From: Acidovorax sp. NB1
Lineage (GTDB): Bacteria > Pseudomonadota > Gammaproteobacteria > Burkholderiales > Burkholderiaceae_C
DNA length: 64,000 nucleotides
Direction: 5' to 3'
NCBI RefSeq assembly: GCF_005405905.1
Contig: NZ_BJHU01000016.1
Location: forward strand, 1-64,000
Shown here: piece by piece, positions 1 to 64,000 of the stretch
How positions within the stretch are numbered: the first letter of the stretch is position 1
Layout: each line of letters starts with the position of its first letter
The notes under the pieces: model-generated
What the model was told of the DNA's origin: nothing
What the model saw: the letters and a program-made list of their open reading frames with translations, nothing else
Database searches by the model: none
Position numbers and translations under genes: made by a program

Positions 1-106
1 CGCAGGAGGGGGCCTCGCCTGACGGCTCGGGAATACCAACTACCAGTTCAAAAAAAGGAGGTGCTACCGAACCATCCAACCTATAGTTATCCACAGCTGG
101 CTTCTA

Positions 107-331
107 ATGGAACCAGCTTCAGCCCCTGGTCAATGTTCGACTGGCACTGCTGATCACGATTGCACTGGCGCTAACAGCATCAGTGCCGATGGAGAAATGC
201 CCTCACTTCTGAGCGTATGGCTATCAGCTACTGACCAATTTGCGGACTGGATCGAGCAGCCATACGCCTCGGACTCTGATCTGCTGACCGCGCTTTGCCA
301 AGCGCAAGTTTCGTTGATGGCCTCTCGCTGA
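107..331 (+). CDS. Small hypothetical protein (74 aa)
   Basis: I do not recognise this short reading frame. It encodes an acidic, soluble-looking protein with no membrane segment or signal peptide. A strong ribosome-binding-like AAGGAGGTG lies at 55-63, too far (over 40 bases) from this ATG to serve it directly, so the true start may differ or the frame may not be translated. It precedes the coupled genes from 475 onward in the same direction. Its composition matches the surrounding island rather than the core chromosome. The 1-106 stretch before it shows no other gene. Confidence 0.3.
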   Translation: MEPASAPGQCSTGTADHDCTGANSISADGEMPSLLSVWLSATDQFADWIEQPYASDSDLLTALCQAQVSLMASR

Positions 332-474
332 GACCCTGTCTCTCGTCGGCTGCTTTTCTGCGACCGCACTGATTTCTCTCTCGCTTGCCTTCCATCCGCC
401 ATTCGTTCGCGGAGGACTACGCACGCTCGTTTGTTTTCGCCGCTTTGTTTCGTTCCCTACCTATGGAGATTCCC

Positions 475-864
475 ATGACCACAACACCCGAATCCACATT
501 AAGTCTGGCGTCATCTTCACCTACCGTCGCCACCGTCATCTACTCCAACACTGCCAAGTTTCCGCTGGGCCAAATCGTCGCCACGCCAGGCGCTTTGGAA
601 CTGCTGCAAGAAACTGGCTTCAGCGCGGCAGCCCTGATCAGCCGTCACGTGCATGGCGATTGGGGCGATCTGTGCGACGAAGACCGCGCAGAAAACGACT
701 TCGCCATCTCCCGCAGGTTGCGGATTCTGAGTTGCTATCGGCTGGTCGATGCAGAGCGACTGGCTGCGACACCCAGAGACAAACGTTCGTCGCTTCCAAC
801 ACTATGGATCATCACTGAAGCCGACCGTAGCGTGACTACGCTGTTGTGTCCAGATGAGTATTGA
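475..864 (+). CDS. Plasmid/ICE-type conserved protein of unknown function
   Basis: The 129-aa product belongs, by pattern, to a family common on proteobacterial plasmids and integrative elements. Hallmarks are ATPGALELL near residue 35, RHVHGDWGDL in the middle and WIITEADRSVTTLL at the C-terminus. The function is not established. The start at 475 is chosen because GGAG at 465-468 sits at proper spacing; a longer frame opens at 385 but has no comparable site. The 3' end overlaps the next gene by 11 bases, which suggests translational coupling. It is a useful marker that the left part of the window is mobile DNA. Confidence 0.72.
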   Translation: MTTTPESTLSLASSSPTVATVIYSNTAKFPLGQIVATPGALELLQETGFSAAALISRHVHGDWGDLCDEDRAENDFAISRRLRILSCYRLVDAERLAATPRDKRSSLPTLWIITEADRSVTTLLCPDEY

Positions 865-1603
865 TATGTCCAATGCCGTCTCATCGAAGCGCGCTGAGCC
901 GTCCTACACGTTTCAGCGCGTCCATGCGGCGCTGCAGACTGGCCATGCACTAACTGTTCAACAAAAGCGCGAAGAGCCGGTGCCAGTCTTTATGCAGCAA
1001 TCGGTTTTGGACGCATCTTGTGGGACTCACATGCTGGCGATGCTGTTGATCACCCTTGGACAGGCTAAGGCGTCGGCACTGCACGACATGTCACGGCGCA
1101 AGCATGGTGTAGCAGCTGCAGTTTGGACCGCAATGTCCCCGTACTACTTCACCGGCATCAATCCGAAAGATTGGGTGGATGCAGTGAACAGCCTTGGACT
1201 GCCACTTGAACTCACCGCTCGCTACTGCATTGAGCACGAAGTGGATGCCCCCGCCGTCAAATGGCTCATGCAAGGCGATCTGGTTGCCATTGCATTTGCC
1301 TCGGTGAAGCATCACCGCACCAAGCATTGGGCTCTCGCGGTAGGTGTGGAGGGTTTGGTGGTCGGGAAAAGCCACTTTCCGCAGCGCATCCTGCTACTGG
1401 ACAGTGGTGGCGCAGAACCATGTTTCTACGCCCATAACGCACGGCTGCGTTTGCCAGATGCTGGCCCTGGTAGCCGTCGTGCCAAGCCTGGTTGGCATAA
1501 AGAGCCCAAGCAGAAGATGATTATCTGGATGCACGAGTCGGAGTCTTGGCAACCTGAGGCGGTTCGGTTGCTAGCGGCCATACGGGTTCGGAGAACGTCA
1601 TGA
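854..1603 (+). CDS. Putative C39-like cysteine peptidase of the island
   Basis: The 249-aa protein has the layout of a papain-fold, C39-type peptidase. There is a Gln (about 49) followed by DASCGTHM with a candidate catalytic Cys near 56, then TKHWALAVG with a His near 158, and LLLDSGG with an Asp near 183. In C39 peptidases these are the oxyanion Gln, nucleophile, base and third residue. No signal peptide or transmembrane helix is visible, so it should be cytoplasmic, and no ABC transporter or bacteriocin precursor is nearby. ATG at 866, just past the upstream stop, is an alternative start. The stop overlaps the next start in an ATGA arrangement, so it is almost certainly co-translated with the FtsZ-like gene. 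The family call is by motif only; the substrate is unknown. Confidence 0.6.
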   Translation: MSIDMSNAVSSKRAEPSYTFQRVHAALQTGHALTVQQKREEPVPVFMQQSVLDASCGTHMLAMLLITLGQAKASALHDMSRRKHGVAAAVWTAMSPYYFTGINPKDWVDAVNSLGLPLELTARYCIEHEVDAPAVKWLMQGDLVAIAFASVKHHRTKHWALAVGVEGLVVGKSHFPQRILLLDSGGAEPCFYAHNARLRLPDAGPGSRRAKPGWHKEPKQKMIIWMHESESWQPEAVRLLAAIRVRRTS

Positions 1604-2049
1604 CACTAAACCGGCGCGAATGTTTGCGGACGCTGGCTCTGGTGTGCATGCCAACTCCTTCTGTCGTGTACTCGGAAAGGGTTCTTGACGATCTGTGGGC
1701 GGCGACAGAGCTAGACGCGATGCCAGCATTGGACTGGGGCGATTTGAGCGCGGTGATGGCGTGTTGGGGGCGGTCCACCTGGAACCATGCCGTTACCGGC
1801 CATCACTGCGACCTGCAAACCATGCTCCACGACAGCATCACGGCCACCGCACAGCAGGTGTCAGCAGAACACCCATCGACTGTCATCGTGGTGCTACGCG
1901 GCGGCTGCGGCTTGCATCTGGATCAGTGCAGGGCGGTATCCAGCGCGTTCCATAGCGCGGTGGCAGCTCGTTCTGAACTGTGGTTTGCAGCAGCGCCTGC
2001 CCCGGCATTGGTGGACAAGCTGCGACTGACAGTGGTCGTGAGCGGCTGA
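1600..2049 (+). CDS. FtsZ C-terminal-domain-like protein lacking the GTPase domain
   Basis: The 149-aa protein aligns by eye with the second half of FtsZ. LDWGDLSAVM (about 46-55) matches the T7 synergy loop and helix H8 (NVDFADVRTVM in E. coli FtsZ), keeping both aspartates. The last 55 residues, from VIVVLRGG to LRLTVVVSG, match the FtsZ C-terminal beta-sheet domain that ends RVTVVATG. The segment before it could be helix H7. The nucleotide-binding half, including the GGGTGTG loop, is absent, and there is no upstream frame encoding one. It is coupled (ATGA overlap) to the C39-like peptidase. A role in modulating host or element FtsZ/tubulin polymers is inference. The N-terminus has paired arginines and a short hydrophobic run, so an atypical signal cannot be excluded. 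Confidence 0.55.
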   Translation: MTLNRRECLRTLALVCMPTPSVVYSERVLDDLWAATELDAMPALDWGDLSAVMACWGRSTWNHAVTGHHCDLQTMLHDSITATAQQVSAEHPSTVIVVLRGGCGLHLDQCRAVSSAFHSAVAARSELWFAAAPAPALVDKLRLTVVVSG

Positions 2050-2066
2050 ACCGAACTGATCAGCAC

Positions 2067-2474
2067 CTACTCAGCGGCAGCTTTACCCGGCACTTTGGCG
2101 CGCTTGGCTGCTGGCTTCTTGTCGAGCACCGCTTGATTGGCGCGACGCAGTGGCCCACCCTCGGTGGTGGGTGGATGTGCCAGCCGAATGCCACCGAACA
2201 AGTCGGCCAGGGTGATGTTCAGCACGTGGCAGATGGTGGCGAGTGTCAAAACACTCGGGTTCACCAGACCCAGCTCCAGTTTGGACACCCGAGTGCGCTC
2301 CACCTCGGCACTCATTGCCAATTCCAACTGCGTCATGCCGTTTTGCTCGCGGAAGTGCCGCAGGTTCTGACCGACCGCCAACGTGATGGCATTCGGTATG
2401 AGTCGCACCTTGCGGCGGCGCTGAACCGGCGTCTCGCTGGCAGTGCTTTGTTTCTGTGGGGCAGTCCGTGACAT
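2067..2474 (-). CDS. XRE-family HTH transcriptional regulator
   Basis: The 135-aa protein carries a Cro/C1-type helix-turn-helix in residues about 32-92 (GQNLRHFREQNGMTQLELA ... VNPSVLTLATICHVL), flanked by a basic N-terminal arm and a basic, Lys/Ala-rich C-terminal tail (KKPAAKRAKVPGKAAAE). It is convergent with the peptidase/FtsZ-like operon and divergent from the lipoprotein gene. A perfect inverted repeat at 2519-2547 in the divergent region is the obvious candidate operator, so it probably represses itself and perhaps the lipoprotein-hydrolase pair. The DNA-binding domain is certain; the regulon is inferred from position. Confidence 0.85.
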   Translation of the reverse strand: MSRTAPQKQSTASETPVQRRRKVRLIPNAITLAVGQNLRHFREQNGMTQLELAMSAEVERTRVSKLELGLVNPSVLTLATICHVLNITLADLFGGIRLAHPPTTEGGPLRRANQAVLDKKPAAKRAKVPGKAAAE

Positions 2475-2518
2475 GCTCCACAGGCTCTCGAAATGTGCCT
2501 ACTGAGGAAACGTCTTAT

Positions 2519-2547
2519 AAGGAACATTACATGCCAGAATGTTCCTT
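2519..2547. promoter_or_regulatory. Perfect 10-bp inverted repeat, candidate XRE operator
   Basis: AAGGAACATT (2519-2528) and AATGTTCCTT (2538-2547) are exact reverse complements separated by nine bases, giving a 19-bp centre-to-centre spacing near two helical turns. The site lies between the divergent XRE regulator and the lipoprotein gene, the usual place for an autoregulatory operator. There is no T-run after it, so it does not look like a terminator. Binding by the XRE protein is inferred. Confidence 0.6.
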
Positions 2548-2584
2548 GAGAGGCACAAATTTTTACAATCAACAGGAAGAAAAA

Positions 2585-3724
2585 ATGAACCCCAAAAGAG
2601 CTACCGCCGTGACCTTGGCGGCAACGTCCGTGGTCTTGCTGGCTGCATGCGGTGACAAAGCGCCGTCCTGCGCTGATCCGGCCACGGTGTCGCTGGTCCA
2701 GCAGATTTACCAGCAGAGCTTTGACAAAGAGCATGCCAGCATGAGCCCTGAGCGCCAGCGCAGCGTGCAGATCACCAGCAAGAACACCAAAGTCACGGTG
2801 GAGTCCATCACCACCGCTCGCAGCGACGAATCGACAGGGAAGAAAACCTGCTCAGCGGTCCTGACGGCGGTGATGCCGCAAGACGCCATTCCCACCGATC
2901 AACGGATGCTCAATCATCTACGCGGCACGTATGAGCCTCAAGGCGCAGCGTTGGATGGCAATACGGTCAAGGGCAATGTGACCTACACCGTCCAGCGCAC
3001 CGAAGACAGCAAGGAGGTTCTGGTCAAGCTCACGGGACACTTGGCATTCATGGGGTTGTTCCACGATCTGGCGATGCTCCGGGTGTTCGACAAGAGCGAA
3101 GCGGAGATTGCCAAGATCGCTGGAGAAGCTCCACCAGCAGCCGAGGCTAAGCCAGCGGAGCCAACTCCAGCGGAGGTATCGCCAGCCACCCAACCTGCGC
3201 CGGCCGTAGCTACGCCACCGCCAGTGAACATGACACCCGCTGCGGCGCCAGTCGCTCCGCCAGCCAACGTGACGGCTGCTGCTCCGGCTGTGGCTGTCCC
3301 TCACCTATGTACGGCCGCTGAGACCCCGATCTTTGCGTGTTCCACCGGAAAGAAGCGCGCCTCAGTGTGTATTGGTCGTGCTGGTGGCAATGAGCAGTTG
3401 GCGTATCGGATAGCACCGCAGGAAGGCGCAGTGGAGATGGAATATCCGAGTGGTGGCGCTGGTGCGGCTTCAGTTTTCCAGCGTGGCTCACAGGTCGCTC
3501 AAGACGGCACTACTGTGAGCTTCTTGTCCTTTGACAAAGGCAACTATCGCTATGTTGTTTATGCCGGTGACGGTGAAAATGGACGCAAGGGAGTGGTGGT
3601 GGAGCAGGGCGGCAAACGCATTGCTGATCTGCGTTGCCAAGGTGATGCTATGTCCCGTTTCGACCCCGCGCAGCTTCAAAAGATGGGGCTGAGCATAGAC
3701 AGCCGGACGCTGCCACTGCAGTGA
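2585..3724 (+). CDS. Lipoprotein with Pro/Ala-rich linker and conserved C-terminal domain
   Basis: The start at 2585 is preceded by GGAAGA and begins a lipoprotein signal: a short basic start, a hydrophobic run and the lipobox LLAAC near residue 21. The mature 379-aa precursor has an N-terminal globular part (to about 205), a linker of Pro-Ala-rich repeats (about 210-275), and a C-terminal domain of about 100 residues starting CTAAETPIFACSTGKK. That Cys-flanked module recurs in secreted or periplasmic proteobacterial proteins of unknown function. It is probably anchored in the outer membrane. It is followed after six bases by the secreted hydrolase, so the two likely form an operon. No enzyme motif is visible. 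Confidence 0.75.
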   Translation: MNPKRATAVTLAATSVVLLAACGDKAPSCADPATVSLVQQIYQQSFDKEHASMSPERQRSVQITSKNTKVTVESITTARSDESTGKKTCSAVLTAVMPQDAIPTDQRMLNHLRGTYEPQGAALDGNTVKGNVTYTVQRTEDSKEVLVKLTGHLAFMGLFHDLAMLRVFDKSEAEIAKIAGEAPPAAEAKPAEPTPAEVSPATQPAPAVATPPPVNMTPAAAPVAPPANVTAAAPAVAVPHLCTAAETPIFACSTGKKRASVCIGRAGGNEQLAYRIAPQEGAVEMEYPSGGAGAASVFQRGSQVAQDGTTVSFLSFDKGNYRYVVYAGDGENGRKGVVVEQGGKRIADLRCQGDAMSRFDPAQLQKMGLSIDSRTLPLQ

Positions 3725-3730
3725 GCACCT

Positions 3731-4756
3731 ATGTTGGAGTCAAAACAAAAAATGAAAAATCAACCTCGCACCGCTTTTCGCTCGCTTCTTGGTGCCGCAG
3801 TGCTATTTGTGGCATCCACCTCATCCTGGGCCGCCTCAGACGATGTGATTCCCATCGAGAAGTACCAACCACCCATCGTGGAGCAGTATCCACCGGCATC
3901 GTCCCATGGCTGGAACATGGAGCGACCGCTGGTGAACAATGGGCTCAACCTGTTCGCCGCCAACGTCCCGTCTTATGACGGCAAGGGCATGCTGTTCTCT
4001 AGCTGGACAGCACAGAACGGTCGAGTGTTTGAGCGCCCCACCATCATCATCGTTCATGGTGGTCACGGTGTGGCACCCGGCAACCTGGACACCGCTGTGT
4101 GGGCCAAACGCAACCTCGACGCCAACATTCTGATTCTCGATTCGTATTGGTCACGGGGGCGCACGGAAAACTGGCTCAGTTGGACTCGCTTTGGTGCCAA
4201 CATGCGTGTGCTTGATCTAATCGCCGCTGCACGGTTCACACAATCCGAAGGTGCTGATCCTAAGAAGACGTTCGTGATTGGCGACAGCCAAGGCGGATGG
4301 ACTGTGTTGCGAGCTTTTACCAATCACAACCTCAGTGGCGAAGTGAAGTCACTGCTGGCTGGTGGCGTTTCGCTGTACCCCAACTGCTACGTGAAAGAGT
4401 CCATTTTTGGTCGTGCGCCCAGCGGCAGTACGGATCGTGAAGACGCTCCTCCGCTGGGCAACTATGTGGCACCTGTGATCGCTTTCACCGGAACTGCCGA
4501 CACCGCCACGCCGCTGTCTCAGTGCAACGTGGACAAAGTGTTCAAGGGCGTCGAGAAGTGGACGAACTTTGAAGGCGCCACGCACGCATGGGACTCGCCA
4601 ACCCGAGGTGTTGGTCGTCGGGCGGAAGACAACGTGTGCACGCGGGCGCTCAACAAGTACAACCCGTTCCCGATTTGCAGCAGCAACAAGTTCACGGACA
4701 TTACGCGGAGCGACATTCTGGCGTTTGTTGAGAGGCACCTTCCAAAAGCACCGTGA
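3731..4756 (+). CDS. Secreted alpha/beta hydrolase (dienelactone-hydrolase-like)
   Basis: The protein has a Sec-type signal (hydrophobic run and SSWAAS cleavage region near residue 35) and an alpha/beta-hydrolase fold. VHGGHG provides the oxyanion region, GDSQGG holds the nucleophile Ser, TGTADTATP a likely acid, and GATHAWD the His. Several Cys residues suggest disulfides in the periplasm. The start could be ATG 3731 or the more typical signal-peptide start at 3752; the total is 334-341 aa. It follows the lipoprotein gene closely and belongs to the island cargo. The substrate is not predictable; related proteins act on esters or polymers. Confidence 0.75.
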   Translation: MLESKQKMKNQPRTAFRSLLGAAVLFVASTSSWAASDDVIPIEKYQPPIVEQYPPASSHGWNMERPLVNNGLNLFAANVPSYDGKGMLFSSWTAQNGRVFERPTIIIVHGGHGVAPGNLDTAVWAKRNLDANILILDSYWSRGRTENWLSWTRFGANMRVLDLIAAARFTQSEGADPKKTFVIGDSQGGWTVLRAFTNHNLSGEVKSLLAGGVSLYPNCYVKESIFGRAPSGSTDREDAPPLGNYVAPVIAFTGTADTATPLSQCNVDKVFKGVEKWTNFEGATHAWDSPTRGVGRRAEDNVCTRALNKYNPFPICSSNKFTDITRSDILAFVERHLPKAP

Positions 4757-4924
4757 CCGATTAAGCGGCACTAGATCAAGCCGGACAGCATTCAATGTGC
4801 CAATTGCTCTCAAGACGAATGAGCCTTCGGTGCGATCAGAATTTGTACTGATCGTCCGAGGTGGTCTAGCGGAATCCTATTGAAGCCACCAATGAAAGAT
4901 GGTTAGAAAAGTGGCTAGAAAACA

Positions 4925-4950
4925 AAAAAGCCACCTTGCGGTGGCTTTTT
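4925..4950. terminator. Bidirectional rho-independent terminator
   Basis: AAAAAGCCACC (4925-4935) and GGTGGCTTTTT (4940-4950) form a perfect 11-bp stem with a four-base loop and T-runs on both strands. It ends transcription from the island hydrolase operon and could also serve the tRNA on the other strand. The 4757-4924 stretch shows no gene. Confidence 0.85.
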
Positions 4951-4982
4951 GCTTTCTAAATCAATAACTTAGAAAATTTTTG

Positions 4983-5072
<90 letters not shown>

Positions 5073-5156
5073 GAAGCCCTCGATTATAGCCACAGGTTCC
5101 CACCGATCTGAGAGAACGGCGGCATCGAAGGCAAAAAAACTGGTGCTTGTCCGTCC

Positions 5157-6074
5157 TCAGCCTGCTTTCTGCGACGTCTGTACCATCTTCATGGCCGAGC
5201 CGATCAAGGCCGACACCTCGGTCATGTTGCTGGGCACGATGAGGGTGGTGGTGGCGTCGGATGCCACCTGGCTGTAGGCGTCCACGGCCTTCTCTGCGAC
5301 CTTGAGCTGCACGGCCTGTTCGCCGCCAGGCTGGCGGATGGCGGTGGCCACGCGCTCGATGGCCTCTGCGGTGGCCTGGGCCACGGCGCGAATGGATTCG
5401 GCCTCGCCCATGGCCTTGTTGATGACAGCCTGTTTTTCACCTTCGGAGCGGGCAATGAAGGCTTCGCGCTCGCCGGTGGCGATGTTGATCTGTTCCTGGC
5501 GGCGGCCTTCAGAAGCCGCAATCAGCGCGCGCTTTTCGCGCTCGGCAGTGATCTGGGCCTGCATGGCGTGCAGGATTTCCTTCGGCGGTGTGAGGTCCTT
5601 GATTTCGTAGCGCAGTACCTTCACGCCCCAGTTCAGCGCAGCCTCGTCGATGGCCTGCACGACCTGGGCGTTGATGATGTCGCGCTCCTCGAAGGTCTTG
5701 TCCAGCTCCAGCTTGCCGATCACGGACCGCAGCGAGGTCTGTGCCAGCTGCGTGACGGCCATGATGTAGTTGCTGGAACCGTAGCTGGCTCGCATGGGGT
5801 CGGTGACCTGGAAATACAGGATGCCGTCCACCTGCAGCTGCGTGTTGTCGCGCGTGATGCAGACCTGGCTGGGCACGTCGAGCGGAATTTCCTTGAGGCT
5901 GTGTTTGTAGGCCACCTTGTCCACAAACGGCACCAGGAAGTTCAGGCCCGGTGTGAGGGTGCCTGCATATTTGCCCAGCCGCTCTTTCACCCAGGCGTTT
6001 TGCTGGGGCACGACCTTGACGGAGCGTGCGATGAATATCACGGCAATGATGAGAATGACGATGGCGACTTCCAT
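5157..6074 (-). CDS. qmcA: SPFH/band-7 (stomatin-like) membrane protein
   Basis: The 305-aa protein begins with one membrane helix (MEVAIVILIIAVIFIARSV), then the SPFH/band-7 domain (about 20-180, with VPQQNAWVKERLGKY at its start), then an Ala/Glu-rich helical region (AEREKRALIAASEGRRQ) typical of stomatin and paraslipin coiled-coil oligomerisation. The start at 6074 is preceded by AGAGG; an upstream ATG at 6104 would put charged residues before the membrane helix. The 3'-neighbouring strand order places the NfeD gene just upstream on the same strand, the standard stomatin operon partner. Such proteins form large membrane rings and influence protease access or membrane microdomains. Confidence 0.9.
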   Translation of the reverse strand: MEVAIVILIIAVIFIARSVKVVPQQNAWVKERLGKYAGTLTPGLNFLVPFVDKVAYKHSLKEIPLDVPSQVCITRDNTQLQVDGILYFQVTDPMRASYGSSNYIMAVTQLAQTSLRSVIGKLELDKTFEERDIINAQVVQAIDEAALNWGVKVLRYEIKDLTPPKEILHAMQAQITAEREKRALIAASEGRRQEQINIATGEREAFIARSEGEKQAVINKAMGEAESIRAVAQATAEAIERVATAIRQPGGEQAVQLKVAEKAVDAYSQVASDATTTLIVPSNMTEVSALIGSAMKMVQTSQKAG

Positions 6075-6125
6075 GGGAAACCTCTCTTTTTTTGTGAGCT
6101 GCAAAGCTAAAGTGATGGCCGGTCT

Positions 6126-6551
6126 CTAAAGTGGATCCACCAGAAGGCGATTGCCCACCAATTCCGCCACCCGGTGCATCCCGGTGGAGGGTGTGACGCC
6201 AGGGCGGTGAATGGCGATCCAGGACGCGCCCCGATATTTCACGGTGGTGGTTCCATCAGGGTTCCAGCCCTCGATCAGGATCGTTTCTCCCACATCCAGA
6301 TTCACACTGCGGTCGGCGCGGGCAGAGGGCTCTCCAGGCTTTTTCTTCTTGAGGTAGTACCAGCCCACCACAGCACCGCCGCCTACCAAGGCTGCTGCCA
6401 CCAGTTGAGCCGCAATGGGCAGTCCCAGATGGGCTGCCAAAGCTGCCGCCGCGAGACCTACGGCCACCATCAGCAGATAAAACGTCCCGGTAAGCAGCTC
6501 CGCAACGACCACTGCCCCCGCTGCCAGCCACCAGATGGTGGATGCCTCCAT
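6126..6551 (-). CDS. NfeD-like membrane protein, stomatin operon partner
   Basis: The 141-aa product has two to three hydrophobic segments in the first 80 residues (AGAVVVAELLTGTFYLLMVAV and following), then a soluble domain (about 95-141) with ETILIEGWNPDGTTTVKYRG, the OB-fold characteristic of short NfeD proteins. It lacks the ClpP-like protease domain of the long form. It is transcribed with the SPFH gene 51 bases downstream and presumably partners it in the membrane. The start is ATG at 6551, since the longer frame to 6617 adds a soluble stretch ahead of the first helix. Confidence 0.87.
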   Translation of the reverse strand: MEASTIWWLAAGAVVVAELLTGTFYLLMVAVGLAAAALAAHLGLPIAAQLVAAALVGGGAVVGWYYLKKKKPGEPSARADRSVNLDVGETILIEGWNPDGTTTVKYRGASWIAIHRPGVTPSTGMHRVAELVGNRLLVDPL

Positions 6552-6698
6552 GCTGAACCTCCTTGGGTCGGTTGTGTTTAGTGCACCACATTCTGGGTCA
6601 AAAGAGTGGCAGTTCAAAGGCGCGTCAACGTTATTCCTTACACTTCGCGCCTATTTCGTTTTTTGGCCGGGCAGGGCACGTTTGCACGGAGGCTGCGC

Positions 6699-8975
6699 AT
6701 GAAGTTTCGCTTTCCCATCATCATCATCGATGAAGACTATCGTTCCGAGAACACCTCGGGTCTGGGTATCCGCGCCCTGGCGCAGGCCATCGAGGCCGAG
6801 GGCTTTGAGGTAGTCGGGGTCACCAGCTATGGGGATTTGTCCCAATTTGCGCAGCAGCAAAGCCGCGCCAGCGCATTCATCTTGTCCATCGACGATGAAG
6901 AGTTCACTGTTGGCGAGGGGCTGGACCCCATCGTTCTGAGCCTGCGCAACTTCATCGGCGAAGTGCGTCGCAAGAACGCCGAAGTGCCTATTTACGTGCA
7001 CGGCGAGACCAAGACCAGCCGCCACCTGCCCAATGACATCCTGCGCGAGCTGCACGGTTTCATCCACATGTTCGAGGACACCCCCGAATTCGTGGCGCGC
7101 CACATCATCCGCGAGGCCAAGAGCTACCTGGAAAGCGTGCAGCCGCCGTTCTTCAAGGCCTTGCTGGATTACGCCGAAGACGGCTCGTACAGCTGGCACT
7201 GCCCCGGCCACTCGGGCGGCGTGGCGTTTTTGAAGAGCCCCGTGGGCCAGATGTACCACCAGTTCTATGGTGAGAACATGCTGCGCGCCGACGTGTGCAA
7301 CGCGGTGGAAGAGCTGGGCCAGCTGCTGGACCACAACGGCGCCATTGGTGAATCGGAGCGCAACGCCGCGCGCATCTTCAATGCCGACCACTGCTTCTTC
7401 GTGACCAACGGCACGTCCACATCGAACAAGATGGTGTGGCACCACACGGTGGCGCCGGGCGACGTGGTGGTGGTGGACCGCAACTGCCACAAGTCCATCC
7501 TGCACAGCATCATCATGACCGGGGCCATCCCCGTGTTCATGAAGCCCACGCGCAACCACTTCGGCATCATCGGGCCCATTCCGCAAAGCGAGTTTGAGCC
7601 TGCTGCCATCCAGGCCAAGATCAAGGCCAACCCGCTGCTCAAGGGCGTGGATGCGAAAAAGGTCAAGCCGCGCGTGCTCACGCTCACACAGAGCACCTAC
7701 GACGGCGTGCTCTACAACACCGAGACCATCAAGGGCATGCTTGACGGTTACGTGGACAACCTGCACTTTGACGAGGCCTGGCTGCCGCACGCCGCCTTCC
7801 ACCCGTTCTACGGCAGCTACCACGCCATGGGCAAGAAGCGCACGCGCCCCAAATATTCGGTGACGTACGCCACGCAGTCCATCCACAAGCTGCTGGCCGG
7901 CATCAGCCAGGCATCGCATGTGCTGGTGCAGGACTCGCAGACCGCCAAGCTCGACAGGCACCTCTTCAACGAGGCCTACCTGATGCACACGTCCACGTCG
8001 CCTCAATACAGCATCATCGCCAGCTGCGACGTGGCCGCAGCGATGATGGAGCCGCCCGGCGGCACCGCGCTGGTGGAGGAAAGCCTGCTCGAAGCCCTGG
8101 ACTTCCGCCGCGCCATGCGCCAGGTGGAGGAAGACTTCGGCAAGAACGACTGGTGGTTCAAGGTCTGGGGCCCCGACAAGCTCGTGGACGAGGGCCTGGG
8201 CCGTGCCGAGGACTGGATCATCCGCAGCGATGGCAAGGGCAAGAAGAGCGGCAGCAAGTGGCACGGCTTTGGCCAGCTGGCCGATGGCTTCAACATGCTG
8301 GACCCGATCAAGTCCACCATCGTCACGCCGGGCCTCAACCTCGACGGCAAGTTCGACAAGACAGGCATCCCCGCGTCCATCGTGACCAAGTACCTCGCCG
8401 AGCACGGTGTGGTGGTGGAGAAGACGGGCCTGTACAGCTTCTTCATCATGTTCACCATCGGCATCACCAAGGGCCGCTGGAACACGCTGCTCACGGCGCT
8501 GCAGCAGTTCAAGGACGACTACGAGAAGAACCAGCCCATGTGGCGCATCCTTCCGGAGTTCTGCCAGCAGCACAAGCGCTATGAGCGCATGGGCCTGCGC
8601 GACCTGTGCCAGCATGTGCACGAGATGTACGCCAAGTACGACATCGCCCGCCTGACGACCGAGATGTACCTGTCGGACCTCACGCCCGCCATGAAGCCCT
8701 CGGACGCCTATGCACACATTGCGCACCGCACGACCGAGCGGGTCGAGATCGACCACCTCGAAGGCCGCATCACCGTGGGCCTGGTCACGCCGTACCCGCC
8801 GGGCATTCCGCTGCTAATCCCCGGCGAGGTGTTCAACAAGAAGATCGTGGACTACCTCAAGTTCGCCCGCGAGTTCGCCAAGCTGTGCCCGGGTTTCGAG
8901 ACCGACATCCACGGCCTGGTGGAGGTGGAGGACGAGAATGGCCAAGTGCGCTTCTACGCCGACTGCGTGGCGTAG
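6699..8975 (+). CDS. PLP-dependent arginine/lysine/ornithine decarboxylase
   Basis: The 758-aa protein has the fold-type I basic amino-acid decarboxylase architecture. An N-terminal response-regulator-like wing domain begins IIIIDEDYRSENTSG, and the PLP core has SWHCPGHSGG, HFDEAW and the Schiff-base motif SIHKLLAG with Lys near 397. A C-terminal domain ends near YPPGIPLLIPGE. It is the length of the LdcI/AdiA/SpeC group. Substrate choice (Arg, Lys or Orn) cannot be read with certainty. The start at 6699 has CGGAGG at 6687-6692; the longer frame from 6606 reaches into the promoter region between divergent genes. It is monocistronic and followed by a strong terminator. Confidence 0.93.
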   Translation: MKFRFPIIIIDEDYRSENTSGLGIRALAQAIEAEGFEVVGVTSYGDLSQFAQQQSRASAFILSIDDEEFTVGEGLDPIVLSLRNFIGEVRRKNAEVPIYVHGETKTSRHLPNDILRELHGFIHMFEDTPEFVARHIIREAKSYLESVQPPFFKALLDYAEDGSYSWHCPGHSGGVAFLKSPVGQMYHQFYGENMLRADVCNAVEELGQLLDHNGAIGESERNAARIFNADHCFFVTNGTSTSNKMVWHHTVAPGDVVVVDRNCHKSILHSIIMTGAIPVFMKPTRNHFGIIGPIPQSEFEPAAIQAKIKANPLLKGVDAKKVKPRVLTLTQSTYDGVLYNTETIKGMLDGYVDNLHFDEAWLPHAAFHPFYGSYHAMGKKRTRPKYSVTYATQSIHKLLAGISQASHVLVQDSQTAKLDRHLFNEAYLMHTSTSPQYSIIASCDVAAAMMEPPGGTALVEESLLEALDFRRAMRQVEEDFGKNDWWFKVWGPDKLVDEGLGRAEDWIIRSDGKGKKSGSKWHGFGQLADGFNMLDPIKSTIVTPGLNLDGKFDKTGIPASIVTKYLAEHGVVVEKTGLYSFFIMFTIGITKGRWNTLLTALQQFKDDYEKNQPMWRILPEFCQQHKRYERMGLRDLCQHVHEMYAKYDIARLTTEMYLSDLTPAMKPSDAYAHIAHRTTERVEIDHLEGRITVGLVTPYPPGIPLLIPGEVFNKKIVDYLKFAREFAKLCPGFETDIHGLVEVEDENGQVRFYADCVA

Positions 8976-9106
8976 CCAACCATGCCAGACAAGGAGCCTG
9001 GGCCTTTGGCTCCTGTCAAGAATCTGGCGAAAGTAAACGAAGACGGGTGTTACGGGCGCAACCTGTAGTCACTGTCTTTGCGCGGGTGTATATACACCTG
9101 CCTCCC

Positions 9107-9148
9107 AAAAATCGCTCCCCCGGCATGGCTGGCGGAGCGATTTTTTTT
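9107..9148 (+). terminator. Rho-independent terminator after the decarboxylase
   Basis: AAAAATCGCTCC (9107-9118) pairs with GGAGCGATTTTT (9134-9145), followed by more T. The loop is 15 bases. It separates the decarboxylase from the fasciclin gene. Nothing else is evident in 8976-9248. Confidence 0.85.
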
Positions 9149-9248
9149 GTGCACTTGAATCCGCTGAGGTGGCGCTGCCGTATTGACTCTTAGCCGCGTG
9201 GTTCGCATGCGGTGACGACTGTCTTCACCTACCTTTCAGGAGATTCTC

Positions 9249-9809
9249 ATGACCTTCCGATTCAACGCCCGCCTCGCCACCATTGCCCTGGCTGCTGCAG
9301 TGACCGCTGCTGCAGTGCCCGCGATGGCACAGGTCATGGTGGGCGGTGCGCCCATGCTGGCCAGCAAGGACATCATCGACAACGCCGTGAATTCCAAGGA
9401 CCACACCACGCTGGTGGCGGCAGTCAAGGCGGCTGGTCTGGTGGATACGCTCAAGGGCCCTGGTCCGTTCACCGTGTTTGCGCCCACCAATGCAGCATTT
9501 GCCGCATTGCCCGCAGGCACGGTGGACACGCTGCTCAAGCCCGAGAGCAAGCCCACTTTGACCAAGGTGCTCACCTACCACGTGGTGGCTGGCAAATACG
9601 ACGCAGCAGCCTTGTCCAAGCTGATTGCCGATGGCAAAGGCATGGCCAGCCTCAAGACCGTGGCGGGCGGCGCACTCACTGCCAAAGCCAGCGGCAACGC
9701 CATCATGGTGATGGACGAAAAGGGCGGTACGGCCACGGTGTCGATTGCCGATGTGTACCAGTCCAACGGCGTGATCCACGTGGTGGACAAGGTGTTGTTG
9801 CCCAACTGA
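9249..9809 (+). CDS. Secreted fasciclin (FAS1) domain protein
   Basis: The 186-aa protein has a Sec signal ending AVPAMAQ near residue 28 and a single FAS1 domain across the rest. Its two conserved boxes are visible: GPFTVFAPTNAAFAALP (H1) and NGVIHVVDKVLLP (H2), with the central YHV in between. FAS1 modules mediate cell-surface adhesion or polymer interaction, so the mature protein should be periplasmic or extracellular. A good ribosome site, CAGGAG (9237-9242), fixes the start. It is a single gene convergent with the DNA ligase. Confidence 0.92.
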   Translation: MTFRFNARLATIALAAAVTAAAVPAMAQVMVGGAPMLASKDIIDNAVNSKDHTTLVAAVKAAGLVDTLKGPGPFTVFAPTNAAFAALPAGTVDTLLKPESKPTLTKVLTYHVVAGKYDAAALSKLIADGKGMASLKTVAGGALTAKASGNAIMVMDEKGGTATVSIADVYQSNGVIHVVDKVLLPN

Positions 9810-9859
9810 TGGGTGATGATGGGCGAAAGGTAGGGTCGCCCGCAGCCTCCGCGCAGCCT

Positions 9860-10771
9860 TTAGCGAGGTGGCTGCATATCGCTCCGCACCCGCACAAAAC
9901 TTGCAAAACGCGGCAGGCCGCCGTCGTGCGTGCCGCGAAAGCGGTAGGTCACCCAGCTGCCAATGGGCGGCGGATCGGCGCGGTCGGCATCGGTCAGCCC
10001 TGCGCCCAGCTTGAAGCGCTGGCCGGTGGGCATTTCCACCAGCAGTGCGCCCAGCCGCCCGGCGTGTTTGCCCTTGCCGGGCAGGTGGCCCACCACCAGG
10101 GCCTCGGTGTCTTCGTGGGTTTTGAGTTTGATGAGATCGTCGCTGCGGCCCGAGCGGTACAGCGAACTGCCCTTGTGCAGCATCAGCCCCTCGCCGCCAG
10201 CGCGCACCGTGCGCTGCAGAAGGGCCTGCAGGGCAGCATCGGTGGCCACACGCTGCTGCGGCACGGCCTGCACCCAAGGCTGGTGGATTTGCGCCACCAG
10301 CGCTTTCAAGGCGGTGAGGCGATCGTCAAACGGGCCGGCCTGGGCGGGCAGGTCAAACACCATGAAGCGCATCTGCCGCCAGGCCGCATCGTCAGGCTGT
10401 TGCTGGCGCGTGGTGGACTGGGCATGTGCAAAACGCCCGCGCCCGGCCCACAGCTCGCCGTCCATGGGGGTGGCAGGCCAGCTTGCGGTGAACCACGCGG
10501 GCGCCGCCACGGTTTCACCGCCGCGCGTGCGCAGCGTGTGGCCGTCCCAATAGCCGCGCACGCCGTCGTACTTCTCGCTCACCCAATAGTCGGCCAGCGG
10601 CATGCCGGGGCGGTACACGTTGGCCAGCAGCAGGGCAGGGGGCTCTGCCGCATGCACTGCCGTCGCCGTGGGCAGCAGGCCCAGCATCGCCAGGCCCAGG
10701 CAGTGCCTGCGGGTTAGATTGCTATTGAAAATATAGCTGCTTGCGCTTGATGGACGCGCGGTAGCAGCCAT
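9860..10771 (-). CDS. Minimal ATP-dependent DNA ligase with signal peptide (Lig E type)
   Basis: The 303-aa protein has the minimal nucleotidyltransferase plus OB-fold layout of Lig E. The adenylation motif SEKYDGVRGYW puts the nucleophilic Lys near 67. Motif III-like MVFDLP and motif IV-like GGEGLMLH follow, then LIKLK (motif V). The OB domain is about 220-303. A hydrophobic segment with LTRRHCLGLAMLGLL before VHAAE indicates export, as expected for periplasmic Lig E, which is thought to act on extracellular or incoming DNA. The only ATG before the signal (10771) lies inside an interspersed repeat (10721-10777), so about 17 N-terminal residues are repeat-encoded. It stands alone, convergent with the fasciclin gene. 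Confidence 0.88.
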   Translation of the reverse strand: MAATARPSSASSYIFNSNLTRRHCLGLAMLGLLPTATAVHAAEPPALLLANVYRPGMPLADYWVSEKYDGVRGYWDGHTLRTRGGETVAAPAWFTASWPATPMDGELWAGRGRFAHAQSTTRQQQPDDAAWRQMRFMVFDLPAQAGPFDDRLTALKALVAQIHQPWVQAVPQQRVATDAALQALLQRTVRAGGEGLMLHKGSSLYRSGRSDDLIKLKTHEDTEALVVGHLPGKGKHAGRLGALLVEMPTGQRFKLGAGLTDADRADPPPIGSWVTYRFRGTHDGGLPRFASFVRVRSDMQPPR

Positions 10772-10777
10772 TTTTCT
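10721..10777 (-). repeat. Interspersed Comamonadaceae-type repeat, copy A
   Basis: Read on the minus strand it contains TACCGCGCG, CCATCAAGCGC and AGCTATATTTTCAATAGC, the three blocks shared by the eight copies in this window. It overlaps the 5' end of the DNA ligase gene and supplies its start codon. Confidence 0.75.
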
Positions 10778-10810
10778 TTAGATTTTGATGTGATCCGACG
10801 CGTGGTGTGC

Positions 10811-11611
10811 TCAGACTTGGTCGGCAGACAGGCCCGCCGTCTGGCTGAAGCCGCCGTCCACGTAGGTGATCTCGGCCGTCATGCCGCTGGCCAGGTCGGA
10901 CAGCAGGAAGGCTGCCACGTTGCCCACGTCTTCAATCGTCACATTGCGGCGCAGGGGCGAGGCATCGGCCACGCGGCTGAGCAGCTTGCCGAAGTCCTTG
11001 ATGCCGCTGGCTGCCAGGGTCTTGATGGGGCCCGCGCTGATGCCGTTGGCGCGGATGCTGCGGCCGTCTTCGGTGCGGCCCACGGCTTCGGCCAGGTAGC
11101 GCACCGAGGCTTCGAGGCTGGCCTTGGCCAGGCCCATGGTGTTGTAGTTGGGGATGGAGCGCAGCGCGCCCAGGTAGCTCAGGGTGATCAGCGACGACTT
11201 GTCATTCAGGTAGGGCAGGGCCGCCTTGGCCATGGCCGGGAAGCTGTAGGCGCTGATGTCGTGCGCAATGCGGAAGCCTTCGCGGCTCAGGCCTTCGAGG
11301 AAGTTGCCCGCAATCGCCTCGCGCGGCGCAAAGCCGATGCTGTGCACAAAGCCGTCAAATTGGGGCCAGGTCTGCGACAGCTCGGTGAACATGCGCTCGA
11401 TCTGCTCGTCGCTGGCCACGTCGCAGTCAAACACCAGCTTGGAGTTGAACTCGGCTGCGAAGTCGGTGATGCGGTCCTTGAAGCGCTCGCCCACGTAGCT
11501 GAATGCCAGCTCGGCACCTTGCTCGTGGCAGGCCTTGGCAATGCCGTAGGCGATGGAGCGGTTGGACAAAACACCTGTGATGAGCAGCTTCTTGCCGGTC
11601 AGAAAACCCAT
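10811..11611 (-). CDS. fabI: Enoyl-ACP reductase (NADH), FabI
   Basis: The 266-aa short-chain dehydrogenase-family enzyme reduces enoyl-ACP in the last step of each fatty-acid elongation cycle. It has the FabI-type nucleotide motif [15 protein letters not shown] at the N-terminus, [10 protein letters not shown], and catalytic Tyr146, Tyr156 and Lys163 in SYLGAL and [10 protein letters not shown], with length and numbering like E. coli FabI. The start at 11611 is preceded by AAAGGAGAT; the frame continues to 11683 but without support. It is divergent from the yej operon with about 100 bases between starts. Confidence 0.96.
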
Positions 11612-11715
11612 GTTCAATCTCCTTTTGGAATAGCGGAATGTGGGCCGGCGGGCGGGGGCATAGGGGTATGCGCTAAGTGCCACGGGGGCCGGCGAACGTA
11701 GTGCAGAATTGTCGC

Positions 11716-13545
11716 ATGCGCCTTGTAGCAGTCTGTTCTCGCTGGGCCCGCGCGGCGTTGTGTGCTGTGTGTGGCATGGTTTTGGGTCCTACCTCCTGGG
11801 CCGCACATGCCTATGCCCAATTCGGCGATGTGAAGTACCCGCCTGGTTTCACGCATTTTGACTATGTCAATCCGAGTGCTCCCAAGGGGGGCGAGATTCG
11901 CCTGGTTCCGCCGATTGCAGTCACCAATTTCGACAAGTTCAATCCGTTCACGCTGAAGGGAACGCCGCCTGCGGGGATGCTGGAGCTGGTTTTCGAGTCC
12001 CTGTTGATCGGCAATTCAGAGGAGCCGTCCACAGGGTATGGCTTGCTCGCAGAAGATGTGGAAGTGGCGCCGGATGGTTTGTCGGCCACCTTTCGCATTC
12101 GCAAGGAAGCGCGATTCAGCGATGGGTCTGCAGTGATGGCCGCCGATGTGGTCCATTCTTTCAACACCCTGATGAGCAAGCAGGCATCGCCGCAGTTCAA
12201 GACGATCTTTGGGGATATCAAAGCGGTCCGGGCCCTGGCTGAGCGCTTGGTCAAATTTGAATTTGCCAGTTCCAATCGAGAACTGCCGCTTGTGGCTGGG
12301 AGTGTCCCGGTCTTCAGCCGGAAATGGGGGGCTGGAAAGCCCTTCGATGCAGTCATCACAGATGTGCCCATTGCCTCGGGGCCCTACCGGCCCTCCAGTG
12401 GGCAGCTGGGGCGCGACATCACCTACGTTCGCGACAAGAACTACTGGGGGGCTTCCTTGCCGGTGCGCAAGGGTCTCTATAACTTCGATCGCATCACCTA
12501 CAAACTCTATCTCGATGACACCAGCCGGTTTGAGGGACTCAAAGCGGGTGAATATGACCTGAAGCGGGAGTTCGTTTCCAAAAACTGGGCGCGCCAATAC
12601 AAGGGTAAGGCCTTTGACTCCGGAGCCGTCAAGAAGCAGGTGTTCGAGCACCGCAATCCTGGTGATTTCCAGGGCTACACATTCAACCTGCGCAACCCCA
12701 AGTTCAAGGACATTCGCGTTCGCAAGGCCATTGCGCTGACGATGGACTTCGAGTGGCTCAATCGCCAGATGTTTTATGGTTTGTACAAGCGGGTGGAGGG
12801 GTATTTCCCGAACAGTGACTTCCATGCGTCGGGGCTGCCAGGGCCTGCAGAAATGGCTTTGCTGGAGCCGCTGCGCGACAAGCTGAGTCCCGACGTGTTT
12901 GGCCCGGCCTTGCGATCACCGAGTACGCTGCCTCCATCCAGTTTGCGGGACAACCTGCGCCAGGCGAAACAGTTGCTGGCGGAGGCAGGCTGGGTCTACC
13001 GTGACGGAGCCCTGAGAAATGCCCAGGGCGATGCGTTTGAGATGGAGTACCTGAATGCACAGCCGTCCTCGGTGCGGCTGGTCAGCCCCATGCAGATTGC
13101 TTTGAAAAAGCTGGGGATCAATCTGAAGATACGCAATGTGGACGGAGCCCTCTACCAGCAGCGAATGGATGAGTTCGAATTCGAGCTGGGCAGCCTTCGC
13201 ATACCAGGACGGACTTCCCCAGGCAGCGAACTTTTTGAATACTTTGGCTCCAAGGCCGCCGCGACACCCGGCTCGGCCAACATGTGGGGCATTGCCGATC
13301 CGGCAGTGGACAGCCTGATTCGTTCCGTGCTCAGTGCCCAGACCAAGGCGGATGTATCGGCTGCGATGCGCGCGCTGGATCGTGTTTTGTCCCACGGCTA
13401 TTACTCGATTCCCCAGTGGTACAGCGATGAGTTTTTCGTGGGCTATCGGCCCGCTGGTTTTGTGTTGCCCTCGACAATTCCGCCCTATTACCAGCCGGAT
13501 TCTTGGGCTGCCGCCACGTGGTGGGCTTCGCCAACCAACCGCTAG
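11716..13545 (+). CDS. yejA: Periplasmic oligopeptide-binding protein, YejA-like
   Basis: This 609-aa family-5 solute-binding protein starts with a long signal (to about AHAYAQF near 37). [19 protein letters not shown] and the FNPFTLKG region are the signature of the YejA/microcin-C subgroup, and the large lobe includes [16 protein letters not shown]. It would deliver oligopeptides to the inner-membrane permeases encoded next. The start at 11716 is the ATG that begins the signal; the frame opens earlier (11677). It is the first gene of a four-gene transporter operon with very short or overlapping junctions. Confidence 0.9.
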
Positions 13546-13556
13546 GGTCACACCGC

Positions 13557-14600
13557 ATGCTCAGCTACATACTCAAACGCATCTTGTTGATGGTGCCCAC
13601 GCTGCTGGGGGTGCTGCTGCTGACCTTTGTGGTCATCCAGTTTGTGCCCGGCGGGCCGGTGGAGCAACTGGTGTCGCAGTTGCAGGGGCGCTCCTCTGGT
13701 GGGGAGGGGGCTTCGCCGAGTTCAGGAGCAGGGGGGGACTACCGTGGCCGCCAAGGGTTGAGCCCGAAGCAACTGGAGGAAATCAAGGCGCTGTACGGGT
13801 TCGACAAGCCTGCGCATGAGCGCTTCGCGCAAATGCTTTGGTCGTTTGCACGGTTTGACCTCGGGCAGAGCTTCTATCAACGAAAGGCCGTCTCTGACCT
13901 TGTGCGTGAAAAGCTCCCCGTTTCAATAAGCCTGGGTCTGTGGACTTTTTTCATCAGCTATCTGGTGGCCGTGCCGCTGGGTGTGGCAAAGGCGGTGCGG
14001 GCCGGGTCACGGTTTGATCTGGTCACCACCTTGCTCATCCTGGTCGGCTACGCCATACCCGGCTTCGTGCTGGGTGTGGCGCTCTTGGTGATCTTCGGCG
14101 GGCAACTGCAGTGGTTTCCGCTTCGGGGGCTCACATCGGCCAACTGGGAGCAACTGTCCTGGGGCGCGCGCATCGTGGACTATTTGTGGCACATCACGCT
14201 TCCCGTCACGGCCATGGTGCTGGGCAGTTTTGCCGTCACGGCCATGTTGACCAAAAACGCGTTCCTCGAGGAAATCCGCAAGCAGTATGTGCTCACGGCC
14301 CGCGCCAAGGGCCTGAGCGAGCGCCAGGTGCTGTGGAAGCATGTGTTCCGCAATGCGCTGATTCCCATCATCACGGGCTTTCCCGCTGCCTTCATCGGCG
14401 CGTTCTTCGCAGGTTCGCTGCTCATCGAAACCCTGTTCTCGCTCGATGGCCTGGGTCTGCTCAGCTACGAGAGCGTGATCCGCCGCGACTACCCGGTGGT
14501 GCTGGGCACGCTGTATTTGTTCACGCTGATCGGGCTGTTGACCAAGCTCATCAGCGACCTTTGCTATGTGTGGGTGGACCCGCGCGTGAAGTTTGACTAG
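13557..14600 (+). CDS. yejB: Oligopeptide ABC transporter permease, YejB-like
   Basis: The 347-aa inner-membrane permease has an N-terminal helix (LKRILLMVPTLLGVLLLTFVV), a periplasmic region with a Gly/Ser-rich insert, and five more helices. The BPD-type EAA loop (VLTARAKGLSERQVLWKHVFRNA) contacts the ATPase. It begins 11 bases after yejA and overlaps the next gene by eight. It pairs with YejE to form the channel. Family assignment rests on order and on similarity to DppB/YejB permeases. Confidence 0.92.
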   Translation: MLSYILKRILLMVPTLLGVLLLTFVVIQFVPGGPVEQLVSQLQGRSSGGEGASPSSGAGGDYRGRQGLSPKQLEEIKALYGFDKPAHERFAQMLWSFARFDLGQSFYQRKAVSDLVREKLPVSISLGLWTFFISYLVAVPLGVAKAVRAGSRFDLVTTLLILVGYAIPGFVLGVALLVIFGGQLQWFPLRGLTSANWEQLSWGARIVDYLWHITLPVTAMVLGSFAVTAMLTKNAFLEEIRKQYVLTARAKGLSERQVLWKHVFRNALIPIITGFPAAFIGAFFAGSLLIETLFSLDGLGLLSYESVIRRDYPVVLGTLYLFTLIGLLTKLISDLCYVWVDPRVKFD

Positions 14601-15669
14601 CCCGAACGCACCGATGGCCCCGATGAGTCCTGCCGCTACACCGCTTTCACTCTCCCCGTCCCGCCGCGCCTGGCTGCGCTTCAAGCGCAACCGTCTGGGG
14701 TACTGGAGCCTGCTCATTTTCTGCGCCCTGGTGCTGATCAGCCTGGGGGCTGAACTGGTCAGCAATGACAAGCCGCTCATCGTGCGTTACGAAGGGCAGA
14801 CCTATTTCCCCATGCTCAAGGACTACCCCGAAAAGACTTTCGGGGGTGACTTCGAGACCCCCACGGATTACCTTGACCCTTTCATCAAGGAGCGGCTGAG
14901 CATGGGCAGCAATTGGGCGCTGTACACCCTGAACCCCTACGGCCCCAACACGCTCAACTACTTTGCCAAGGCGCCCAACCCCTCGGCCCCCACGGCCGAC
15001 AACTGGCTGGGCACGGACGACCGGGGGCGTGACCTGCTCGCGCAGCTGCTGTACGGCTTTCGGGTGAGTGTGTTGTTTGGCCTGGCGCTCACCATGACCG
15101 GCGTGATTCTGGGGGTGGTCACTGGCGCCATCCAGGGGTTTTTTGGCGGCAAGACCGACCTTGCCTTTCAGCGGTTTATCGAGATCTGGGGCTCCATGCC
15201 CGAGCTGTATTTGCTGATCATCTTCAGCGCGGTGTTTGCGCCCAGTGTGTCGCTGCTGCTCATTTTGCTGAGCCTGTTCGGCTGGATGGGGCTGTCGGAC
15301 TATGTGCGTGCCGAGTTCCTGCGCAACCGTCAGCTCGACTACGTGAAGGCGGCCCGCGCGCTGGGGGTGAGCAATACGCAAATCATCTGGCGGCACATCC
15401 TGCCCAACAGCCTCACGCCCGTGGTCACCTTTTTGCCGTTCCGCATGAGTGCGGCCATCCTGGCACTCACCTCGCTCGACTTTCTGGGCCTGGGGGTGCC
15501 GCCCGGCACGCCGTCGCTGGGCGAGTTGCTGAGTCAGGGCAAGAACAGCATTGATGCGTGGTGGATCTCGCTGTCTACCTTTGCCGTGCTGGTCACGACC
15601 CTGTTGCTGCTGACGTTCATGGGCGATGCGCTGCGCGATGCGCTCGACCCCAGAAAGGCCGACCTGTGA
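14593..15669 (+). CDS. yejE: Oligopeptide ABC transporter permease, YejE-like
   Basis: The 358-aa permease has an N-terminal helix (YWSLLIFCALVLISLGAEL), a long periplasmic insert (about 60-140, as in YejE), GTDDRGRDLLAQLLYG, then five helices and the EAA loop (YVKAARALGVSNTQIIWRHILPN). The frame opens with TTG at 14593, overlapping the end of yejB; ATG at 14614 or 14623 are alternatives. It overlaps or abuts the ATPase gene. Confidence 0.92.
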   Translation: MTSPNAPMAPMSPAATPLSLSPSRRAWLRFKRNRLGYWSLLIFCALVLISLGAELVSNDKPLIVRYEGQTYFPMLKDYPEKTFGGDFETPTDYLDPFIKERLSMGSNWALYTLNPYGPNTLNYFAKAPNPSAPTADNWLGTDDRGRDLLAQLLYGFRVSVLFGLALTMTGVILGVVTGAIQGFFGGKTDLAFQRFIEIWGSMPELYLLIIFSAVFAPSVSLLLILLSLFGWMGLSDYVRAEFLRNRQLDYVKAARALGVSNTQIIWRHILPNSLTPVVTFLPFRMSAAILALTSLDFLGLGVPPGTPSLGELLSQGKNSIDAWWISLSTFAVLVTTLLLLTFMGDALRDALDPRKADL

Positions 15670-15686
15670 TAGCGACCTCATCGGCC

Positions 15687-17312
15687 ATGAATCTCGCCTT
15701 GCTGCAGGTACAGGACCTGCATGTGCGCTTTGGCCCTAAAGAGGTGGTGCGTGGCGTCAACCTCCACATTGCCGCAGGCGAAAAGCTTGCCCTCGTGGGC
15801 GAGTCCGGCTCGGGTAAGACCATCACCGCGCTCAGCCTGCTGCGCCTGGTGGGCGATGCCACCATCACCGGTCAGGCCCACCTGCAAGGGCGTGGCGACC
15901 TGCTGGCATTGACCGAGCGCGAGATGCGCGGTGTGCGCGGCGACGACATTGCCATGGTGTTCCAGGAGCCCATGACCGCGCTCAATCCATTGATGACGAT
16001 TGGCGCGCAGATTGCCGAAATTTTGCAGCTCAAGCGCGGCCTCACAGGCGCCCAGTGCGCGCAGGCCACCATCGATCTGCTGGCACAAACGGGCATCCCC
16101 GAGCCCGCGCGCCGTGCCAACAGCTTTCCGCACCAGCTCAGCGGCGGCCAGCGCCAGCGCGCCATGATCGCCATGGCCCTGGCCAGCGCGCCCAAGCTGT
16201 TGCTGGCCGACGAGCCCACCACGGCGCTGGACGTGAGCCTGCGCGGGCAGATACTGGACTTGCTGAGCGACCTGCAACGTCAGACCGGCATGGCCGTGCT
16301 GCTCATCACGCACGACCTGAACCTGGTGCGCCGCTTTGCCGACCGCGTGGCCGTGATGGAGCAGGGCGTGCTGGTGGAGCAGGGCACCGTGGCCGATGTG
16401 TTTGGCGCCCCGCAGCATGCCTACACCCGCCGCCTGATCGCCAGCCAGCCGCGCCGCGATGTGGTCGAGGCCGACCCGCCTGCTGACACCGCGCCCGTGG
16501 TGCAGACGCAGGATCTGCGCGTGGCCTACCCCACGCCGCTGCCGGGCCTGAAGGGCTGGTTCCAAAAGGGCGAGTTTGTGGCGGTGCAGGGCGCCGCGCT
16601 GCAATTGCTGCCGGGGCAGACGCTGGGCGTGGTGGGCGAATCGGGCTCGGGCAAGTCCACGTTGGCCCAGGCCATCCTGGGGCTGTTGCCTGCCAAGGGG
16701 CAGTTGCAGGTGGGCGGCCAGGCGTGGCAGCAGCCCGCCATGCGCAACACGCCCACCAACCAGCAGTTGCGCCGCCGGGTGCAGGTGGTGTTTCAAGACC
16801 CGTTCTCGTCCCTGTCGCCGCGTCTCACGGTCGAGGAGATCGTGGGCGAAGGCCTGAAGGTGCACGAACCAACGTTGACCGTGGCCGAGCGCCGCAGCCG
16901 CGTGGAAGCCATGCTGGCCGAGGTGGGCCTGACCGAAGCGCAGTTCCCGCGCCTGCTGGCGCGCTATCCGCACGAATTCTCGGGCGGCCAGCGCCAGCGC
17001 CTGGCCATTGCGCGTGCCCTCATCGTGCAGCCGCAGGTGCTGGTGCTGGACGAACCCACCAGCGCCCTCGACGTGACCATCCAGCAGCAGGTGCTGGGCC
17101 TGTTGCAGCGCCTGCAAAAAGAAAAAGGCCTGAGCTACCTGCTCATCACCCACGATGTGGATGTGATCCGCGCCATGGCGCACGATGTGCTGGTGATGAA
17201 GGATGGCGCGGTGCTGGAAAGCGGCCCTGTGAATGTGGTGCTGGATGCGCCGCAACACCCCTACACGCAGCGCCTGGTGGCGGCTGCCAGCGCACCGGGC
17301 GTGGCGGGCTGA
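15687..17312 (+). CDS. yejF: Dual-domain oligopeptide ABC ATPase, YejF-like
   Basis: The protein (541 aa from ATG 15687) contains two complete ABC ATPase domains. The first has GESGSGKT, LSGGQRQR and LLLADEP; the second has GESGSGKS, FSGGQRQR and VLVLDEP. Each is followed by an oligopeptide-type tail (QHAYTRRLIASQP, QHPYTQRLVAA). It powers the YejBE channel, and the fused form is typical of YejF. A GTG at 15666 overlaps the yejE stop and gives a seven-residue extension, so coupling is possible. It ends the four-gene operon. Confidence 0.93.
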   Translation: MNLALLQVQDLHVRFGPKEVVRGVNLHIAAGEKLALVGESGSGKTITALSLLRLVGDATITGQAHLQGRGDLLALTEREMRGVRGDDIAMVFQEPMTALNPLMTIGAQIAEILQLKRGLTGAQCAQATIDLLAQTGIPEPARRANSFPHQLSGGQRQRAMIAMALASAPKLLLADEPTTALDVSLRGQILDLLSDLQRQTGMAVLLITHDLNLVRRFADRVAVMEQGVLVEQGTVADVFGAPQHAYTRRLIASQPRRDVVEADPPADTAPVVQTQDLRVAYPTPLPGLKGWFQKGEFVAVQGAALQLLPGQTLGVVGESGSGKSTLAQAILGLLPAKGQLQVGGQAWQQPAMRNTPTNQQLRRRVQVVFQDPFSSLSPRLTVEEIVGEGLKVHEPTLTVAERRSRVEAMLAEVGLTEAQFPRLLARYPHEFSGGQRQRLAIARALIVQPQVLVLDEPTSALDVTIQQQVLGLLQRLQKEKGLSYLLITHDVDVIRAMAHDVLVMKDGAVLESGPVNVVLDAPQHPYTQRLVAAASAPGVAG

Positions 17313-17438
17313 TGGACTGACGGGCTGGGGTGGCCTGTCAGCGTGCCCGCCCGCAGCATGCGGTTGCGCATGCTGCCCGGCCGTGGAAAGATGCCTGCAT
17401 CCCCCGCAACCCGCCAGCACATACCCGCCGCAGCCACC

Positions 17439-18056
17439 ATGCCACCAACCACCCCTGACTCCATGCCAGATCAGCTCCCCACCCTGCCAGGCTGCGGCGA
17501 CGTAGCGCCCCAGGTGGACCTGGGCGTGGTGTATCGCCAGGCCCACGCCCTGGTGGCTCCCGGTTCATGTGTGACCGCGCTGCACTTGGGCTCCGAGCAC
17601 AGTGAGCTTGCAACGGGGCAGGAGCCCACGAAGCCTTCGGCCACGCTGACGCTGGCCCTGGGCCAGCAGAAAACGGTGCGTGATTTTTTTCGCAGTGCTG
17701 TGCCGACACCGCTGGAGCTGGAAACCGCCATCGCCTGGGTCGAAGACGAGGTCTATGCGGCCCATGTGCGCCACCGCCAATGGGTGCCCGAGGGGCACAC
17801 AGCCTTGCTGTTATCCGTCGATCCGATGCTGCATGAGATCGCCACTTTGGCGGGCGTTGCGCCAGGGGCCGAGCGGGTGCTGACGCTGGAGGCCATGGAG
17901 CGGCTTTTCAACCGGCTCGCCGCAGTGGTGCAAGGCCGCCCTGCCGCGCATGAAGGGCTGCCCGCCAGCCCCGCTTTTGCGGCCAGCTTGCTGATCTTGC
18001 GCGAGCTGATGCACCACATGCCTTTTGCGCACATCACCTTGCTGGACAAACGGTAA
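17439..18056 (+). CDS. Hypothetical protein
   Basis: I do not recognise this protein (205 aa from ATG 17439; the frame opens with GTG at 17343). It is soluble, mostly helical and without a signal. Its most ordered segments are PTPLELETAIAWVEDEVY in the middle and LFNRLAAVVQGRP near the C-terminus, ending with LRELMHHMPFAHITLLD. It starts soon after the yej operon on the same strand but has its own gap of more than 100 bases. No start has a good ribosome site, so the N-terminus is uncertain. Confidence 0.6.
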   Translation: MPPTTPDSMPDQLPTLPGCGDVAPQVDLGVVYRQAHALVAPGSCVTALHLGSEHSELATGQEPTKPSATLTLALGQQKTVRDFFRSAVPTPLELETAIAWVEDEVYAAHVRHRQWVPEGHTALLLSVDPMLHEIATLAGVAPGAERVLTLEAMERLFNRLAAVVQGRPAAHEGLPASPAFAASLLILRELMHHMPFAHITLLDKR

Positions 18057-18132
18057 GTGCCGTTAAAGGGGGCGCGGCGGGGGAGCGCCGGTGCGACACC
18101 CGCTGGAGTCGCCGCTGTGGGCTGCGGGCCCT

Positions 18133-18495
18133 TCAGGCAAAGGTATCGACGGACTCCCCCAGCCCTGGCGCGGGGCGGGTGCGGTGTGTGCCGCCGACAG
18201 ACGCCTGCCGGTCTGCCCGGGCCCGCTGTTGGGCCTGTTGCTGCGCCTGCATTCTGTCCACCTGCTCCTGCTGCGTCTGGCGCTGGATGGCGGCAATCTG
18301 CTGCTGCACCATCTGGATCTGCGCCTGCAGCAGCTTCGCCTTCGCCTGCTTGGCCTTGGTCTCCATGTTCTGCCCGGCCAAGCTGCGCAGTTCGTTGGTC
18401 AGCTCGCGCAGCTGCTTTTGCAGTTTGTTGATGTCGCTGGCGGCGCTGGCGCTGGACGCGGCGCCCGAAGACGAGGTGGCACTGGATATCTGCAT
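18133..18495 (-). CDS. FlxA-like coiled-coil protein
   Basis: The 120-aa protein has a Ser/Ala-rich start followed by a long Gln-rich coiled coil (INKLQKQLRELTNELRSLA ... QAQIQMVQQQIAAIQRQ), the layout of FlxA-like proteins. FlxA in E. coli is under flagellar sigma-factor control, but its function is unclear. No flagellar genes are in the window. It lies between an unknown gene and a LysR regulator, with about 75-90 bases on each side. Confidence 0.65.
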   Translation of the reverse strand: MQISSATSSSGAASSASAASDINKLQKQLRELTNELRSLAGQNMETKAKQAKAKLLQAQIQMVQQQIAAIQRQTQQEQVDRMQAQQQAQQRARADRQASVGGTHRTRPAPGLGESVDTFA

Positions 18496-18584
18496 GCCGC
18501 TTTATCGGCAATTCGGCGGCAATCTCAAGGGTTGCGCTGGCGCATGGTGCTGGTCCTGGTGCCCCACCGTGTGCCCTGGGCGCG

Positions 18585-19484
18585 TCATGCCGGTCGCGGC
18601 GCCGCAAACCAGTCCCGCAGGAAGTCTGCCAGCGCCCGCGTCTTGGCCGACAGGTCGCTGCGCGTGGGGTACACCAGCGTCACGTCGGCCGCAGGCGGGG
18701 CCCACGCGGACAGCACGCGCACAAGGCGGCCTGCGGCCAGGTGGGCCGCCACGTCCCATTCGGAGCGCATGAGCACGCCGTGGCCCTCCAGGGCCCAGGT
18801 GGTGGCGGCGGCGCCGTCGTTGGTGCTGAGCATGCCGCGCACCTTCACGGTTTCCTGCCGCTCGCCCTGGTGCAGGTGCCAGGTGCCATAGGTCTCGTCG
18901 CTCTCGCGGATCACGATGCACTGGTGGGCCAGCAGGTCGGCCGGCTGGGCGGGCTCGCCGGCCTGGGCCAGGTAGGTGGGCGATGCGCAGAGCAGCCGCT
19001 GGTTGGCCATCAGCCGCCGTGCCGTGAGGCGCGAGTCCGGCAGGTCGCCAAAGCGCACGGCCGCGTCAAAGCCTTGCTCCACCAGGTTCACGGTGCGGTC
19101 CGTCAGGTGCAGCTGCACTTCCACCTCGGGGTAGGCGCGGGCAAAGGCCGACAGCGCGGGCGCGATGTGCACGCGGCCGAAACCCAGCGTGGAGGCCAGT
19201 TTGATCAGCCCCCGGGGCGAGCTGCGGGCGCCGGCCACCGTGCGCTCCAGCGCCTCCAGGTCGCCCAGGATGCGGGCGCCGTCGAGCAGGTAGGTCTCGC
19301 CCTCGGGCGTGAGGCGGATGCGTCGGGTCGTGCGGTGCAGCAGGCGCACGCCCAGGCGGTGCTCCAGCTGCGCCAGGCGCCGGCTCACCGCCGGCGGGGT
19401 GATGCCCATCTGCTGCGCGGCCGCCGCCAGGCTGCCTTCCTTCATGAGCAGCGCAAAAAAGCGCAGGTCAGAAAAGCCGTCCAT
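18585..19484 (-). CDS. LysR-family transcriptional regulator
   Basis: The 299-aa protein has an N-terminal winged HTH (FFALLMKEGSLAAAAQQMG, followed by PPAVSRRLAQLEHRLGVRLLHRTTR) and a periplasmic-binding-like effector domain from about 90. It is divergent from the Bug binding protein at 19599 and very probably controls that catabolic cluster in response to its substrate. The 19485-19598 intergenic region is AT-richer and holds the divergent promoters; I do not pick out one convincing palindrome there. Confidence 0.93.
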   Translation of the reverse strand: MDGFSDLRFFALLMKEGSLAAAAQQMGITPPAVSRRLAQLEHRLGVRLLHRTTRRIRLTPEGETYLLDGARILGDLEALERTVAGARSSPRGLIKLASTLGFGRVHIAPALSAFARAYPEVEVQLHLTDRTVNLVEQGFDAAVRFGDLPDSRLTARRLMANQRLLCASPTYLAQAGEPAQPADLLAHQCIVIRESDETYGTWHLHQGERQETVKVRGMLSTNDGAAATTWALEGHGVLMRSEWDVAAHLAAGRLVRVLSAWAPPAADVTLVYPTRSDLSAKTRALADFLRDWFAAPRPA

Positions 19485-19598
19485 GGGTGCTTGATTCGTG
19501 CGTTGAATTTATGAATGAAGTAATTTTGACGGTATTTATGGCTTTGGACATCACTCCTAAGATCCCAACCACAACACATACCGCAGGAGACAAGCCCC

Positions 19599-20615
19599 AT
19601 GACGACACTTCCGACGCTCCGCCGCCGCCTGGCCAATGCCACTGTGGCTAGCGTGGCTGCTGTGGCAGCCGCCACGCTGGCCCTGCTGGCGGCCCCCGCC
19701 GCCCTGGCCCAAGGCGCGGCCTACCCCGGCAAGGCCATCAAGCTGGTCGTGCCCTACGCCCCGGGCGGCAGCGCGGACATCGCTGCGCGGATGGTGACGG
19801 ACGAATGGGGCAAGGCCCTGGGCGGCTCGCTGTTCATCGAGAACAAGGGCGGTGCGGGCGGCAACATCGGCGTGGACATGGTCGCCAAGGCGCAGCCCGA
19901 CGGCTACACCATCGGCCTGCAAACGGTGTCGCTGGCCATCAACCCCGCCCTCACGGCCCGGATGCCCTACGACACCCTGAAGGACCTCGTGCCCATCGGC
20001 ATGGTGGCCAGCTCTCAGCACGTGCTGGTGGTCAACAACGCGGTGCCGGCCAAGAACCTCAAGGAGCTGCTTGCGCTGCTCAAGGCCAAGCCGGGCCATT
20101 ACACCTACGGCTCGGCCGGGCCGGGCAGCACCTTTCACATGTCGGCCGAGCTGTTCAAGGCCGTGGCGGGCACGCCCATCGTCCATATTCCGTACCGTGG
20201 CGGCGGCCCGGCCATGATCGACACCATGTCGGGCCAGGTGGCGATGAGCTTCCCCGTGCTGTCGGCCGCGCAGCCGCATGTGCAGGCCGGCAAGCTGCGC
20301 GCCCTGGGCGTTACCGGCACGAAGCGCTCTGCGCTGATGCCCGATGTGCCCACCATTGCCGAGGCGGGCCTGCCGGGCTATGCGTTTGAAACCTGGTTCA
20401 TCGTGTTCGCGCCGGCCGGCACGCCCAAGCCCATCATCGAGCGGCTCAACACCACGCTGAACCAGGCACTGGGCACCCCCGCGCTCAAGGAGCGCATGGC
20501 CAAGGACGGCTTCGACCCCATTCCCTCGACCCCCGAGCAGGCCCGCGTCCGGCTGGAGACGGAGATGCCGCAATGGGCCAAGCTCATCAAGGAGCGCGGC
20601 ATCACGGCCGAATAG
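19599..20615 (+). CDS. Bug-family periplasmic binding protein (TTT type)
   Basis: The 338-aa protein has a Sec signal ending APAALAQ near 37 and the Bug fold: YPGKAIKLVVPYAPGGSAD at the mature N-terminus, the carboxylate-binding loop, GSAGPGSTFHMSAELF, and IVHIPYRGGGPAM. It should bind a small carboxylic acid in the periplasm. No TctA or TctB membrane component is nearby, so it is one of the orphan Bug proteins common in this family. A CAGGAGAC site precedes the start. It heads an operon with a hydrolase and LeuCD-type dehydratase. Confidence 0.92.
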   Translation: MTTLPTLRRRLANATVASVAAVAAATLALLAAPAALAQGAAYPGKAIKLVVPYAPGGSADIAARMVTDEWGKALGGSLFIENKGGAGGNIGVDMVAKAQPDGYTIGLQTVSLAINPALTARMPYDTLKDLVPIGMVASSQHVLVVNNAVPAKNLKELLALLKAKPGHYTYGSAGPGSTFHMSAELFKAVAGTPIVHIPYRGGGPAMIDTMSGQVAMSFPVLSAAQPHVQAGKLRALGVTGTKRSALMPDVPTIAEAGLPGYAFETWFIVFAPAGTPKPIIERLNTTLNQALGTPALKERMAKDGFDPIPSTPEQARVRLETEMPQWAKLIKERGITAE

Positions 20616-20632
20616 ACCACTGCGACGACACC

Positions 20633-21541
20633 ATGACCATGACCACGACCCCGCTCTTCCCCGGCTTCAATGCCCACCGCCTGCCCACGCCCGACGGCCA
20701 GCACATCCATGCACTGGTCGGCGGCACGGGCCCGGCCTTGCTGCTGCTGCACGGCCACCCGCAGACATCGGCCATCTGGCACAAGGTGGCGCCCTTGCTG
20801 GCGCAGCACTTCACGCTGGTGCTGGCGGATCTGCGGGGCTACGGCGACTCGGCCAAGCCCGCCGGCGATGCCGAACACCTGCTCTACAGCAAGCGCACCA
20901 TGGCCGCCGACATGCTGGCCGCCATGCAGCACCTGGGCCATGCGCGCTTTGCCGTGCTGGCCCACGACCGCGGCGCCCGCGTGGCGCACCGCCTGGCGGC
21001 CGACCACCCCGAGGCGGTCTCGCGCATGGTGCTGCTGGACATCGCGCCCACCCTGGCCATGTACGAGCAGACCAGCCAGGCCTTCGCCCGCGCCTACTGG
21101 CACTGGTTCTTCCTGATCCAGCCCGCGCCGCTGCCCGAGCGCCTGATCGAGGCCGACCCCGCCGCCTACGTGCGCGACGTGATGGGCCGGCGCAGCGCCG
21201 GCCTGGCGCCGTTCGACCCACGGGCCCTGGCCGAGTACGTGCGCTGCCTGGGCCTGCCGGGCGCGGCCCACGGCGTCTGCGAGGACTACCGTGCCGCCGC
21301 CGGCATTGACCTGGTGCACGACAGGGCCGACCGCGATGCGGGCCGCCAGCTCGCCATGCCGCTCCTGGCCCTGTGGGGCGAGCAAGGCGTGGTGCACCAG
21401 TGCTTCAAGCCGCTTGCAGAGTGGCAGCGCGTGGCGGCCGACGTGCGCGGCCACCCGCTGCCCTGCGGCCACTACATCGCCGAAGAGGCGCCCGAGGCGC
21501 TGCTCGACGCCGCCTTGCCGTTCCTTCTTGCCGGCCGGTAA
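20633..21541 (+). CDS. Haloacetate (fluoroacetate) dehalogenase-type alpha/beta hydrolase
   Basis: The 302-aa protein has the alpha/beta-hydrolase fold with an Asp nucleophile. HDRGARVAHR places Asp112, Arg113 and Arg116 as in fluoroacetate dehalogenases; YWHWFF gives His157 and Trp158, the halide-pocket pair; a Tyr in CEDYRA is also conserved; and GHYIAEE holds the His. HGHPQTS forms the oxyanion loop. These are the residues used for C-F or C-Cl hydrolysis of short haloacids, but related enzymes act as epoxide hydrolases or esterases. It lies between the Bug protein and the LeuC-like gene, so a short-chain acid pathway is likely. Confidence 0.8.
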   Translation: MTMTTTPLFPGFNAHRLPTPDGQHIHALVGGTGPALLLLHGHPQTSAIWHKVAPLLAQHFTLVLADLRGYGDSAKPAGDAEHLLYSKRTMAADMLAAMQHLGHARFAVLAHDRGARVAHRLAADHPEAVSRMVLLDIAPTLAMYEQTSQAFARAYWHWFFLIQPAPLPERLIEADPAAYVRDVMGRRSAGLAPFDPRALAEYVRCLGLPGAAHGVCEDYRAAAGIDLVHDRADRDAGRQLAMPLLALWGEQGVVHQCFKPLAEWQRVAADVRGHPLPCGHYIAEEAPEALLDAALPFLLAGR

Positions 21542-21565
21542 CAGCACACAAAAACACACACCACG

Positions 21566-22990
21566 ATGACCATGACCACCCCCTCCACGCTCTACCAGAA
21601 GCTGGTCGCGTCGCACACCGTCGCCGTTCTCGATGAACAGAACGTGCTGCTCTTTTGCGACCTGCACCTGATGAACGAATACACCAGCCCCCAGGCCTTC
21701 GCCGGCCTGCACGAGGCCGGGCGCGGCGTGCCCGTGCCGGGGCAGAACGTGGCGGTGGTGAGCCACATCATCCCCACCCACCCCGTGCGCTGGCGCACCA
21801 TCCAGGACCCGCCCTCGGCCCTGCAGGCCAGCAACCTCAAGGCCAACTGCGACCGCCACCACATCCCGCTGTTCGACACCAACGACCCGCTGCAGGGCAT
21901 CGAGCACGTGATCGCGCCCGAGCACGGCATGGTGCGCCCGGGCATGGTCATCATTTGCGGCGACAGCCACACCACCACCTACGGCGCGCTGGGGGCGCTG
22001 GGTTTCGGCATCGGCACGTCCGAGGTGGAGCATGTGCTGGCCACGCAAACCCTGGTCTATCGCCTGGCCAAGGACATGCGCATCCGCGTGGATGGCCGTC
22101 TGCCCACGGGCACCACGGCCAAGGACCTGATCCTTCTCATCATCAGCCGCATCGGTGCGCAGGGCGCGCGCGGCTTTGTCGTCGAATTCAGCGGCAGCGC
22201 CATCAGCGCGTTGTCGGTGGAGGCGCGCTTCACGCTGTGCAACATGGCGGTGGAAGCGGGTGCGCGCGGCGCGCTGATCGCCCCGGATGCCACCGCCATC
22301 GACTACGTGCTGGCCAAGGCCCCCGACATCACCGGCGGCGTGCGCGAGCAGGCCCTGGCCCACTGGGCCACGCTGCACTGCGACGAAGATGCCGTGTTCG
22401 ACGTGGAGCACGTGTTCGACGCGGCCGAGGTGGCCCCCTTCGTCACCTGGGGCACCAGCCCCGACCAGGCCATGGCCGTCAACGCCACCGTGCCCCGGCC
22501 CGAGGACATCACCGACGCCGTGCAGCGCGGCAGCGCCGAGCAGGCCCTGCGCTACACGGCCCTGTCCGCCGGCCAGCCGCTGGCGGGCGTGGCGGTGCAG
22601 CACGTGTTCATCGGCTCGTGCACCAACGCCCGCATCGAAGACCTGCGCGAGGTGGACCGCATCGTCGGCAGCCGCCGCGTGGCCCCGGGCGTGCGCGCGA
22701 TGGTCGTGCCCGGCTCGGGCGCGGTGAAGGCCCAGGCCGAGGCCGAAGGCATCGCCGCGCGCCTGGTGGCGGCCGGCTTCGAATGGCGCCGGCCCGGCTG
22801 CTCCATGTGCCTGGCCATGAACGACGACGTGCTGGCCCCGGGCCAGCGCTGCGCCTCCACCACCAACCGCAATTTCGAAGGCCGCCAGGGCAGGGGGGCG
22901 ATCACGCACCTGATGAGCCCGGCCATGGCCGCCGCCGCGGCCGTCACCGGCTGCATCACCGACGTCAGAACCCTGGAGGTGACTGCATGA
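21566..22990 (+). CDS. leuC: LeuC-type dehydratase large subunit (paralogue in a catabolic operon)
   Basis: The 474-aa aconitase-superfamily protein has the three iron-sulfur Cys ligands expected (IGSCTNARIEDLR and PGCSMCLAM) and GDSHTTTYGALGALGFGIGTSEVEH. The family interconverts hydroxy-diacids through a 4Fe-4S-assisted dehydration. Its position with a Bug protein and a haloacetate-dehalogenase-like hydrolase under LysR control argues for a catabolic dehydratase (for example of a malate or citramalate analogue) rather than leucine biosynthesis. That role is inference; no leuB or leuA is nearby. The stop overlaps the leuD start (ATGA). Confidence 0.88.
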   Translation: MTMTTPSTLYQKLVASHTVAVLDEQNVLLFCDLHLMNEYTSPQAFAGLHEAGRGVPVPGQNVAVVSHIIPTHPVRWRTIQDPPSALQASNLKANCDRHHIPLFDTNDPLQGIEHVIAPEHGMVRPGMVIICGDSHTTTYGALGALGFGIGTSEVEHVLATQTLVYRLAKDMRIRVDGRLPTGTTAKDLILLIISRIGAQGARGFVVEFSGSAISALSVEARFTLCNMAVEAGARGALIAPDATAIDYVLAKAPDITGGVREQALAHWATLHCDEDAVFDVEHVFDAAEVAPFVTWGTSPDQAMAVNATVPRPEDITDAVQRGSAEQALRYTALSAGQPLAGVAVQHVFIGSCTNARIEDLREVDRIVGSRRVAPGVRAMVVPGSGAVKAQAEAEGIAARLVAAGFEWRRPGCSMCLAMNDDVLAPGQRCASTTNRNFEGRQGRGAITHLMSPAMAAAAAVTGCITDVRTLEVTA

Positions 22991-23655
22991 GCGCCGACAA
23001 CACCAACACCACCTTGCGCGGCAGGGCCGCACTGCTCGACATCGCCAACCTGGACACCGACCAGATCATGCCCAAGCAGTTCCTGCGCGGCATCGACAAA
23101 TCGGGCCTGGCGCCGGGCCTGCTGTACGACCTGCGCTTTGACGGCGCCGGGCAGCCGCGCGAAGACTTCGTGCTCAACCAGCCAGCGTTTGCCGGCACCG
23201 ATGTGCTGCTGGCGGGCAGCAACTATGGCTGCGGCTCCAGCCGCGAGCATGCCGTGTGGGGCATGCAGCAGTACGGCTTCAAGGCCGTGGTGGCGTCGAG
23301 CTTTGGCGAGATCTTCTACTCCAACGCCATGAACAACCGCCTGCTGCTGGCGATGGTGAGCGAGGACGATGCCCAGGCCTTCATGCGCGAGGCCCGTGCC
23401 ACCCAGGGGCCACTGGCGATGGAGATCGATGTGGAGCAGCGCCAGGTGCGCACGGCAGGGCACAGCGCACCGTTCACCATCTCCGAGCGGCACCGGCGCA
23501 TGTTCATCGACGGCCTGGATGTGATCGGTGCCTCGTTGACCTACGGGGACCAGATCACGGCGTTTGCCCAGCGCCACTGGGAGGCCCAGCCCTGGGTGAA
23601 GGATGTCGCGCGGCGCACGCGTGAGCGCCTTGCTGCGGCGGCCGGCCCGGCTTGA
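22987..23655 (+). CDS. leuD: LeuD-type dehydratase small subunit
   Basis: The 222-aa swivel-domain subunit has LDTDQIMPKQFLR at the N-terminus, GSNYGCGSSREHA for substrate binding, and the C-terminal ITAFAQRHWEAQPWV. It starts at the ATG overlapping the leuC stop; a much longer frame on this strand is an accidental reading of leuC. It completes the heterodimer with the large subunit. It ends the cluster 35 bases before a 31-bp tandem repeat. Confidence 0.9.
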   Translation: MSADNTNTTLRGRAALLDIANLDTDQIMPKQFLRGIDKSGLAPGLLYDLRFDGAGQPREDFVLNQPAFAGTDVLLAGSNYGCGSSREHAVWGMQQYGFKAVVASSFGEIFYSNAMNNRLLLAMVSEDDAQAFMREARATQGPLAMEIDVEQRQVRTAGHSAPFTISERHRRMFIDGLDVIGASLTYGDQITAFAQRHWEAQPWVKDVARRTRERLAAAAGPA

Positions 23656-23690
23656 GGGGACGAGGCGGCCGGGCCGCACGGCCCGCGTGC

Positions 23691-23783
23691 CTGGCTACCT
23701 GGCGGCAGACTTGGCCGCCTGCTGGCTACCTGGCGGCAGACTTGGCCGCCTGCTGGCTACCTGGCGGCAGACTTGGCCGCCTG
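23691..23783. repeat. Three tandem copies of a 31-bp unit at a gene 3' end
   Basis: Exact copies at 23691-23721, 23722-23752 and 23753-23783 each contain, on the minus strand, codons for QAAKSAAR followed by a TAG stop. The last copy is the real 3' end of the PhnD-like gene, so the other two look like local duplications of that end. There are no spacers between units, so it is not a CRISPR array. Confidence 0.9.
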
Positions 23784-24743
23784 CGCCGCCTTCTGGGTCT
23801 TGTTGTAGACCTCCATCACGGTGGAGAAGTCACGCTCGAAGTTGATGGGCAAGAAAGTGTCGTTGCCCGGCAGCAGCTGGCGCAGCTTGGGCGAGAAGCT
23901 GTAGCTGTACGAGCACTTCTTCACGCGCGCCTGCAGCTCGGGCGACACGTCCTTGCCCAGGGTCCAGGTCTCGGTCATGAAGGGCGGGCTCTCCCACAGC
24001 GTGCGGATGCTCGATCCCTTCACGTCGCCCTTGACCACCATGCGCTGGTACAGGTCGCTGGCCACGGCTGCGGCGGGGTAGAAGCCGTGCATCACGCCGG
24101 TCACCGAGCGCTCGTGTCCGTTGGAGAACACCACCTCGTAGTTCTGGTCCGGCACCAGCCCGATGGCCGGGAACAGTGCGCGCGGCGCCAGGTTGCCCGA
24201 GTTGGATGTGGGTGTGGAATGGGCAATCTTCTTGCCGATAAGGTCTTTGGGCTCCTTGAAAGGGCTGTCCACGCGCGAGATCAGGATCAGCGTGTAGGAA
24301 TTGCGTTTGCCGCTGGCCTTGTTGCCGGGCACACCAAACGGGGCGGGTTGGCCAGCACCCACCAACTGGGGCACCAAGCCGGGGTTGACCTGCGCCAGCT
24401 GCGCCTTGCCGGTGAGTAGGCTGTCGATCAGTTCCTTTTCGCCCAGCACATCGATGTTGGTGCTCTTCTCCAGCGATTCGCCCTGCTGGTTCTGCAGATC
24501 GACGTTGCCGCAGCGTGCCAGGTGGTTGAAGTAGTCGCCCCACAGCAACATGGTCTCGGCCTTGGCATAGGTCTTGGGCATGGCTACCACCAGCTTTTCA
24601 CGCGGGCTGTTGGTGAACTGGCTGGCGGCTTGTGCCGCAGCTGCGGGCCTGGCCGGTGCGGCGCGCTCAGTTTGCGCAGCCGCAGGGCCCAGCGTGAGCG
24701 CAGCGCCAGACAGCAAGGCATAGAAACGGGCGTTGAATCGCAT
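23757..24743 (-). CDS. Periplasmic PhnD-like phosphate/phosphonate binding protein
   Basis: The 328-aa protein has a Sec signal ending LGPAAAQ near 24 and a PhnD/SsuA-like binding fold. Recognisable parts are LVVAMPKTYAKAE at the mature start, GKAQLAQVNPGLV, SPFKEPKDLIGKKIAHSTPTSNSGNLAPR, and SNGHERSVTGVMHGFYPAAAVASD. Such proteins feed phosphonate or phosphite ABC transporters, but no phnC or phnE is in the window. The start has GGAGAGG upstream. The stop lies in the third copy of a 31-bp tandem repeat whose earlier copies sit downstream. Confidence 0.8.
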   Translation of the reverse strand: MRFNARFYALLSGAALTLGPAAAQTERAAPARPAAAAQAASQFTNSPREKLVVAMPKTYAKAETMLLWGDYFNHLARCGNVDLQNQQGESLEKSTNIDVLGEKELIDSLLTGKAQLAQVNPGLVPQLVGAGQPAPFGVPGNKASGKRNSYTLILISRVDSPFKEPKDLIGKKIAHSTPTSNSGNLAPRALFPAIGLVPDQNYEVVFSNGHERSVTGVMHGFYPAAAVASDLYQRMVVKGDVKGSSIRTLWESPPFMTETWTLGKDVSPELQARVKKCSYSYSFSPKLRQLLPGNDTFLPINFERDFSTVMEVYNKTQKAAQAAKSAAR

Positions 24744-24984
24744 GGTGGTGTCCTCTCCGGTGTTTTGGTTGTGTGATCGGGCCCAGCCCGCGCGCCCGGA
24801 GTATGCAGGAGCTTGATGCTCAGATCGGGCACGCAGGCGACTCTGCACAGGTGCTTTGAACACTGGACAATTTGTAAACTCGCTGCCTCGGCGCACTGGA
24901 CAAGGCGGTAAGGGACAGAGGCAGGGCTGCTCCGCACAATCTCCACACTCCACCACTGCAGGCCTTCAACCCCGTTCGAGTCCC

Positions 24985-25815
24985 ATGTCGCAGAACACAC
25001 TCACGCTACAACTGTTCTTTGAAGATCCGATCAAGCTCAAGATCGGCCAGCTGGTCTACCAGTACATGTGCGCAGACAACACCGAGCAGGCCCAGCGCTG
25101 GGCCAACAAGCTGGGCGCCCCTAGCCTGGAGGCGCTGTGGGACATGGAATGGTTCAACCAGTCCGCGTCCGCCGCGCCGTCGCACCTGGTGCTGCAGTTC
25201 GACACCGGCACCAGCGGCGACCTGCCCTTGCTGCAGATCGAAACCCTGTTCAGGCACGGCCTGCAGGCTGCGGTGCTGGAGGTGTTCTACGACCAGGTCG
25301 GGGAAACCGAGCGCATGCACTTCGACCGGGGCCAGTGGGTGTCACGCCAGGCGTTCACGGACGCCAACCCGCAGTGGCGCGCTGAGGTGGAGCCCGCGCA
25401 CCAGGACGGCGAAAGCCACGACGGGGAGGCCGAAAACCGCTACGCCTGTTCCAAAGACCCGGCCAAGCCGCTGGCCGTGGCCAAGCTGCGCCAGCAGGAA
25501 GAAAAGCGCAAGCGCGAGGCCCGGGAGGCGGCCGAGGCGTTTGTCGAAATGGCGCGGGCCATGGGCAAAAGCGGCAAGTCGCCCGTGCAGGGGCTGATGG
25601 CCGTGCTGCTGTTGCGGGCCGGGTTCAAAGGGCTGGTGCATGCGGTGGTCTTTACGGTGGTCACCGTGCTGCTGTTCAAGGGCTTCTGGCTGTGGATGGG
25701 CGTGGGGCTGGTGCTGGCCGTGGCGCTGCCGCTGTACTACATGGCCACTGAACACAAAGAGCTGCGCGGGGACGACGGGGACGATGGCCCCGCCACGGTG
25801 ATGGCAGCGCAGTAA
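24985..25815 (+). CDS. Hypothetical membrane protein with cytoplasmic N-terminal domain
   Basis: I do not recognise this 276-aa protein. The first 140 residues are soluble and mixed (LQLFFEDPIKLKIGQLVYQY ... LVLQFDTGTSGDLPLLQIE). A charged helical region (KLRQQEEKRKREAREAAEAFVEMA, about 175-195) follows, then two adjacent membrane helices (about 215-255), and an acidic tail. It starts a short same-strand run with the next membrane protein (24 bases later) and, after about 140 bases, the HTH/STAND pair, so functional linkage is possible. It is divergent from the PhnD-like gene. Confidence 0.65.
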   Translation: MSQNTLTLQLFFEDPIKLKIGQLVYQYMCADNTEQAQRWANKLGAPSLEALWDMEWFNQSASAAPSHLVLQFDTGTSGDLPLLQIETLFRHGLQAAVLEVFYDQVGETERMHFDRGQWVSRQAFTDANPQWRAEVEPAHQDGESHDGEAENRYACSKDPAKPLAVAKLRQQEEKRKREAREAAEAFVEMARAMGKSGKSPVQGLMAVLLLRAGFKGLVHAVVFTVVTVLLFKGFWLWMGVGLVLAVALPLYYMATEHKELRGDDGDDGPATVMAAQ

Positions 25816-25839
25816 AAAGAGTCTCAGGAGAACAACAAC

Positions 25840-26301
25840 ATGCTGACGCAAATCGAATGGTGGGGCGGGGTGATTTTTGTGCTGGGGGCACTGACCTACC
25901 GCATGGTCATGGGGGCGCTGGAGCGGCCGGTGGAGGGCTTCCCCTGGTATCGGCTCATGATGCACGTGTTCTTTCTGGCCCCGGCCGCGCTGCTGGCGGG
26001 CTATTTCTATCCGCTCACGCAGCCCGCGCTGCAATACGGCTACCTGACGCTGCTGGCCATTTCGCTGCTGATCGTGGCCGTGATGCTGGTGCAGGAGATG
26101 ACCGGCGATTCGGGTGAGGGCAAAGAAGAGGGGCGCAGCAAAGAGCCCTTGAAGGAGGGCGCAAAAGCCGAGGCCGAAGACTACGAAGAGCCCGGCTGGC
26201 TGATGTCGGTGGTCGGCGCCATCGTGCTGTACAGCCCGGTGCTCACGGCCTGTGGCTTGGCCTGCGCCAAGGCTTGGCCCATGGTGCAGCCGCTGCTCTA
26301 G
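25840..26301 (+). CDS. Hypothetical four-helix membrane protein
   Basis: The 153-aa protein has hydrophobic helices at about 8-25, 40-60, 67-88 and 122-145, with a charged cytoplasmic loop (GEGKEEGRSKEPLKEG) between the third and last. Trp-Trp and Tyr residues cluster at the N-terminus. A clear CAGGAG site lies upstream. It follows the preceding membrane protein with 24 bases between and is likely co-transcribed. No family was recognised. Confidence 0.68.
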   Translation: MLTQIEWWGGVIFVLGALTYRMVMGALERPVEGFPWYRLMMHVFFLAPAALLAGYFYPLTQPALQYGYLTLLAISLLIVAVMLVQEMTGDSGEGKEEGRSKEPLKEGAKAEAEDYEEPGWLMSVVGAIVLYSPVLTACGLACAKAWPMVQPLL

Positions 26302-26437
26302 CGCATCGGCAACGCCGATACCTTGCGGCGGGTGGCTGGGCACCGATGACAATGCCCGCCAGCCAACCGCCGCTTTTCTGCTGCCCGGGCCACCTTTTAG
26401 TTCTAGCGCGTCCATCCTCGCCACCGCCGCACCACCC

Positions 26438-27673
26438 ATGTCTGCCGATTCTTTTGCCGATCTCCTGTCGATCTACATGCGCCGCATCCGCGCCAGCGCC
26501 TCGGGTGTGGCCACCGAGATCGGCCTGAGCCGTGAGGCCGTCAACAACTGGCGCAACGGCATCTCGGTGCCCAACCCGCGCTCGCGCGACAAGCTGGTGG
26601 CCTGCACCCGCTACCTGCGCCTGACCGAGAGCGAGGCCAATCGGCTGCTCAGCGCCGCAGGGTTCGCGCCCGAGTTTCCGCTGCAGGCCGAATCTACCGG
26701 CGCGCAGCCGTTTGCCGCGTTCCAGGACAAGGTGTTTGCGCAGCTGGCGCAGGCGGTGCCGTACCCCATCTCGCTGCTGCTGTCGCCTGCGCATTGGGGC
26801 CAGCCGCCGTTCCGGCACGAGCTGCTGCAGCGCGCCCGCGCGCAGTATGGCGAGGGTTCGGTCCTGCACATCCAGCCTCCCTACAGCGTGAGCACCGTGC
26901 CCGCCGAATACTTCGCCGCCATCGGCCGCCAGTGCGGGCTGGGCGATGTGGTGTCGGACTACGAATTCGAGTCCGCTCTGGAGCGCCGCTTGCTGGCGGG
27001 CGAGCGCATCTTCTGCCTGGTCAGCCGCTTTGAGCAGGGCACGCCCGCGCTGCGCGAAACCCTGGCGGGCATCCTGCGCAGCCTGAGCGAGATGCACAGC
27101 GGCCGCCTGCACCTGCTGCTGTGTGGCGGCGAGGCGCTGGCCGACCTCAAGTACCGCAGCGGCGACCTGTCGCTGCTCAACATCGCACAGGTCCACCACT
27201 GGCCCGACCCGACGCAGGACGACCTCCTGCAACTGGCCCACCACCGCTGGCCCGAGCACCGCTGGAGCCCCCCCGTGGTGGCCGCGCTGCAGGCGCTCAG
27301 CGGCGGCCACCCCGCGCTGTTTGAAGAAGGCCTGCAGTGGCTGGTGGACCACCCGGCGACGGACGAGGGCGTGAGCGAAGAGGCCGCATCGTCCAGCGCA
27401 CTGCGCACCCACCTGGCCAGCAGCCCGCGCCTGTGGCAAACGTTTCTGCCGCTGGCGCAGGCGCCTGCGAGCCGGGCGCGCCTGCAGCAGTTGCTGAGCG
27501 CCGACGACCTCGGCCGCGCGCGGCCCTACCTGCAGGACGACGACCTGCGCAGCCTGTTCTGGGGCAACCTTATCCTGGCGCGTGGCACGGGCGATGCGGC
27601 GCGGCTGCACTGGCGCAGCCCCACGGTGCGCGAGGCGGGCTGGATGGTGCTGGATTCATGCTCGGCCGACTGA
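26438..27673 (+). CDS. XRE-HTH protein fused to a degenerate STAND-like ATPase domain
   Basis: The 411-aa protein opens with an HTH (about 5-75: VATEIGLSREAVNNWRNGISVPNPRSRDKLV in pattern). The rest resembles a P-loop STAND/AAA module with the catalytic parts eroded. LLLSPAHWGQPPFRHELLQ sits where Walker A would be, without the GxxGxGKS pattern. IFCLVSRFEQG replaces Walker B. LHLLLCGGEAL and ALSGGHPALFEEGLQWL resemble the sensor and Gly-Gly-His-Pro motifs of STAND proteins. Its 3' end overlaps the following ATPase gene by 16 bases, so the two are co-translated and probably interact. The role is unknown; a regulator or pseudo-ATPase partner is my inference. Confidence 0.6.
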   Translation: MSADSFADLLSIYMRRIRASASGVATEIGLSREAVNNWRNGISVPNPRSRDKLVACTRYLRLTESEANRLLSAAGFAPEFPLQAESTGAQPFAAFQDKVFAQLAQAVPYPISLLLSPAHWGQPPFRHELLQRARAQYGEGSVLHIQPPYSVSTVPAEYFAAIGRQCGLGDVVSDYEFESALERRLLAGERIFCLVSRFEQGTPALRETLAGILRSLSEMHSGRLHLLLCGGEALADLKYRSGDLSLLNIAQVHHWPDPTQDDLLQLAHHRWPEHRWSPPVVAALQALSGGHPALFEEGLQWLVDHPATDEGVSEEAASSSALRTHLASSPRLWQTFLPLAQAPASRARLQQLLSADDLGRARPYLQDDDLRSLFWGNLILARGTGDAARLHWRSPTVREAGWMVLDSCSAD

Positions 27674-29874
27674 TGCCCTGGCTGTCCCGGCCCGTGGTGC
27701 GCGCCGTGGTCATTGCGCTGGTCACGCTGTTTGTGGCCAGCGCCTTGTTTCTGCCCCAGCACAACCCGGCCACGCGCGGCAGCTTTCTGGCGTCGATGAA
27801 CGCGGGGCCCGTGTGGGGCGAGCTGGTGCAGTGGCGTGTGGCCATGGTCAACGCGCGCAACGAGCTGGGTGCCTGGCCCACCGACATTCAGAAATACGCG
27901 CCCCCCATTGCCAACCCGCAGTTGCGCGTCACGTCCCCGCGCCCCAACGTGCTGCAGGCCGACATTGCCCACAACCCTGAATTGGGCAAGCTGGCGGGCG
28001 CGCAGGTGGTGGTGGAGCTGCAGCGTGGCGGCCACGACTGGACCTGCAGGCCGGGCACGCCGCCCATTCCTGTCGGCTACCTGCCCATCAACTGCCTTGA
28101 AGGCGCTGCCAACGACTTTGAGCCCGCCAAGCCTGCGCCGGACGCGGACCCCTTCGGCTGGGTGCGCTCGCTGATTGCCTGGTGCGCCGTGATCTTTGGC
28201 GTGGGTGCCGTGCTGTGGGTGGTGCGTCACCCACTCATCGGTGCGGGCCAGCTGCGCCCTGCGCGCCTGCGCCGCACGCCGTTGGCGCGACTGCCGCACA
28301 TCGACCGGCTGCTGCGCTGGCTGCGGCGGCTGGAGCCCACACTGCTGGCTGCCGACATCCGCATGGTGGACTGGCGCCGCGCCGTGGCCTGCGCTCAGGC
28401 CACGGGCAGTGAACGCGCCGCAGCCCTGGCGCGTGCGCTGGCCGAACGTGTGTCCGCCCGCTGCCAGCCCAGCACCGATTGGGCACTGCCCGGTGCGGTG
28501 TTTGAATGGTCGTTCCCGCCCGACCTGCCCGTGTCGCTGGACCGCTGCCTCGTCTTTGTGCCCACGCCCGGCATCGACGAAGCCACCGTGCTGCGCCAAC
28601 TGCGCGCCGTGCAGACCGGCAGCGACGTGCTGCTGATCCTGAGCGAGCACAGCGTGGACACACCCTGGCCGCTGCTGAACGCCCACACCCAAGACCGCGC
28701 CAACCTGCATGTGATGGCCGACAGCGCCAGCCAGACCGAATGGCTGATCGGCGGCGACGCCCTGCAAGTGTTGCTGCGCCTGCTGGCCGCGCAACTGCGC
28801 ATCACGCGCATATCGCCCTACCAGACGCGCGGCGGCGTCACGCGCGAAGGCGCCTTCTTCGGCCGCGCCCAGTTGCTGGCCCGTGTCATCAACCGCGAGC
28901 CCGCCAACTACCTGGTGGTGGGCGGGCGCCAGTTGGGCAAAAGCAGCCTGCTCAAGGCCGTGCAGCGCCGTATGGCGGGCCACCCGCACACCGTGTGCCA
29001 CTACGTCTCGCTGCGCGACCACCGGCTGGCACCGCGCATGGCGCTGCAGTTTGGCCTGGCGGCCGACACACCGCTCGAAGCCATCGTGGACCACCTGCAG
29101 GCGCAGTACCAGGGCAAACGCCTGGTGCTGCTCATCGACGAGGCCGACCTGTTCTTCCGTGACGAATCGGCCAACGGCTACGTGCAGCTCTCTACCCTGC
29201 GCGCACTCAGCGAAGAGGGACGCTGCTGGTTCATGCTCGCGGGCTTCTGGGACCTGTATGCCACGGCCGTGCTCGACTACCAAAGCCCGCTGCGCAACTT
29301 TGGCGAGGTGTTGACCATCGGCGGCTTGGAGCGCGATGCCTGCCGCGAGCTGGCCACCGAGCCGCTGCGCAAATTGCGCCTGGGCTTTGACAACGAGCGC
29401 CTGGTGGACCGCCTGGTGGACGCCAGCGGCCAGCGCGCCAACCTGGTCGCCATCCTGTGCCAGGAATGCCTGGAGGCGCTGGCGCCCGGCGAGCGCGTGA
29501 TCGAAAAGCGCCATCTCGACCAGGCCCTGGCCTCGCAGGCCGTGCAAGACGCGTTGGCGGGCTGGGGCCGTCTGAGCCACGACGACGCCGCCTGCCGCCT
29601 CGACCGCATCGTGGTCTACCACACGGCCCAGGCGGGGCAGTCCAGCCTGGTCACGCTGGCCCAGCTGCTGCAAAGCCACGGCATCGCGGGCGACGCGCAG
29701 GCGCTGCGCCAGTCGCTGGCGCGCCTGCAACTGGCCTATGTGCTGCGCAAGCACGAGGCGGGCGAATACCGCTTTGCTATCCCGCTGCTACAGGACCAGT
29801 TCGAGCCGACCGAGGTGGAACTGCTGCTGCACCAGGAGCTGGCCGTGCTGGCGCGCAGTGACGCCAAAGTATGA
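27658..29874 (+). CDS. Membrane STAND-type ATPase with pilin-like extracytoplasmic domain
   Basis: The 738-aa product begins with a membrane helix (about 13-33). The 40-150 segment follows the pattern of type IV pilin globular domains, including NELGAWP and a Cys130-Cys146 pair in HDWTC ... YLPINC, the usual D-region. A second helix (about 168-190) returns the chain to the cytoplasm. After a 200-residue linker comes a STAND/AAA module: FFGRAQLL, Walker A GGRQLGKSS (422-430), Walker B LVLLIDEAD (489-497), then LAGFWDLYA and a winged-helix-like C-terminus. The start overlaps the HTH gene. An extracytoplasmic sensor that switches a cytoplasmic ATPase is my inference. Reading frame and P-loop are solid; the pilin likeness is by pattern. 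Confidence 0.65.
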   Translation: MLGRLMPWLSRPVVRAVVIALVTLFVASALFLPQHNPATRGSFLASMNAGPVWGELVQWRVAMVNARNELGAWPTDIQKYAPPIANPQLRVTSPRPNVLQADIAHNPELGKLAGAQVVVELQRGGHDWTCRPGTPPIPVGYLPINCLEGAANDFEPAKPAPDADPFGWVRSLIAWCAVIFGVGAVLWVVRHPLIGAGQLRPARLRRTPLARLPHIDRLLRWLRRLEPTLLAADIRMVDWRRAVACAQATGSERAAALARALAERVSARCQPSTDWALPGAVFEWSFPPDLPVSLDRCLVFVPTPGIDEATVLRQLRAVQTGSDVLLILSEHSVDTPWPLLNAHTQDRANLHVMADSASQTEWLIGGDALQVLLRLLAAQLRITRISPYQTRGGVTREGAFFGRAQLLARVINREPANYLVVGGRQLGKSSLLKAVQRRMAGHPHTVCHYVSLRDHRLAPRMALQFGLAADTPLEAIVDHLQAQYQGKRLVLLIDEADLFFRDESANGYVQLSTLRALSEEGRCWFMLAGFWDLYATAVLDYQSPLRNFGEVLTIGGLERDACRELATEPLRKLRLGFDNERLVDRLVDASGQRANLVAILCQECLEALAPGERVIEKRHLDQALASQAVQDALAGWGRLSHDDAACRLDRIVVYHTAQAGQSSLVTLAQLLQSHGIAGDAQALRQSLARLQLAYVLRKHEAGEYRFAIPLLQDQFEPTEVELLLHQELAVLARSDAKV

Positions 29875-29876
29875 GC

Positions 29877-29932
29877 AAAAAAGGCCGTTTCCGCGCTATG
29901 GATAAGCGCTTTTAGCTATTAATTTGATAGTA
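29877..29932 (+). repeat. Interspersed repeat, copy B
   Basis: GGCCGTTTCCGCG, ATGGATAAGCGCTT and AGCTATTAATTTGATAG match the family blocks. It starts three bases after the STAND gene stop, between convergent genes, and could act as a 3'-end hairpin. Confidence 0.7.
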
Positions 29933-29953
29933 ATCCGCTGCGCGCCTTGAGGC

Positions 29954-30946
29954 TCACGGCAGCGCCACCACCACGGCCCCGCGCTTGCGCCCGGTCTCCA
30001 CATACGCGTGTGCGGCGGGCAGGTCGGTAAACGGATAAGCGCAGTCCAGCACCGGCCGCAGTGCGCCCGCCTGGGCCAAGTCCATCAAGGTGTGCAGGTC
30101 TTCGGGCCGCTCTGTGGCCGGGCCGCCGATGCTGCGGCGTGTGCCGCGCGGGCGGGCCAGCACCTGGGCCAGGCTGCCTGCCACGGCCAGGTAGCGGCCA
30201 TGCTCCTTCAGGCGCGGCAGGCAGGCGGCAAAGCTGCTGGCGCCGACGGTGTCGGCCACCACGTCCCACTGCTGCGGGGCCTGGGTGAAGTCCTGCTCGG
30301 TGTAGTCGATCACCGCTTGCGCGCCCAGCGTTCGGGCCAGCGCGGCGTTGCCGCCGCTGCACACCGCCGTCACGTGCGCGCCCCGGTGCCGGGCCAGCTG
30401 CACCATCGCGCTGCCCACGGCGCCCGCCGCGCCAATCACCAGCACCGACTCGCCCGCGCGCAGGTTCGCCTTGTTCAAAAAGTGCAGTGCCGCCAGGCCG
30501 CCAAATGGCAGGCAGGCCGCGTCCACAAACGAAAAGCGCTCGGGCTTGTGCACCAGGGGCTTGTGACTGGGCAGCACACAGTATTCGGCATGGCCGCCCA
30601 TGGTTACGCCAGTTGCGCCCACCACGGCGTCGCCGGGCGCAAAGCCGGTCACGTCGCGGCCCACGGCCTCCACCACGCCCGCCACATCGGTGCCCAGCAC
30701 CGGCTGGCGTGGCCGCGTGATGCCAAACGCCAGCCGCCCCAGCAGGCCAAAGCCGCGCGGCAGTTTCTGCGTGCGCACGCGCACGTCGGCCGACGACACA
30801 CTGGCCGCCAGCACCCGCACCAGCACATCGCGCGGGCCTGGCACCGGGCGGGGCAGGGTGCGCAGCCGCAGCACATCGGTGCCGCCATACTGGGTACAGA
30901 CCCAGGCGAACATGGTGGTGGAGGTGGGCGGAGTGAGTGTGTGCAT
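29954..30946 (-). CDS. NAD(P)-dependent MDR alcohol dehydrogenase / quinone oxidoreductase
   Basis: The 330-aa medium-chain dehydrogenase has a GroES-like N-terminal half (LGTDVAGVVEAVGRDV) and a Rossmann half (VLVIGAAGAVGSAMVQLARHRGA). It lacks the structural-zinc Cys cluster, which points to a quinone-oxidoreductase or enoyl-reductase-like branch rather than a classical zinc alcohol dehydrogenase. ATG at 30913 is an alternative start, 11 residues later. It is a single gene, divergent from the 2H-phosphoesterase gene and followed by copy B of the repeat. Confidence 0.88.
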   Translation of the reverse strand: MHTLTPPTSTTMFAWVCTQYGGTDVLRLRTLPRPVPGPRDVLVRVLAASVSSADVRVRTQKLPRGFGLLGRLAFGITRPRQPVLGTDVAGVVEAVGRDVTGFAPGDAVVGATGVTMGGHAEYCVLPSHKPLVHKPERFSFVDAACLPFGGLAALHFLNKANLRAGESVLVIGAAGAVGSAMVQLARHRGAHVTAVCSGGNAALARTLGAQAVIDYTEQDFTQAPQQWDVVADTVGASSFAACLPRLKEHGRYLAVAGSLAQVLARPRGTRRSIGGPATERPEDLHTLMDLAQAGALRPVLDCAYPFTDLPAAHAYVETGRKRGAVVVALP

Positions 30947-31112
30947 GGGCGGCAGGGTGGGGCGCACGAAGAGGGAGCGGCTTGCAGGGCGCGGCCTGGT
31001 GGTGCCAGCGGGCAGCTTAGGCGGCCGGGCAGGGCGCGCACAACCCGACCTTGGGTGGGGCGGCCGGTGGTGGCCATGCCCTGCTTGCGCGCTACCCTTG
31101 TGGGGTTGTTGA

Positions 31113-31682
31113 ATGGATGGACTGATCGATTGCTCCAAAGGCCCCACCGTGCACCCCACGCTCTACACCGTTGCCTACCCCTCTTGTGCGCCCCAGGACA
31201 TGTTGGCCATCGACACCTGGCGCGCCGCCAACGACCCCACCGGCCACGCGCTGGTGCGCCCGCATTTCACGCTGGTGTTTGCCAGCAACGCGGTGGACGA
31301 AGCCACCTACCTTGCCCATGTGGCGGCGGTGGCGGCGCGCACGGCGCCCATCACATTTCACTGCCGCTACGCCATGCTGGGGGCTGATGCCCACAGCCCG
31401 CGCGCCCATGCCTACCTGGTGCCCGACGAAGGCTATGCCGCGTTGTCTCTGCTGCACGACGCGCTCTACACCGGCGCGCTGGCCGATGCGCTGCGGCTGG
31501 ATCTGCCCTACACGCCACACATCACCGTGGGCACCTTCGAGTCAGCGCCCATGGCGCGCGCATGGTGCGCCGAGCGCAACCAGGCGGGCGTGTCGGTGCC
31601 CGGCCAGGTGGCTGCGCTGTGGGTGGGGCAGGTGGTGGACGGGCGGTTTGAACACCGGGGCCAGTTCGATCTGATGGGCTAG
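31113..31682 (+). CDS. 2H phosphoesterase (2'-5' RNA ligase family)
   Basis: The 189-aa protein carries the two HxT/S tetrapeptides of the 2H superfamily, PHFTLVF (about 49-55) and PHITVGTF (about 135-142), at the usual spacing. These enzymes act on 2'-5' or cyclic phosphodiesters in RNA or nucleotides. The length is ordinary for the family. The ATG at 31113 is used; a GTG at 31149 would remove 12 residues. It stands alone between the MDR dehydrogenase and repeat copy C. Confidence 0.83.
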   Translation: MDGLIDCSKGPTVHPTLYTVAYPSCAPQDMLAIDTWRAANDPTGHALVRPHFTLVFASNAVDEATYLAHVAAVAARTAPITFHCRYAMLGADAHSPRAHAYLVPDEGYAALSLLHDALYTGALADALRLDLPYTPHITVGTFESAPMARAWCAERNQAGVSVPGQVAALWVGQVVDGRFEHRGQFDLMG

Positions 31683-31690
31683 TTTTCTGA

Positions 31691-31748
31691 AGCAAAAGCG
31701 GCCTTTGCCGCGCGTCCATCAAGCGCTTTAAGCTATCAAATATGTAGC
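31691..31748 (+). repeat. Interspersed repeat, copy C
   Basis: GCGGCCTTTGCCGCGCG, TCCATCAAGCGCTTTA and AGCTATCAAATATGTAGC are close to the family consensus. It separates two convergent genes (2H phosphoesterase and LysR) and may help terminate both. Confidence 0.8.
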
Positions 31749-31764
31749 TTTGCCGCTAGGCCCT

Positions 31765-32658
31765 TCAGGGCCGCTGCGCCATCACCAGCGCATACAGCGC
31801 CTGCGCCGCCACCGACAGGCTCTCGTCCCGCCGCCGCACCAGATAGATCTGCCGCGTCAGCCCCGGCAGCGACAGCGGCCGTGTGACCAGCCCCGGCTGG
31901 TCAAAGTGGAACAGCGTGAGCGCAGGCACCACGCTGATGCCCAGGCCCGCGCGCACCATGCCCATCACGGTGGCGAGCTGCTCCACCTCCATCAGCGTGT
32001 GCATGGCCTGCGGGTGCAGCGCGGCCTCCAGGTACTGGCGCACGCTGCTGGTGCGCGCCAGGTGGATGAAGGGCCAGGCCGCCAGGTCCTGCGCGGTGAT
32101 GGCCTTGCGGCGGCGCGCCAGCGGGTGGTCGGCCGGACACACCAGGTAGAAGTCGTCGCTGCAAAACGGCTCGGCCTGCAGCGCGGGCGTGTCGGCGCGA
32201 ATGGCCGCCAGCGCAAAGTCGGCATGGCCGCTGGCCACACGGTCGATACAGGGCTCGGACAGCACATCGGCAATGTCGATCTCGATGCCCGGGTGGGCCG
32301 CGCTGTACTGCGCCAGCACGCCCGGCAGCCAGCCTGCCGCGAGCGACGGCAGCAGCGCCACGGCCACACGCCCGCGCTGCAGCGTGGCGGCACTGCGCAT
32401 GGCAGCCAGGGCGCTGGTGATTTCGGTGCGGATGCGGCGGGCCGACTCCAGAAAATTCTGCCCCTCGGGTGTGAGGTCCACATGCCGCGTGCTGCGGTCA
32501 AACAGGCGGAGGCCCAGGTCGTCCTCCAGCGCGCGGATCAGGGCGCTGAACGCGGGCTGCGACAGGTGGCACAAGGTGGCGGCGCGCGTGAAGCTGCGCT
32601 GCTCGGCCAGCGCGAGAAAGGCATCAAGCTGGCGGCTGGAGAGGTGAGGGGTGCTCAT
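31765..32658 (-). CDS. LysR-family transcriptional regulator
   Basis: The 297-aa protein has the LysR HTH (FLALAEQRSFTRAATLCHLSQ) and effector domain. It is divergent from the AtuA-like gene at 32765. A perfect palindrome of the T-N11-A type lies just upstream of its start (32676-32692). It probably controls the AtuA-like genes and the Bug protein that follow, and itself. Confidence 0.93.
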   Translation of the reverse strand: MSTPHLSSRQLDAFLALAEQRSFTRAATLCHLSQPAFSALIRALEDDLGLRLFDRSTRHVDLTPEGQNFLESARRIRTEITSALAAMRSAATLQRGRVAVALLPSLAAGWLPGVLAQYSAAHPGIEIDIADVLSEPCIDRVASGHADFALAAIRADTPALQAEPFCSDDFYLVCPADHPLARRRKAITAQDLAAWPFIHLARTSSVRQYLEAALHPQAMHTLMEVEQLATVMGMVRAGLGISVVPALTLFHFDQPGLVTRPLSLPGLTRQIYLVRRRDESLSVAAQALYALVMAQRP

Positions 32659-32675
32659 GCGGTGCTGGTGTGATT

Positions 32676-32692
32676 CATCTGATTTTCAGATG
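32676..32692. promoter_or_regulatory. LysR-type operator palindrome
   Basis: CATCTGA (32676-32682) and TCAGATG (32686-32692) form an exact inverted repeat with a three-base spacer. The inner 13-mer TCTGATTTTCAGA fits the LysR T-N11-A box. An 8-base direct repeat GATTCATC flanks it (32672-32679 and 32693-32700). It lies 17 bases upstream of the LysR start. Confidence 0.65.
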
Positions 32693-32764
32693 GATTCATC
32701 GTAGCAATCGATTTCACAGAATACAGCCATGTTCCTACAGTCACGCTCAGGAGACAACGGATTC

Positions 32765-34135
32765 ATGCCGAACGACCAAAAAACCAAGCTGCTGGTGGGC
32801 TGCGCCGCCGGCTTTTCGGGCGACCGCACCGACGCGGCCCTGCCCGTGGTGCAGGCGCTCATCGCCAGCGGCCAGCCTGCGGTGCTCATCTTCGAGACGC
32901 TGGCCGAGCGCACGCTGGCCCTGGCCCAGCTGGCGCGCCGCACCGACCCCGACGCTGGGTATGAGCCGCTGCTGGTGGACCTGCTGCGCCCCGTGCTGGC
33001 GCAGTGCCTGGCCCACGGCGTGCGCATCGTCAGCAACTTTGGCGCGGCCAACCCCCACGGCGCCGCGCGCCGCATCCACGCCCTGGCGGCCGAACTGGGC
33101 CTGGCCCGCCCGCGCATTGCCGTGCTGCAGGGCGACGACCTGAGCGGCGCCGAACACCGCGCGCTGCTGCAGGGTGCACTGGGCAGCGCGATGCCCACCG
33201 AGCCCATCGTCAGCGCCAATGCCTACATCGGCGCGCAGGCCATTGCCGATGCGCTGAGCGCAGGCGCCGACATCGTGGTGTGCGGCCGCGTGGCCGACCC
33301 TTCGCTGGTGCTAGGTCCTGCGCTGGCGCACTACGGCTGGGCGCTGGACGACTGGGACCGGCTGGCCCGCGCCACCATGGCCGGGCACTTGCTGGAATGC
33401 GGCGCGCAGGTGTCGGGCGGCTACTTTGCCGACCCCGGCTACAAAGATGTGGCGGGCCTCGCCCAGCTGGGCTACCCGATTGCTGAGATTGACGCCGACG
33501 GCCACTGCACCATCACCAAGCCCCCTGGCACGGGCGGCTGCATCACCGAACGCACGGTGAAGGAGCAACTGCTGTACGAGCTGCACGACCCGGCCGCTTA
33601 CCTCACGCCCGACGTGGTGGCCGACATCACCACTGCCCGCGTGACCACCGTGGGCCCCGACGCAGTGCGGCTGGAAGGCGTGCAGGGCCACGCGCGGCCC
33701 GCCACGCTCAAGGTCAACGTGTGTTTTGAATCCGGCTGGTTTGCCGAGGGCGAAATCTCCTACGCCGGCCCGCGCGCCGAAGCCCGCGCCCGCCTGGCGG
33801 GCGAGGTGCTGCGCGAGCGCCTGCAGGGCCTGGGCCCGCTGCGCATCGACCTGATTGGTGTGACCAGCATCTTTGGCGACGACACCAGCCGCTGGCTGGA
33901 CGACCCCGCAGCAGGTGATGCTCGCAATGACCCCCGTGACGTGCGCCTGCGCGTGGCCCTGCAGCACCGCGACCACGCCAGCGCCCAGCGCCTGGTGCGC
34001 GAGGTGACCGCGCTCTACACCTGCGGCCCCGCAGGCGGTGGTGGCGTGCGCACGGCGATGCGGCCGCGCCTGGGTACCGTCTCGTGCCTGGTGCCGCGCG
34101 AGGCCGTGTCCGTTTACTTCGAGATGGTGGATTGA
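32765..34135 (+). CDS. AtuA-like (DUF1446) acyclic terpene utilisation family protein
   Basis: The 456-aa protein matches the DUF1446/AtuA N-terminal domain: LLVGCAAGFSGDRTDAALPVV at the start, NFGAANPHGAARRIH, VVCGRVADPSLVLGPALAHYGW, and CGAQVSGGYFADPGYKDV. AtuA proteins are linked to degradation of terpenoid or other branched acids, without a settled reaction. CAGGAGACAA precedes the start. The C-terminal half of the usual two-domain protein is encoded separately by the next gene 11 bases downstream. Confidence 0.85.
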   Translation: MPNDQKTKLLVGCAAGFSGDRTDAALPVVQALIASGQPAVLIFETLAERTLALAQLARRTDPDAGYEPLLVDLLRPVLAQCLAHGVRIVSNFGAANPHGAARRIHALAAELGLARPRIAVLQGDDLSGAEHRALLQGALGSAMPTEPIVSANAYIGAQAIADALSAGADIVVCGRVADPSLVLGPALAHYGWALDDWDRLARATMAGHLLECGAQVSGGYFADPGYKDVAGLAQLGYPIAEIDADGHCTITKPPGTGGCITERTVKEQLLYELHDPAAYLTPDVVADITTARVTTVGPDAVRLEGVQGHARPATLKVNVCFESGWFAEGEISYAGPRAEARARLAGEVLRERLQGLGPLRIDLIGVTSIFGDDTSRWLDDPAAGDARNDPRDVRLRVALQHRDHASAQRLVREVTALYTCGPAGGGGVRTAMRPRLGTVSCLVPREAVSVYFEMVD

Positions 34136-34146
34136 GGACTCAAGCC

Positions 34147-34518
34147 ATGACCACTACAAACCTTACCGTCACTGTTCCCTTGTACCGCCTGGCCCACAGC
34201 CGCACGGGCGACAAAGGCAACCGCTCCAACATCAGCGTCATCGCCTGGCACCCCGTGCTGTGGGATGTGCTGGTCGATCAGGTCACCGAGGCCGCCGTGG
34301 CGCAGCAGTTTGCGCAGCGCCGCCCGCGCCAGGTCACGCGCTACCTGCTGCCGCAACTCCAGGCCATGAACATCGTGCTGGACGACGTGCTCGACGGTGG
34401 CGTGAACGACTCGCTCAACCTCGACAGCCACGGAAAGGCGCTGAGCTATCTGCTGCTCGATATGCCCGTCACTGTGCCCGTCCACCTGGCTGCGCACTTT
34501 GGCGGTCCCACGGCCTAG
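34147..34518 (+). CDS. AtuA-like small domain protein
   Basis: The 123-aa protein begins with the HSRTGDKGNRSNISVIAW pattern and resembles the C-terminal AtuA-like ferredoxin-fold domain that is fused to DUF1446 in many relatives. It should form a complex with the preceding gene product. It sits between the DUF1446 gene and the Bug protein gene, all on one strand with short spacing. Confidence 0.8.
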   Translation: MTTTNLTVTVPLYRLAHSRTGDKGNRSNISVIAWHPVLWDVLVDQVTEAAVAQQFAQRRPRQVTRYLLPQLQAMNIVLDDVLDGGVNDSLNLDSHGKALSYLLLDMPVTVPVHLAAHFGGPTA

Positions 34519-34563
34519 ACCTCCCGTTTCGCTTTTCTATCCATACCAACACCAGGAGACAAC

Positions 34564-35556
34564 ATGACCCCTTCATCCCCCCGCCGCGCTCTGCTCGCCA
34601 CCGCCGTCGCTCTGGCGCTCGGCGCATTGCACGCCCCAACAGCTCTGGCCCAGGCGGCCGGTGGCTACCCCGCCAAGGCCATCACCTTCGTCGTGCCCTT
34701 TGCCGCAGGCAGCGCCACCGACCAGCTGGCACGCGCGCTGGGCCAGTCCATCACCAACGACACCAAGCAGCCCGTGGTCATCGACAACAAGGCGGGTGCC
34801 AGCGGCATGATCGCCGCGTCGGCCGTGGCCAAGTCGGCGGCCGATGGCTACAGCGTGCTCATCACCACCAACACCACACACGCCGCCAACGAGCACTTGT
34901 ACAAAAAACTCTCGTACGACCCCGTGAAGGACTTTGCGCCCGTCACCGGCCTGGGCAAGGGCGGGCAGGTGCTGGTGGTCAACGCCAGCGCGCCGTACAA
35001 AAACGTGGGCGAGCTGCTGGCCTTTGCCAAGAAGAACCCTGGCAAGCTCAGCTTTGGCAGCGGCAGCTCATCGAGCCGCATGGCGGGCGAGATGCTCAAG
35101 CAACTGGCGGGTGTGGACATCCTGCATGTGCCCTACAAGAGCAACCCGCTGGCCATCACCGACCTGCTGGGCGGGCAGATCGATTTGATGATCACCGACA
35201 CCTCCACCGGCGTGCCGCAGGTCAAGGCGGGCAAGCTGAGTGCGCTGGGGTACTCCACGCAAAAGCGCAGCACCCAGCTGCCTGATGTGCCCACCATCGA
35301 CGAAGCCGGTGTAAAGGGCTACGACATGGGCTACTGGTTTGCGGCCTACGTGCCAGCGGGCACGCCCGCGCCTGTGGTGGCGCGCCTCAACGAGCTGCTG
35401 ACCGCCGCCACCAAGAGCGCTGCGGCGAAGAGCTTTTTTGACAATGCGGGCTCCGAAGCCTGGACGACCACACCTGATGAACTCGCCAAGTTCCAGGCTG
35501 CGGAAACCCAGAAGTGGGGCAAGGTGATCAAGGCGGCGGGGATTGAGGCAGAGTAA
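34564..35556 (+). CDS. Bug-family periplasmic binding protein (TTT type)
   Basis: The 330-aa protein has a signal ending PTALAQAA near 31 and the Bug-fold marks YPAKAITFVVPFAAGSATD, NKAGASGMIAASAVA, GSSSSRMAGEMLK and ILHVPYKSNPLAITDL. CAGGAGAC precedes the start. With no TctAB partner nearby it is another orphan Bug protein, probably the receptor for the substrate handled by the AtuA-like genes upstream. Confidence 0.92.
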   Translation: MTPSSPRRALLATAVALALGALHAPTALAQAAGGYPAKAITFVVPFAAGSATDQLARALGQSITNDTKQPVVIDNKAGASGMIAASAVAKSAADGYSVLITTNTTHAANEHLYKKLSYDPVKDFAPVTGLGKGGQVLVVNASAPYKNVGELLAFAKKNPGKLSFGSGSSSSRMAGEMLKQLAGVDILHVPYKSNPLAITDLLGGQIDLMITDTSTGVPQVKAGKLSALGYSTQKRSTQLPDVPTIDEAGVKGYDMGYWFAAYVPAGTPAPVVARLNELLTAATKSAAAKSFFDNAGSEAWTTTPDELAKFQAAETQKWGKVIKAAGIEAE

Positions 35557-35606
35557 GCCACAGGCCCGTTAGCGGCGGTGGGAACACGCGCCACCCCGGT
35601 CTTCAC

Positions 35607-35710
35607 TCCCTCTCCCCTCGTGGGAGAGGGCGGGGGAGAGGGGGCTCCTGCTCTGGGCGCAGCGCCCCATGCTCCCCCTCTCCCCAACCCTCTCCCGCGA
35701 GGGGAGAGGC
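35607..35710. repeat. GGGAGAGGG-type palindromic repeat, copy 1
   Basis: The stretch is two GA/CT-rich hairpins (CCCTCTCCCCT with GGGAGAGGG, then the mirror order) about 40 bases apart. The same unit occurs at 53081-53186. Both are followed within about 30 bases by a copy of the CCATCAAGCGCT family in the same orientation. Confidence 0.8.
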
Positions 35711-35740
35711 AGTGTCCGCGCGCTTTCAAAGGATTCTGAG

Positions 35741-35806
35741 AATCAAGCTAAATGGGCCTCTACCGCCTGATAGGTAAGCGCTGAATGCTATTAAATTTGT
35801 AGTAAT
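35741..35806 (+). repeat. Interspersed repeat, copy D
   Basis: TCAAGCTAAATGGGCCTC, TACCGCCTGATAGGTAAGCG and GCTATTAAATTTGTAGT follow the family order. It lies between the Bug protein gene and a convergent LysR gene. Confidence 0.7.
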
Positions 35807-35826
35807 TCAGCCGAGGCGACCATCCC

Positions 35827-36720
35827 TCACCACGGCACCCCCGCAAACCGCTCCACCAAAAAATCCAGCAACGCCCGCACCGCAGGCGACAAGTGCCTGC
35901 GCGAGGGGTACAGCGCATAGATCGTCATCACCGGCAAGTCCCACTGTGGCAGCACTGTCTGCAGCTCGCCGCTGTGCAGGTAGGGGTTGACCAGATACGT
36001 CGGCTGCATCGCAATGCCGCCGCCCGCCAGCGCCGCGCGCATCAGCGTGGTGGCCTCGTTGGCGCTGAAATGGCCGCTCACGCCCACGCGTTCCACCACG
36101 TCGCCGCGCGTTAGCTGCCACACGCTTTTGCCAAAGTTGGCATAGCTCAGGCAGCGGTGTTGTGCCAGGTCGGCAGGCAACTTCGGCATGCCGTGGGCGG
36201 CCAAGTAGGCGGGTGATGCCACCAGCACCGAATCACACCGCGCCAGCGGCCGGCCGATGAGCAGCGGGTCGGGCTCGGCGCTGATGCGGATGGCCAGGTC
36301 GATGCGCTTTTCGACCAGGTTCAATGATCCTTCGCTCGCGTCCAGGTCAATCTTGAGCTGCGGGTGCTGCGCCAGAAAGTCCGCAATCGCCGCACCCATC
36401 TGCGCAAACGCAAACGACACGCTGCAGGTCAGCCGCAGCTGGCCGCGCAATGCGCCTTCGGTGGTGGTGGCGGTTTCTTCTTCCAGGTCTTGCGATAGCG
36501 CCAGCATTTGCTGGCAGCGGCGCAGCGCGTGTTCGCCCGCGTCGGTCAGCGTCACGCTGCGGGTGGTGCGCTGCAGCAGGCGGGCCTGCAGCCACTGCTC
36601 CATCTCGCCCACATAGCGCGTGACCATGGCACGCGACATATCGAGCTTGTCGGCCGTGGCACTGAAGCTGCCGCTGGTGGCGACTTCGGCAAACACATGC
36701 ATGGCGGTCAGGCGGTCCAT
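35827..36720 (-). CDS. LysR-family transcriptional regulator
   Basis: The 297-aa protein has an HTH (MHVFAEVATSGSFSATADKLDMSR) and a LysR effector domain of the DmlR/CrgA-like branch. It is divergent from the metallo-beta-lactamase-fold gene. A pair of direct repeats at 36734-36798, close to its own start, is the candidate binding site, so it likely regulates itself and the divergent gene. Confidence 0.93.
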   Translation of the reverse strand: MDRLTAMHVFAEVATSGSFSATADKLDMSRAMVTRYVGEMEQWLQARLLQRTTRSVTLTDAGEHALRRCQQMLALSQDLEEETATTTEGALRGQLRLTCSVSFAFAQMGAAIADFLAQHPQLKIDLDASEGSLNLVEKRIDLAIRISAEPDPLLIGRPLARCDSVLVASPAYLAAHGMPKLPADLAQHRCLSYANFGKSVWQLTRGDVVERVGVSGHFSANEATTLMRAALAGGGIAMQPTYLVNPYLHSGELQTVLPQWDLPVMTIYALYPSRRHLSPAVRALLDFLVERFAGVPW

Positions 36721-36733
36721 AGGTGGGTTATTT

Positions 36734-36798
36734 GATCGAATGGTGAAACAAATATGCGCGAATTATCGTGTTTATTAGATCGATTGGTGCAAATAAAC
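36734..36798. promoter_or_regulatory. Pair of direct repeats between divergent LysR and MBL-fold genes
   Basis: GATCGAATGGTGAAACAAAT (36734-36753) and GATCGATTGGTGCAAATAAA (36778-36797) share 15 of 20 positions at the same alignment. The starts are 44 bp apart, about four helical turns, which would place two regulator dimers on one face. Assigning them to the LysR protein is inference. Confidence 0.55.
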
Positions 36799-36845
36799 TT
36801 CATTTCGTTCTCTGCACAACCTCTCTAAACCCAGGAAAAACCACC

Positions 36846-37712
36846 ATGTTCCGCACCACCCTCATCGCCGCCACCCTTGCTGTTGCCTTCACCGGTGCCC
36901 AGGCCGCCCAGCCTCTGCAGGTCAAGGTCTACAACGCCGACGGCAACAGCTTCAACGTCAACTCCACGCTGGTCTATGGCGAGAAAGAGGCCATGGTCAT
37001 CGACGCAGGCTTCACCCGTGCAGACGCGCTGCGCATTGCGGCCAACGTGCTCGACACCGGCAAGGAGCTGAAGACCATTTACGTGAGCCAGGCCGACCCC
37101 GACTACTACTTCGGCGTCGAGACGCTGAAAGAAATCTTCCCCAAGGCCGACGTGGTGACCACGCCCGCCGTGCTGGAGAAGATCAACGCCAAGCTCGCCG
37201 GCAAGATCGCTTTCTGGGGCCCCAAGATGGGCGCCAACGCACCGCGCACGCCCGTGCTGCCCAAGGCCATCAGCGGCAACACGCTGAGCGTGGACGGCCA
37301 GACGGTCGAGATCCGTGGCACCACCGGCCTGCTGGCGCACCGCCCGTATGCGTGGATTCCGTCCATCAAGGCCGTGGTCGGCACCATCGGCGTGTTTGGC
37401 ACCAACACCCATGTGTGGACGGCCGACACCCAGACCGTGGCCGAGCGCAGCGCCTGGGTGGCCCAGCTCGACGAAATGGCTGCCCTGCAGCCCGCACTGG
37501 TCGTGCCCGGCCACATGCCCGCTGGCGGCGCGCTGGATGCTGCCAACATCAGCTACACCAAGGGCTACCTGCAAGCGTTCGAGAAGAACGCCGCCGCCAC
37601 CAAGACCAGCGCCGAACTCATCGATGCGATGAAAAAGGCCTACCCCGCAGCGCCCATGGGCCTGTCGCTGGACATCGGCGCCAAGGTCAACAAGGGCGAG
37701 ATGAAGTGGTAA
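36846..37712 (+). CDS. Secreted metallo-beta-lactamase-fold protein lacking the HxHxDH motif
   Basis: The 288-aa protein has a Sec signal ending TGAQAAQ near 21 and an MBL fold in pattern: VYNADGNSFNVNSTLVYGEKEAMVIDAG, later VVPGHMPAGG. Where the metal-binding HxHxDH should be (81-90) it reads SQADPDYYFG, so the usual zinc ligands are missing. A later His in VPGHMP remains. It may bind a different metal, work without one, or be non-catalytic. The start at 36846 begins the signal peptide; the frame opens earlier at 36768. It leads a possible three-gene run with the next two genes. Confidence 0.8.
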   Translation: MFRTTLIAATLAVAFTGAQAAQPLQVKVYNADGNSFNVNSTLVYGEKEAMVIDAGFTRADALRIAANVLDTGKELKTIYVSQADPDYYFGVETLKEIFPKADVVTTPAVLEKINAKLAGKIAFWGPKMGANAPRTPVLPKAISGNTLSVDGQTVEIRGTTGLLAHRPYAWIPSIKAVVGTIGVFGTNTHVWTADTQTVAERSAWVAQLDEMAALQPALVVPGHMPAGGALDAANISYTKGYLQAFEKNAAATKTSAELIDAMKKAYPAAPMGLSLDIGAKVNKGEMKW

Positions 37713-37748
37713 GGGTTGTCAAACCAAGTTATTGAAAGGAACCAGATC

Positions 37749-38021
37749 GTGACCACGCACCCGCTCCATCCAGTCCTGCAGCACCTGCACGCCGGGCGCT
37801 GGAACGCGGCGCACGATCTGGTGCAGCACGACGGCTCCATGCTCGCAGCCTGGCTGCACGGCATCCTGCACCTGCAAGAGGGCGACCTGGAAGACGCCGA
37901 AAACTGGTACGACCGCGCAGCCCGCCACTTCCGCAGCCGGGGCACGCTGGCCGAAGAAATTGCCGCGTTGGAAGCCGCACTGGCCGCTTCCGAAAGCCCA
38001 GCCTCCCAAGAAAGACCTTGA
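37749..38021 (+). CDS. Small TPR-like hypothetical protein
   Basis: The 90-aa product has a helical repeat-like pattern (HPVLQHLHAGRWNAAHDLV, then LHGILHLQEGDLEDAENWY). GTG at 37749 is chosen because AAAGGA lies at 37735-37740; a TTG at 37716 also opens the frame. It ends three bases before the DsbA-family gene, so the two are almost certainly co-translated, and it follows the MBL-fold gene by 36 bases. Confidence 0.7.
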   Translation: MTTHPLHPVLQHLHAGRWNAAHDLVQHDGSMLAAWLHGILHLQEGDLEDAENWYDRAARHFRSRGTLAEEIAALEAALAASESPASQERP

Positions 38022-38024
38022 TCC

Positions 38025-38687
38025 ATGCCCTCCACGCAAACCGTCACCGTGACCTACCTGTTCGACCCCCTGTGCGGCTGGTGCTATGCCGCCGCACCCG
38101 CGCTCCAGCACCTGCAGGGCGTGGAGGGGATGGATGTGGCCCTCGCGCCCACCGGCCTGTTCGCAGGCGCAGGCGCGCGGCCCATGGACGCGCAATTTGC
38201 CACCTACGCCTGGGCCAACGACCAGCGCATCCAGCAGCTCACCGGCCAGCCCTTCACACAGGCCTACCGCGACCACATCCTGGGCGCTGAGGGCGGCCGT
38301 TTTGACTCCGGCCCCGCCACGCTGGCCCTCACTGCTGTGGCGCAGACGGCGCCTGAGCGCGAGCTGGATGCGTTGCACGCTTTGCAGCACGCCCGCTATG
38401 TGGAGGGCCGCGACAACGCAGACCCCGCCGTGATCGCTGAAGTGCTGCGCGCCCTGGGCCTGCCAGAAGCCGCCGCCCTGGCCTTGGCGCCAGACACCGC
38501 CTTGCGGCGCGCCACCGCCGAACGCACCGCCACCGCCCAGGCCACGCTGCGCGCCGTGGGTGCGCGTGGCGTGCCGCAGCTGGTGGTCACGGGGCAGGGT
38601 GGGGCGCTGCGGCTGCTGGGCGGCGATGCGCTGCTGGGGCCGCGGGAGCAACTGGTAGCGCTGGTGCGCGCTGCGGCTGCGGCCTGA
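38025..38687 (+). CDS. DsbA-family (FrnE-like) thiol oxidoreductase
   Basis: The 220-aa protein has a CGWC active site at 17-20 (FDPLCGWCYAAAP), followed by the helical insert typical of FrnE/2-hydroxychromene-isomerase-like DsbA relatives, and a cis-Pro loop at GARGVPQLVV. There is no signal peptide, so it should be cytoplasmic. It is tightly spaced after the small TPR-like gene. Its partner substrate is unknown. Confidence 0.88.
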   Translation: MPSTQTVTVTYLFDPLCGWCYAAAPALQHLQGVEGMDVALAPTGLFAGAGARPMDAQFATYAWANDQRIQQLTGQPFTQAYRDHILGAEGGRFDSGPATLALTAVAQTAPERELDALHALQHARYVEGRDNADPAVIAEVLRALGLPEAAALALAPDTALRRATAERTATAQATLRAVGARGVPQLVVTGQGGALRLLGGDALLGPREQLVALVRAAAAA

Positions 38688-38721
38688 CTGAGACCAGCTG
38701 CGCTCGATCAAAAGCCGCCCA

Positions 38722-38872
38722 ATGTTCACGCTGAGCTGGCCCCAGCGCGGCGCGAGGCTTCGACAGGCTCAGCCCGAACGGTGAGGGGTGAAGGGCGGTG
38801 AATTCAAAAAATACCGTTCACGCTGAGCTTGTCGAAGCGCCGCACAGGGCATCGACAAGCTCAGTCCCGACA
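38722..38872. repeat. REP-type palindromic cluster (two units)
   Basis: Two inverted units are present. TTCACGCTGAGC with GGCTCAGCCCGAACGG spans 38725-38781. CCGTTCACGCTGAGCTTG with ACAAGCTCAGTCCCGA lies at 38814-38869. The family (TTCGACAAGCTCAGCCCGAAC) is widespread in proteobacterial intergenic DNA. It separates the convergent DsbA-family and MDR genes; no other gene is visible in 38688-38919. Confidence 0.8.
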
Positions 38873-38919
38873 AGTGTGGGTGATGGAGCAAGGTGTCGCG
38901 TGAAAGCGCCCGCTCTGGC

Positions 38920-40062
38920 TCACTCCATCGACGGATCAATCAGCACCTTGGCCCCGGTATTGCGCGGGCCATAGAAGGCGATGGCTTCGGCGCTCAGCGC
39001 CCCTGCCAGCGACACGGTGCGCGCGTAGTGGCTGGCGAACGTGGTCTTCAGCTCGGCCGCCACACGCTGGCGCAGGGCCTGGGTGGCTTCGTCACCAATC
39101 TTCTGCAGGAACGGAAACAGCAGCCACCCGCCCATGCCCCAGGCCATGCCAAAGGTGCGCTGCACTTCGGTCGGGCGCGTGTCCAGGTGGCCGTACAGGT
39201 ACACCTGCTTGTGCACGGCCGAACCGTAGCGGCTGTACTCCTTGGCTGTGCGGTTGATGGCGGCCTCCATGCACTGCAGGATCTGCCCGGCCAGCGTGCC
39301 GCCGCCTGTGGCATCAAACGCGATGGTGGCGCCCGTGGCGGCCAGTGCGTCGGTCAGCTCTGCCATGAAGGTGGGCGCGCTGCTGTCGCACACATGCTGC
39401 GCGCCCAGCCCGCGCAGCAGCGCCGCCTGCTCGGGCTTGCGCACGATGTTGACCAGGCCAATGCCGTCCTTCTGGCAAATCTTGAGCAGCATCTGCCCCA
39501 GGTTGCTGGCCGCAGCGGTGTGCACCAGCGCGGTGTGGCCCTCGCGCTTCATGGCTTCCACCATGCTCAGCGCCGTCAGCGGGTTCACAAAACACGAAGC
39601 ACCCTCGGCCGCCGTGGTGCCGGGCGGCAGCGGCAGGCACTGCGCCGCAGGCATGGCGCGGTATTGCGAATACATGGCGCCGCCAATCACCGCCACCGTG
39701 CGGCCCAGCAGCGCCTGCGCGGCGGGCGATGCACCAGCGGCCACCACCAGGCCCGCGCCTTCGTTGCCCACCGGCATGCTCTGGCCCAGGCGTGCGGCCA
39801 TGCCCGGCATGGCGCGCTCCGGGATGCGGGCCGTGGCCACCGGCCGCTCGGCCGTGCCAGACACCTGCACGGTAGACAAATCGGCCGGGCCCAGCAGCAG
39901 GCCGATGTCCGACGGGTTGATGGGCGCAGCCTGCACCTGGATCAGCACTTCGTCGGGCCCTGGCGTGGGCACGGGCGTGGGCTCCAGGCTGAGCTGCAAG
40001 CGGCCATCTGCGGTGACGAGGGTGCGCAGTTGCAGGGCGGATGTGGGGATGGTGGTGGTCAT
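38920..40062 (-). CDS. Zinc-binding-dehydrogenase-family MDR oxidoreductase
   Basis: The 380-aa protein is an MDR enzyme. The N-terminal half has VQAAPINPSDIGLLLG and PVGNEGAGLVVAAG; the nucleotide-binding half has VHTAAASNLGQMLLKICQ in place of the classic GxGxxG. Length and lack of zinc Cys suggest a quinone-oxidoreductase-like enzyme. The start at 40062 is favoured over 40098. It is followed (in minus-strand order) by the REP cluster and preceded by a LysR gene 197 bases away on the same strand. Confidence 0.85.
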   Translation of the reverse strand: MTTTIPTSALQLRTLVTADGRLQLSLEPTPVPTPGPDEVLIQVQAAPINPSDIGLLLGPADLSTVQVSGTAERPVATARIPERAMPGMAARLGQSMPVGNEGAGLVVAAGASPAAQALLGRTVAVIGGAMYSQYRAMPAAQCLPLPPGTTAAEGASCFVNPLTALSMVEAMKREGHTALVHTAAASNLGQMLLKICQKDGIGLVNIVRKPEQAALLRGLGAQHVCDSSAPTFMAELTDALAATGATIAFDATGGGTLAGQILQCMEAAINRTAKEYSRYGSAVHKQVYLYGHLDTRPTEVQRTFGMAWGMGGWLLFPFLQKIGDEATQALRQRVAAELKTTFASHYARTVSLAGALSAEAIAFYGPRNTGAKVLIDPSME

Positions 40063-40259
40063 GGATGGCTTTCGGTGGGAGGGGAGCGCGCCCTTCATTC
40101 AACGGCGCGGCCTGGTGCGGAGCATTAGAACGTGACTGCGCCGCAAACAGGGTCGCGCAAGTGCCTTGCGGCAGCAGGGTTGCTGTGGGTGATGGCATGG
40201 CACGGGGTCCCAGCTGGGGCTGGTTGGCAGGTCACCGTCAATGCACGATCAACACACCA

Positions 40260-41135
40260 TCAATGTGCTGTCGGCCCCAGCGTGCGCACCATCTGCTCAT
40301 ACATCGCATCCACCGCTGGTGAGCGCTGCGACACCTTGCTGCGCAGCACCGCCACGTGCATGGCATCCAGCGGCGGCAGCTCAAACTCTGCAGGCAGGTT
40401 CTGCAAAATTTGCAGATGGGGCGGCACGCTGCAGCGCGTGAGCACGGCCACGGCCAGCCCGCTTTCGACAGCCGCCAACTGGCCCGCCAGGCTGGAGCTG
40501 TGGTACACGATGCGGTACGCGCGCCGCCGCGCCGCCAGTGCCGACAAGGTGGCCTGCCGCGCCATGCTGGCAGATTCATACACCGCAATGGGCAGCGGGT
40601 CGCGCCGCCACACCTCGTACTGCGCGGCGCCCACCCACACCAGCGGCTCGTCAAACAAGAAATGCCCGCGCTGCGGCTTGTCGCGCGAAATGAGCGCCAG
40701 GTCCAGTTCGCCCTTCACCAGGCGCGGGATCAGCGCGGTGGACTGCTCGCAGGTCAGCTCAATCTCCACCCCCTGGTAGCGGTGCGCAAAGCTGCGCAGC
40801 ACCGGCGTGAGGTAGGCGCTGGCGTAGTCGTCTGGCACGCCCAGCCGCACCCGGCCCGCCAGCCGGGGGCCAAACAGCGCAGCATGCGCCTCGGCCTGCA
40901 GGTCCAGCACACGGCGCGCATACGACAGCAGCTCGGCGCCCGCTGGCGTTACCTCCAGGTGGCGCGGCCCGCGCAGCAGAACGGGGCGGCCCAGGGCCGT
41001 CTCCAGCTTCTTGATCTGCATGCTCACGGCCGACTGCGAGCGGTGCACCAGCGGCGCCGCGCCCGAGAGCGAGCCTGCATCCACCACCGCCACAAAGGCG
41101 CGCAGCCAGTCGATCTGAAAGTCCGGGTAGTTCAT
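40260..41135 (-). CDS. LysR-family transcriptional regulator
   Basis: The 291-aa protein has the LysR HTH (WLRAFVAVVDAGSLSGAAPLVHRSQ) and effector domain. The frame is open far upstream, but ATG 41135 aligns with the normal LysR start (MNYPDFQIDWLRAF). It is divergent from the EamA transporter gene with 93 bases between starts and is the likely regulator of that transporter. Confidence 0.92.
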   Translation of the reverse strand: MNYPDFQIDWLRAFVAVVDAGSLSGAAPLVHRSQSAVSMQIKKLETALGRPVLLRGPRHLEVTPAGAELLSYARRVLDLQAEAHAALFGPRLAGRVRLGVPDDYASAYLTPVLRSFAHRYQGVEIELTCEQSTALIPRLVKGELDLALISRDKPQRGHFLFDEPLVWVGAAQYEVWRRDPLPIAVYESASMARQATLSALAARRRAYRIVYHSSSLAGQLAAVESGLAVAVLTRCSVPPHLQILQNLPAEFELPPLDAMHVAVLRSKVSQRSPAVDAMYEQMVRTLGPTAH

Positions 41136-41228
41136 GGAGCGGCGCCTGCTTATAGATTCGTTAATCGGATGGTATCTGTTCGATTTATCCGTTTTACACC
41201 ATGAACGGAAAGCGGGAGCATCGGCGGC

Positions 41229-42200
41229 ATGCACCCCTCCAAAGCCAGCGCCGCAGCATCCGCATCCGTGTCCGCATCCGTTCCCAGCGCACCGCTGCCC
41301 GCCCCCACCCGCGAGCGCGACGGCCAGTGGCTGCTGGTTGCCGGTGGCGTGCTGCTGGGCACCATCGGTGTGTTTGTGGAAGAGGCGGGCCAGCACCCGC
41401 TGGTCACCGTATGGTTCCGCTGCGCCTTTGGCGCCATGGCGCTGCTGGCGTGGTGCCTGGCCACCGGTCGGGGGCGTGAGCTGGTACTGAACGGCCGTGC
41501 CCGCTGGGTGGCCTGCGCCTCGGGCGTGCTCATGGTGCTGAACTGGGCGCTGTTCTTCGCGGCCATCCCGCGCACCTCCATCGCCGTGGCCACGGTCATC
41601 TTTCACATCCAGCCCATCTGGGTCATTGTGTTCGGCGCGCTGTTTCTGCGTGCGGCCATCTCGCCCATCCAGTGGCTGACCACCCTGGCCGCGCTGGCAG
41701 GCCTGGTGCTGACCACCGGGCTGCTCGACGGCGCAGCCGCTGCCGCCGCAAGCAACAGCAGCCAAGGCTACCTGGCCGGTGTGCTGATGTGCCTGGGCGG
41801 CTCGCTCTGCTATGCGGGCGTCACGCTGCTCGCCAACACACAAAAGGCCATCAGCCCCTACGCCATGGCGCTGTGGCAGTGCCTGGTGGGCGCGGTTGCG
41901 CTGGCCTGGGCTCCATGGGCGCTGGGCTGGCCGCCGCTGGGCGCCGCCTGGGGCTGGCTGCTGGGCCTGGGCGTGTTGCACACCGGGCTGGCCTATGTAG
42001 TGCTGTTTGCGGGCATGGCGCGCCTGGGGCTGGGGCGCATTGCAGTGCTGCAGTTCGTGTACCCGCTCACCGCCGTGCTGGTGGACTGGGCCGTGTATGG
42101 CCGCACGCTCAGCCCCGTGCAGCTGGCAGGTGTGGGGCTGATGGCGGCTGCGCTGTGGACGCTGCGGCGGCCGGGCAAGGCCGCCGCCAGCGCCGGTTGA
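41229..42200 (+). CDS. EamA-family DMT transporter
   Basis: The 323-aa inner-membrane protein has ten hydrophobic segments in two EamA repeats (WLLVAGGVLLGTIGVFVEE ... SQGYLAGVLMCLGGSLCYAGV). DMT/EamA carriers export or import amino acids, metabolites or drugs; the substrate here is unknown. The first 30 residues are Ala/Ser-rich, so a slightly later start is possible. It is divergent from a LysR gene that probably senses its substrate. Confidence 0.9.
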   Translation: MHPSKASAAASASVSASVPSAPLPAPTRERDGQWLLVAGGVLLGTIGVFVEEAGQHPLVTVWFRCAFGAMALLAWCLATGRGRELVLNGRARWVACASGVLMVLNWALFFAAIPRTSIAVATVIFHIQPIWVIVFGALFLRAAISPIQWLTTLAALAGLVLTTGLLDGAAAAAASNSSQGYLAGVLMCLGGSLCYAGVTLLANTQKAISPYAMALWQCLVGAVALAWAPWALGWPPLGAAWGWLLGLGVLHTGLAYVVLFAGMARLGLGRIAVLQFVYPLTAVLVDWAVYGRTLSPVQLAGVGLMAAALWTLRRPGKAAASAG

Positions 42201-42215
42201 TCTGCCCGGACTCCG

Positions 42216-42788
42216 TCACAGCGGCTGATGTGCCTGCGGCACGAACACCACCGTGTGCGCCTCGCACTCACCCTGGTCCGGTGGTTGCCACAGGTCGCTG
42301 GCCAGCTCAAAAATGTGAGGTGGCACCACCATGGAAAACGTCTCGCCCCTCTCGGTATTGCGCTGGTTCACGCGCGCACGGCGTAGCTCACGCGGGGCGT
42401 CCAGCACGTACACCGTCATGGCTTCGGCCCAATGCCCCATGCGGGTATAGAACGCATCCCGCTCCTGCTGCTGGATGAGGCCAATCTCCAGCACGACATC
42501 GGTGCCAGCGTGCAAAACGGCTTCGGCGGTTTTCCAGATCTGCGAGAGGCAGCGCTGAGTGCGCGCGATGTACCAGGCCATCACATCGGCGCTAGGCAGG
42601 TCCGGCCGGTCGGGCGAGAACAGCGTGGCCATCCAGTCGTCCAGGTTCAGCGGCACGGCGCTGTGCTGCTGTACCAATTGGCGGGCAAAGGTGGACTTGC
42701 CTGCGCCCACGGGGCCGATGACCAGATGAATGCGAGGGGCGGTGCGCGCAACGGCTGCGGTGGCTGTGTGGTTTGACGTGGTGTGCAT
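42216..42788 (-). CDS. P-loop ATP-binding protein (zeta-toxin/kinase-like)
   Basis: The 190-aa protein has a Walker A motif GPVGAGKSTFARQL near the N-terminus, LNLDDWMATLF after it, and a VLDAPRELRRARVNQRN segment like the lid/arginine region of small kinases. It resembles the AAA_33 group of nucleotide or polynucleotide kinases and zeta-like enzymes. No antitoxin gene is adjacent. ATG 42788 (MHTTSN) is chosen; the frame extends to 42914, across two hairpins. Confidence 0.82.
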   Translation of the reverse strand: MHTTSNHTATAAVARTAPRIHLVIGPVGAGKSTFARQLVQQHSAVPLNLDDWMATLFSPDRPDLPSADVMAWYIARTQRCLSQIWKTAEAVLHAGTDVVLEIGLIQQQERDAFYTRMGHWAEAMTVYVLDAPRELRRARVNQRNTERGETFSMVVPPHIFELASDLWQPPDQGECEAHTVVFVPQAHQPL

Positions 42789-42808
42789 GAGAAAGGGCTC
42801 CAGAAAAA

Positions 42809-42842
42809 CAAAAAGCCCTCCCTGCAAGCAGAGAGAGCTTTC
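42809..42842 (-). terminator. Hairpin with T-run just upstream of the P-loop gene
   Basis: On the minus strand AAAGCTCTCTCTGC, a TTGC loop and the AGGGAGGGCTTTTT arm form a stem with a few G-U pairs and a U-tract, 21 bases before the start codon of the P-loop gene. Its position in the 5' leader could make it an attenuator. Confidence 0.6.
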
Positions 42843-42855
42843 TATACGGCGGACG

Positions 42856-42887
42856 AAAAAAAGCCCTCGACGGTGGCGGAGGGCTTT
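42856..42887 (-). terminator. Rho-independent terminator
   Basis: On the minus strand AAAGCCCTC, a ten-base loop and GAGGGCTTTTTTT form a clean stem with a seven-T tail. It lies downstream of the broken hydrolase gene (42996-44020) and before the P-loop gene, so it most simply ends the hydrolase transcript. Confidence 0.8.
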
Positions 42888-42995
42888 GCGGTTCGCGCCG
42901 ACCCAAAAGGTCAAACGCGATAAGGGCAGTGTAGGTGCCTGCTGCGGGCTGCGTCAACCCATTGGTCGTGCGGTGTGGCGAATGCCGAACTGCGC

Positions 42996-44020
42996 TCAGG
43001 GCGCCTTGCCCGCCGCCAGATGTTGCTGGAAAAAACCCACCACCTTCGCATTGAACCCCTGGTGAAACGCCACCCGGTCAAACCCCGGCGCGTCGCGGCA
43101 AATCTCGGGCGCCGCCTCGGCCAGCGCGGGCGGGCAGGGCGCCAGAAAGGCTAGTGCTCTGCGTTGGCGGCCACATGCCAGTCGGGTGCGCGGGGCAGGC
43201 CCTGGCGCAGCGTCTCCACGCTTGGCAGCGTCACACCACTGCCCCCCAGTGCCGAGGCCCACAGCTGCACCGGCACGCCGACCTGCCCCAGCCCCTTGGC
43301 ATCGAACACGCTCAACGGGTCCACGATGACCGCCGCTTTGATGCGCGCGTCCGGCGCTGGTGTGGCGGGGATCTCATTGCGCCGTATATCGCCACACAGG
43401 GGCCGCATGGACAGTGGCGGGCACAGGTCTGGGCGCAGCGTCCAGTCTGGCTTGGCACCGATGGCCACCAGCCCCGTGTAGCCGCCGCGCGAATAGCCAA
43501 AAAAGCCCACCTTGCCCGCGTCCAGCTGCGCGCGATAGGGCCAGGCGCCCAGCATGTAGTCCGTCAGCCGCCGCATGTCCACCGGCCGCGTGGCAAAGGC
43601 CGACAGGTGGCCCTGGCGGCTCATGTCCTGAAAGTTGTCGCCGGGGTGGTTGATCGCGGCCACCACATAGCCCGCATCGGCCAGCGTGGCCGCCGTGTCG
43701 TGGTGCCCCAGGGCCGACCCACCCGCTCCGTGCGACACCACCACCAGCGGCAAGCCCTGGCCAGCCACGGCGCAGTCGCGCGTGCCTTGCAGCACCAGCG
43801 GCGCCAGGTCGATGCGGCCCGCTGGCGTGCTGCAGGGCGACCACACGGCGCCGCGCAGCGCGGGCCCGTCCTTGTCGGCAGGCACCTCGATGAAAGTGAA
43901 GCCCGCCGCCTGGGCCAAGGTGGCGGCGCCGCATAGCGCAGCGGCCGACAGCCAACGAATGCCTGGGCGCGAAGGGGAGAGCGCACGAAGGCCGAGGCGG
44001 CGCAGAGATGAAAAGGTCAT
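42996..44020 (-). pseudogene. Secreted alpha/beta hydrolase interrupted by a frameshift near 43150
   Basis: The N-terminal 289 residues (stop at 43151) give a signal (AATLAQAAGFTF), SHGAGGSALGHHDT and the nucleophile motif FFGYSRGG, and end at AANAEH. The reading then continues in another frame as AFLAPCPPALAEAAPEIC down to the stop at 42996, which is the normal C-terminus of this secreted dienelactone-hydrolase-like family (EHYAFLAPC is the usual pattern). Restoring one base in the TA of CACTAGCC would rejoin them into about 341 residues. Either the gene is decayed, losing the helix after the catalytic His, or the base is a sequencing error. A terminator follows at 42856-42887. Confidence 0.75.
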
Positions 44021-44134
44021 GGCGATGTGCTGGCGCAGGTAGGGGACACGGGGGCAGTGCCCGCCGAGTGTGCCGCAGCTTAAGCACCTTGACCGCTCCA
44101 GGGCGCAGCCACAGCGAAGCAGCGCTGCAGCAAG

Positions 44135-45103
44135 CTACTGCCCAAACACCAGCGCCTGGTGCGCCCCCACACCCGCCAGCACGCCTTCGGCCGATGCCAG
44201 CGTGGCGTTGTGCCGCATCAGCGTCAGGTCGCCAGCGGCATACACGCCGGGCACCGTGGTCATCTTGTTGGCATCGGTGCGGAGGTAAGGGCCCATGGGG
44301 CCTTCGTCGAACGTGCAGCCCAGCTGCTCGGCCAGCGGGCTGGCAGGGCGGGTTGTGGCGGCCACATACAGCGCAGCCAGCGGCACCACGCGCGCGTCAC
44401 CGCTGCCGGTGGCCTGCAGGCGCACGCCCTGCAGCGCCTGGCCCGGGCCTTCCAGCGCCGCGATGGATGCGGGCTCGATGGCAATGCCCAGCGCCTGCAG
44501 CCGTTCGCGCTCGGCGCTCTCCAGCGTGGTGTCGCCGTTCAGGAAGAGGGTGGTCGGCCCCCAGTCGGCAATCAACTGCGCGTGCATGGCCGAGCCTGCC
44601 GAGTGGTACAGCACGCCCAGCCGCTGGCCCGCAAACTCGTAGCCGTGGCAGTACGGGCAGTGCAGCACCGATGCGCCCCAGCGCTCACGCAGGCCTGCAA
44701 TGTCGGGCAAACCGTCTTGCACGCCAAACGCCAGCACCAGCTTGTGGGCCTCCATGGTGGCGCCATCGTCCAGCGCCACTTCAAAACCGTTCTCCGGCGA
44801 CCCCGCACTGTGCTGCGGCGTGGCAGACACGGCAGTGCCCTGCCGCAGCGTCACCGTGGGGTAGGCCGCCAGCTTGCGCCGCGCCTGCTCGATCATCGCC
44901 AGCGGCGCTTCGCCGTCCTGCCCAAAAAAGCCGTGCGACGCCGCCGCAAACCGGTTGCGCGGCTGGCCCGCGTCCACCACGCACACCCGCCGCCGGGCGC
45001 GCGCCAGCTGCATCGCGGCCGACAGGCCCGCAAAGCTGCCGCCCACCACGATCACGTCAAACGCCTGGGTGGTTGTTGTCATCACTGCTGCTGCCGTTGT
45101 CAT
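44135..45103 (-). CDS. FAD-dependent thioredoxin-reductase-like oxidoreductase
   Basis: The 322-aa flavoprotein has the FAD dinucleotide motif VIVVGGSFAGLSAA, a CPYCHGYE redox pair like that of bacterial thioredoxin reductase, and a C-terminal AAGD with FAD contact (VPGVYAAGDLTL). Length fits the TrxB/AhpF-C branch. ATG 45103 has AAGGAGATT upstream and lies inside the 3' end of the Rrf2 gene (47-bp overlap), so the two are co-transcribed. A redox-responsive pair is likely. Confidence 0.88.
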   Translation of the reverse strand: MTTAAAVMTTTTQAFDVIVVGGSFAGLSAAMQLARARRRVCVVDAGQPRNRFAAASHGFFGQDGEAPLAMIEQARRKLAAYPTVTLRQGTAVSATPQHSAGSPENGFEVALDDGATMEAHKLVLAFGVQDGLPDIAGLRERWGASVLHCPYCHGYEFAGQRLGVLYHSAGSAMHAQLIADWGPTTLFLNGDTTLESAERERLQALGIAIEPASIAALEGPGQALQGVRLQATGSGDARVVPLAALYVAATTRPASPLAEQLGCTFDEGPMGPYLRTDANKMTTVPGVYAAGDLTLMRHNATLASAEGVLAGVGAHQALVFGQ

Positions 45104-45554
45104 GCTCAATCTCCTTGTGCCCGTGGCACCCGGCCACCATGCGTTCATGAAACTCGGCCGACAGCTGCGCCAGCGTCACCGCACCCAGCCGCGCCAGCAG
45201 CGCCTCTTCGGCCGCCTGGTAGGCGTCGGTCAGCGCACGGTTCACCGCTTGTTCGACGATGCAGCCGGGGCTCTCCACCCTGTTGCCCACCGCCAGCAGC
45301 GTGGGCGCGCCCAGCGCCTCGTAGATGTCGCGCAGCGTGATGTCCGTGAGCGGGCACGACAGCACCCACCCCCCGCCATGCCCCTTGGCCGACGAGACAA
45401 AACCCGCGTACCGCAGCCCCGCCATCAGGCGGCGCACCACCACCGGGTTGGTCTGCATGGCCTGCGCCATCGCCTCAGACGTGGCGGGCCCCTCCATCTC
45501 TGCCATATGCAGCAGCGCGTGGAGAACATTGGAAAGTCGGCTATCTCGTTTCAT
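45057..45554 (-). CDS. Rrf2-family transcriptional regulator
   Basis: The 165-aa protein has the Rrf2 winged HTH (LLHMAEMEGPATSEAMAQAMQTNPVVVRRL) and the RYAGFVSSAKGHGGGW and VESPGCIVEQAVN segments. Only one Cys lies in the usual sensor region (plus one in GCHGH near the end), so it lacks the three-Cys cluster of NsrR or IscR. An inverted repeat overlaps its start codon, which suggests autorepression. It overlaps the reductase gene by 47 bp. Confidence 0.9.
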   Translation of the reverse strand: MKRDSRLSNVLHALLHMAEMEGPATSEAMAQAMQTNPVVVRRLMAGLRYAGFVSSAKGHGGGWVLSCPLTDITLRDIYEALGAPTLLAVGNRVESPGCIVEQAVNRALTDAYQAAEEALLARLGAVTLAQLSAEFHERMVAGCHGHKEIEHDNGSSSDDNNHPGV

Positions 45555-45573
45555 GCAACATTAAAAGTTGCGT
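45553..45573. promoter_or_regulatory. Inverted repeat overlapping the Rrf2 start, candidate operator
   Basis: ATGCAAC (45553-45559) and GTTGCGT (45567-45573) form an imperfect palindrome (6 of 7 pairs) around ATTAAAA. The layout is like NsrR/IscR-type sites and covers the start codon of the Rrf2 gene (45554). Confidence 0.55.
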
Positions 45574-45628
45574 GATGGTAGCATGGCGCTGCCAAACGTG
45601 CCTGTGGCGTCTGCTGCGTAGGTAGTTT

Positions 45629-45686
45629 GCTATTGAATAAATAGCTATCAAGGCAATATGGACAGGCGGTAGCGGCCAATTTGATG
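45629..45686 (-). repeat. Interspersed repeat, copy E
   Basis: On the minus strand it reads AATTGGCCGCTACCGCC, GTCCATATTGCC and GATAGCTATTTATTCAATAGC, matching the family order. It lies between the Rrf2 promoter and the broken methyltransferase gene. Confidence 0.7.
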
Positions 45687-45809
45687 CCAAAAAATGCAAG
45701 GCCAACACCCCTGCCATCCCCAACGCCGCACCGGCGCCCCGCCACCGCCCGGCGCATCGGCCCAGCCCCACCCGGCAACACCGCCGGCCCGCCCACCAGC
45801 CACCACCCC

Positions 45810-46695
45810 ATGACCCACCCCCACGCCCCATCCGCCTTCACCGATCCCGCCGCCGTCGCCCGCTACGCCGAAGGCCCCCGCCGCAACGTGCCCGGCTACG
45901 ACAGCCTGCTGCGCATGTCGCGCATCCTGCTGGCCGAGCGCGTGCCCGCCCACGGCCGCGTGCTGGTGGTGGGTGCGGGCGGCGGGTAGGAGCCTGTCGG
46001 GCTTGGAGCGTCGATAGCGAAAATTGGCCCCAGCGAGGACAGTTTTTGCCGGATTTGCAGCCCCATAGCCTGGCTATGGGGCAAAAAGCCGGGGAAAAAC
46101 GGACCGCTGCGGTCAATTTGCAGCCGACGATTTCAAGCCCGGCAGGCTCCGACAGCTGGAAGACATGGCGCTGGCACACCCCGGCTGGCGGTTTGACGGC
46201 GTGGACCCCAGCCAGCCCATGCTGGGCCTGGCGGCCCAGCGGTTGCAGAGCGCGGGGGTGCCCGGCGACCGCGTGGCGCTGCACCACGGCTATGTGCCGA
46301 GCGCACCTGCCGGGCCGTTTGATGGCGCGACGTGCCTGCTGACTTTTCACTTTGTGCCGCGTGAGGAGCGCATGCCCATGCTGGCGAAGATCCGGCGGCG
46401 GCTCAAGCCCGGCGCACCGCTGGTGGTGGCGCATCTGAGTGTGGCGGATGGTGCCGGCCCTGGCGGCGATGGCGGGGCAGGGGAGCGCGATCTGTGGCTG
46501 TCGCGCTATGCCGCGTTTCAGGTGGCGTCCGGCGTGCCGCCGGAGCATGCGGCCAGGGCGCGGGACAAGGTGGCTGCGGAATTGGCGGTGTTGACGCCGG
46601 GGGAGGATGAGGCGATTTTGAGCGAGGCGGGGTTTGGCGATGTACGGCTGTTTTACAAGGGGTTTGCGTTCAGGGGGTGGGTCGCTTGCGCGTGA
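45810..46695 (+). pseudogene. SAM-dependent methyltransferase gene interrupted by a 162-bp element
   Basis: The first 59 residues (to GRVLVVGAGGG at 45986) end at the SAM-binding glycine motif. The remaining 176 residues (from MALAHPGWRFDGVDPSQPML at 46165) continue the class I methyltransferase fold with LTFHFVPREERMPML and end at 46695. Between 45986 and 46156 is about 169 bp containing a hairpin element and a stop codon. Removing it restores a continuous frame through GAGGGLEDMALAHP. The gene therefore looks freshly knocked out by insertion, with both halves otherwise intact. Confidence 0.8.
45989..46150. mobile_element. MITE-like palindromic insertion (162 bp)
   Basis: The ends GGAGCCTGTCGGGCTT (45989-46004) and AAGCCCGGCAGGCTCC (46135-46150) are inverted repeats with one mismatch. 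Similarity continues inward, and the centre has the exact palindrome GCCCCATAGCC-T-GGCTATGGGGC. The whole element can fold as one long imperfect hairpin. It has no coding capacity and sits inside the methyltransferase gene. I see no convincing target duplication, and no second copy in the window. Confidence 0.75.
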
Positions 46696-46753
46696 TCGGC
46701 ATGAAATGCCGTACTCGGCCACTAGCAGTCGGTGGTGGCAGGTGAAAGCGGAC

Positions 46754-46811
46754 GCTCAACGTTGGAGTTCAGCGGCTGTCGAAGGCAGTCTGCTGCAACG
46801 AAGGGTTAGGC
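46754..46811 (-). repeat. Integron attC site (58 bp)
   Basis: On the minus strand it runs from GCCTAAC (RYYYAAC core) to GTTGAGC (GTTRRRY core), with CGTTGCAGC and GCTGAAC arms between that pair with an extra base, as in attC hairpins. The length is that of a short 59-base element. It lies downstream of the two minus-strand genes, where a cassette attC belongs. Confidence 0.72.
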
Positions 46812-46820
46812 CTGCGAGTT

Positions 46821-47168
46821 CTAGTCCCCGATGCTCTTGACGCCCGAAATCTTCGCCCGAATCTTGGCTAGGCGATCCGGGATGCCAAGAGCGTGGCGCT
46901 TCGCCGAGAGAAAAAGAGCATTCATGAAGTCGTAATCGGACCCACCCGCGTCTACATACCAAGTGTCCAATGTGTTTCCCGCAAGGTCACGCAGGGCGAA
47001 AGAAACGAAACCCTCATCAGTTCTTTCATCCGTTCCGGCCCAAAGCACAAACTTGTTGTCGTCAATCGTGATCTCCACACTGTGTTGATCAGACTTCCAG
47101 GTTGCTTTTCCGCTGTCCGTCAGCTTATAGAGATCGTTCAACAGATCGCGGTAGTCTTTTGGAATCAT
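46821..47168 (-). CDS. Cassette-borne hypothetical protein
   Basis: I do not recognise this 115-aa soluble protein (DYRDLLNDLYKLTDSGKATW ... VEITIDDNKFVLWAGTDERT). It has no signal or membrane helix and a Lys/Asp-rich surface. Its composition is lower in GC than the core. ATG at 47168 overlaps the stop of the preceding membrane protein (ATGA), so both are translated together. The 10 bases between its stop and the attC fit a cassette end. Confidence 0.7.
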   Translation of the reverse strand: MIPKDYRDLLNDLYKLTDSGKATWKSDQHSVEITIDDNKFVLWAGTDERTDEGFVSFALRDLAGNTLDTWYVDAGGSDYDFMNALFLSAKRHALGIPDRLAKIRAKISGVKSIGD

Positions 47169-47665
47169 GGCACTGTACTCACGGTTGATACTAGGCGACT
47201 GGCGTTTGCTGCAAGTTGGGTGTGGAGTCTGGACGTGCGATGGATCAACGCCTCGCGTTCGTCAGCGGTCCAGCGATTCGCAACGGCGATCGACTCTAGA
47301 CGTTCATGCAAACTGTCGACCTCCTCCCTTACCTTAGTCCACAGCGTTGTCTCCGACGCAGACTCTTTGGATGAAGGCTGGTATTTGGATACGGCATCTC
47401 TCAACTCGAAGGCTGCTGCTGCTGCTGCTGCAAGGTTTTTTGACTTGATTAAGTTCAGTAGATTACGCGAGCGACCGGCAATATCCTGCAGTGTAGACAC
47501 CGCGTACATCTTGCGTACTCCATCTACGGCTTCTGCCGCAGAATCCCGTGCTGCCTCCGCCGCGGCTTTAGTCTTCCAGATCTGCCAGATCGCAATAGCG
47601 AAGCCCGCGATTGAAACCAGCAGCCCCAACACGCCAACGATGTCCATGCCGGAGAGGTTTGTCAT
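47165..47665 (-). CDS. Cassette-borne membrane-anchored coiled-coil protein
   Basis: The 166-aa protein starts with one membrane helix (MDIVGVLGLLVSIAGFAIAIWQIW) and then a mostly helical cytoplasmic domain (EAARDSAAEAVDGVRKMYAV ... LHERLESIAVANRW). A GCT-type trinucleotide run (47414-47433) encodes a seven-Ala stretch. No catalytic motif is visible. The single N-terminal helix plus a coupled small partner is a layout seen in defence and signalling cassettes, but no function is assigned. It begins 20 bases after the cassette boundary. Confidence 0.7.
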   Translation of the reverse strand: MTNLSGMDIVGVLGLLVSIAGFAIAIWQIWKTKAAAEAARDSAAEAVDGVRKMYAVSTLQDIAGRSRNLLNLIKSKNLAAAAAAAFELRDAVSKYQPSSKESASETTLWTKVREEVDSLHERLESIAVANRWTADEREALIHRTSRLHTQLAANASRLVSTVSTVP

Positions 47666-47685
47666 ACCTGGTTCGGATGCCTAAC

Positions 47686-48140
47686 GCAATTTAGACCGCC
47701 AAACCTCCGGGATAAACTGGACAGTGCGGGATATCTGGACACTGATTTCTCCTGGAGGCCGCTTGCAGCATAGCGTTGCAAGCGACGAGCTGTTCAAACG
47801 TCCAGGTATAGAACTTCCATGAAACCCGGCACGCGCTAAGTCCAACTATAGCTTGCCGTAGGCAGACACCGGGATTTCCAGCAGCCGCGGCAGCAAGTCA
47901 AGGGCGGCTTCCAGGCCGCACTACTGAACGGCTGCTGTGGGCTCCAACCAGTCCCTCCGATCTGGGATGGAGTTGTAGTGTGACCTCCCCCCCGCAGCTC
48001 GAATCTCTCTGCATTTGTTGATTCTTCGAGCTTTTTTAGGTCGAAGTTCAGTCTTGCCCGGCCAAAGTAGACCGCATAGCATCCCTGTCAAGCACCCACC
48101 ACCATGAGGTGCTGCACAAAAACATGACAGGAGACAAGCC
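47686..48140. other. Gene-free debris beyond the cassette
   Basis: No supportable gene lies here. An 8-bp inverted repeat (CGCTTGCA at 47760-47767, TGCAAGCG at 47777-47784) and a direct TGGACA echo (47719 and 47736) suggest remnants of insertion sequences. The last 80 bases hold the promoter and CAGGAGAC ribosome site of the ROK gene. Confidence 0.5.
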
Positions 48141-49379
48141 TTGCCATCCACCCGCTGGAGTCACTGCGGCACTGAAGACCTGAGCGTCTTGCAGACCATC
48201 TTCTGGTCCGCAGGCGCGTCGCGCAATGCGCTGGCGCAGCGTCTGGCCTATTCCAAGAGCAAGGCCAACGCCATGGTGGCGGCGCTGCTGGATGAAGGCC
48301 TGCTCGACGAGGTGGGCCTGCAGGAATCCTCTGGCGGCCGGCGCGCCGAAACCCTGCGTTTGAGCGAAACCCTGGGCGTGGTGATTGGCGCCGACCTGGG
48401 CGCGACCAGCATGCAGATAGCGGTGATGCGGCCCGACATGACGGTGCTGGCGCGGCACCGCGAGCCCATTGATGTGCGCCAGGGGCCGGGCGTGATCCTG
48501 GCGCGGGTGCGGGGGCTGATGCGGGAGCTGCTGGCGCGCTGCGGGCTGGCCCCCAACCAAGTGATTGCCATCGGCATGGGCGTGCCGGGGCCGGTGGATT
48601 TTGAAAGCGGGCAGCTCGTCAACCCGCCGCTGATGCCCGACTGGGACGGCTTCTCGATCCGCGACTACCTGCGCGAGGCGTTTGCCGCGCCGGTGTTTGT
48701 GGACAACGACGTGAACCTGATGGCGCTGGGCGAGATGTACCGGCTGCAGCGCAATCTGCCCAACTTCCTCGTCATCAAGGTGGGCACGGGCATTGGCTGC
48801 GGCATCGTGTGCCACGGGCAGGTGTACCGGGGCGCCAACGGCTCGGCGGGCGATGTGGGCCACATCTGTGTGGACCAGCACGGGCCGCGCTGCCATTGCG
48901 GCAACCAGGGCTGTGTGGAGGCCATGGCCGCTGCACCCGCCATGGCGCGCATGGCTATCGAGGCCGCGCAGCGCGGCGATAGCGCGCTGCTGGCCGAGCG
49001 GCTGCAAAGCACGGGCACGCTGACGATTGAAGACGTGGCCCAGGCCAGCCGCACGGGCGATGTCGCGGCCAACGCCATCATCCAGCGCGCGGGCAGCCTG
49101 GTGGGGCAGATGCTGGCGTCCATCGTCAACTTCTTCAACCCGTCGCATGTGTTCATTGCGGGGCGGGTGACGGACATGGGGCCGCTGTTCCTCGCGTCGG
49201 TGCGGCAGAGCGTGTACCACCGCTCGCTGGCGTTGTCTACGCGGCACCTGGAGATTCAATACGCGCCGCTGGCCGACGATGCGGGTGTGGTGGGCGCGGG
49301 TGTGCTGGCGATGCAGGAGAGCCTGTCGCGCGCGGGCTCAGTGACGGGTGCAGGTGTTGGTGTGGGGGCTGTGCGATGA
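48141..49379 (+). CDS. ROK-family transcriptional regulator
   Basis: The 412-aa protein has an N-terminal winged HTH (ASRNALAQRLAYSKSKANAM) and a ROK sugar-kinase-like domain with GADLGATSMQIAV, DNDVNLMALGE and the zinc-binding GPRCHCGNQGCVEA. It heads the ABC-transporter operon and likely represses it, releasing in response to a sugar or sugar phosphate. The start is TTG at 48141 with CAGGAGACA upstream. Its stop overlaps the next start (ATGA). Confidence 0.9.
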   Translation: MPSTRWSHCGTEDLSVLQTIFWSAGASRNALAQRLAYSKSKANAMVAALLDEGLLDEVGLQESSGGRRAETLRLSETLGVVIGADLGATSMQIAVMRPDMTVLARHREPIDVRQGPGVILARVRGLMRELLARCGLAPNQVIAIGMGVPGPVDFESGQLVNPPLMPDWDGFSIRDYLREAFAAPVFVDNDVNLMALGEMYRLQRNLPNFLVIKVGTGIGCGIVCHGQVYRGANGSAGDVGHICVDQHGPRCHCGNQGCVEAMAAAPAMARMAIEAAQRGDSALLAERLQSTGTLTIEDVAQASRTGDVAANAIIQRAGSLVGQMLASIVNFFNPSHVFIAGRVTDMGPLFLASVRQSVYHRSLALSTRHLEIQYAPLADDAGVVGAGVLAMQESLSRAGSVTGAGVGVGAVR

Positions 49380-50866
49380 GCGTCGCCGTCGCCTTCCGCA
49401 ACGTCACCAAGGAGTTTGGCCCCGTGCGGGTGCTGCATGGGGTGGATTTTGCGCTGCAGCCGGGCCGTGTGTACGGCCTGCTGGGCGAGAACGGCGCGGG
49501 CAAGTCCACGCTGATGAAGATTCTGGCGGGCTACGAGAGCCCGACCACCGGCGAGGTGGTGGTGGACGGCGCGGTGCGCGCCCCGGGTGGCGGTTCGCGC
49601 GCGGCCGAGGCGCAGGGCATTGTGCTGATCCACCAGGAGTTCAATCTGGCGGACGACCTGACGATTGCGCAGAACATCTTCTTGGGCCATGAGATCAAGC
49701 GCGGGCTCTTTCTGGATGACAAGGCGATGCGCGAGAAGACGCGCGAGGCGCTTGCGAAAGTCGGCCTACCGCTGGACCCGGACACGCGGGTGCGCAAGCT
49801 CATCGTGGCCGAAAAGCAGCTGGTGGAGATTGCCCGCGCGCTGGCCCGCAATGCGCGCCTGCTCATCATGGACGAGCCCACCGCCACGCTGACCCCCGGC
49901 GAAACGGAGCGCCTGTTTGCGCTGATGGCCGGGCTGAAGGCCGCAGGCGTGACCATCATCTACATATCGCACAAGCTCGACGAAGTGGAGCGCACCACCG
50001 ACGAGGTGGTGGTGATGCGCGACGGCCTGCTGGTGGCGCGCGAGGCCACGGCCAGCGTGACGCGGCGGCAGATGGCCAACCTGATGGTGGGCCGCGAGCT
50101 GGCTGATCTGTTCCCGCCCAAGCTGCCTGCGCCGCAGGATGGCGCGCCGGCCATCAAGGTGCGCGGCCTCACAGTGCCGGGCTGGGCCGAGGACGTGAGC
50201 TTTGACGTGCGGCGCGGCGAGATTCTGGGCTTTGCCGGGCTGGTGGGCGCTGGGCGCACGGAGCTGTTTGAAGGCCTGCTGGGCCTGCGCCCGCGCACGG
50301 CGGGCACGGTGGAGATTGCAGGCCAACCCGTGCAACTGAAAAGCCCGCGCGATGCGGCGCGCCACGGCCTCACGTACCTGAGCGAAGACCGCAAGGGCAA
50401 GGGCTTGCATGTGCACTTTGGCCTGCGGCCCAACCTGACGCTGATGGCGCTGGAGCGCTACGCCAAGCCCTGGCTCGACTCGGCGGCCGAGCAGGCTGCG
50501 CTGCGCGATGCGGTGCAGGAGTTCGGCATCCGCACCGGGTCTCTGGACGTGCGCGCGTCGTCGCTGTCGGGCGGCAACCAGCAAAAGCTGGCGCTGGCCA
50601 AGGTGCTGCACCCCGGCCCCAACGTGGTGGTGCTCGACGAGCCCACGCGCGGCGTGGACGTGGGCGCCAAGCGCGAGATTTATCACCTGGTGCAGCGCCT
50701 GGCGGAGCAGGGGCTGGCGGTGATCGTGATTTCTTCCGAACTGATGGAGCTGATCGGCCTGTGCCACCGCGTGGCGGTGATGCGCGCCGGGCGGCTGCAG
50801 ACCACGCTGCAAGCGCCGCATTTGACCGAAGAGGAGTTGATCGCCCATGCCACAGGCACCCGTTAA
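49376..50866 (+). CDS. Sugar ABC transporter ATPase, RbsA/XylG-type
   Basis: The 496-aa protein is a fused pair of ABC domains of the carbohydrate-importer class. The first has GENGAGKST (about 42-50) and [14 protein letters not shown]; the second, degenerate at Walker A (GLVGAGRTE) as usual in this class, has [15 protein letters not shown] and [16 protein letters not shown]. It energises uptake of a pentose, hexose or polyol. It is translationally coupled to the ROK gene and overlaps the permease gene by 20 bases. Confidence 0.94.
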
Positions 50867-51908
50867 CGTACCGGCCGAAAACGCCGCAGCCCCGCAGGCA
50901 GGCGGCAGCCGCCATGCCGCAGCCACTGCGGCGGGAGCCACCGGCGTCAGCGCCTGGTGGGGCAAGCTGCACGGCCTGGGCCCGGTCATCGGCCTGGTGC
51001 TGCTGTGCATTGCGGGCACGCTGCTCAACAGCAACTTCGCCACCTACGACAACGTGATGAACGTGCTCACACGCACGGCCTTCATCGGCATCATCGCGGT
51101 GGGCATGTGCTTCGTCATCATCTCGGGCGGCATCGACTTGTCGGTGGGGTCGATGGCGGCGCTGATCGCGGGCTCGGTCATCCTGTTCATGAACGCCATG
51201 GCGCCCGTGCTGGGCTCGCCCATGGCGGCCGTGGTGGTGGGCATGCTGCTGGCGGTGGTGCTGGGCGCGGTGTTCGGGCTGGTGCATGGCCTGCTCATCA
51301 CCAAGGGGCGCATCGAGCCTTTCATCGTCACGCTGGGCACGCTGGGCATCTTCCGCGCGTACCTCACGTACTTCTCCAACGGCGGCGCGATCACGCTGGA
51401 GAACGATCTGTCGGACATCTACAGCCCGGTGTATTACGCCAACCTGCTGGGCGTGCCGATTCCGGTGTGGATCTTTCTGCTGGTGGCTGTTGTCGGCGGC
51501 GTGATCCTGAACCGCACGGCCTATGGCCGCTATGTGCAGGCCATCGGCTCCAACGAGCAGGTGGCGCAGTACGCGGCGGTGGACGTGCACAAGATCAAGA
51601 TCCTTACGTACATGCTGCTGGGCGTATGCGTGGGCATTGCCACGCTGCTGTATGTGCCTCGCCTGGGCTCTGCATCGCCCACCACGGGTCTGCTGTGGGA
51701 GCTGGAGGCGATCGCCGCCGTCATCGTGGGCGGCACGGTCTTGAAGGGCGGGGCGGGCAGCATCACCGGCACGGTGGTGGGCGCGATCCTGCTGTCGGTC
51801 ATCAGCAACATCCTCAACCTCACCAGCATCATCAGCGTGTATTTGAACGCGGCGGTGCAGGGCTTCGTGATCATTGCTGTGGCGTTCATGCAGCGCGGAA
51901 AGCGGTGA
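50847..51908 (+). CDS. Sugar ABC transporter permease, RbsC-type
   Basis: The 353-aa inner-membrane protein has an Ala/Pro-rich cytoplasmic start (about 35 residues) and eight to ten helices, with [18 protein letters not shown] and [19 protein letters not shown] typical of RbsC/AraH permeases. It forms the channel for the ATPase encoded upstream, whose gene it overlaps. Confidence 0.94.
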
Positions 51909-52010
51909 TGGATCTTCGGTTTTCTCGGTAGGTCGTTTGACTTTCGTGTTCCCCAGCCGGCCAGCTTCCATGGCCATTTTCAGCAAAGCAACAGCAACAG
52001 GAGACAACGC

Positions 52011-52991
52011 ATGAACAGCCAACTTTCTTCTTTCACCCGCCGCCTGGCCTTGTCGGCCGTGGGCGCCGCCGCCTTCGCATTGGCGGCCCCTGCCATGGCG
52101 CAGGCCAACAAGACGGTGGTGGGCGTGGCCATCCCCTCGGCCACGCACGGCTTCACGGGCGGCATCGTGTACTGGGCCAACCAGGCCAAGAAGGACCTGG
52201 AGAAGGCCCACCCCGGCCTGCAGGTGATCGTGAAGACGGCAGGCGGTGCGCCCGAGCAGGCCAACCAGCTGCAGGATCTGGTCACGGTGAACAAGATCAA
52301 TGCGCTGGTCATCTTCCCCTTTGAATCTGCGGCGCTGACCAAGCCCGTGGCCCAGGTCAAGGCCAAGGGCGTGTACGTGACGGTGGTTGACCGGGGCCTG
52401 ACCGACACCAGCGCGCAGGACGCGTATGTGGCGGGTGACAACACCGCGTTCGGCAAGATCCCGGCCGAGTACATCGCCAAGGCGCTGGGCGGAAAGGGCA
52501 ACGTGGTGGCCATGCGCGGCATTGCAACCACGCTGGACAACGAGCGCATGGACGCGTTCAACAGCGTGCTGAAGAACCACCCCGGCATCAAGCTGCTGGA
52601 CGCCAAATACGCCAACTGGAACCGCGACGATGCCTTCAAGGTGATGCAGGACTACCTGACCCGCTTCCCGCAGATCGACGCGGTGTGGGCCGCCGACGAC
52701 GACATGGCCGTGGGCGTGCTCAAGGCCATCGAACAGGCCAAGCGCAAGGACATCAAGCTGGTGTTCGGCGGCGCGGGTGCCAAGGGCATGATCAAGACGC
52801 TGATGGACGGCAGCAACCCTCTCATCCAGGCCAACGTGTCGTACAGCCCCAAGTTCATCTACGACTCGATCAAGCTCACGGCCGAGGCGCGCATCAAGGG
52901 CGAGAAGCTGCCGGCCAACACCATCATTCCGTCGGTGCTGATCACCAAGGAAACGGCGAAGGACTTCTACTTCCCCGACTCGCCATTCTGA
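52011..52991 (+). CDS. Periplasmic sugar-binding protein, RbsB-type
   Basis: The 326-aa protein has a Sec signal ending APAMAQA near 29 and a type I periplasmic-binding fold ([29 protein letters not shown] ... [20 protein letters not shown]). CAGGAGACAA precedes the start. It is the receptor of the ABC importer and lies about 100 bases after the permease. Confidence 0.93.
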
Positions 52992-53080
52992 TGGCGGAAA
53001 CAGTAGCCTGATTTGCCTGATGGGGAACACCGCTCAGATGAGGACATCAGCCCGTGCACCCGCAGCGGCGCCGGGGATTG

Positions 53081-53186
53081 ACTCCCTCTCCCCTCGCGGG
53101 AGAGGGTGGGGGAGAGGGGGCTGCACCCGCGCAGCGCCTGTTCCCCCCCCCTCTCCCCGGCCCTCTCCCACCAGGGGAGAGGGAGT
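53081..53186. repeat. GGGAGAGGG-type palindromic repeat, copy 2
   Basis: Same unit as 35607-35710: CCCTCTCCCCT with GGGAGAGGG, and a mirrored pair about 40 bases later. It fills much of the 328-base gap between the binding-protein gene and the isomerase gene; the rest of the gap is repeat copy F and short flanks, with no gene seen. Confidence 0.8.
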
Positions 53187-53210
53187 GGGGAATCCTCTGA
53201 GATGTGTGCC

Positions 53211-53275
53211 AATTCAAGCCAAATTGGCCTCTGCCGCCTATCCATTAAGCGCTAGTAGCTATCAAAAATATAGCT
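53211..53275 (+). repeat. Interspersed repeat, copy F
   Basis: TCAAGCCAAATTGGCCTC, GCCGCCTATCCATTAAGCG and AGCTATCAAAAATATAGC are the closest to the family consensus. It directly follows the GGGAGAGGG unit, as copy D does at 35741. Confidence 0.85.
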
Positions 53276-53319
53276 TGTAGCCGCTGTGAACCTGCAACCC
53301 TCCGCCCCTTGGAGCCACC

Positions 53320-54330
53320 ATGCCAAGACCCGTCACCCTCTTCACCGGCCAGTGGGCCGACCTGCCTTTGGCCGAACTCGCGCCGCTGGCCAAAAGCATG
53401 GGCTACGACGGCCTGGAGCTGGCCTGCTGGGGCGACCATTTCAACGTGCAGGAGGCGCTGTCGTCGCCCCAGTACGTCAAAGACAAACATGCACTGCTGG
53501 CCCAGCATGGCCTGCAGTGTTTTGCCATCGGCAACCACCTGGTGGGCCAGGCCGTGTGCGATTTGATCGACGAACGCCACCAGTCCATCCTGCCGCCGCA
53601 TGTGTGGGGCAACGGTGAACCCGAGGGGGTGCGCCAGCGTGCAGCGGCCGAGTTGGCCGACACGGCGCGTGCTGCCGCGAAGTTCGGCGTGAAGACGGTG
53701 ACGGGTTTTACGGGCTCATCGGTGTGGCATTCGATCTACGCCTTCCCGCCCACCACGCAGGCGTACTGGGACAAGGGGTTCGTGGACTTCGCGGACCGCT
53801 TCGGCCCCATCCTCGATGTGTTCGAGCAGCACGACATCAACTTTGCGCTGGAAGTGCACCCCACCGAGATCGCGTTCGACATCGCATCGGCCGAGCGCGC
53901 GATTGCGGCGGTGGGCGGCAACAAGCGCTTTGGCTTCAACTACGACCCGAGCCACCTGGCTTACCAGGGCGTGGACTACATCAAGTTCATCCGCCAGTTC
54001 GGCAATCGCATCTACAACGCCCACATGAAGGACGTGTGGTGGGGCAAGGGCGACGGCACGGTGGGCACGTTTGGCGGGCACACCAGCTTTGGCGATGCGC
54101 GGCGGAACTGGGACTTTCGCAGCGTGGGGCGCGGGATGATCGACTTTGAATCCATCATCGTCGCGCTGAACGACATCGGCTACCAGGGCCCGCTCTCGGT
54201 GGAATGGGAAGACAGCCGCATGGACCGCGTGCACGGCGCCACGGAGAGCGCGGCGTTCTGCAAGCGACTCGACTTCAAGCCCGCAGTCGGCGCGTTCGAC
54301 GCCGTCTTTGCGCGCGACAAGCAGGCCTAG
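53320..54330 (+). CDS. Sugar phosphate isomerase/epimerase (xylose-isomerase-like TIM barrel)
   Basis: The 336-aa protein fits the AP-endonuclease-2/xylose-isomerase-like family: [33 protein letters not shown] at the start, [29 protein letters not shown] with its metal-binding residues, and [13 protein letters not shown]. The metal site and substrate class (keto-sugar or inosose) are family knowledge. It lies downstream of the ABC importer and 56 bases upstream of a Gfo/Idh/MocA enzyme. Confidence 0.9.
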
Positions 54331-54386
54331 CCGCACCCCTGCATAAAACCGATAACAACAACACACAGCGAGCAAAGGCGTTTCGT

Positions 54387-55550
54387 ATGTCCAGTCCCCA
54401 AAAGCTCCGCTACGCCATGGTCGGCGGCGGCCACGGCGCCTTCATCGGCGCGGTGCACCGCAAGGCGATGGCGCTCGACGGCCAGTTCGAGCTGGTGGCC
54501 GGCGCGCTCTCGTCATCGCCCGAGCGCGCCCGCGCATCTGGCGCCGAACTGGGCCTGGCCGACGACCGCAACCACGGCAGCTGGCAAGACCTGCTGGCCG
54601 ACGAGCTGCGCCGCCCGGCGCATGAGCGCATCGACCTGGTGAGCATCGTCACGCCTAACCACATGCACCACCCGGTGGCGCTGGCGTTTGTGCAGGCGGG
54701 CTTTCATGTGGTGTGCGACAAGCCGCTGGTGCACACCAGCGCGCAGGCCGACGAACTGGTGGCGGCAGTGAAGAAGGCAGGCACCGTGTTCGGCGTGACC
54801 TACAACTACACCGGCTACCCCATGGTGCGCGAGGCGCGGCACCTTGTGCACAGCGGCGCGCTGGGCCCGCTGCGCAAGATCACCGTCGAATACAACCAGG
54901 GCTGGCTGGCCACGGCGGTGGAAGAGGGCGGCGCCAACAAGCAGGCCGACTGGCGGCTGGACCCGGCACGCAGCGGCAGCGCGGGCACGCTGGGCGACAT
55001 CGGGTCGCACGCCGAGAATCTGGCCGCCACTGTCACCGGCCAGCACCCCGCCTGGGTGTGCGCCGACCTCACGACGTTTGGCGCCGGGCGCAGGCTGGAC
55101 GACGACGCCCAGCTGCTGCTGCGCTACGACAGCGGCGCACGCGGCTTTATCGTGGCATCGCAAGTGGCGGCGGGGCTGGAGAACGACCTGCGCCTGCAGG
55201 TGTCGGGCACGCTGGGCACCATCACCTGGCGGCAGGAAGAACCCAACCAGCTCGTCCATTCCCCTGTGGACGGCCCGCGCCGCATTCTCACGCGCGGCTC
55301 ACCCTGGCTCAGCCCGGCGGCGCTGCGCGCCGGGCGCATTCCTGCGGGCCACCCCGAGGCCTTCATCGAAGCCTTTGCCAACGTCTACCTGGGCGTGGCC
55401 GCCGACATCCGCGCGCGGCAGGCAGGCACGGCGCCCGACCCGCTGCACGCCGACTACCCGCGCGTGGAAGACGGCGCACGCGGCGTGCGTTTTATCGAGC
55501 GGGTGGTGGGGTCTGCGGCCAGTGCGCAGAAGTGGACGGCGCTGGGGTGA
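54387..55550 (+). CDS. Gfo/Idh/MocA-family oxidoreductase
   Basis: The 387-aa protein has the Rossmann start [19 protein letters not shown], the cofactor-side [14 protein letters not shown] and [16 protein letters not shown] with the conserved Lys-Pro, and a C-terminal alpha/beta domain ([18 protein letters not shown] with the catalytic His). It would oxidise or reduce a sugar, inositol or similar polyol. The frame opens earlier inside the preceding gene; ATG 54387 is chosen. It completes the catabolic operon. Confidence 0.92.
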
Positions 55551-55572
55551 CCTGGCCCCAAGCGACCAGGGC

Positions 55573-55929
55573 TCAGGGGTAGCCGTCGGCCAGCTGAAAC
55601 CGCTGGTCAAAGTTCATCTTGCCCAGCAGGCGCAGCGCCGCGTTGCGGGTGGTGTTGTCCACCTTGCTGATGTCCAGGCTGTAGCGTTTGGCGGTGGACA
55701 CCACATCCACACATTTGTGCCCCCATTGCACTGCCACGAGCAGGGCGGGGCGCTGGCCTGCCTCGGCGCCTACCGAGACGCCGCGCTGTTCGGGGCGCAG
55801 CATGAATTCGAGGTGGGGGGTGCGCACCAGCGTCAGGCGGTCGGTGCCCCGGGGGCCCAGCGCGAACGAGACGACCCAGTCGTCTTCATCTTCCACCATC
55901 ACAAACGGAACATGCTGGGGTGCGGCCAT
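55573..55929 (-). CDS. Hypothetical protein
   Basis: The 118-aa soluble protein (FVMVEDEDDWVVSFALGPRGTDRLTLVRTP, then VQWGHKCVDVVSTAKRYSLDIS) has no signal, membrane helix or known motif. It is convergent with the oxidoreductase gene. The 282-base gap beyond it (to 56211) contains only repeat copy G and a short GC-rich hairpin-like stretch. Confidence 0.6.
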   Translation of the reverse strand: MAAPQHVPFVMVEDEDDWVVSFALGPRGTDRLTLVRTPHLEFMLRPEQRGVSVGAEAGQRPALLVAVQWGHKCVDVVSTAKRYSLDISKVDNTTRNAALRLLGKMNFDQRFQLADGYP

Positions 55930-56173
55930 GGGTGCTGGGCGTTGGGATTGAAGGGCGGGCGGGTGGGCCGCCTGGCGTTGCGCTGCCCGGGGTGCGGGCG
56001 GGCGTCAGTATGCCGCTGCAAGCGCCGTGCCTGGGGCGGGAGAACCCGAGGTTGGGCCTTTCCAACGCGGGGCTTGGGTGTCAGCCTGGTGCAAGGCTGG
56101 CCCAGTGAGCGGCGATGCCGTGCGTGGGTGGGGCAGACAAGGCTGGATGGTGGCCTAAGGCGGAAAATGTTTG

Positions 56174-56230
56174 GCAAAAAATTGGCTTTTGCGCGCGACC
56201 AGTATGCCTTTTTAGCTATTGTTTTGATAG
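56174..56230 (+). repeat. Interspersed repeat, copy G (degenerate)
   Basis: AAAAAATTGGCTTTTGCGCG, CCAGTATGCC and TAGCTATTGTTTTGATAG follow the family order with more changes than other copies. It covers the stop codon and last residues of the MocR-type gene. Confidence 0.55.
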
Positions 56231-57711
56231 TTTTTGGGTGAGGGCTGGTGCTCTGCCGCGCCCATGGCCGCTCCCGTGGCCAATCCGGTCGCCAGCTGGC
56301 CCACGGTGGCCAGCGCGGCCTCCAGCCGGTGGTGGGCGGGGTGGCCGTAGTTGATGCGCACGCAGTGCGCAAACCGCTGGTCGGCCGAGAAGATTTGCCC
56401 CGGCGCCAGGCTGATGCCCCGCTGCAGTGCGAGGCGGTGCAGATCCAGCGCGTTGACCGCAGGCGGCAGCTCCACCCACAAGAAGTACCCGCCCTCGGGC
56501 CGCGACACGCGTGTGCCGCGCGGGAAGTGCAGGGCCACCGCTGCCAGCGCAATCGCCTGTTGTTGTTCCAGGCTGCGGCGCAGGGCGCGCAGGTGCCTGT
56601 CGTACCCGCCCTGGGCCAGGTATTCGGACAGCGCCTGCTGCGACGGCGTGGCGGCCGAGAGCGTGGTCATCAGCTTGAGGCGCTGCACCGCCGTGGCAAA
56701 GCGGCCCGCCGCCACCCAGCCCACGCGGTAGCCGGGCGCCAGGCTTTTGCTGAACGAGCTGCAGTGCATCACCAGCCCTTCGCCATCAAACGCCTTGGCA
56801 GGCGGCGGGCGCTGGGGTCCAAAGTGCAGCTCGCCATACACGTCGTCTTCGATCAGCGGAACGCCGTGGCGGGCGAGCAGGGCGACGAGTTCGCGTTTTT
56901 TGCCCTCGGGCATCAAGCTGCCCAGCGGGTTCTGAAAGCTGGGCATGAGCCAGCAGGCCTTGATGGGCTGGTGGAGTGGCTGGCGCTGCAGCGCCTCGGC
57001 CAGCGCGGCCAGGTCGATGCCGTCGCGCGGGTGGGTGGCGATTTCCAGCGCCTGCAGGTTCAGCCGCTCCAGCGCCTGCAGCGCGGCGTAGAAGGTGGGG
57101 GACTCGACTACCACCACATCACCGGGCTGGGTGACGGCCTCCAGGCAGAGGTTGAGCGCCTCCATCGCGCCGTTGGTGATGATGATTTCTTCCACATCCA
57201 CCGCTGTGCCGTGCACGCCGTAGCGCAGCGCGATCTGCTGGCGCAGGCGTTCGTCGCCGGGCGGCAGGCTTTGCACGATGTTCCACGGATCGAGCTTGCG
57301 CATGCCGCTGGCAAGGCACCGCGCCAGGCGGTCCAGCGGAAACAGCTCCAGCCCCGGGAAGGCCGAGCCCAGCGGTACCAGGTCGCGGTCGCGCGCCAGG
57401 CCCAGTACCTCAAACACCAGGTCGCTGATCGCCACGCCGGTGGAGGTGGCGGCGGGCTGCGAGGGCAGGGGCTCGGCCGGGCGGGCCTCGGCCGTGCCGG
57501 GCAGCCGGGCGCTGACGTAGTAGCCCGAGCGGGGGCGCGCGTGGATCAGGCCCTGGGCCTCCAGCAGGTAATACGCCTCAAACACGGTGGACGGGCTGAT
57601 GCCGCGCGTGCGGCTGGCCTCGCGCACCGAGGGCACGCGGTCGCCGGGGCGCAGGGCGCCGCTGTGGATGAGCTGGGCGATGGCGTCGGCGTGGCGTTCG
57701 TAGCGTTTCAT
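56212..57711 (-). CDS. MocR-type GntR/aminotransferase transcriptional regulator
   Basis: The 499-aa protein has a GntR winged HTH (about 1-75: RPGDRVPSVREASRTRGISPSTV) fused to a fold-type I aminotransferase domain with the PLP Lys in SSFSKSLAPGYRVGW. MocR proteins sense PLP-bound ligands. It is divergent from the cytochrome genes with 151 bases between starts. Its last residues (NYQNNS) and stop lie in repeat copy G. Confidence 0.93.
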   Translation of the reverse strand: MKRYERHADAIAQLIHSGALRPGDRVPSVREASRTRGISPSTVFEAYYLLEAQGLIHARPRSGYYVSARLPGTAEARPAEPLPSQPAATSTGVAISDLVFEVLGLARDRDLVPLGSAFPGLELFPLDRLARCLASGMRKLDPWNIVQSLPPGDERLRQQIALRYGVHGTAVDVEEIIITNGAMEALNLCLEAVTQPGDVVVVESPTFYAALQALERLNLQALEIATHPRDGIDLAALAEALQRQPLHQPIKACWLMPSFQNPLGSLMPEGKKRELVALLARHGVPLIEDDVYGELHFGPQRPPPAKAFDGEGLVMHCSSFSKSLAPGYRVGWVAAGRFATAVQRLKLMTTLSAATPSQQALSEYLAQGGYDRHLRALRRSLEQQQAIALAAVALHFPRGTRVSRPEGGYFLWVELPPAVNALDLHRLALQRGISLAPGQIFSADQRFAHCVRINYGHPAHHRLEAALATVGQLATGLATGAAMGAAEHQPSPKNYQNNS

Positions 57712-57747
57712 GGGCGAAAAACCGGGTGCGGGCGTTGATGCAGGGCA

Positions 57748-57784
57748 AACTGATCTGTATTTTTAACCTGAAACTGAATCTGTA
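57748..57784. promoter_or_regulatory. Direct repeats between the MocR-type and cytochrome genes
   Basis: AAACTGATCTGTA (57748-57760) and AAACTGAATCTGTA (57771-57784) are near-identical and 23 bp apart, about two helical turns. MocR regulators commonly bind direct repeats; the match to this protein is inferred. Confidence 0.5.
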
Positions 57785-57862
57785 CTGTTTTTGGGTGAGC
57801 GCTTAGAGTGGCGGTGGAATCTCTTCGTGCTCTCCTCGTGCTCTGTTTGCCGCCACATCCCC

Positions 57863-58615
57863 ATGATTGATCGCTTGCGCCACCTGCTGCGTCCCCTTGC
57901 CGTTGTGTTCTTTCTGTCTGCGGGCCTGGCTGCCGGGGTGGCGGCCCAGCAGCCCGCCCCTGCCACTGCGGCACCCGCCGCCGCCATGGCGCCGCGCGTG
58001 CTGGCCTGCACGGTGTGCCACGGCAAGGAGGGCCGGGCCACGCCAGACGGCTACTTCCCCCGCATTGCGGGCAAGCCGGCGGGCTATCTGGCCAACCAGC
58101 TGCTCAACTTCCGCGACGGGCGGCGCAGCTACCCGCAGATGACTTACCTCATTGAGCACCTGACCGATGACTACCTGCGCGAGATGGCCGAGCACTTTGG
58201 CGCGCTGGACCTGCCTTACCCGCCGCCGCCTGCACCCCAAGCGCCCGCCGCTGTGCTGGAGCAGGGCCGCCAGCTGGTGCAGCAGGGCGATGCGGCCCGC
58301 AACATCCCCGCCTGCGTGGCCTGCCACGGCGTGGCCATGACGGGCGTGGCGCCGTCCGTCCCGGGTCTGCTGGGCCTGCCGCGCGACTACCTCAACAGCC
58401 AGCTGGGCGCCTGGAAGACCGGCCAGCGCCGCGCACACGCCCCGGATTGCATGGCCGACATTGCGCGCCGGCTCACGCCCGACGAGGTGAGCGCCGTGTC
58501 TGCCTGGCTGGCTGCCCAGCCCGTGGCGGCGGGCGGCAAACCCGCGCGCACCCTGCCGGCCGCCATGCCCGCCCGGTGCGGGGGCGTGGCCGATGTGCCG
58601 GTGGCTGGCCGCTGA
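57863..58615 (+). CDS. Diheme cytochrome c (c4-like)
   Basis: The 250-aa protein has a Sec signal (to about GVAAQQ near 32) and two heme-c motifs, CTVCHG and CVACHG, with downstream Met ligands. The length fits c4-type periplasmic electron carriers. The start at 57863 is preferred over 57791 because it begins the signal. It precedes the triheme cytochrome by 12 bases and is divergent from a MocR gene. Confidence 0.85.
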   Translation: MIDRLRHLLRPLAVVFFLSAGLAAGVAAQQPAPATAAPAAAMAPRVLACTVCHGKEGRATPDGYFPRIAGKPAGYLANQLLNFRDGRRSYPQMTYLIEHLTDDYLREMAEHFGALDLPYPPPPAPQAPAAVLEQGRQLVQQGDAARNIPACVACHGVAMTGVAPSVPGLLGLPRDYLNSQLGAWKTGQRRAHAPDCMADIARRLTPDEVSAVSAWLAAQPVAAGGKPARTLPAAMPARCGGVADVPVAGR

Positions 58616-58627
58616 GGAGGCACAACG

Positions 58628-59920
58628 ATGAAACGCATCCTCTGGACGATCTCTTCCACACTCGCGGCCGTGGGCATTGCCGCCGCTGTGGTGGTTACCT
58701 TGAACCTGCAGGGCGAAGCGCCGCTGCCCGCCACCGAAACCCTGCAATCCACGCCCGCGCTGGTGCAGCGTGGCGAATACCTGGCCCGCGTGGGCAACTG
58801 CATGGCCTGCCACACCACGCAGGGCGGGGCGCCGTTTGCGGGCGGGCGCGGCATCGAGACGCCGTTTGGCGTGGTGCACAGCTCCAACCTCACGCCCGAC
58901 AAGGCGCACGGCATTGGCAGCTGGACGTCCGCCGAGTTCTGGCGCGCCATGCACCATGGCCGCAGCAAGGATGGACGGCTGCTGTATCCCGCCTTTCCGT
59001 ACCCCAACTACACGCAGGTGACGCGGGAGGATTCGGACGCCATCTTTGCCTACCTGCAAAGCCAACCCGCCGTGGCCGAGCCCAACCGGGCCCACGCGTT
59101 GCGGTTCCCGTACAGCACGCAGGCTGCGCTGGGCGTGTGGCGGGCGCTGTTCTTCGCACCGGGGGCGCCGCAGCCTGAAGCCAAGCAAACCGCGGAGTAC
59201 AACCGGGGCGCTTACCTGGTCAACGGCCTGGGCCACTGCACCGCCTGCCACACGCCGCGCAATGCGCTGGGCGCCACGTCGGACGCCAAGGCCTTCACGG
59301 GCGGGCTGATCCCGGTGCAAAACTGGTATGCCCCCGCGCTGAATGCGGCGCACGAGGCGGGCGTCAAAGAATGGAAAACCGACGATGTGGTGGCCTTGCT
59401 GAAAACCGGCGTGGCCCCGCAAGGCTCGGTGCTGGGGCCCATGGCCGAGGTGGTGTTCCGCAGCACGCAATATTTGAGCGACGCCGATGCGCGCGCCATG
59501 GCGGTGTATCTGCAGGCCCTGCCGCAACAGGAGCGCAAGGCCCCTGCCACCGTGACTGCACCCCCGGCCAGCGCCATGGCCAGTGTGATCGCGCGCGGCG
59601 GCAAGGTGTACGAACAGCAGTGCGCCCAGTGCCATGGCGACCAGGGCCAGGGCGAGCCGGGCGCCTTCCCGCCGCTGGCAGGCAACCGCGCCGTCATGAT
59701 GGCCGACCCCACCAACCTGGTGCGCGTAGTGCTGCAAGGTGGCTACCTGCCCGCCACCCAAGGCAACCCGCGCCCGCATGGCATGCCGCCGTTCCAGCAG
59801 TTTCTGTCTGACGAAGATGTGGCGGCCGTGACCACCTTTGTGCGCAACAGCTGGGGCAACCGGGCGCCGGGTGTGGGTACCATCGAGGTTTACCGCGCCC
59901 GCGAACGGCGCGGCTTGTAG
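58628..59920 (+). CDS. Triheme cytochrome c subunit (dehydrogenase-associated type)
   Basis: The 430-aa protein has an N-terminal hydrophobic segment (about 4-25, signal or anchor) and three heme-c motifs: CMACHT, CTACHT and CAQCHG. This is the layout of cytochrome c subunits of membrane alcohol and sugar dehydrogenases. GAGGAGG precedes the start. No molybdenum- or PQQ-type catalytic subunit is next to it, so its electron donor is unidentified. Confidence 0.87.
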   Translation: MKRILWTISSTLAAVGIAAAVVVTLNLQGEAPLPATETLQSTPALVQRGEYLARVGNCMACHTTQGGAPFAGGRGIETPFGVVHSSNLTPDKAHGIGSWTSAEFWRAMHHGRSKDGRLLYPAFPYPNYTQVTREDSDAIFAYLQSQPAVAEPNRAHALRFPYSTQAALGVWRALFFAPGAPQPEAKQTAEYNRGAYLVNGLGHCTACHTPRNALGATSDAKAFTGGLIPVQNWYAPALNAAHEAGVKEWKTDDVVALLKTGVAPQGSVLGPMAEVVFRSTQYLSDADARAMAVYLQALPQQERKAPATVTAPPASAMASVIARGGKVYEQQCAQCHGDQGQGEPGAFPPLAGNRAVMMADPTNLVRVVLQGGYLPATQGNPRPHGMPPFQQFLSDEDVAAVTTFVRNSWGNRAPGVGTIEVYRARERRGL

Positions 59921-59971
59921 CGCGGGGTCCGGTGTAGCTGGCCCCTGCCGCCAGCCCCAGGAGCCCGTTTG

Positions 59972-60376
59972 ATGTCCAGCCCCGCCGCACTGCCCCCGTC
60001 CACCCCTTCAACCCCGGCGGCCACCGCACCCGGCGGCTGGTGGGCCGTGTGCCTGTGTGCGGCCTGGTGCGGCACCTGCGGCATCTACCGCCCCCTGTTT
60101 GACGAGCTGGCCCGTGCGCACCCGGACGTGCGCTTTGAATGGGTGGACATCGAGGACGAATCCGATCTGGCGGGCGACCTGGATGTGGAAACCTTCCCCA
60201 CGCTGTTGATTGCCGATGGCCAGCGTGCGCTGTTTTTGGGCCCGCTGCTGCCGCAGGCGCCAGTGCTGGCGCGGCTGCTGACCAGCCTGCAGGCGGCCAC
60301 CCCCGGCAGCGGGGCCGGGGCAGGGCCGGAGGCTCAGGGCATGTTCGAGCGTGTGCGCGCTGCGCGCAGCCGATAG
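59972..60376 (+). CDS. Thioredoxin-family protein with WCGTC site
   Basis: The 134-aa protein has a thioredoxin fold with AWCGTCGIYRP as the active-site pair, DIEDESDL, and the cis-Pro in ETFPTLL. A short Pro/Thr-rich N-terminal stretch precedes it but no signal peptide. TTG at 59969 is an alternative start. It is 51 bases after the cytochrome genes on the same strand, so a link to heme or cytochrome redox control is possible. Confidence 0.82.
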   Translation: MSSPAALPPSTPSTPAATAPGGWWAVCLCAAWCGTCGIYRPLFDELARAHPDVRFEWVDIEDESDLAGDLDVETFPTLLIADGQRALFLGPLLPQAPVLARLLTSLQAATPGSGAGAGPEAQGMFERVRAARSR

Positions 60377-60409
60377 GGTGCCGTGGCGCCGCGTGGAATG
60401 GATGCTCCT

Positions 60410-60459
60410 TTTTTGATAGCTATTTGGGCTTGATGGTCGCGCGCAGGGGCCGTTTTTTT
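60410..60459 (-). repeat. Interspersed repeat, copy H
   Basis: On the minus strand it reads ACGGCCCCTGCGCGCG, ACCATCAAGCCC and AATAGCTATCAAA. It lies immediately before the start of the SNF2 gene, whose leader it provides. Confidence 0.7.
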
Positions 60460-60460
60460 C

Positions 60461-63400
60461 TTGGAATCTGTGTCTTCCTCCTCTGATTTTTGGTTTCCTA
60501 TCAACTCGCTGCAGGCCCAGTGCGACCCCGGCGCGTGGTCGCGGGGCATGGACCTTTTTCGCCAGGCGGCGGTGGTCCACATCGACATCGAGGAGCGCGG
60601 CGACAGCGCCTTCACCCTCCGGGGCGAGGTGCTGGGCACCCAGCCCGAACCGTATAGGCTGTCGGTGGAAATGCAGCTGGCGCCCAATGGCCAGGTCAGC
60701 GCCTGGTCGGGCGAATGCAGCTGCCCGGTCGGGGAGGACTGTAAACACGCTGTGGCACTGACGTTGAAGGCGGCGCAGCTGCGCTCGGGCCCGGCCCCCA
60801 CGCCTTCATCCACACCTTCACCCGTGTCTGCGCCCCTTTCGGCCCAGGCCGTGCAGGCGCTCCAGGCCATGCAGGACCGTGTGGCCGCCCAGGCCCGTGC
60901 CGAGGCCGAGGCGCGTCTGGTGCGCTGGCTCAGCGACTGGGACCTGGCCGCAGACAATGCCGCGCAGCCCCCGCCCGGCGCGCGGGCCGACCGGCCCGAG
61001 TGTTATCTCTATTTGCTCTCCACCGTGGGGCGCCTGCGCTCCGGCGCACCGCAGCTGCAGATCGAGGCCGTGGTCTCCTACGCCAAGCTCACCGGAGGCT
61101 GGGCCAAGCCCAAGACCATCCGCACCCAGCCCGGCCCCGGCCAGGCGGTGTATGACCGCGCCACCGATGCCGACCGCCAGCTGCTGCAACTGCTGCGGGC
61201 CATGCCGCGCAGCACCGGTTATTACTCGGCCTACAGCGGCGCGCCGTCGGGTGTGCTGGAGGGCACGGTGGGCCTGCTGGCACTGCAGCAGGCCGCTGCC
61301 ACGGGCCGCCTGTTTGCCGATGCAGGGGGCGCCACCGTGGGGGTGCCACTGCGCTGGGGCGAGCCGCTGCCCATTGCCTGGGCCTGGAACGAGACCCCGG
61401 CCCCCCAGGCGGGTGGTGACAGTGCCTGGCGCCTGCAGGCCCGCCTGCCCAGCGGCAGCGCCATGTTGTGCTCCAACGACCCGCCGCTGTACCTGGATAC
61501 CGATCAGGGCCTGTGTGGCCCCGTGCTGGCCGAAGGCCTGAGCGCCGCACAACTGCAGCTGCTGCTGCAAGCCCCCCCGCTGGGCACCGCCGCGCTGCAA
61601 AAACACCATGCCGATGTGGCCAGCCGCCTGGGCGGCACGCTGCCGCTACCGCCCGTGCTCAGCCCCCTCACGCGGGTGCAGGGCGTGAAGCCCTTGGCGT
61701 GCCTGCACCTGGCGCCCGTGCCCGAGGCCGATGTGCCGGGCCTGGGCCTCATCACCGCCCAGCTGCGCTTTGACTACCAGGGCCATGTGGGTTGGTGGGC
61801 CGGGCAGGAGCTGGGTGTGCTGGTGCCAGGTACCGACGGCGGCCAGGTGCTGCTGCAGCGCGATGCAGCGGCCGAGCTGGACGCCGTCGAGCGCCTGATG
61901 GACCTGGGCCTGCTGGCCACCGACGACGGCTTGTTCGGCATCCCCGGCGAGGAATCGCAGGACGACTGGATGCACTGGTGTGACAACGGCTTTGTGGTGC
62001 TGCGCGAGGCCGGTTTTGTGCTGACCCTGGATGCCGCCTTGAACGGCTGGATCACCCATGCCGAGGCGTTGAGCGTGGCATTGCAACCCAGCGGTGAGGA
62101 CGAAGCCACATCGCCCTGGTTTGCGCTTTCGCTGGGCATCGAAATCAATGGCGTGCGCCACAACATCCTGCCGCTGCTGCCCATGCTGATTGCGGCCGCC
62201 GCCCAGCAGCCGCCCGACCCTGCCACGGGCCAGCCGCAGCTGCCGCCGTTTGCCTATTTGCGGGGCATGGGTGTATCGGGTTTTGTGCGGGTGCCGACCG
62301 ACGCGCTGCGCCCCTGGATGGCGGCCCTGCTCGACCTGGTGGGCGACCGCGCGCACGACTTCCGCGGCGACAGCCTGAAGCTCTCGCGCTTGGACGCGCT
62401 GCGCACCAGCGCTGCGCTGAGTGAGGGGGCGTTGGGGGCGCTGGGCGAGGGCGCGGTGTGGAAGGGGGCCGACGCGTTGCAGGCCCTGGTGGCGCAGCTG
62501 CGCGGCGCCAGTGCGCTGCCCACGGTGCCCGTGCCTGCGGGTGTGCAGGCCACCTTGCGGCCCTACCAGCAGCAGGGGCTGAACTGGCTGCAGTTCTTGC
62601 GCGCGCATGGCCTGGCCGGGGTGCTGGCCGATGACATGGGCCTGGGCAAGACGCTGCAGACGCTGGCCCACATCCAGGTCGAAAAAGACGCGGGCCGCCT
62701 GAGCGACCCCGCCCTCATCATTGCGCCCGTGAGCCTGATGGGCAACTGGCAGCGCGAGGCCGCGCGTTTTTGTCCTGGCCTGCGCTGCCTGGTGCTGCAC
62801 GGCGCGGGCCGCCACGCCGTGGCGGATGCGGTGACCGAACACGACATCGTCATCGCCCCGTACTCGCTGCTGCAGCGCGACCGCGAACGCTGGCTGGCGC
62901 AGCCCTGGCACCTGGTGGTGCTGGACGAAGCACAGAACATCAAGAACGCCAGCACCCACGCCGCGCAGGTGGTGGGCGAGCTGCAGGCGCGCCACCGCCT
63001 GTGCCTGTCGGGCACGCCCATGGAAAACCACCTGGGCGAAATCTGGAGCCTGTTCCACTTCCTGATGCCCGGGTTTCTGGGTAGCCAGCAGCGCTTCAAG
63101 GAACTCTTCCGCAACCCCATCGAAAAGCAGGGCGACACCGCCCGCCTGGCGCAGCTGCGCGCCCGCGTCACGCCGTTCATGCTGCGGCGCACCAAGGCGC
63201 TGGTGGCGGCCGAATTGCCGCCCAAGGTGGAGTCGGTGATGCCGGTGGAGTTGACTGGCCCGCAGGCCGATCTGTATGAAACCATCCGCCTGGGGATGGA
63301 GAAAACCGTGCGCGAGGCGTTGCAGACCAAGGGGCTGGCCAAGTCGCAGATCACCATCCTCGATGCGCTGCTCAAGCTGCGCCAGGTCTGCTGCCACCCT

Positions 63401-63961
63401 GCGCTGGTGCCGCTGGATGCCGCCAGGCAGGTCACCACCTCGGCCAAGCTGGAGCAGCTTATGGCGCTGCTGCCCGAAATGCTGACCGAGGGGCGGCGCA
63501 TCCTGCTGTTCTCGCAATTCACCAGCATGCTCACGCTGATCGAGGCCGAGCTGAAGAAGCAGGGCTTGCCCTGGGTCAAGCTCACGGGGCAGAGCCAAAA
63601 GCGCGACGCGATCATTGAGCGGTTCACCAGCGGGCAGGTGCCGCTGTTTCTCATCAGCCTGAAGGCGGGCGGGGTGGGGCTCAACCTGCCGCAGGCTGAC
63701 ACCGTGATCCATTTCGACCCCTGGTGGAACCCAGCCGTGGAAAACCAGGCCACCGACCGCGCCCACCGCATCGGCCAGACGCAGAGCGTGTGGGTGGTAA
63801 AGCTGGTGGCGCAGGGCACGATCGAGGAGCGCATCCTGGCGCTGCAGGAGCGCAAGGCGCAGCTCGCAGGCAGCCTCTACAGCGACGCGGCCGCACGCGA
63901 GCAACCGTTATTTACCGAGAGCGATCTCGCAGAGCTGCTGCAGCCGCTATCGTCGTTGTAG
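60461..63961 (+). CDS. SWIM-domain SNF2-family DNA helicase/translocase
   Basis: The 1166-aa protein starts with a SWIM zinc finger (GECSCPVGEDCKH, Cys86, Cys88, Cys94 and His96). A long middle region and a SNF2/DEAD-like ATPase follow: DDMGLGKTLQ near 725, LDEAQNIKN near 825, LSGTPMENHLGEIWSLF, then the helicase C domain with LLFSQFTSML and DRAHRIGQT. Such HepA-like proteins remodel protein-DNA complexes, for example in RNA polymerase recycling or defence. The start is TTG 60461 or GTG 60470. It begins right after repeat copy H and ends 39 bases from the window edge. Confidence 0.93.
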   Translation: MESVSSSSDFWFPINSLQAQCDPGAWSRGMDLFRQAAVVHIDIEERGDSAFTLRGEVLGTQPEPYRLSVEMQLAPNGQVSAWSGECSCPVGEDCKHAVALTLKAAQLRSGPAPTPSSTPSPVSAPLSAQAVQALQAMQDRVAAQARAEAEARLVRWLSDWDLAADNAAQPPPGARADRPECYLYLLSTVGRLRSGAPQLQIEAVVSYAKLTGGWAKPKTIRTQPGPGQAVYDRATDADRQLLQLLRAMPRSTGYYSAYSGAPSGVLEGTVGLLALQQAAATGRLFADAGGATVGVPLRWGEPLPIAWAWNETPAPQAGGDSAWRLQARLPSGSAMLCSNDPPLYLDTDQGLCGPVLAEGLSAAQLQLLLQAPPLGTAALQKHHADVASRLGGTLPLPPVLSPLTRVQGVKPLACLHLAPVPEADVPGLGLITAQLRFDYQGHVGWWAGQELGVLVPGTDGGQVLLQRDAAAELDAVERLMDLGLLATDDGLFGIPGEESQDDWMHWCDNGFVVLREAGFVLTLDAALNGWITHAEALSVALQPSGEDEATSPWFALSLGIEINGVRHNILPLLPMLIAAAAQQPPDPATGQPQLPPFAYLRGMGVSGFVRVPTDALRPWMAALLDLVGDRAHDFRGDSLKLSRLDALRTSAALSEGALGALGEGAVWKGADALQALVAQLRGASALPTVPVPAGVQATLRPYQQQGLNWLQFLRAHGLAGVLADDMGLGKTLQTLAHIQVEKDAGRLSDPALIIAPVSLMGNWQREAARFCPGLRCLVLHGAGRHAVADAVTEHDIVIAPYSLLQRDRERWLAQPWHLVVLDEAQNIKNASTHAAQVVGELQARHRLCLSGTPMENHLGEIWSLFHFLMPGFLGSQQRFKELFRNPIEKQGDTARLAQLRARVTPFMLRRTKALVAAELPPKVESVMPVELTGPQADLYETIRLGMEKTVREALQTKGLAKSQITILDALLKLRQVCCHPALVPLDAARQVTTSAKLEQLMALLPEMLTEGRRILLFSQFTSMLTLIEAELKKQGLPWVKLTGQSQKRDAIIERFTSGQVPLFLISLKAGGVGLNLPQADTVIHFDPWWNPAVENQATDRAHRIGQTQSVWVVKLVAQGTIEERILALQERKAQLAGSLYSDAAAREQPLFTESDLAELLQPLSSL

Positions 63962-64000
63962 CTGTTTGCGCTTGCTGGGCAAGGCTTCAAGTCTTTTCGG

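Follow-up and report, generated by a model that had tools for sequence, protein, structure and literature searches.

Pairs of STAND genes and inactivated STAND modules have been described in bacteria. The nSTAND2 operon, as set out in the main text of PMC8195603, is a predicted conflict operon with GT4 or HEPN as its most frequent effectors. In the iSTAND MoxR-vWA ternary systems, an inactive STAND is fused to an N-terminal TIR or EAD, and some members are located at the membrane (available text of PMC7159879). For pilins, PilS-PilR/PilA signalling provides a membrane sensor that passes the state of the pilin to transcription (available text of PMC6058289). For the bacterial STAND/NLR-like systems compared here, published descriptions place the sensing step within the cell.

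The locus analyzed here lies in a window of 64,000 nucleotides from Acidovorax sp. NB1 and consists of a receptor gene, P0001, and an overlapping partner gene, P0002. Like the nSTAND2 operon, the two genes are adjacent, both have STAND modules (that of the partner putative), and the eroded one bears effectors that vary among relatives (PMC8195603, main text). The pair appears to combine an active with an eroded gene in the nSTAND2 manner, with weak profile evidence pointing to the STAND fold of the partner. Our analyses suggest a transmembrane receptor that may switch a putative DNA-binding partner. We consider it probable, with some reserve, that P0001 serves as the receptor in a transmembrane STAND system made up of two genes, acting through its partner by the steps proposed below.

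Architecture and distribution of the receptor gene

The open reading frame of P0001, its coordinates and its motifs (NELGAWP at residues 68-74, C130, C146, GGRQLGKSS at 422-430 and LVLLIDEAD at 489-497) agree with the original prediction, as do the two membrane helices that bracket the exported segment (Table 1). Taking a 19-residue mean hydropathy of at least 1.6 as the threshold, TM2 is present in all 62 homologs and TM1 in 60, with L061 (1.56) and L082 (1.41) falling below it.

Of 36 genomes of the genus, 22 contain the full-length gene, with identity no lower than 71%, and 14 lack it. Residues W73, P74, C130 and C146 are invariant in all 62 homologs, despite exodomain identity down to about 20%. 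These two observations place the architecture, as read from the sequences, far beyond chance. A1 excludes L001 (self), L009, L011 and L020 (each with a stop within the match), the fragments L027 and L028, and two genomes that lack a locus; A2 excludes L031 and L078, which are truncated at contig ends, together with the non-pilin loci L091-L103 and L105-L108.

Table 1. Features of the receptor-partner locus, in window coordinates
Feature	Position	Strand	Basis or remark
U1, 283 aa, C-terminal hydrophobic stretch (by eye)	24964..25815	+	same strand as the pair
U2, 153-aa hydrophobic protein (by eye), between U1 and partner	25840..26301	+	28/80 loci
Partner gene P0002, 411 aa, putative HTH and P-loop-less STAND-like module	26438..27673	+	16 bp overlap with receptor gene
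XRE-like helix-turn-helix of P0002, ~res 3-65 (putative), effector position	26444..26632	+	weak profile matches
Receptor gene P0001, 738 aa	27658..29874	+	TM1, pilin-fold exodomain, TM2, alpha/beta domain, STAND ATPase (predicted)
TM1, ~res 13-34	27694..27759	+	hydropathy; N-terminus predicted cytoplasmic
Type IV pilin-fold periplasmic domain (predicted), res 35-147	27760..28098	+	AlphaFold2, Foldseek, VIA
D-region loop C130-C146, 15 residues between cysteines	28045..28095	+	length 15 in 62/62
TM2, ~res 171-190	28168..28227	+	hydropathy; Arg-rich stretch after
Alpha/beta linker domain, res ~192-385	28231..28812	+	AF2; also aligned in WD40/NHL receptors
STAND NTPase (NBD, helical domain, winged helix; predicted)	28813..29871	+	AAA_22 E 1.4e-7; AF2, VIA
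Walker A	28921-28947	+	pattern in 79/80 loci
Walker B	29122-29148	+	strict pattern in 64/80

The exported domain

The exodomain was modelled with AlphaFold2 (model residue 1 is residue 30 of P0001), with pLDDT values of 96-97 over model residues 11-90, 87-92 over 91-110 and 77 over 111-120. Compared with the PDB by VIA, this model returned pilins in the first 29 rows (Z 9.4-4.2), and in Foldseek pilins occupied ranks 1-16 with a best E-value of 4.0e-3, none reaching 0.001 or lower. PF00114 matched 15 of the 62 receptor homologs (best 3.9e-6), and no Pfam pilin match was obtained for the window protein or the other 47. PDB profile hits went no lower than E 0.18.

Exodomain profiles match true type IV pilins in an alignment spanning TM1 to C146, in which TM1 lies on the membrane half of pilin helix alpha-1. 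When 555 open reading frames were searched with the exodomain profile, the top 15 all carried a prepilin motif. The top-scoring pilin, L113, had itself been retrieved with a profile of the receptor family, and L115 (E 1.8e-7) is therefore taken as the best independently found pilin. Over 300 genomes of the order, the profile gave four non-receptor matches, of which L149 was read.

The alpha-1 spine, the 4-stranded sheet and the D-region cysteine pair of pilins are all present in the model; both cysteines, which may form a disulfide, occur in 62 of 62 homologs. The exodomain diverges to 20-21% identity in L077 and L081, as against 57-59% for the ATPase. Within it the D-region is more conserved (0.63) than the other parts (0.36-0.46). 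In 38 open reading frames with the pilin motif, the last two cysteines are 9-32 residues apart.

Structure prediction and the PDB search bear out the D-region features noted originally, and indicate a type IV pilin fold for the exported domain of P0001, which TM2 links to a STAND-type ATPase. The outcomes that would have spoken against this arrangement, an unrelated exported fold or a missing second helix, did not occur. P0001 nevertheless appears to carry a pilin domain rather than to be a pilus subunit, because a second TM helix is present and the prepilin leader motif (G-x-[TS]-[LIVM]-[ILVM]-E, hydrophobic x) was found in the N-terminal region of none of the 62 homologs. Pilins have a single TM helix and a free C-terminal globular domain and assemble into filaments; here a second TM helix is present in all 62 homologs, and an ATPase is fused.

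The cytoplasmic half

The STAND-type P-loop ATPase that had been predicted is supported by a match to AAA_22, intact Walker motifs and structural comparison. By VIA, the model fits two archaeal MNS ATPases (Z 21.2 and 20.4), NB-ARC plant NLRs (17.7) and CED-4 (16), and also AAA+ initiators (ORC2, 19.3), the rows falling mainly on model residues 188-545. The D-E-x-D columns of Walker B are invariant in 51 of 51 rows, an F-x-GR motif precedes Walker A in 79 of 80 loci, and the Walker A pattern is missing in L102. The model nSTAND1 matches 2 of 23 receptor homologs (best 6e-7). Together with the predicted structure, these features identify the domain as a STAND/NB-ARC-type ATPase with an NBD, helical and winged-helix core.

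Across 51 rows, the alpha/beta domain has no acidic or basic residue conserved at 90% or more. A PD-(D/E)XK-like order of its elements is not claimed, no acidic residue being conserved.

The partner gene and its neighborhood

The partner gene had been missed by the original prediction. Matches of P0002 to HTH_31/HTH_3 fall under the Pfam cut-off, and the partner profile A4 matches the HTH structure 2kpj (E 0.0037). Walker A is found in none of 70 partners, a count that leaves out L031 and L045 (short open frames). The partner core aligns weakly with the receptor ATPase (hhalign probability 21%), and AAA_35 lies slightly under its cut-off on the cores of L102 (E 1.2e-5) and L091 (7.2e-5), which faintly suggests an eroded STAND-like module.

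Of the 36 genus genomes, the 22 that carry P0001 are also those that carry P0002. Among 80 related loci, a partner lies upstream of the receptor in 75 (71 found by tblastn, 4 by profile), and in the remaining 5 the receptor frame starts no more than 250 bp from the start of the locus. The two frames overlap or are at most 60 bp apart in 64 of the 71 tblastn-found pairs; separations of one gene (L098, L101), 1.5 kb (L092) and 4.6 kb (L096) also occur, and L045 has a broken partner frame. In a search for a DNA target of the putative partner HTH, no palindrome common to the loci emerged from the 160 bases upstream of each partner gene (61 stretches word-counted, 19 read). Several Xanthomonadales loci have, by eye, a TTGAC...TAGsGT promoter-like pair at this place.

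Two further genes accompany the pair. U1 was found in 21 of the 22 pair-bearing genus genomes, in none of the 14 others and in 34 of the 80 related loci, and has no Pfam match over cut-off; U2 has no Pfam match.

Exchange of sensors and effectors among relatives

Ten distant receptors were scanned, of which nine carry WD40 and one NHL in place of the pilin-like domain. An N-terminal hydrophobic stretch exceeds the threshold in 6 of 14 propeller receptors, and these propellers may likewise be exported. On the partner side, the core bears TIR in L091, L095 and L102, two hydrophobic helices (by eye) in L098 and L101, and SIR2 in L105 and L106; it is present in all of L105-L108 (E 1e-16 to 8e-19, 4-sequence search). 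A tree of the cytoplasmic halves, built on 51 rows of A3, places the pilin-type receptors on one side of a branch (40 rows, 89/93; 39 rows, 100/97); L092 was put with the NHL receptors though its sensor was not seen.

Since sensors and effectors are exchanged in this way, signalling by the receptor may reasonably be inferred. The predicted architecture of an exported pilin-like domain wired to an ATPase holds, and its signalling role stands as a deduction from these swaps.

Three IMG/VR contigs contain a receptor homolog (L144-L146). On reading their open frames, with no profile, they are Delftia-like chromosome ends adjoining an inovirus-like cassette; IMG/VR can show only phage-adjacent cases, and the three are no sample. 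A 15-mer, which we liken to the E. coli dif core, follows the receptor stop in L056, L058 (the record of L024) and L025, and the cassettes start there. It is absent from the window and from the other loci examined, including L052 (labelled Delftia sp.). Carriage of the receptor by phage is rejected, the contigs being host ends read as dif integration and not as a functional link.

Proposed mechanism

In the mechanism that we propose, the signal would start when a ligand or protein touches the pilin-like domain, the surroundings of the conserved D-loop being the likeliest site. The signal would pass through TM2 and the alpha/beta domain and free the ADP-locked STAND module of P0001, which could then assemble with the STAND-like module of the partner. 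Assembly would gather or release the partner HTH and so alter transcription of target genes. As a guess, the input may be the state of the envelope (such as pilin pool or assembly state) or else some other protein or ligand of the periplasm; a phage particle is conceivable, with no positive evidence in its favor.

More broadly, and only tentatively, the locus may represent a class of transmembrane NLR-like receptors in Pseudomonadota, SAR324 and Myxococcota. An exported sensor (pilin, NHL or WD40) would be coupled to a STAND ATPase and this to an eroded STAND adaptor with an exchangeable effector (HTH, TIR, SIR2 or TM). Receptors of the pilin branch would mimic a pilin, sense in the inner membrane what state pilins, or agents that use pili, are in, and reprogram transcription. 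If the mechanism is true, the pilin fold gains a role as a receptor module, and the swap between HTH and TIR or SIR2, domains familiar from immunity, would open the question of how a single switch serves regulation in some bacteria and possibly defence in others. Two overlapping genes in a soil Acidovorax make the pair tractable.

Alternative explanations

The pair could instead be primarily an anti-phage or conflict system, in which an invader noticed by the receptor at the envelope leads the HTH partner to turn on defence or dormancy. We regard this as rather unlikely, though it has several points in its favor. In relatives the shared partner core bears TIR or SIR2. For the SIR2 parts the matches are ThsA and LmuA; among the TIR domains, those of L102 and L091 hit models of TIR defence and that of L095 hits none. 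A STAND and an eroded STAND with swapped effectors also recall the predicted nSTAND2 operon (PMC8195603, main text), and with 22 of 36 genomes the pair is accessory in the genus. However, the receptor tree broadly follows lineage, and the window's LysR and tricarboxylate-receptor-like genes lie near the receptor in 17 and 16 of 80 loci, respectively, at 75% identity or more. Receptor neighbors elsewhere include gyrA and CTI. Plasmid matches comprise 8 records covering at most 36% of the protein, and phage records give none. PADLOC returned only PDC-S01 for P0001 (E 0.024) and nothing for P0002; among homologs, up to 20 of 51 receptors have matches to PDC-S01 models (best 4.7e-5), and 1 of 34 partners has a match to mad1 (E 0.0035). 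The length of the D-loop is fixed, and the loop is conserved rather than diversified.

An accessory regulator of type IV pili is an unlikely reading. Here the pilin-like domain would touch pilins or the pilus platform and report pilin inventory or pilus retraction, after the manner of the PilS-PilA pair of Pseudomonas aeruginosa, a precedent given in the available text of PMC6058289. The alignment to pilins covers the whole fold including the TM helix, and the orientation is that of pilins. A PilT-family ATPase is found in 48 of 48 receptor-bearing genomes, but this is uninformative because the background is 96 of 100 genomes of the family. Against the idea, no T4P gene occurs among 10 neighbor proteins of 8 related loci, the prepilin motif is missing throughout the homologs, and 14 of the 36 genus genomes do without the full receptor. 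Phage or pilus recognition, originally suggested as a possible input, finds no positive support beyond the fold itself, whether in gene neighborhood, PilT co-occurrence, loop variation or mobile records.

A role of the exodomain as a structural spacer or dimeriser, built on the pilin fold but sensing nothing while signals come from the cytoplasm, is improbable. Its much faster divergence than the ATPase would fit such a role, but the four invariant residues and the better-conserved D-region do not, and propeller domains occupy the same place in other receptors. Convergence, or a chance match of a short cysteine motif, is very hard to credit: single-protein sequence E-values are weak and the PDB profile and Foldseek values modest, yet the profile alignment to pilins runs from TM1 to C146, the fold matches and PF00114 is hit.

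Comparison with known systems

PilS is a histidine kinase and is not known to contain a pilin domain. Searches of the open-access PMC literature, outside which most subscription papers lie, yielded no description of a pilin combined with a STAND, NTPase or sensor. Major type IV pilins (PF00114) share with the exodomain the fold, the spine of TM and helix, the D-region cysteine pair and a W-x-C...LP-x-x-C signature; the exodomain differs in its missing prepilin motif, second TM helix, ATPase fusion and fixed-length D-loop.

Archaeal MNS-type STAND ATPases (PABY2304, 2qen; SSO1545, 2fna), the NB-ARC of NLRs and CED-4 have an NBD-to-winged-helix core like that predicted for P0001, but differ in their output parts, and we know of none among these chains with an exported sensor. 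Avs proteins are soluble single-chain sensor-effector proteins; the STAND core of the antiphage protein Avs3 (8dgc) appears at Foldseek rank 43 for the P0001 ATPase, and no Avs model is among the PADLOC matches of 51 receptor homologs.

The iSTAND systems resemble the partners in their N-terminal TIR or EAD fusions and the receptor pair in the location of some members at the membrane, but require MoxR and vWA genes (available text of PMC7159879); none was found among 18 neighbor proteins of the relatives scanned, nor in U1 and U2. The main text on nSTAND2 names no exported sensor and contains neither 'pilin' nor 'periplasmic', and in place of GT4 or HEPN the partners scanned here carry HTH, TIR, SIR2 or TM stretches (PMC8195603). 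A known type of STAND core appears here to be linked through the membrane with a sensor that can be exchanged, and also with an effector that is separate and likewise exchangeable; one branch of these receptors is predicted to use a whole type IV pilin fold as its sensor.

Receptor topology and the exported domain

Translation of the receptor gene gives 738 residues, and the motifs and two membrane helices of the original prediction all read as it described them. Hydropathy analysis identifies two strong hydrophobic helices, TM1 and TM2, with an Arg-rich stretch directly after TM2. Among 62 aligned homologs, TM1 reaches the hydropathy threshold in 60 and TM2 in all 62. The two helices and the Arg-rich stretch fit a predicted topology with the N-terminus inside, the exodomain outside and the ATPase inside.

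Coordinates of the receptor, its partner and associated features. L numbers denote loci with homologs or related sequences from other genomes or records.
Feature	Sequence	Position	Strand	Remark
Receptor gene	window	27658-29874	+	
Partner gene	window	26438-27673	+	411 aa
Upstream genes U1, U2	window	24964-26301		hydrophobic proteins
Lower-G+C stretch	window	1-16000		G+C 57-65%
tRNA-Ser	window	4983-5072		
TM1; TM2	receptor residues	~13-34; ~171-190		
NELGAWP	receptor residues	68-74		
Cysteines	receptor residues	130; 146		
Alpha/beta domain	receptor residues	192-385		between TM2 and ATPase
Walker A; Walker B	receptor residues	422-430; 489-497		
DUF4132 protein	L061	10200-13940		Pseudomonas
DUF4132 protein	L070	10167-13076		Massilia
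Usher gene	L095	1283-3748		upstream of TIR partner
TIR partner	L095	4216-5721		
DUF1016 gene	L098	5302-6354		Thiotrichaceae
DUF1016 gene	L101	5136-5801		Thiotrichaceae
Inovirus-like cassette	L144	4485-9394		
Inovirus-like cassette	L145	2289-5956		
Inovirus-like cassette	L146	3556-8457		
Broken receptor copy	L146	2218-3472		
GYF_2-RDD-pilin protein (by eye)	L149	577-1782		

The exported domain is predicted, from sequence and model together, to be a type IV pilin fold. In an alignment of residues 30-172 comprising the window protein and 61 of 80 loci (A2, 62 rows), W73, P74, C130 and C146 are invariant. The AlphaFold2 model built on this alignment consists of one long helix and four strands, with a mean pLDDT of 86.8 (96-97 at model residues 11-90, 77 at 111-120 and 52-57 beyond). 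A Foldseek search of the PDB with this model returned type IV pilins at ranks 1-16 (probability up to 1.00; best E 4.0e-3, none below 0.001), and the first 29 rows of a VIA comparison were pilins (Z from 9.4 down to 4.2, the leading 11 all at least 8.3), bearing out the pilin-like exported segment proposed originally.

Sequence profiles lead to the same family. PF00114 (Pilin) matches 15/62 exodomain members (best E 3.9e-6), the window protein itself being without a match in that scan, and a whole-protein receptor profile retrieved a true prepilin gene from another genome of the same order (E 1.1e-4). Against 38 prepilin-motif ORFs and 517 other ORFs from the same loci, a profile of residues 9-172 placed prepilin-motif ORFs in all of the top 15 positions, the 16th being a non-pilin (E 0.0028). 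Its alignment to pilins spans TM1 to the second Cys, and the best independently found pilin scored E 1.8e-7. A PDB sequence-profile search also ranked pilins in the best five places, but at E 0.18-0.4, and is by itself insufficient to call the fold. The exodomain profile additionally picked up the L149 protein (E 1.3e-8), which by eye ends in a C-terminal pilin domain, a further sign that the fold may be reused as a module in another multi-domain membrane protein.

The absence of a prepilin motif from all 62 receptor homologs, together with the second TM and the attached ATPase, indicates that the receptor is not a pilin. In type IV pilins the D-region is the variable region, whereas in the receptor it is fixed in length and conserved. 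The D-loop, between C130 and C146, is 15 residues long in 62/62 receptor domains (the last two cysteines of the 38 pilin-motif ORFs lie 9-32 residues apart), and the D-region is the exodomain's most conserved part (mean 0.63 vs 0.36-0.46; 27 non-redundant rows). Set against the variability in pilins, this points to a single conserved contact rather than a diversifying phage-binding surface.

The ATPase and its partner

The P-loop signalling-type ATPase of the original prediction was recovered by Pfam, with AAA_22 above cut-off (E 1.4e-7), and by STAND-type model matches; nSTAND1 matches 2/23 receptor homologs (best 6e-7). Residues 192-738 were modelled with AlphaFold2 (pLDDT 89.9). In VIA, approximately residues 200-545 of this model superpose on archaeal MNS ATPases (Z 21.2, 20.4), on NB-ARC cores of plant NLRs (Z 17.7-15.5) and on CED-4 (Z ~16). 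Because AAA+ initiators also match (ORC2, Z 19.3), the STAND assignment is based on the top two matches, those to NLRs and CED-4, and the sequence motifs. Walker A is present in 79/80 receptor loci, L102 being the exception, and the alpha/beta domain is alignable in relatives.

The predicted functional unit is the receptor-partner gene pair. The partner gene lies upstream, overlapping the receptor gene by 16 bp, and full receptor and partner occupy an identical set of 22/36 genus genomes. A partner is found upstream in 71/80 loci by tblastn and in four more by profile; in the remaining five, the receptor open frame begins <250 bp from the locus start. The two frames overlap or lie at most 60 bp apart in 64/71. 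Elsewhere they are separated by ~300 bp (L091, L095), 1.5 kb (L092), 4.6 kb (L096) or a DUF1016 gene (L098, L101), and in L045 the partner frame is broken. The L098 DUF1016 gene also carries a YhcG PDDEXK nuclease domain. By eye, a similar TTGAC-spacer-TAGsGT promoter-like pair lies a short way upstream of the partner start in five Xanthomonadales loci (L072, L077, L081, L082, L089).

Walker A occurs in 0/70 partners. The partner core is likely an eroded STAND fold: AAA_35 matches fall just below cut-off in partners of two relatives, and the profile-profile alignment is weak (probability 21%). Its N-terminus is a predicted HTH, matching structure 2kpj by profile (E 0.0037) and HTH_31/HTH_3 below threshold.

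Exchangeable sensors and effectors

Ahead of the common cytoplasmic half, ten distant receptors carry WD40 repeats (9/10) or NHL repeats (L093). These propellers are likely exported, given a hydrophobic helix ahead of the ATPase half in 14/14 receptors examined and an additional N-terminal one in 6/14. In place of the HTH, some partners carry TIR (L091, E 3.2e-15; L095, E 1.4e-9; L102, E 1.3e-25), two hydrophobic helices (by eye, in L098 and L101) or SIR2 (L105 and L106, both Myxococcota); the partner core was detected in 4/4 Myxococcota loci (E 1e-16 to 8e-19, a search of four sequences). For the SIR2 parts, the matches are to ThsA and LmuA; among the TIR parts, those from L102 and L091 hit TIR defence models and that from L095 hits none. 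A short helical stretch ahead of the L095 TIR, seen by eye, may be an effector-associated domain.

In a tree of the cytoplasmic half, all 40 pilin-type rows fall on one side of one branch (support 89/93, and 100/97 when the long-branched Marinicella row is left out), which makes a single gain of the pilin sensor probable. Both ends are exchangeable, and independently so, since the L093 partner has an HTH that aligns with that of the window's partner, yet its receptor has an NHL sensor.

Genomic surroundings

U1 is present in 21/22 pair-bearing genus genomes and 0/14 others, and U2 adjoins the pair in 28 loci. DUF4132 proteins lie immediately 3' of the receptor in two loci, L061 and L070, from a Pseudomonas and a Massilia. 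In three Delftia-like IMG/VR contigs (L144-L146), an inovirus-like cassette directly follows the receptor gene, a placement explained by a dif-like site at the junction; by eye the cassette encodes a replication initiator and ssDNA-binding-like, coat-like and Gly-rich minor coat proteins. The L146 receptor copy has lost ~950 bp from the TM1 end to the STAND start, so that the pilin domain and TM2 are missing along with most of the alpha/beta domain, and the frame is broken. Positions 1-16000 of the window, which include the tRNA-Ser, are a possible island, most of the remainder having 64-70% G+C (46001-48000: 59.5%).

Proposed mechanism and known systems

From the anatomy of receptor and partner, we infer a transmembrane switch. 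Contact at the exodomain would release ADP and let the STAND core assemble with the partner core, after which the effector would act. In the pilin branch, where the effector is an HTH, the output would most likely be transcription.

Whether the pair serves in defence has evidence on both sides. The TIR and SIR2 domains of relatives and the patchy occurrence within the genus favor such a role. However, flanks are shared (by eye, LysR in 17/80 and a tricarboxylate-receptor-like gene in 16/80 loci at >=75%), neighbours elsewhere include gyrA and CTI, phage records lack the receptor, plasmids hold ATPase fragments only (8 records, <=36% covered), and PADLOC returned nothing for the window's receptor and partner beyond PDC-S01 (E 0.024). 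The phage or pilus input suggested originally finds no support outside the pilin fold: the D-loop is fixed and conserved, phage records lack the receptor, PilT co-occurrence (48/48 receptor genomes) is about the background (96/100), and no T4P gene was seen among 10 neighbour proteins from 8 loci.

The nearest published idea found for the pair is the nSTAND2 operon, in which two STAND genes lie side by side and the eroded one is fused to variable effectors (GT4, HEPN) (PMC8195603). The iSTAND systems resemble the TIR-bearing partners in fusing TIR to an inactive STAND, and are additionally accompanied by MoxR and vWA (PMC7159879). With these precedents, and with the word 'pilin' absent from both main texts, we file the pair as a variant of paired STAND signalling in which the membrane-tethered sensors are exchangeable, the one here being a pilin fold.
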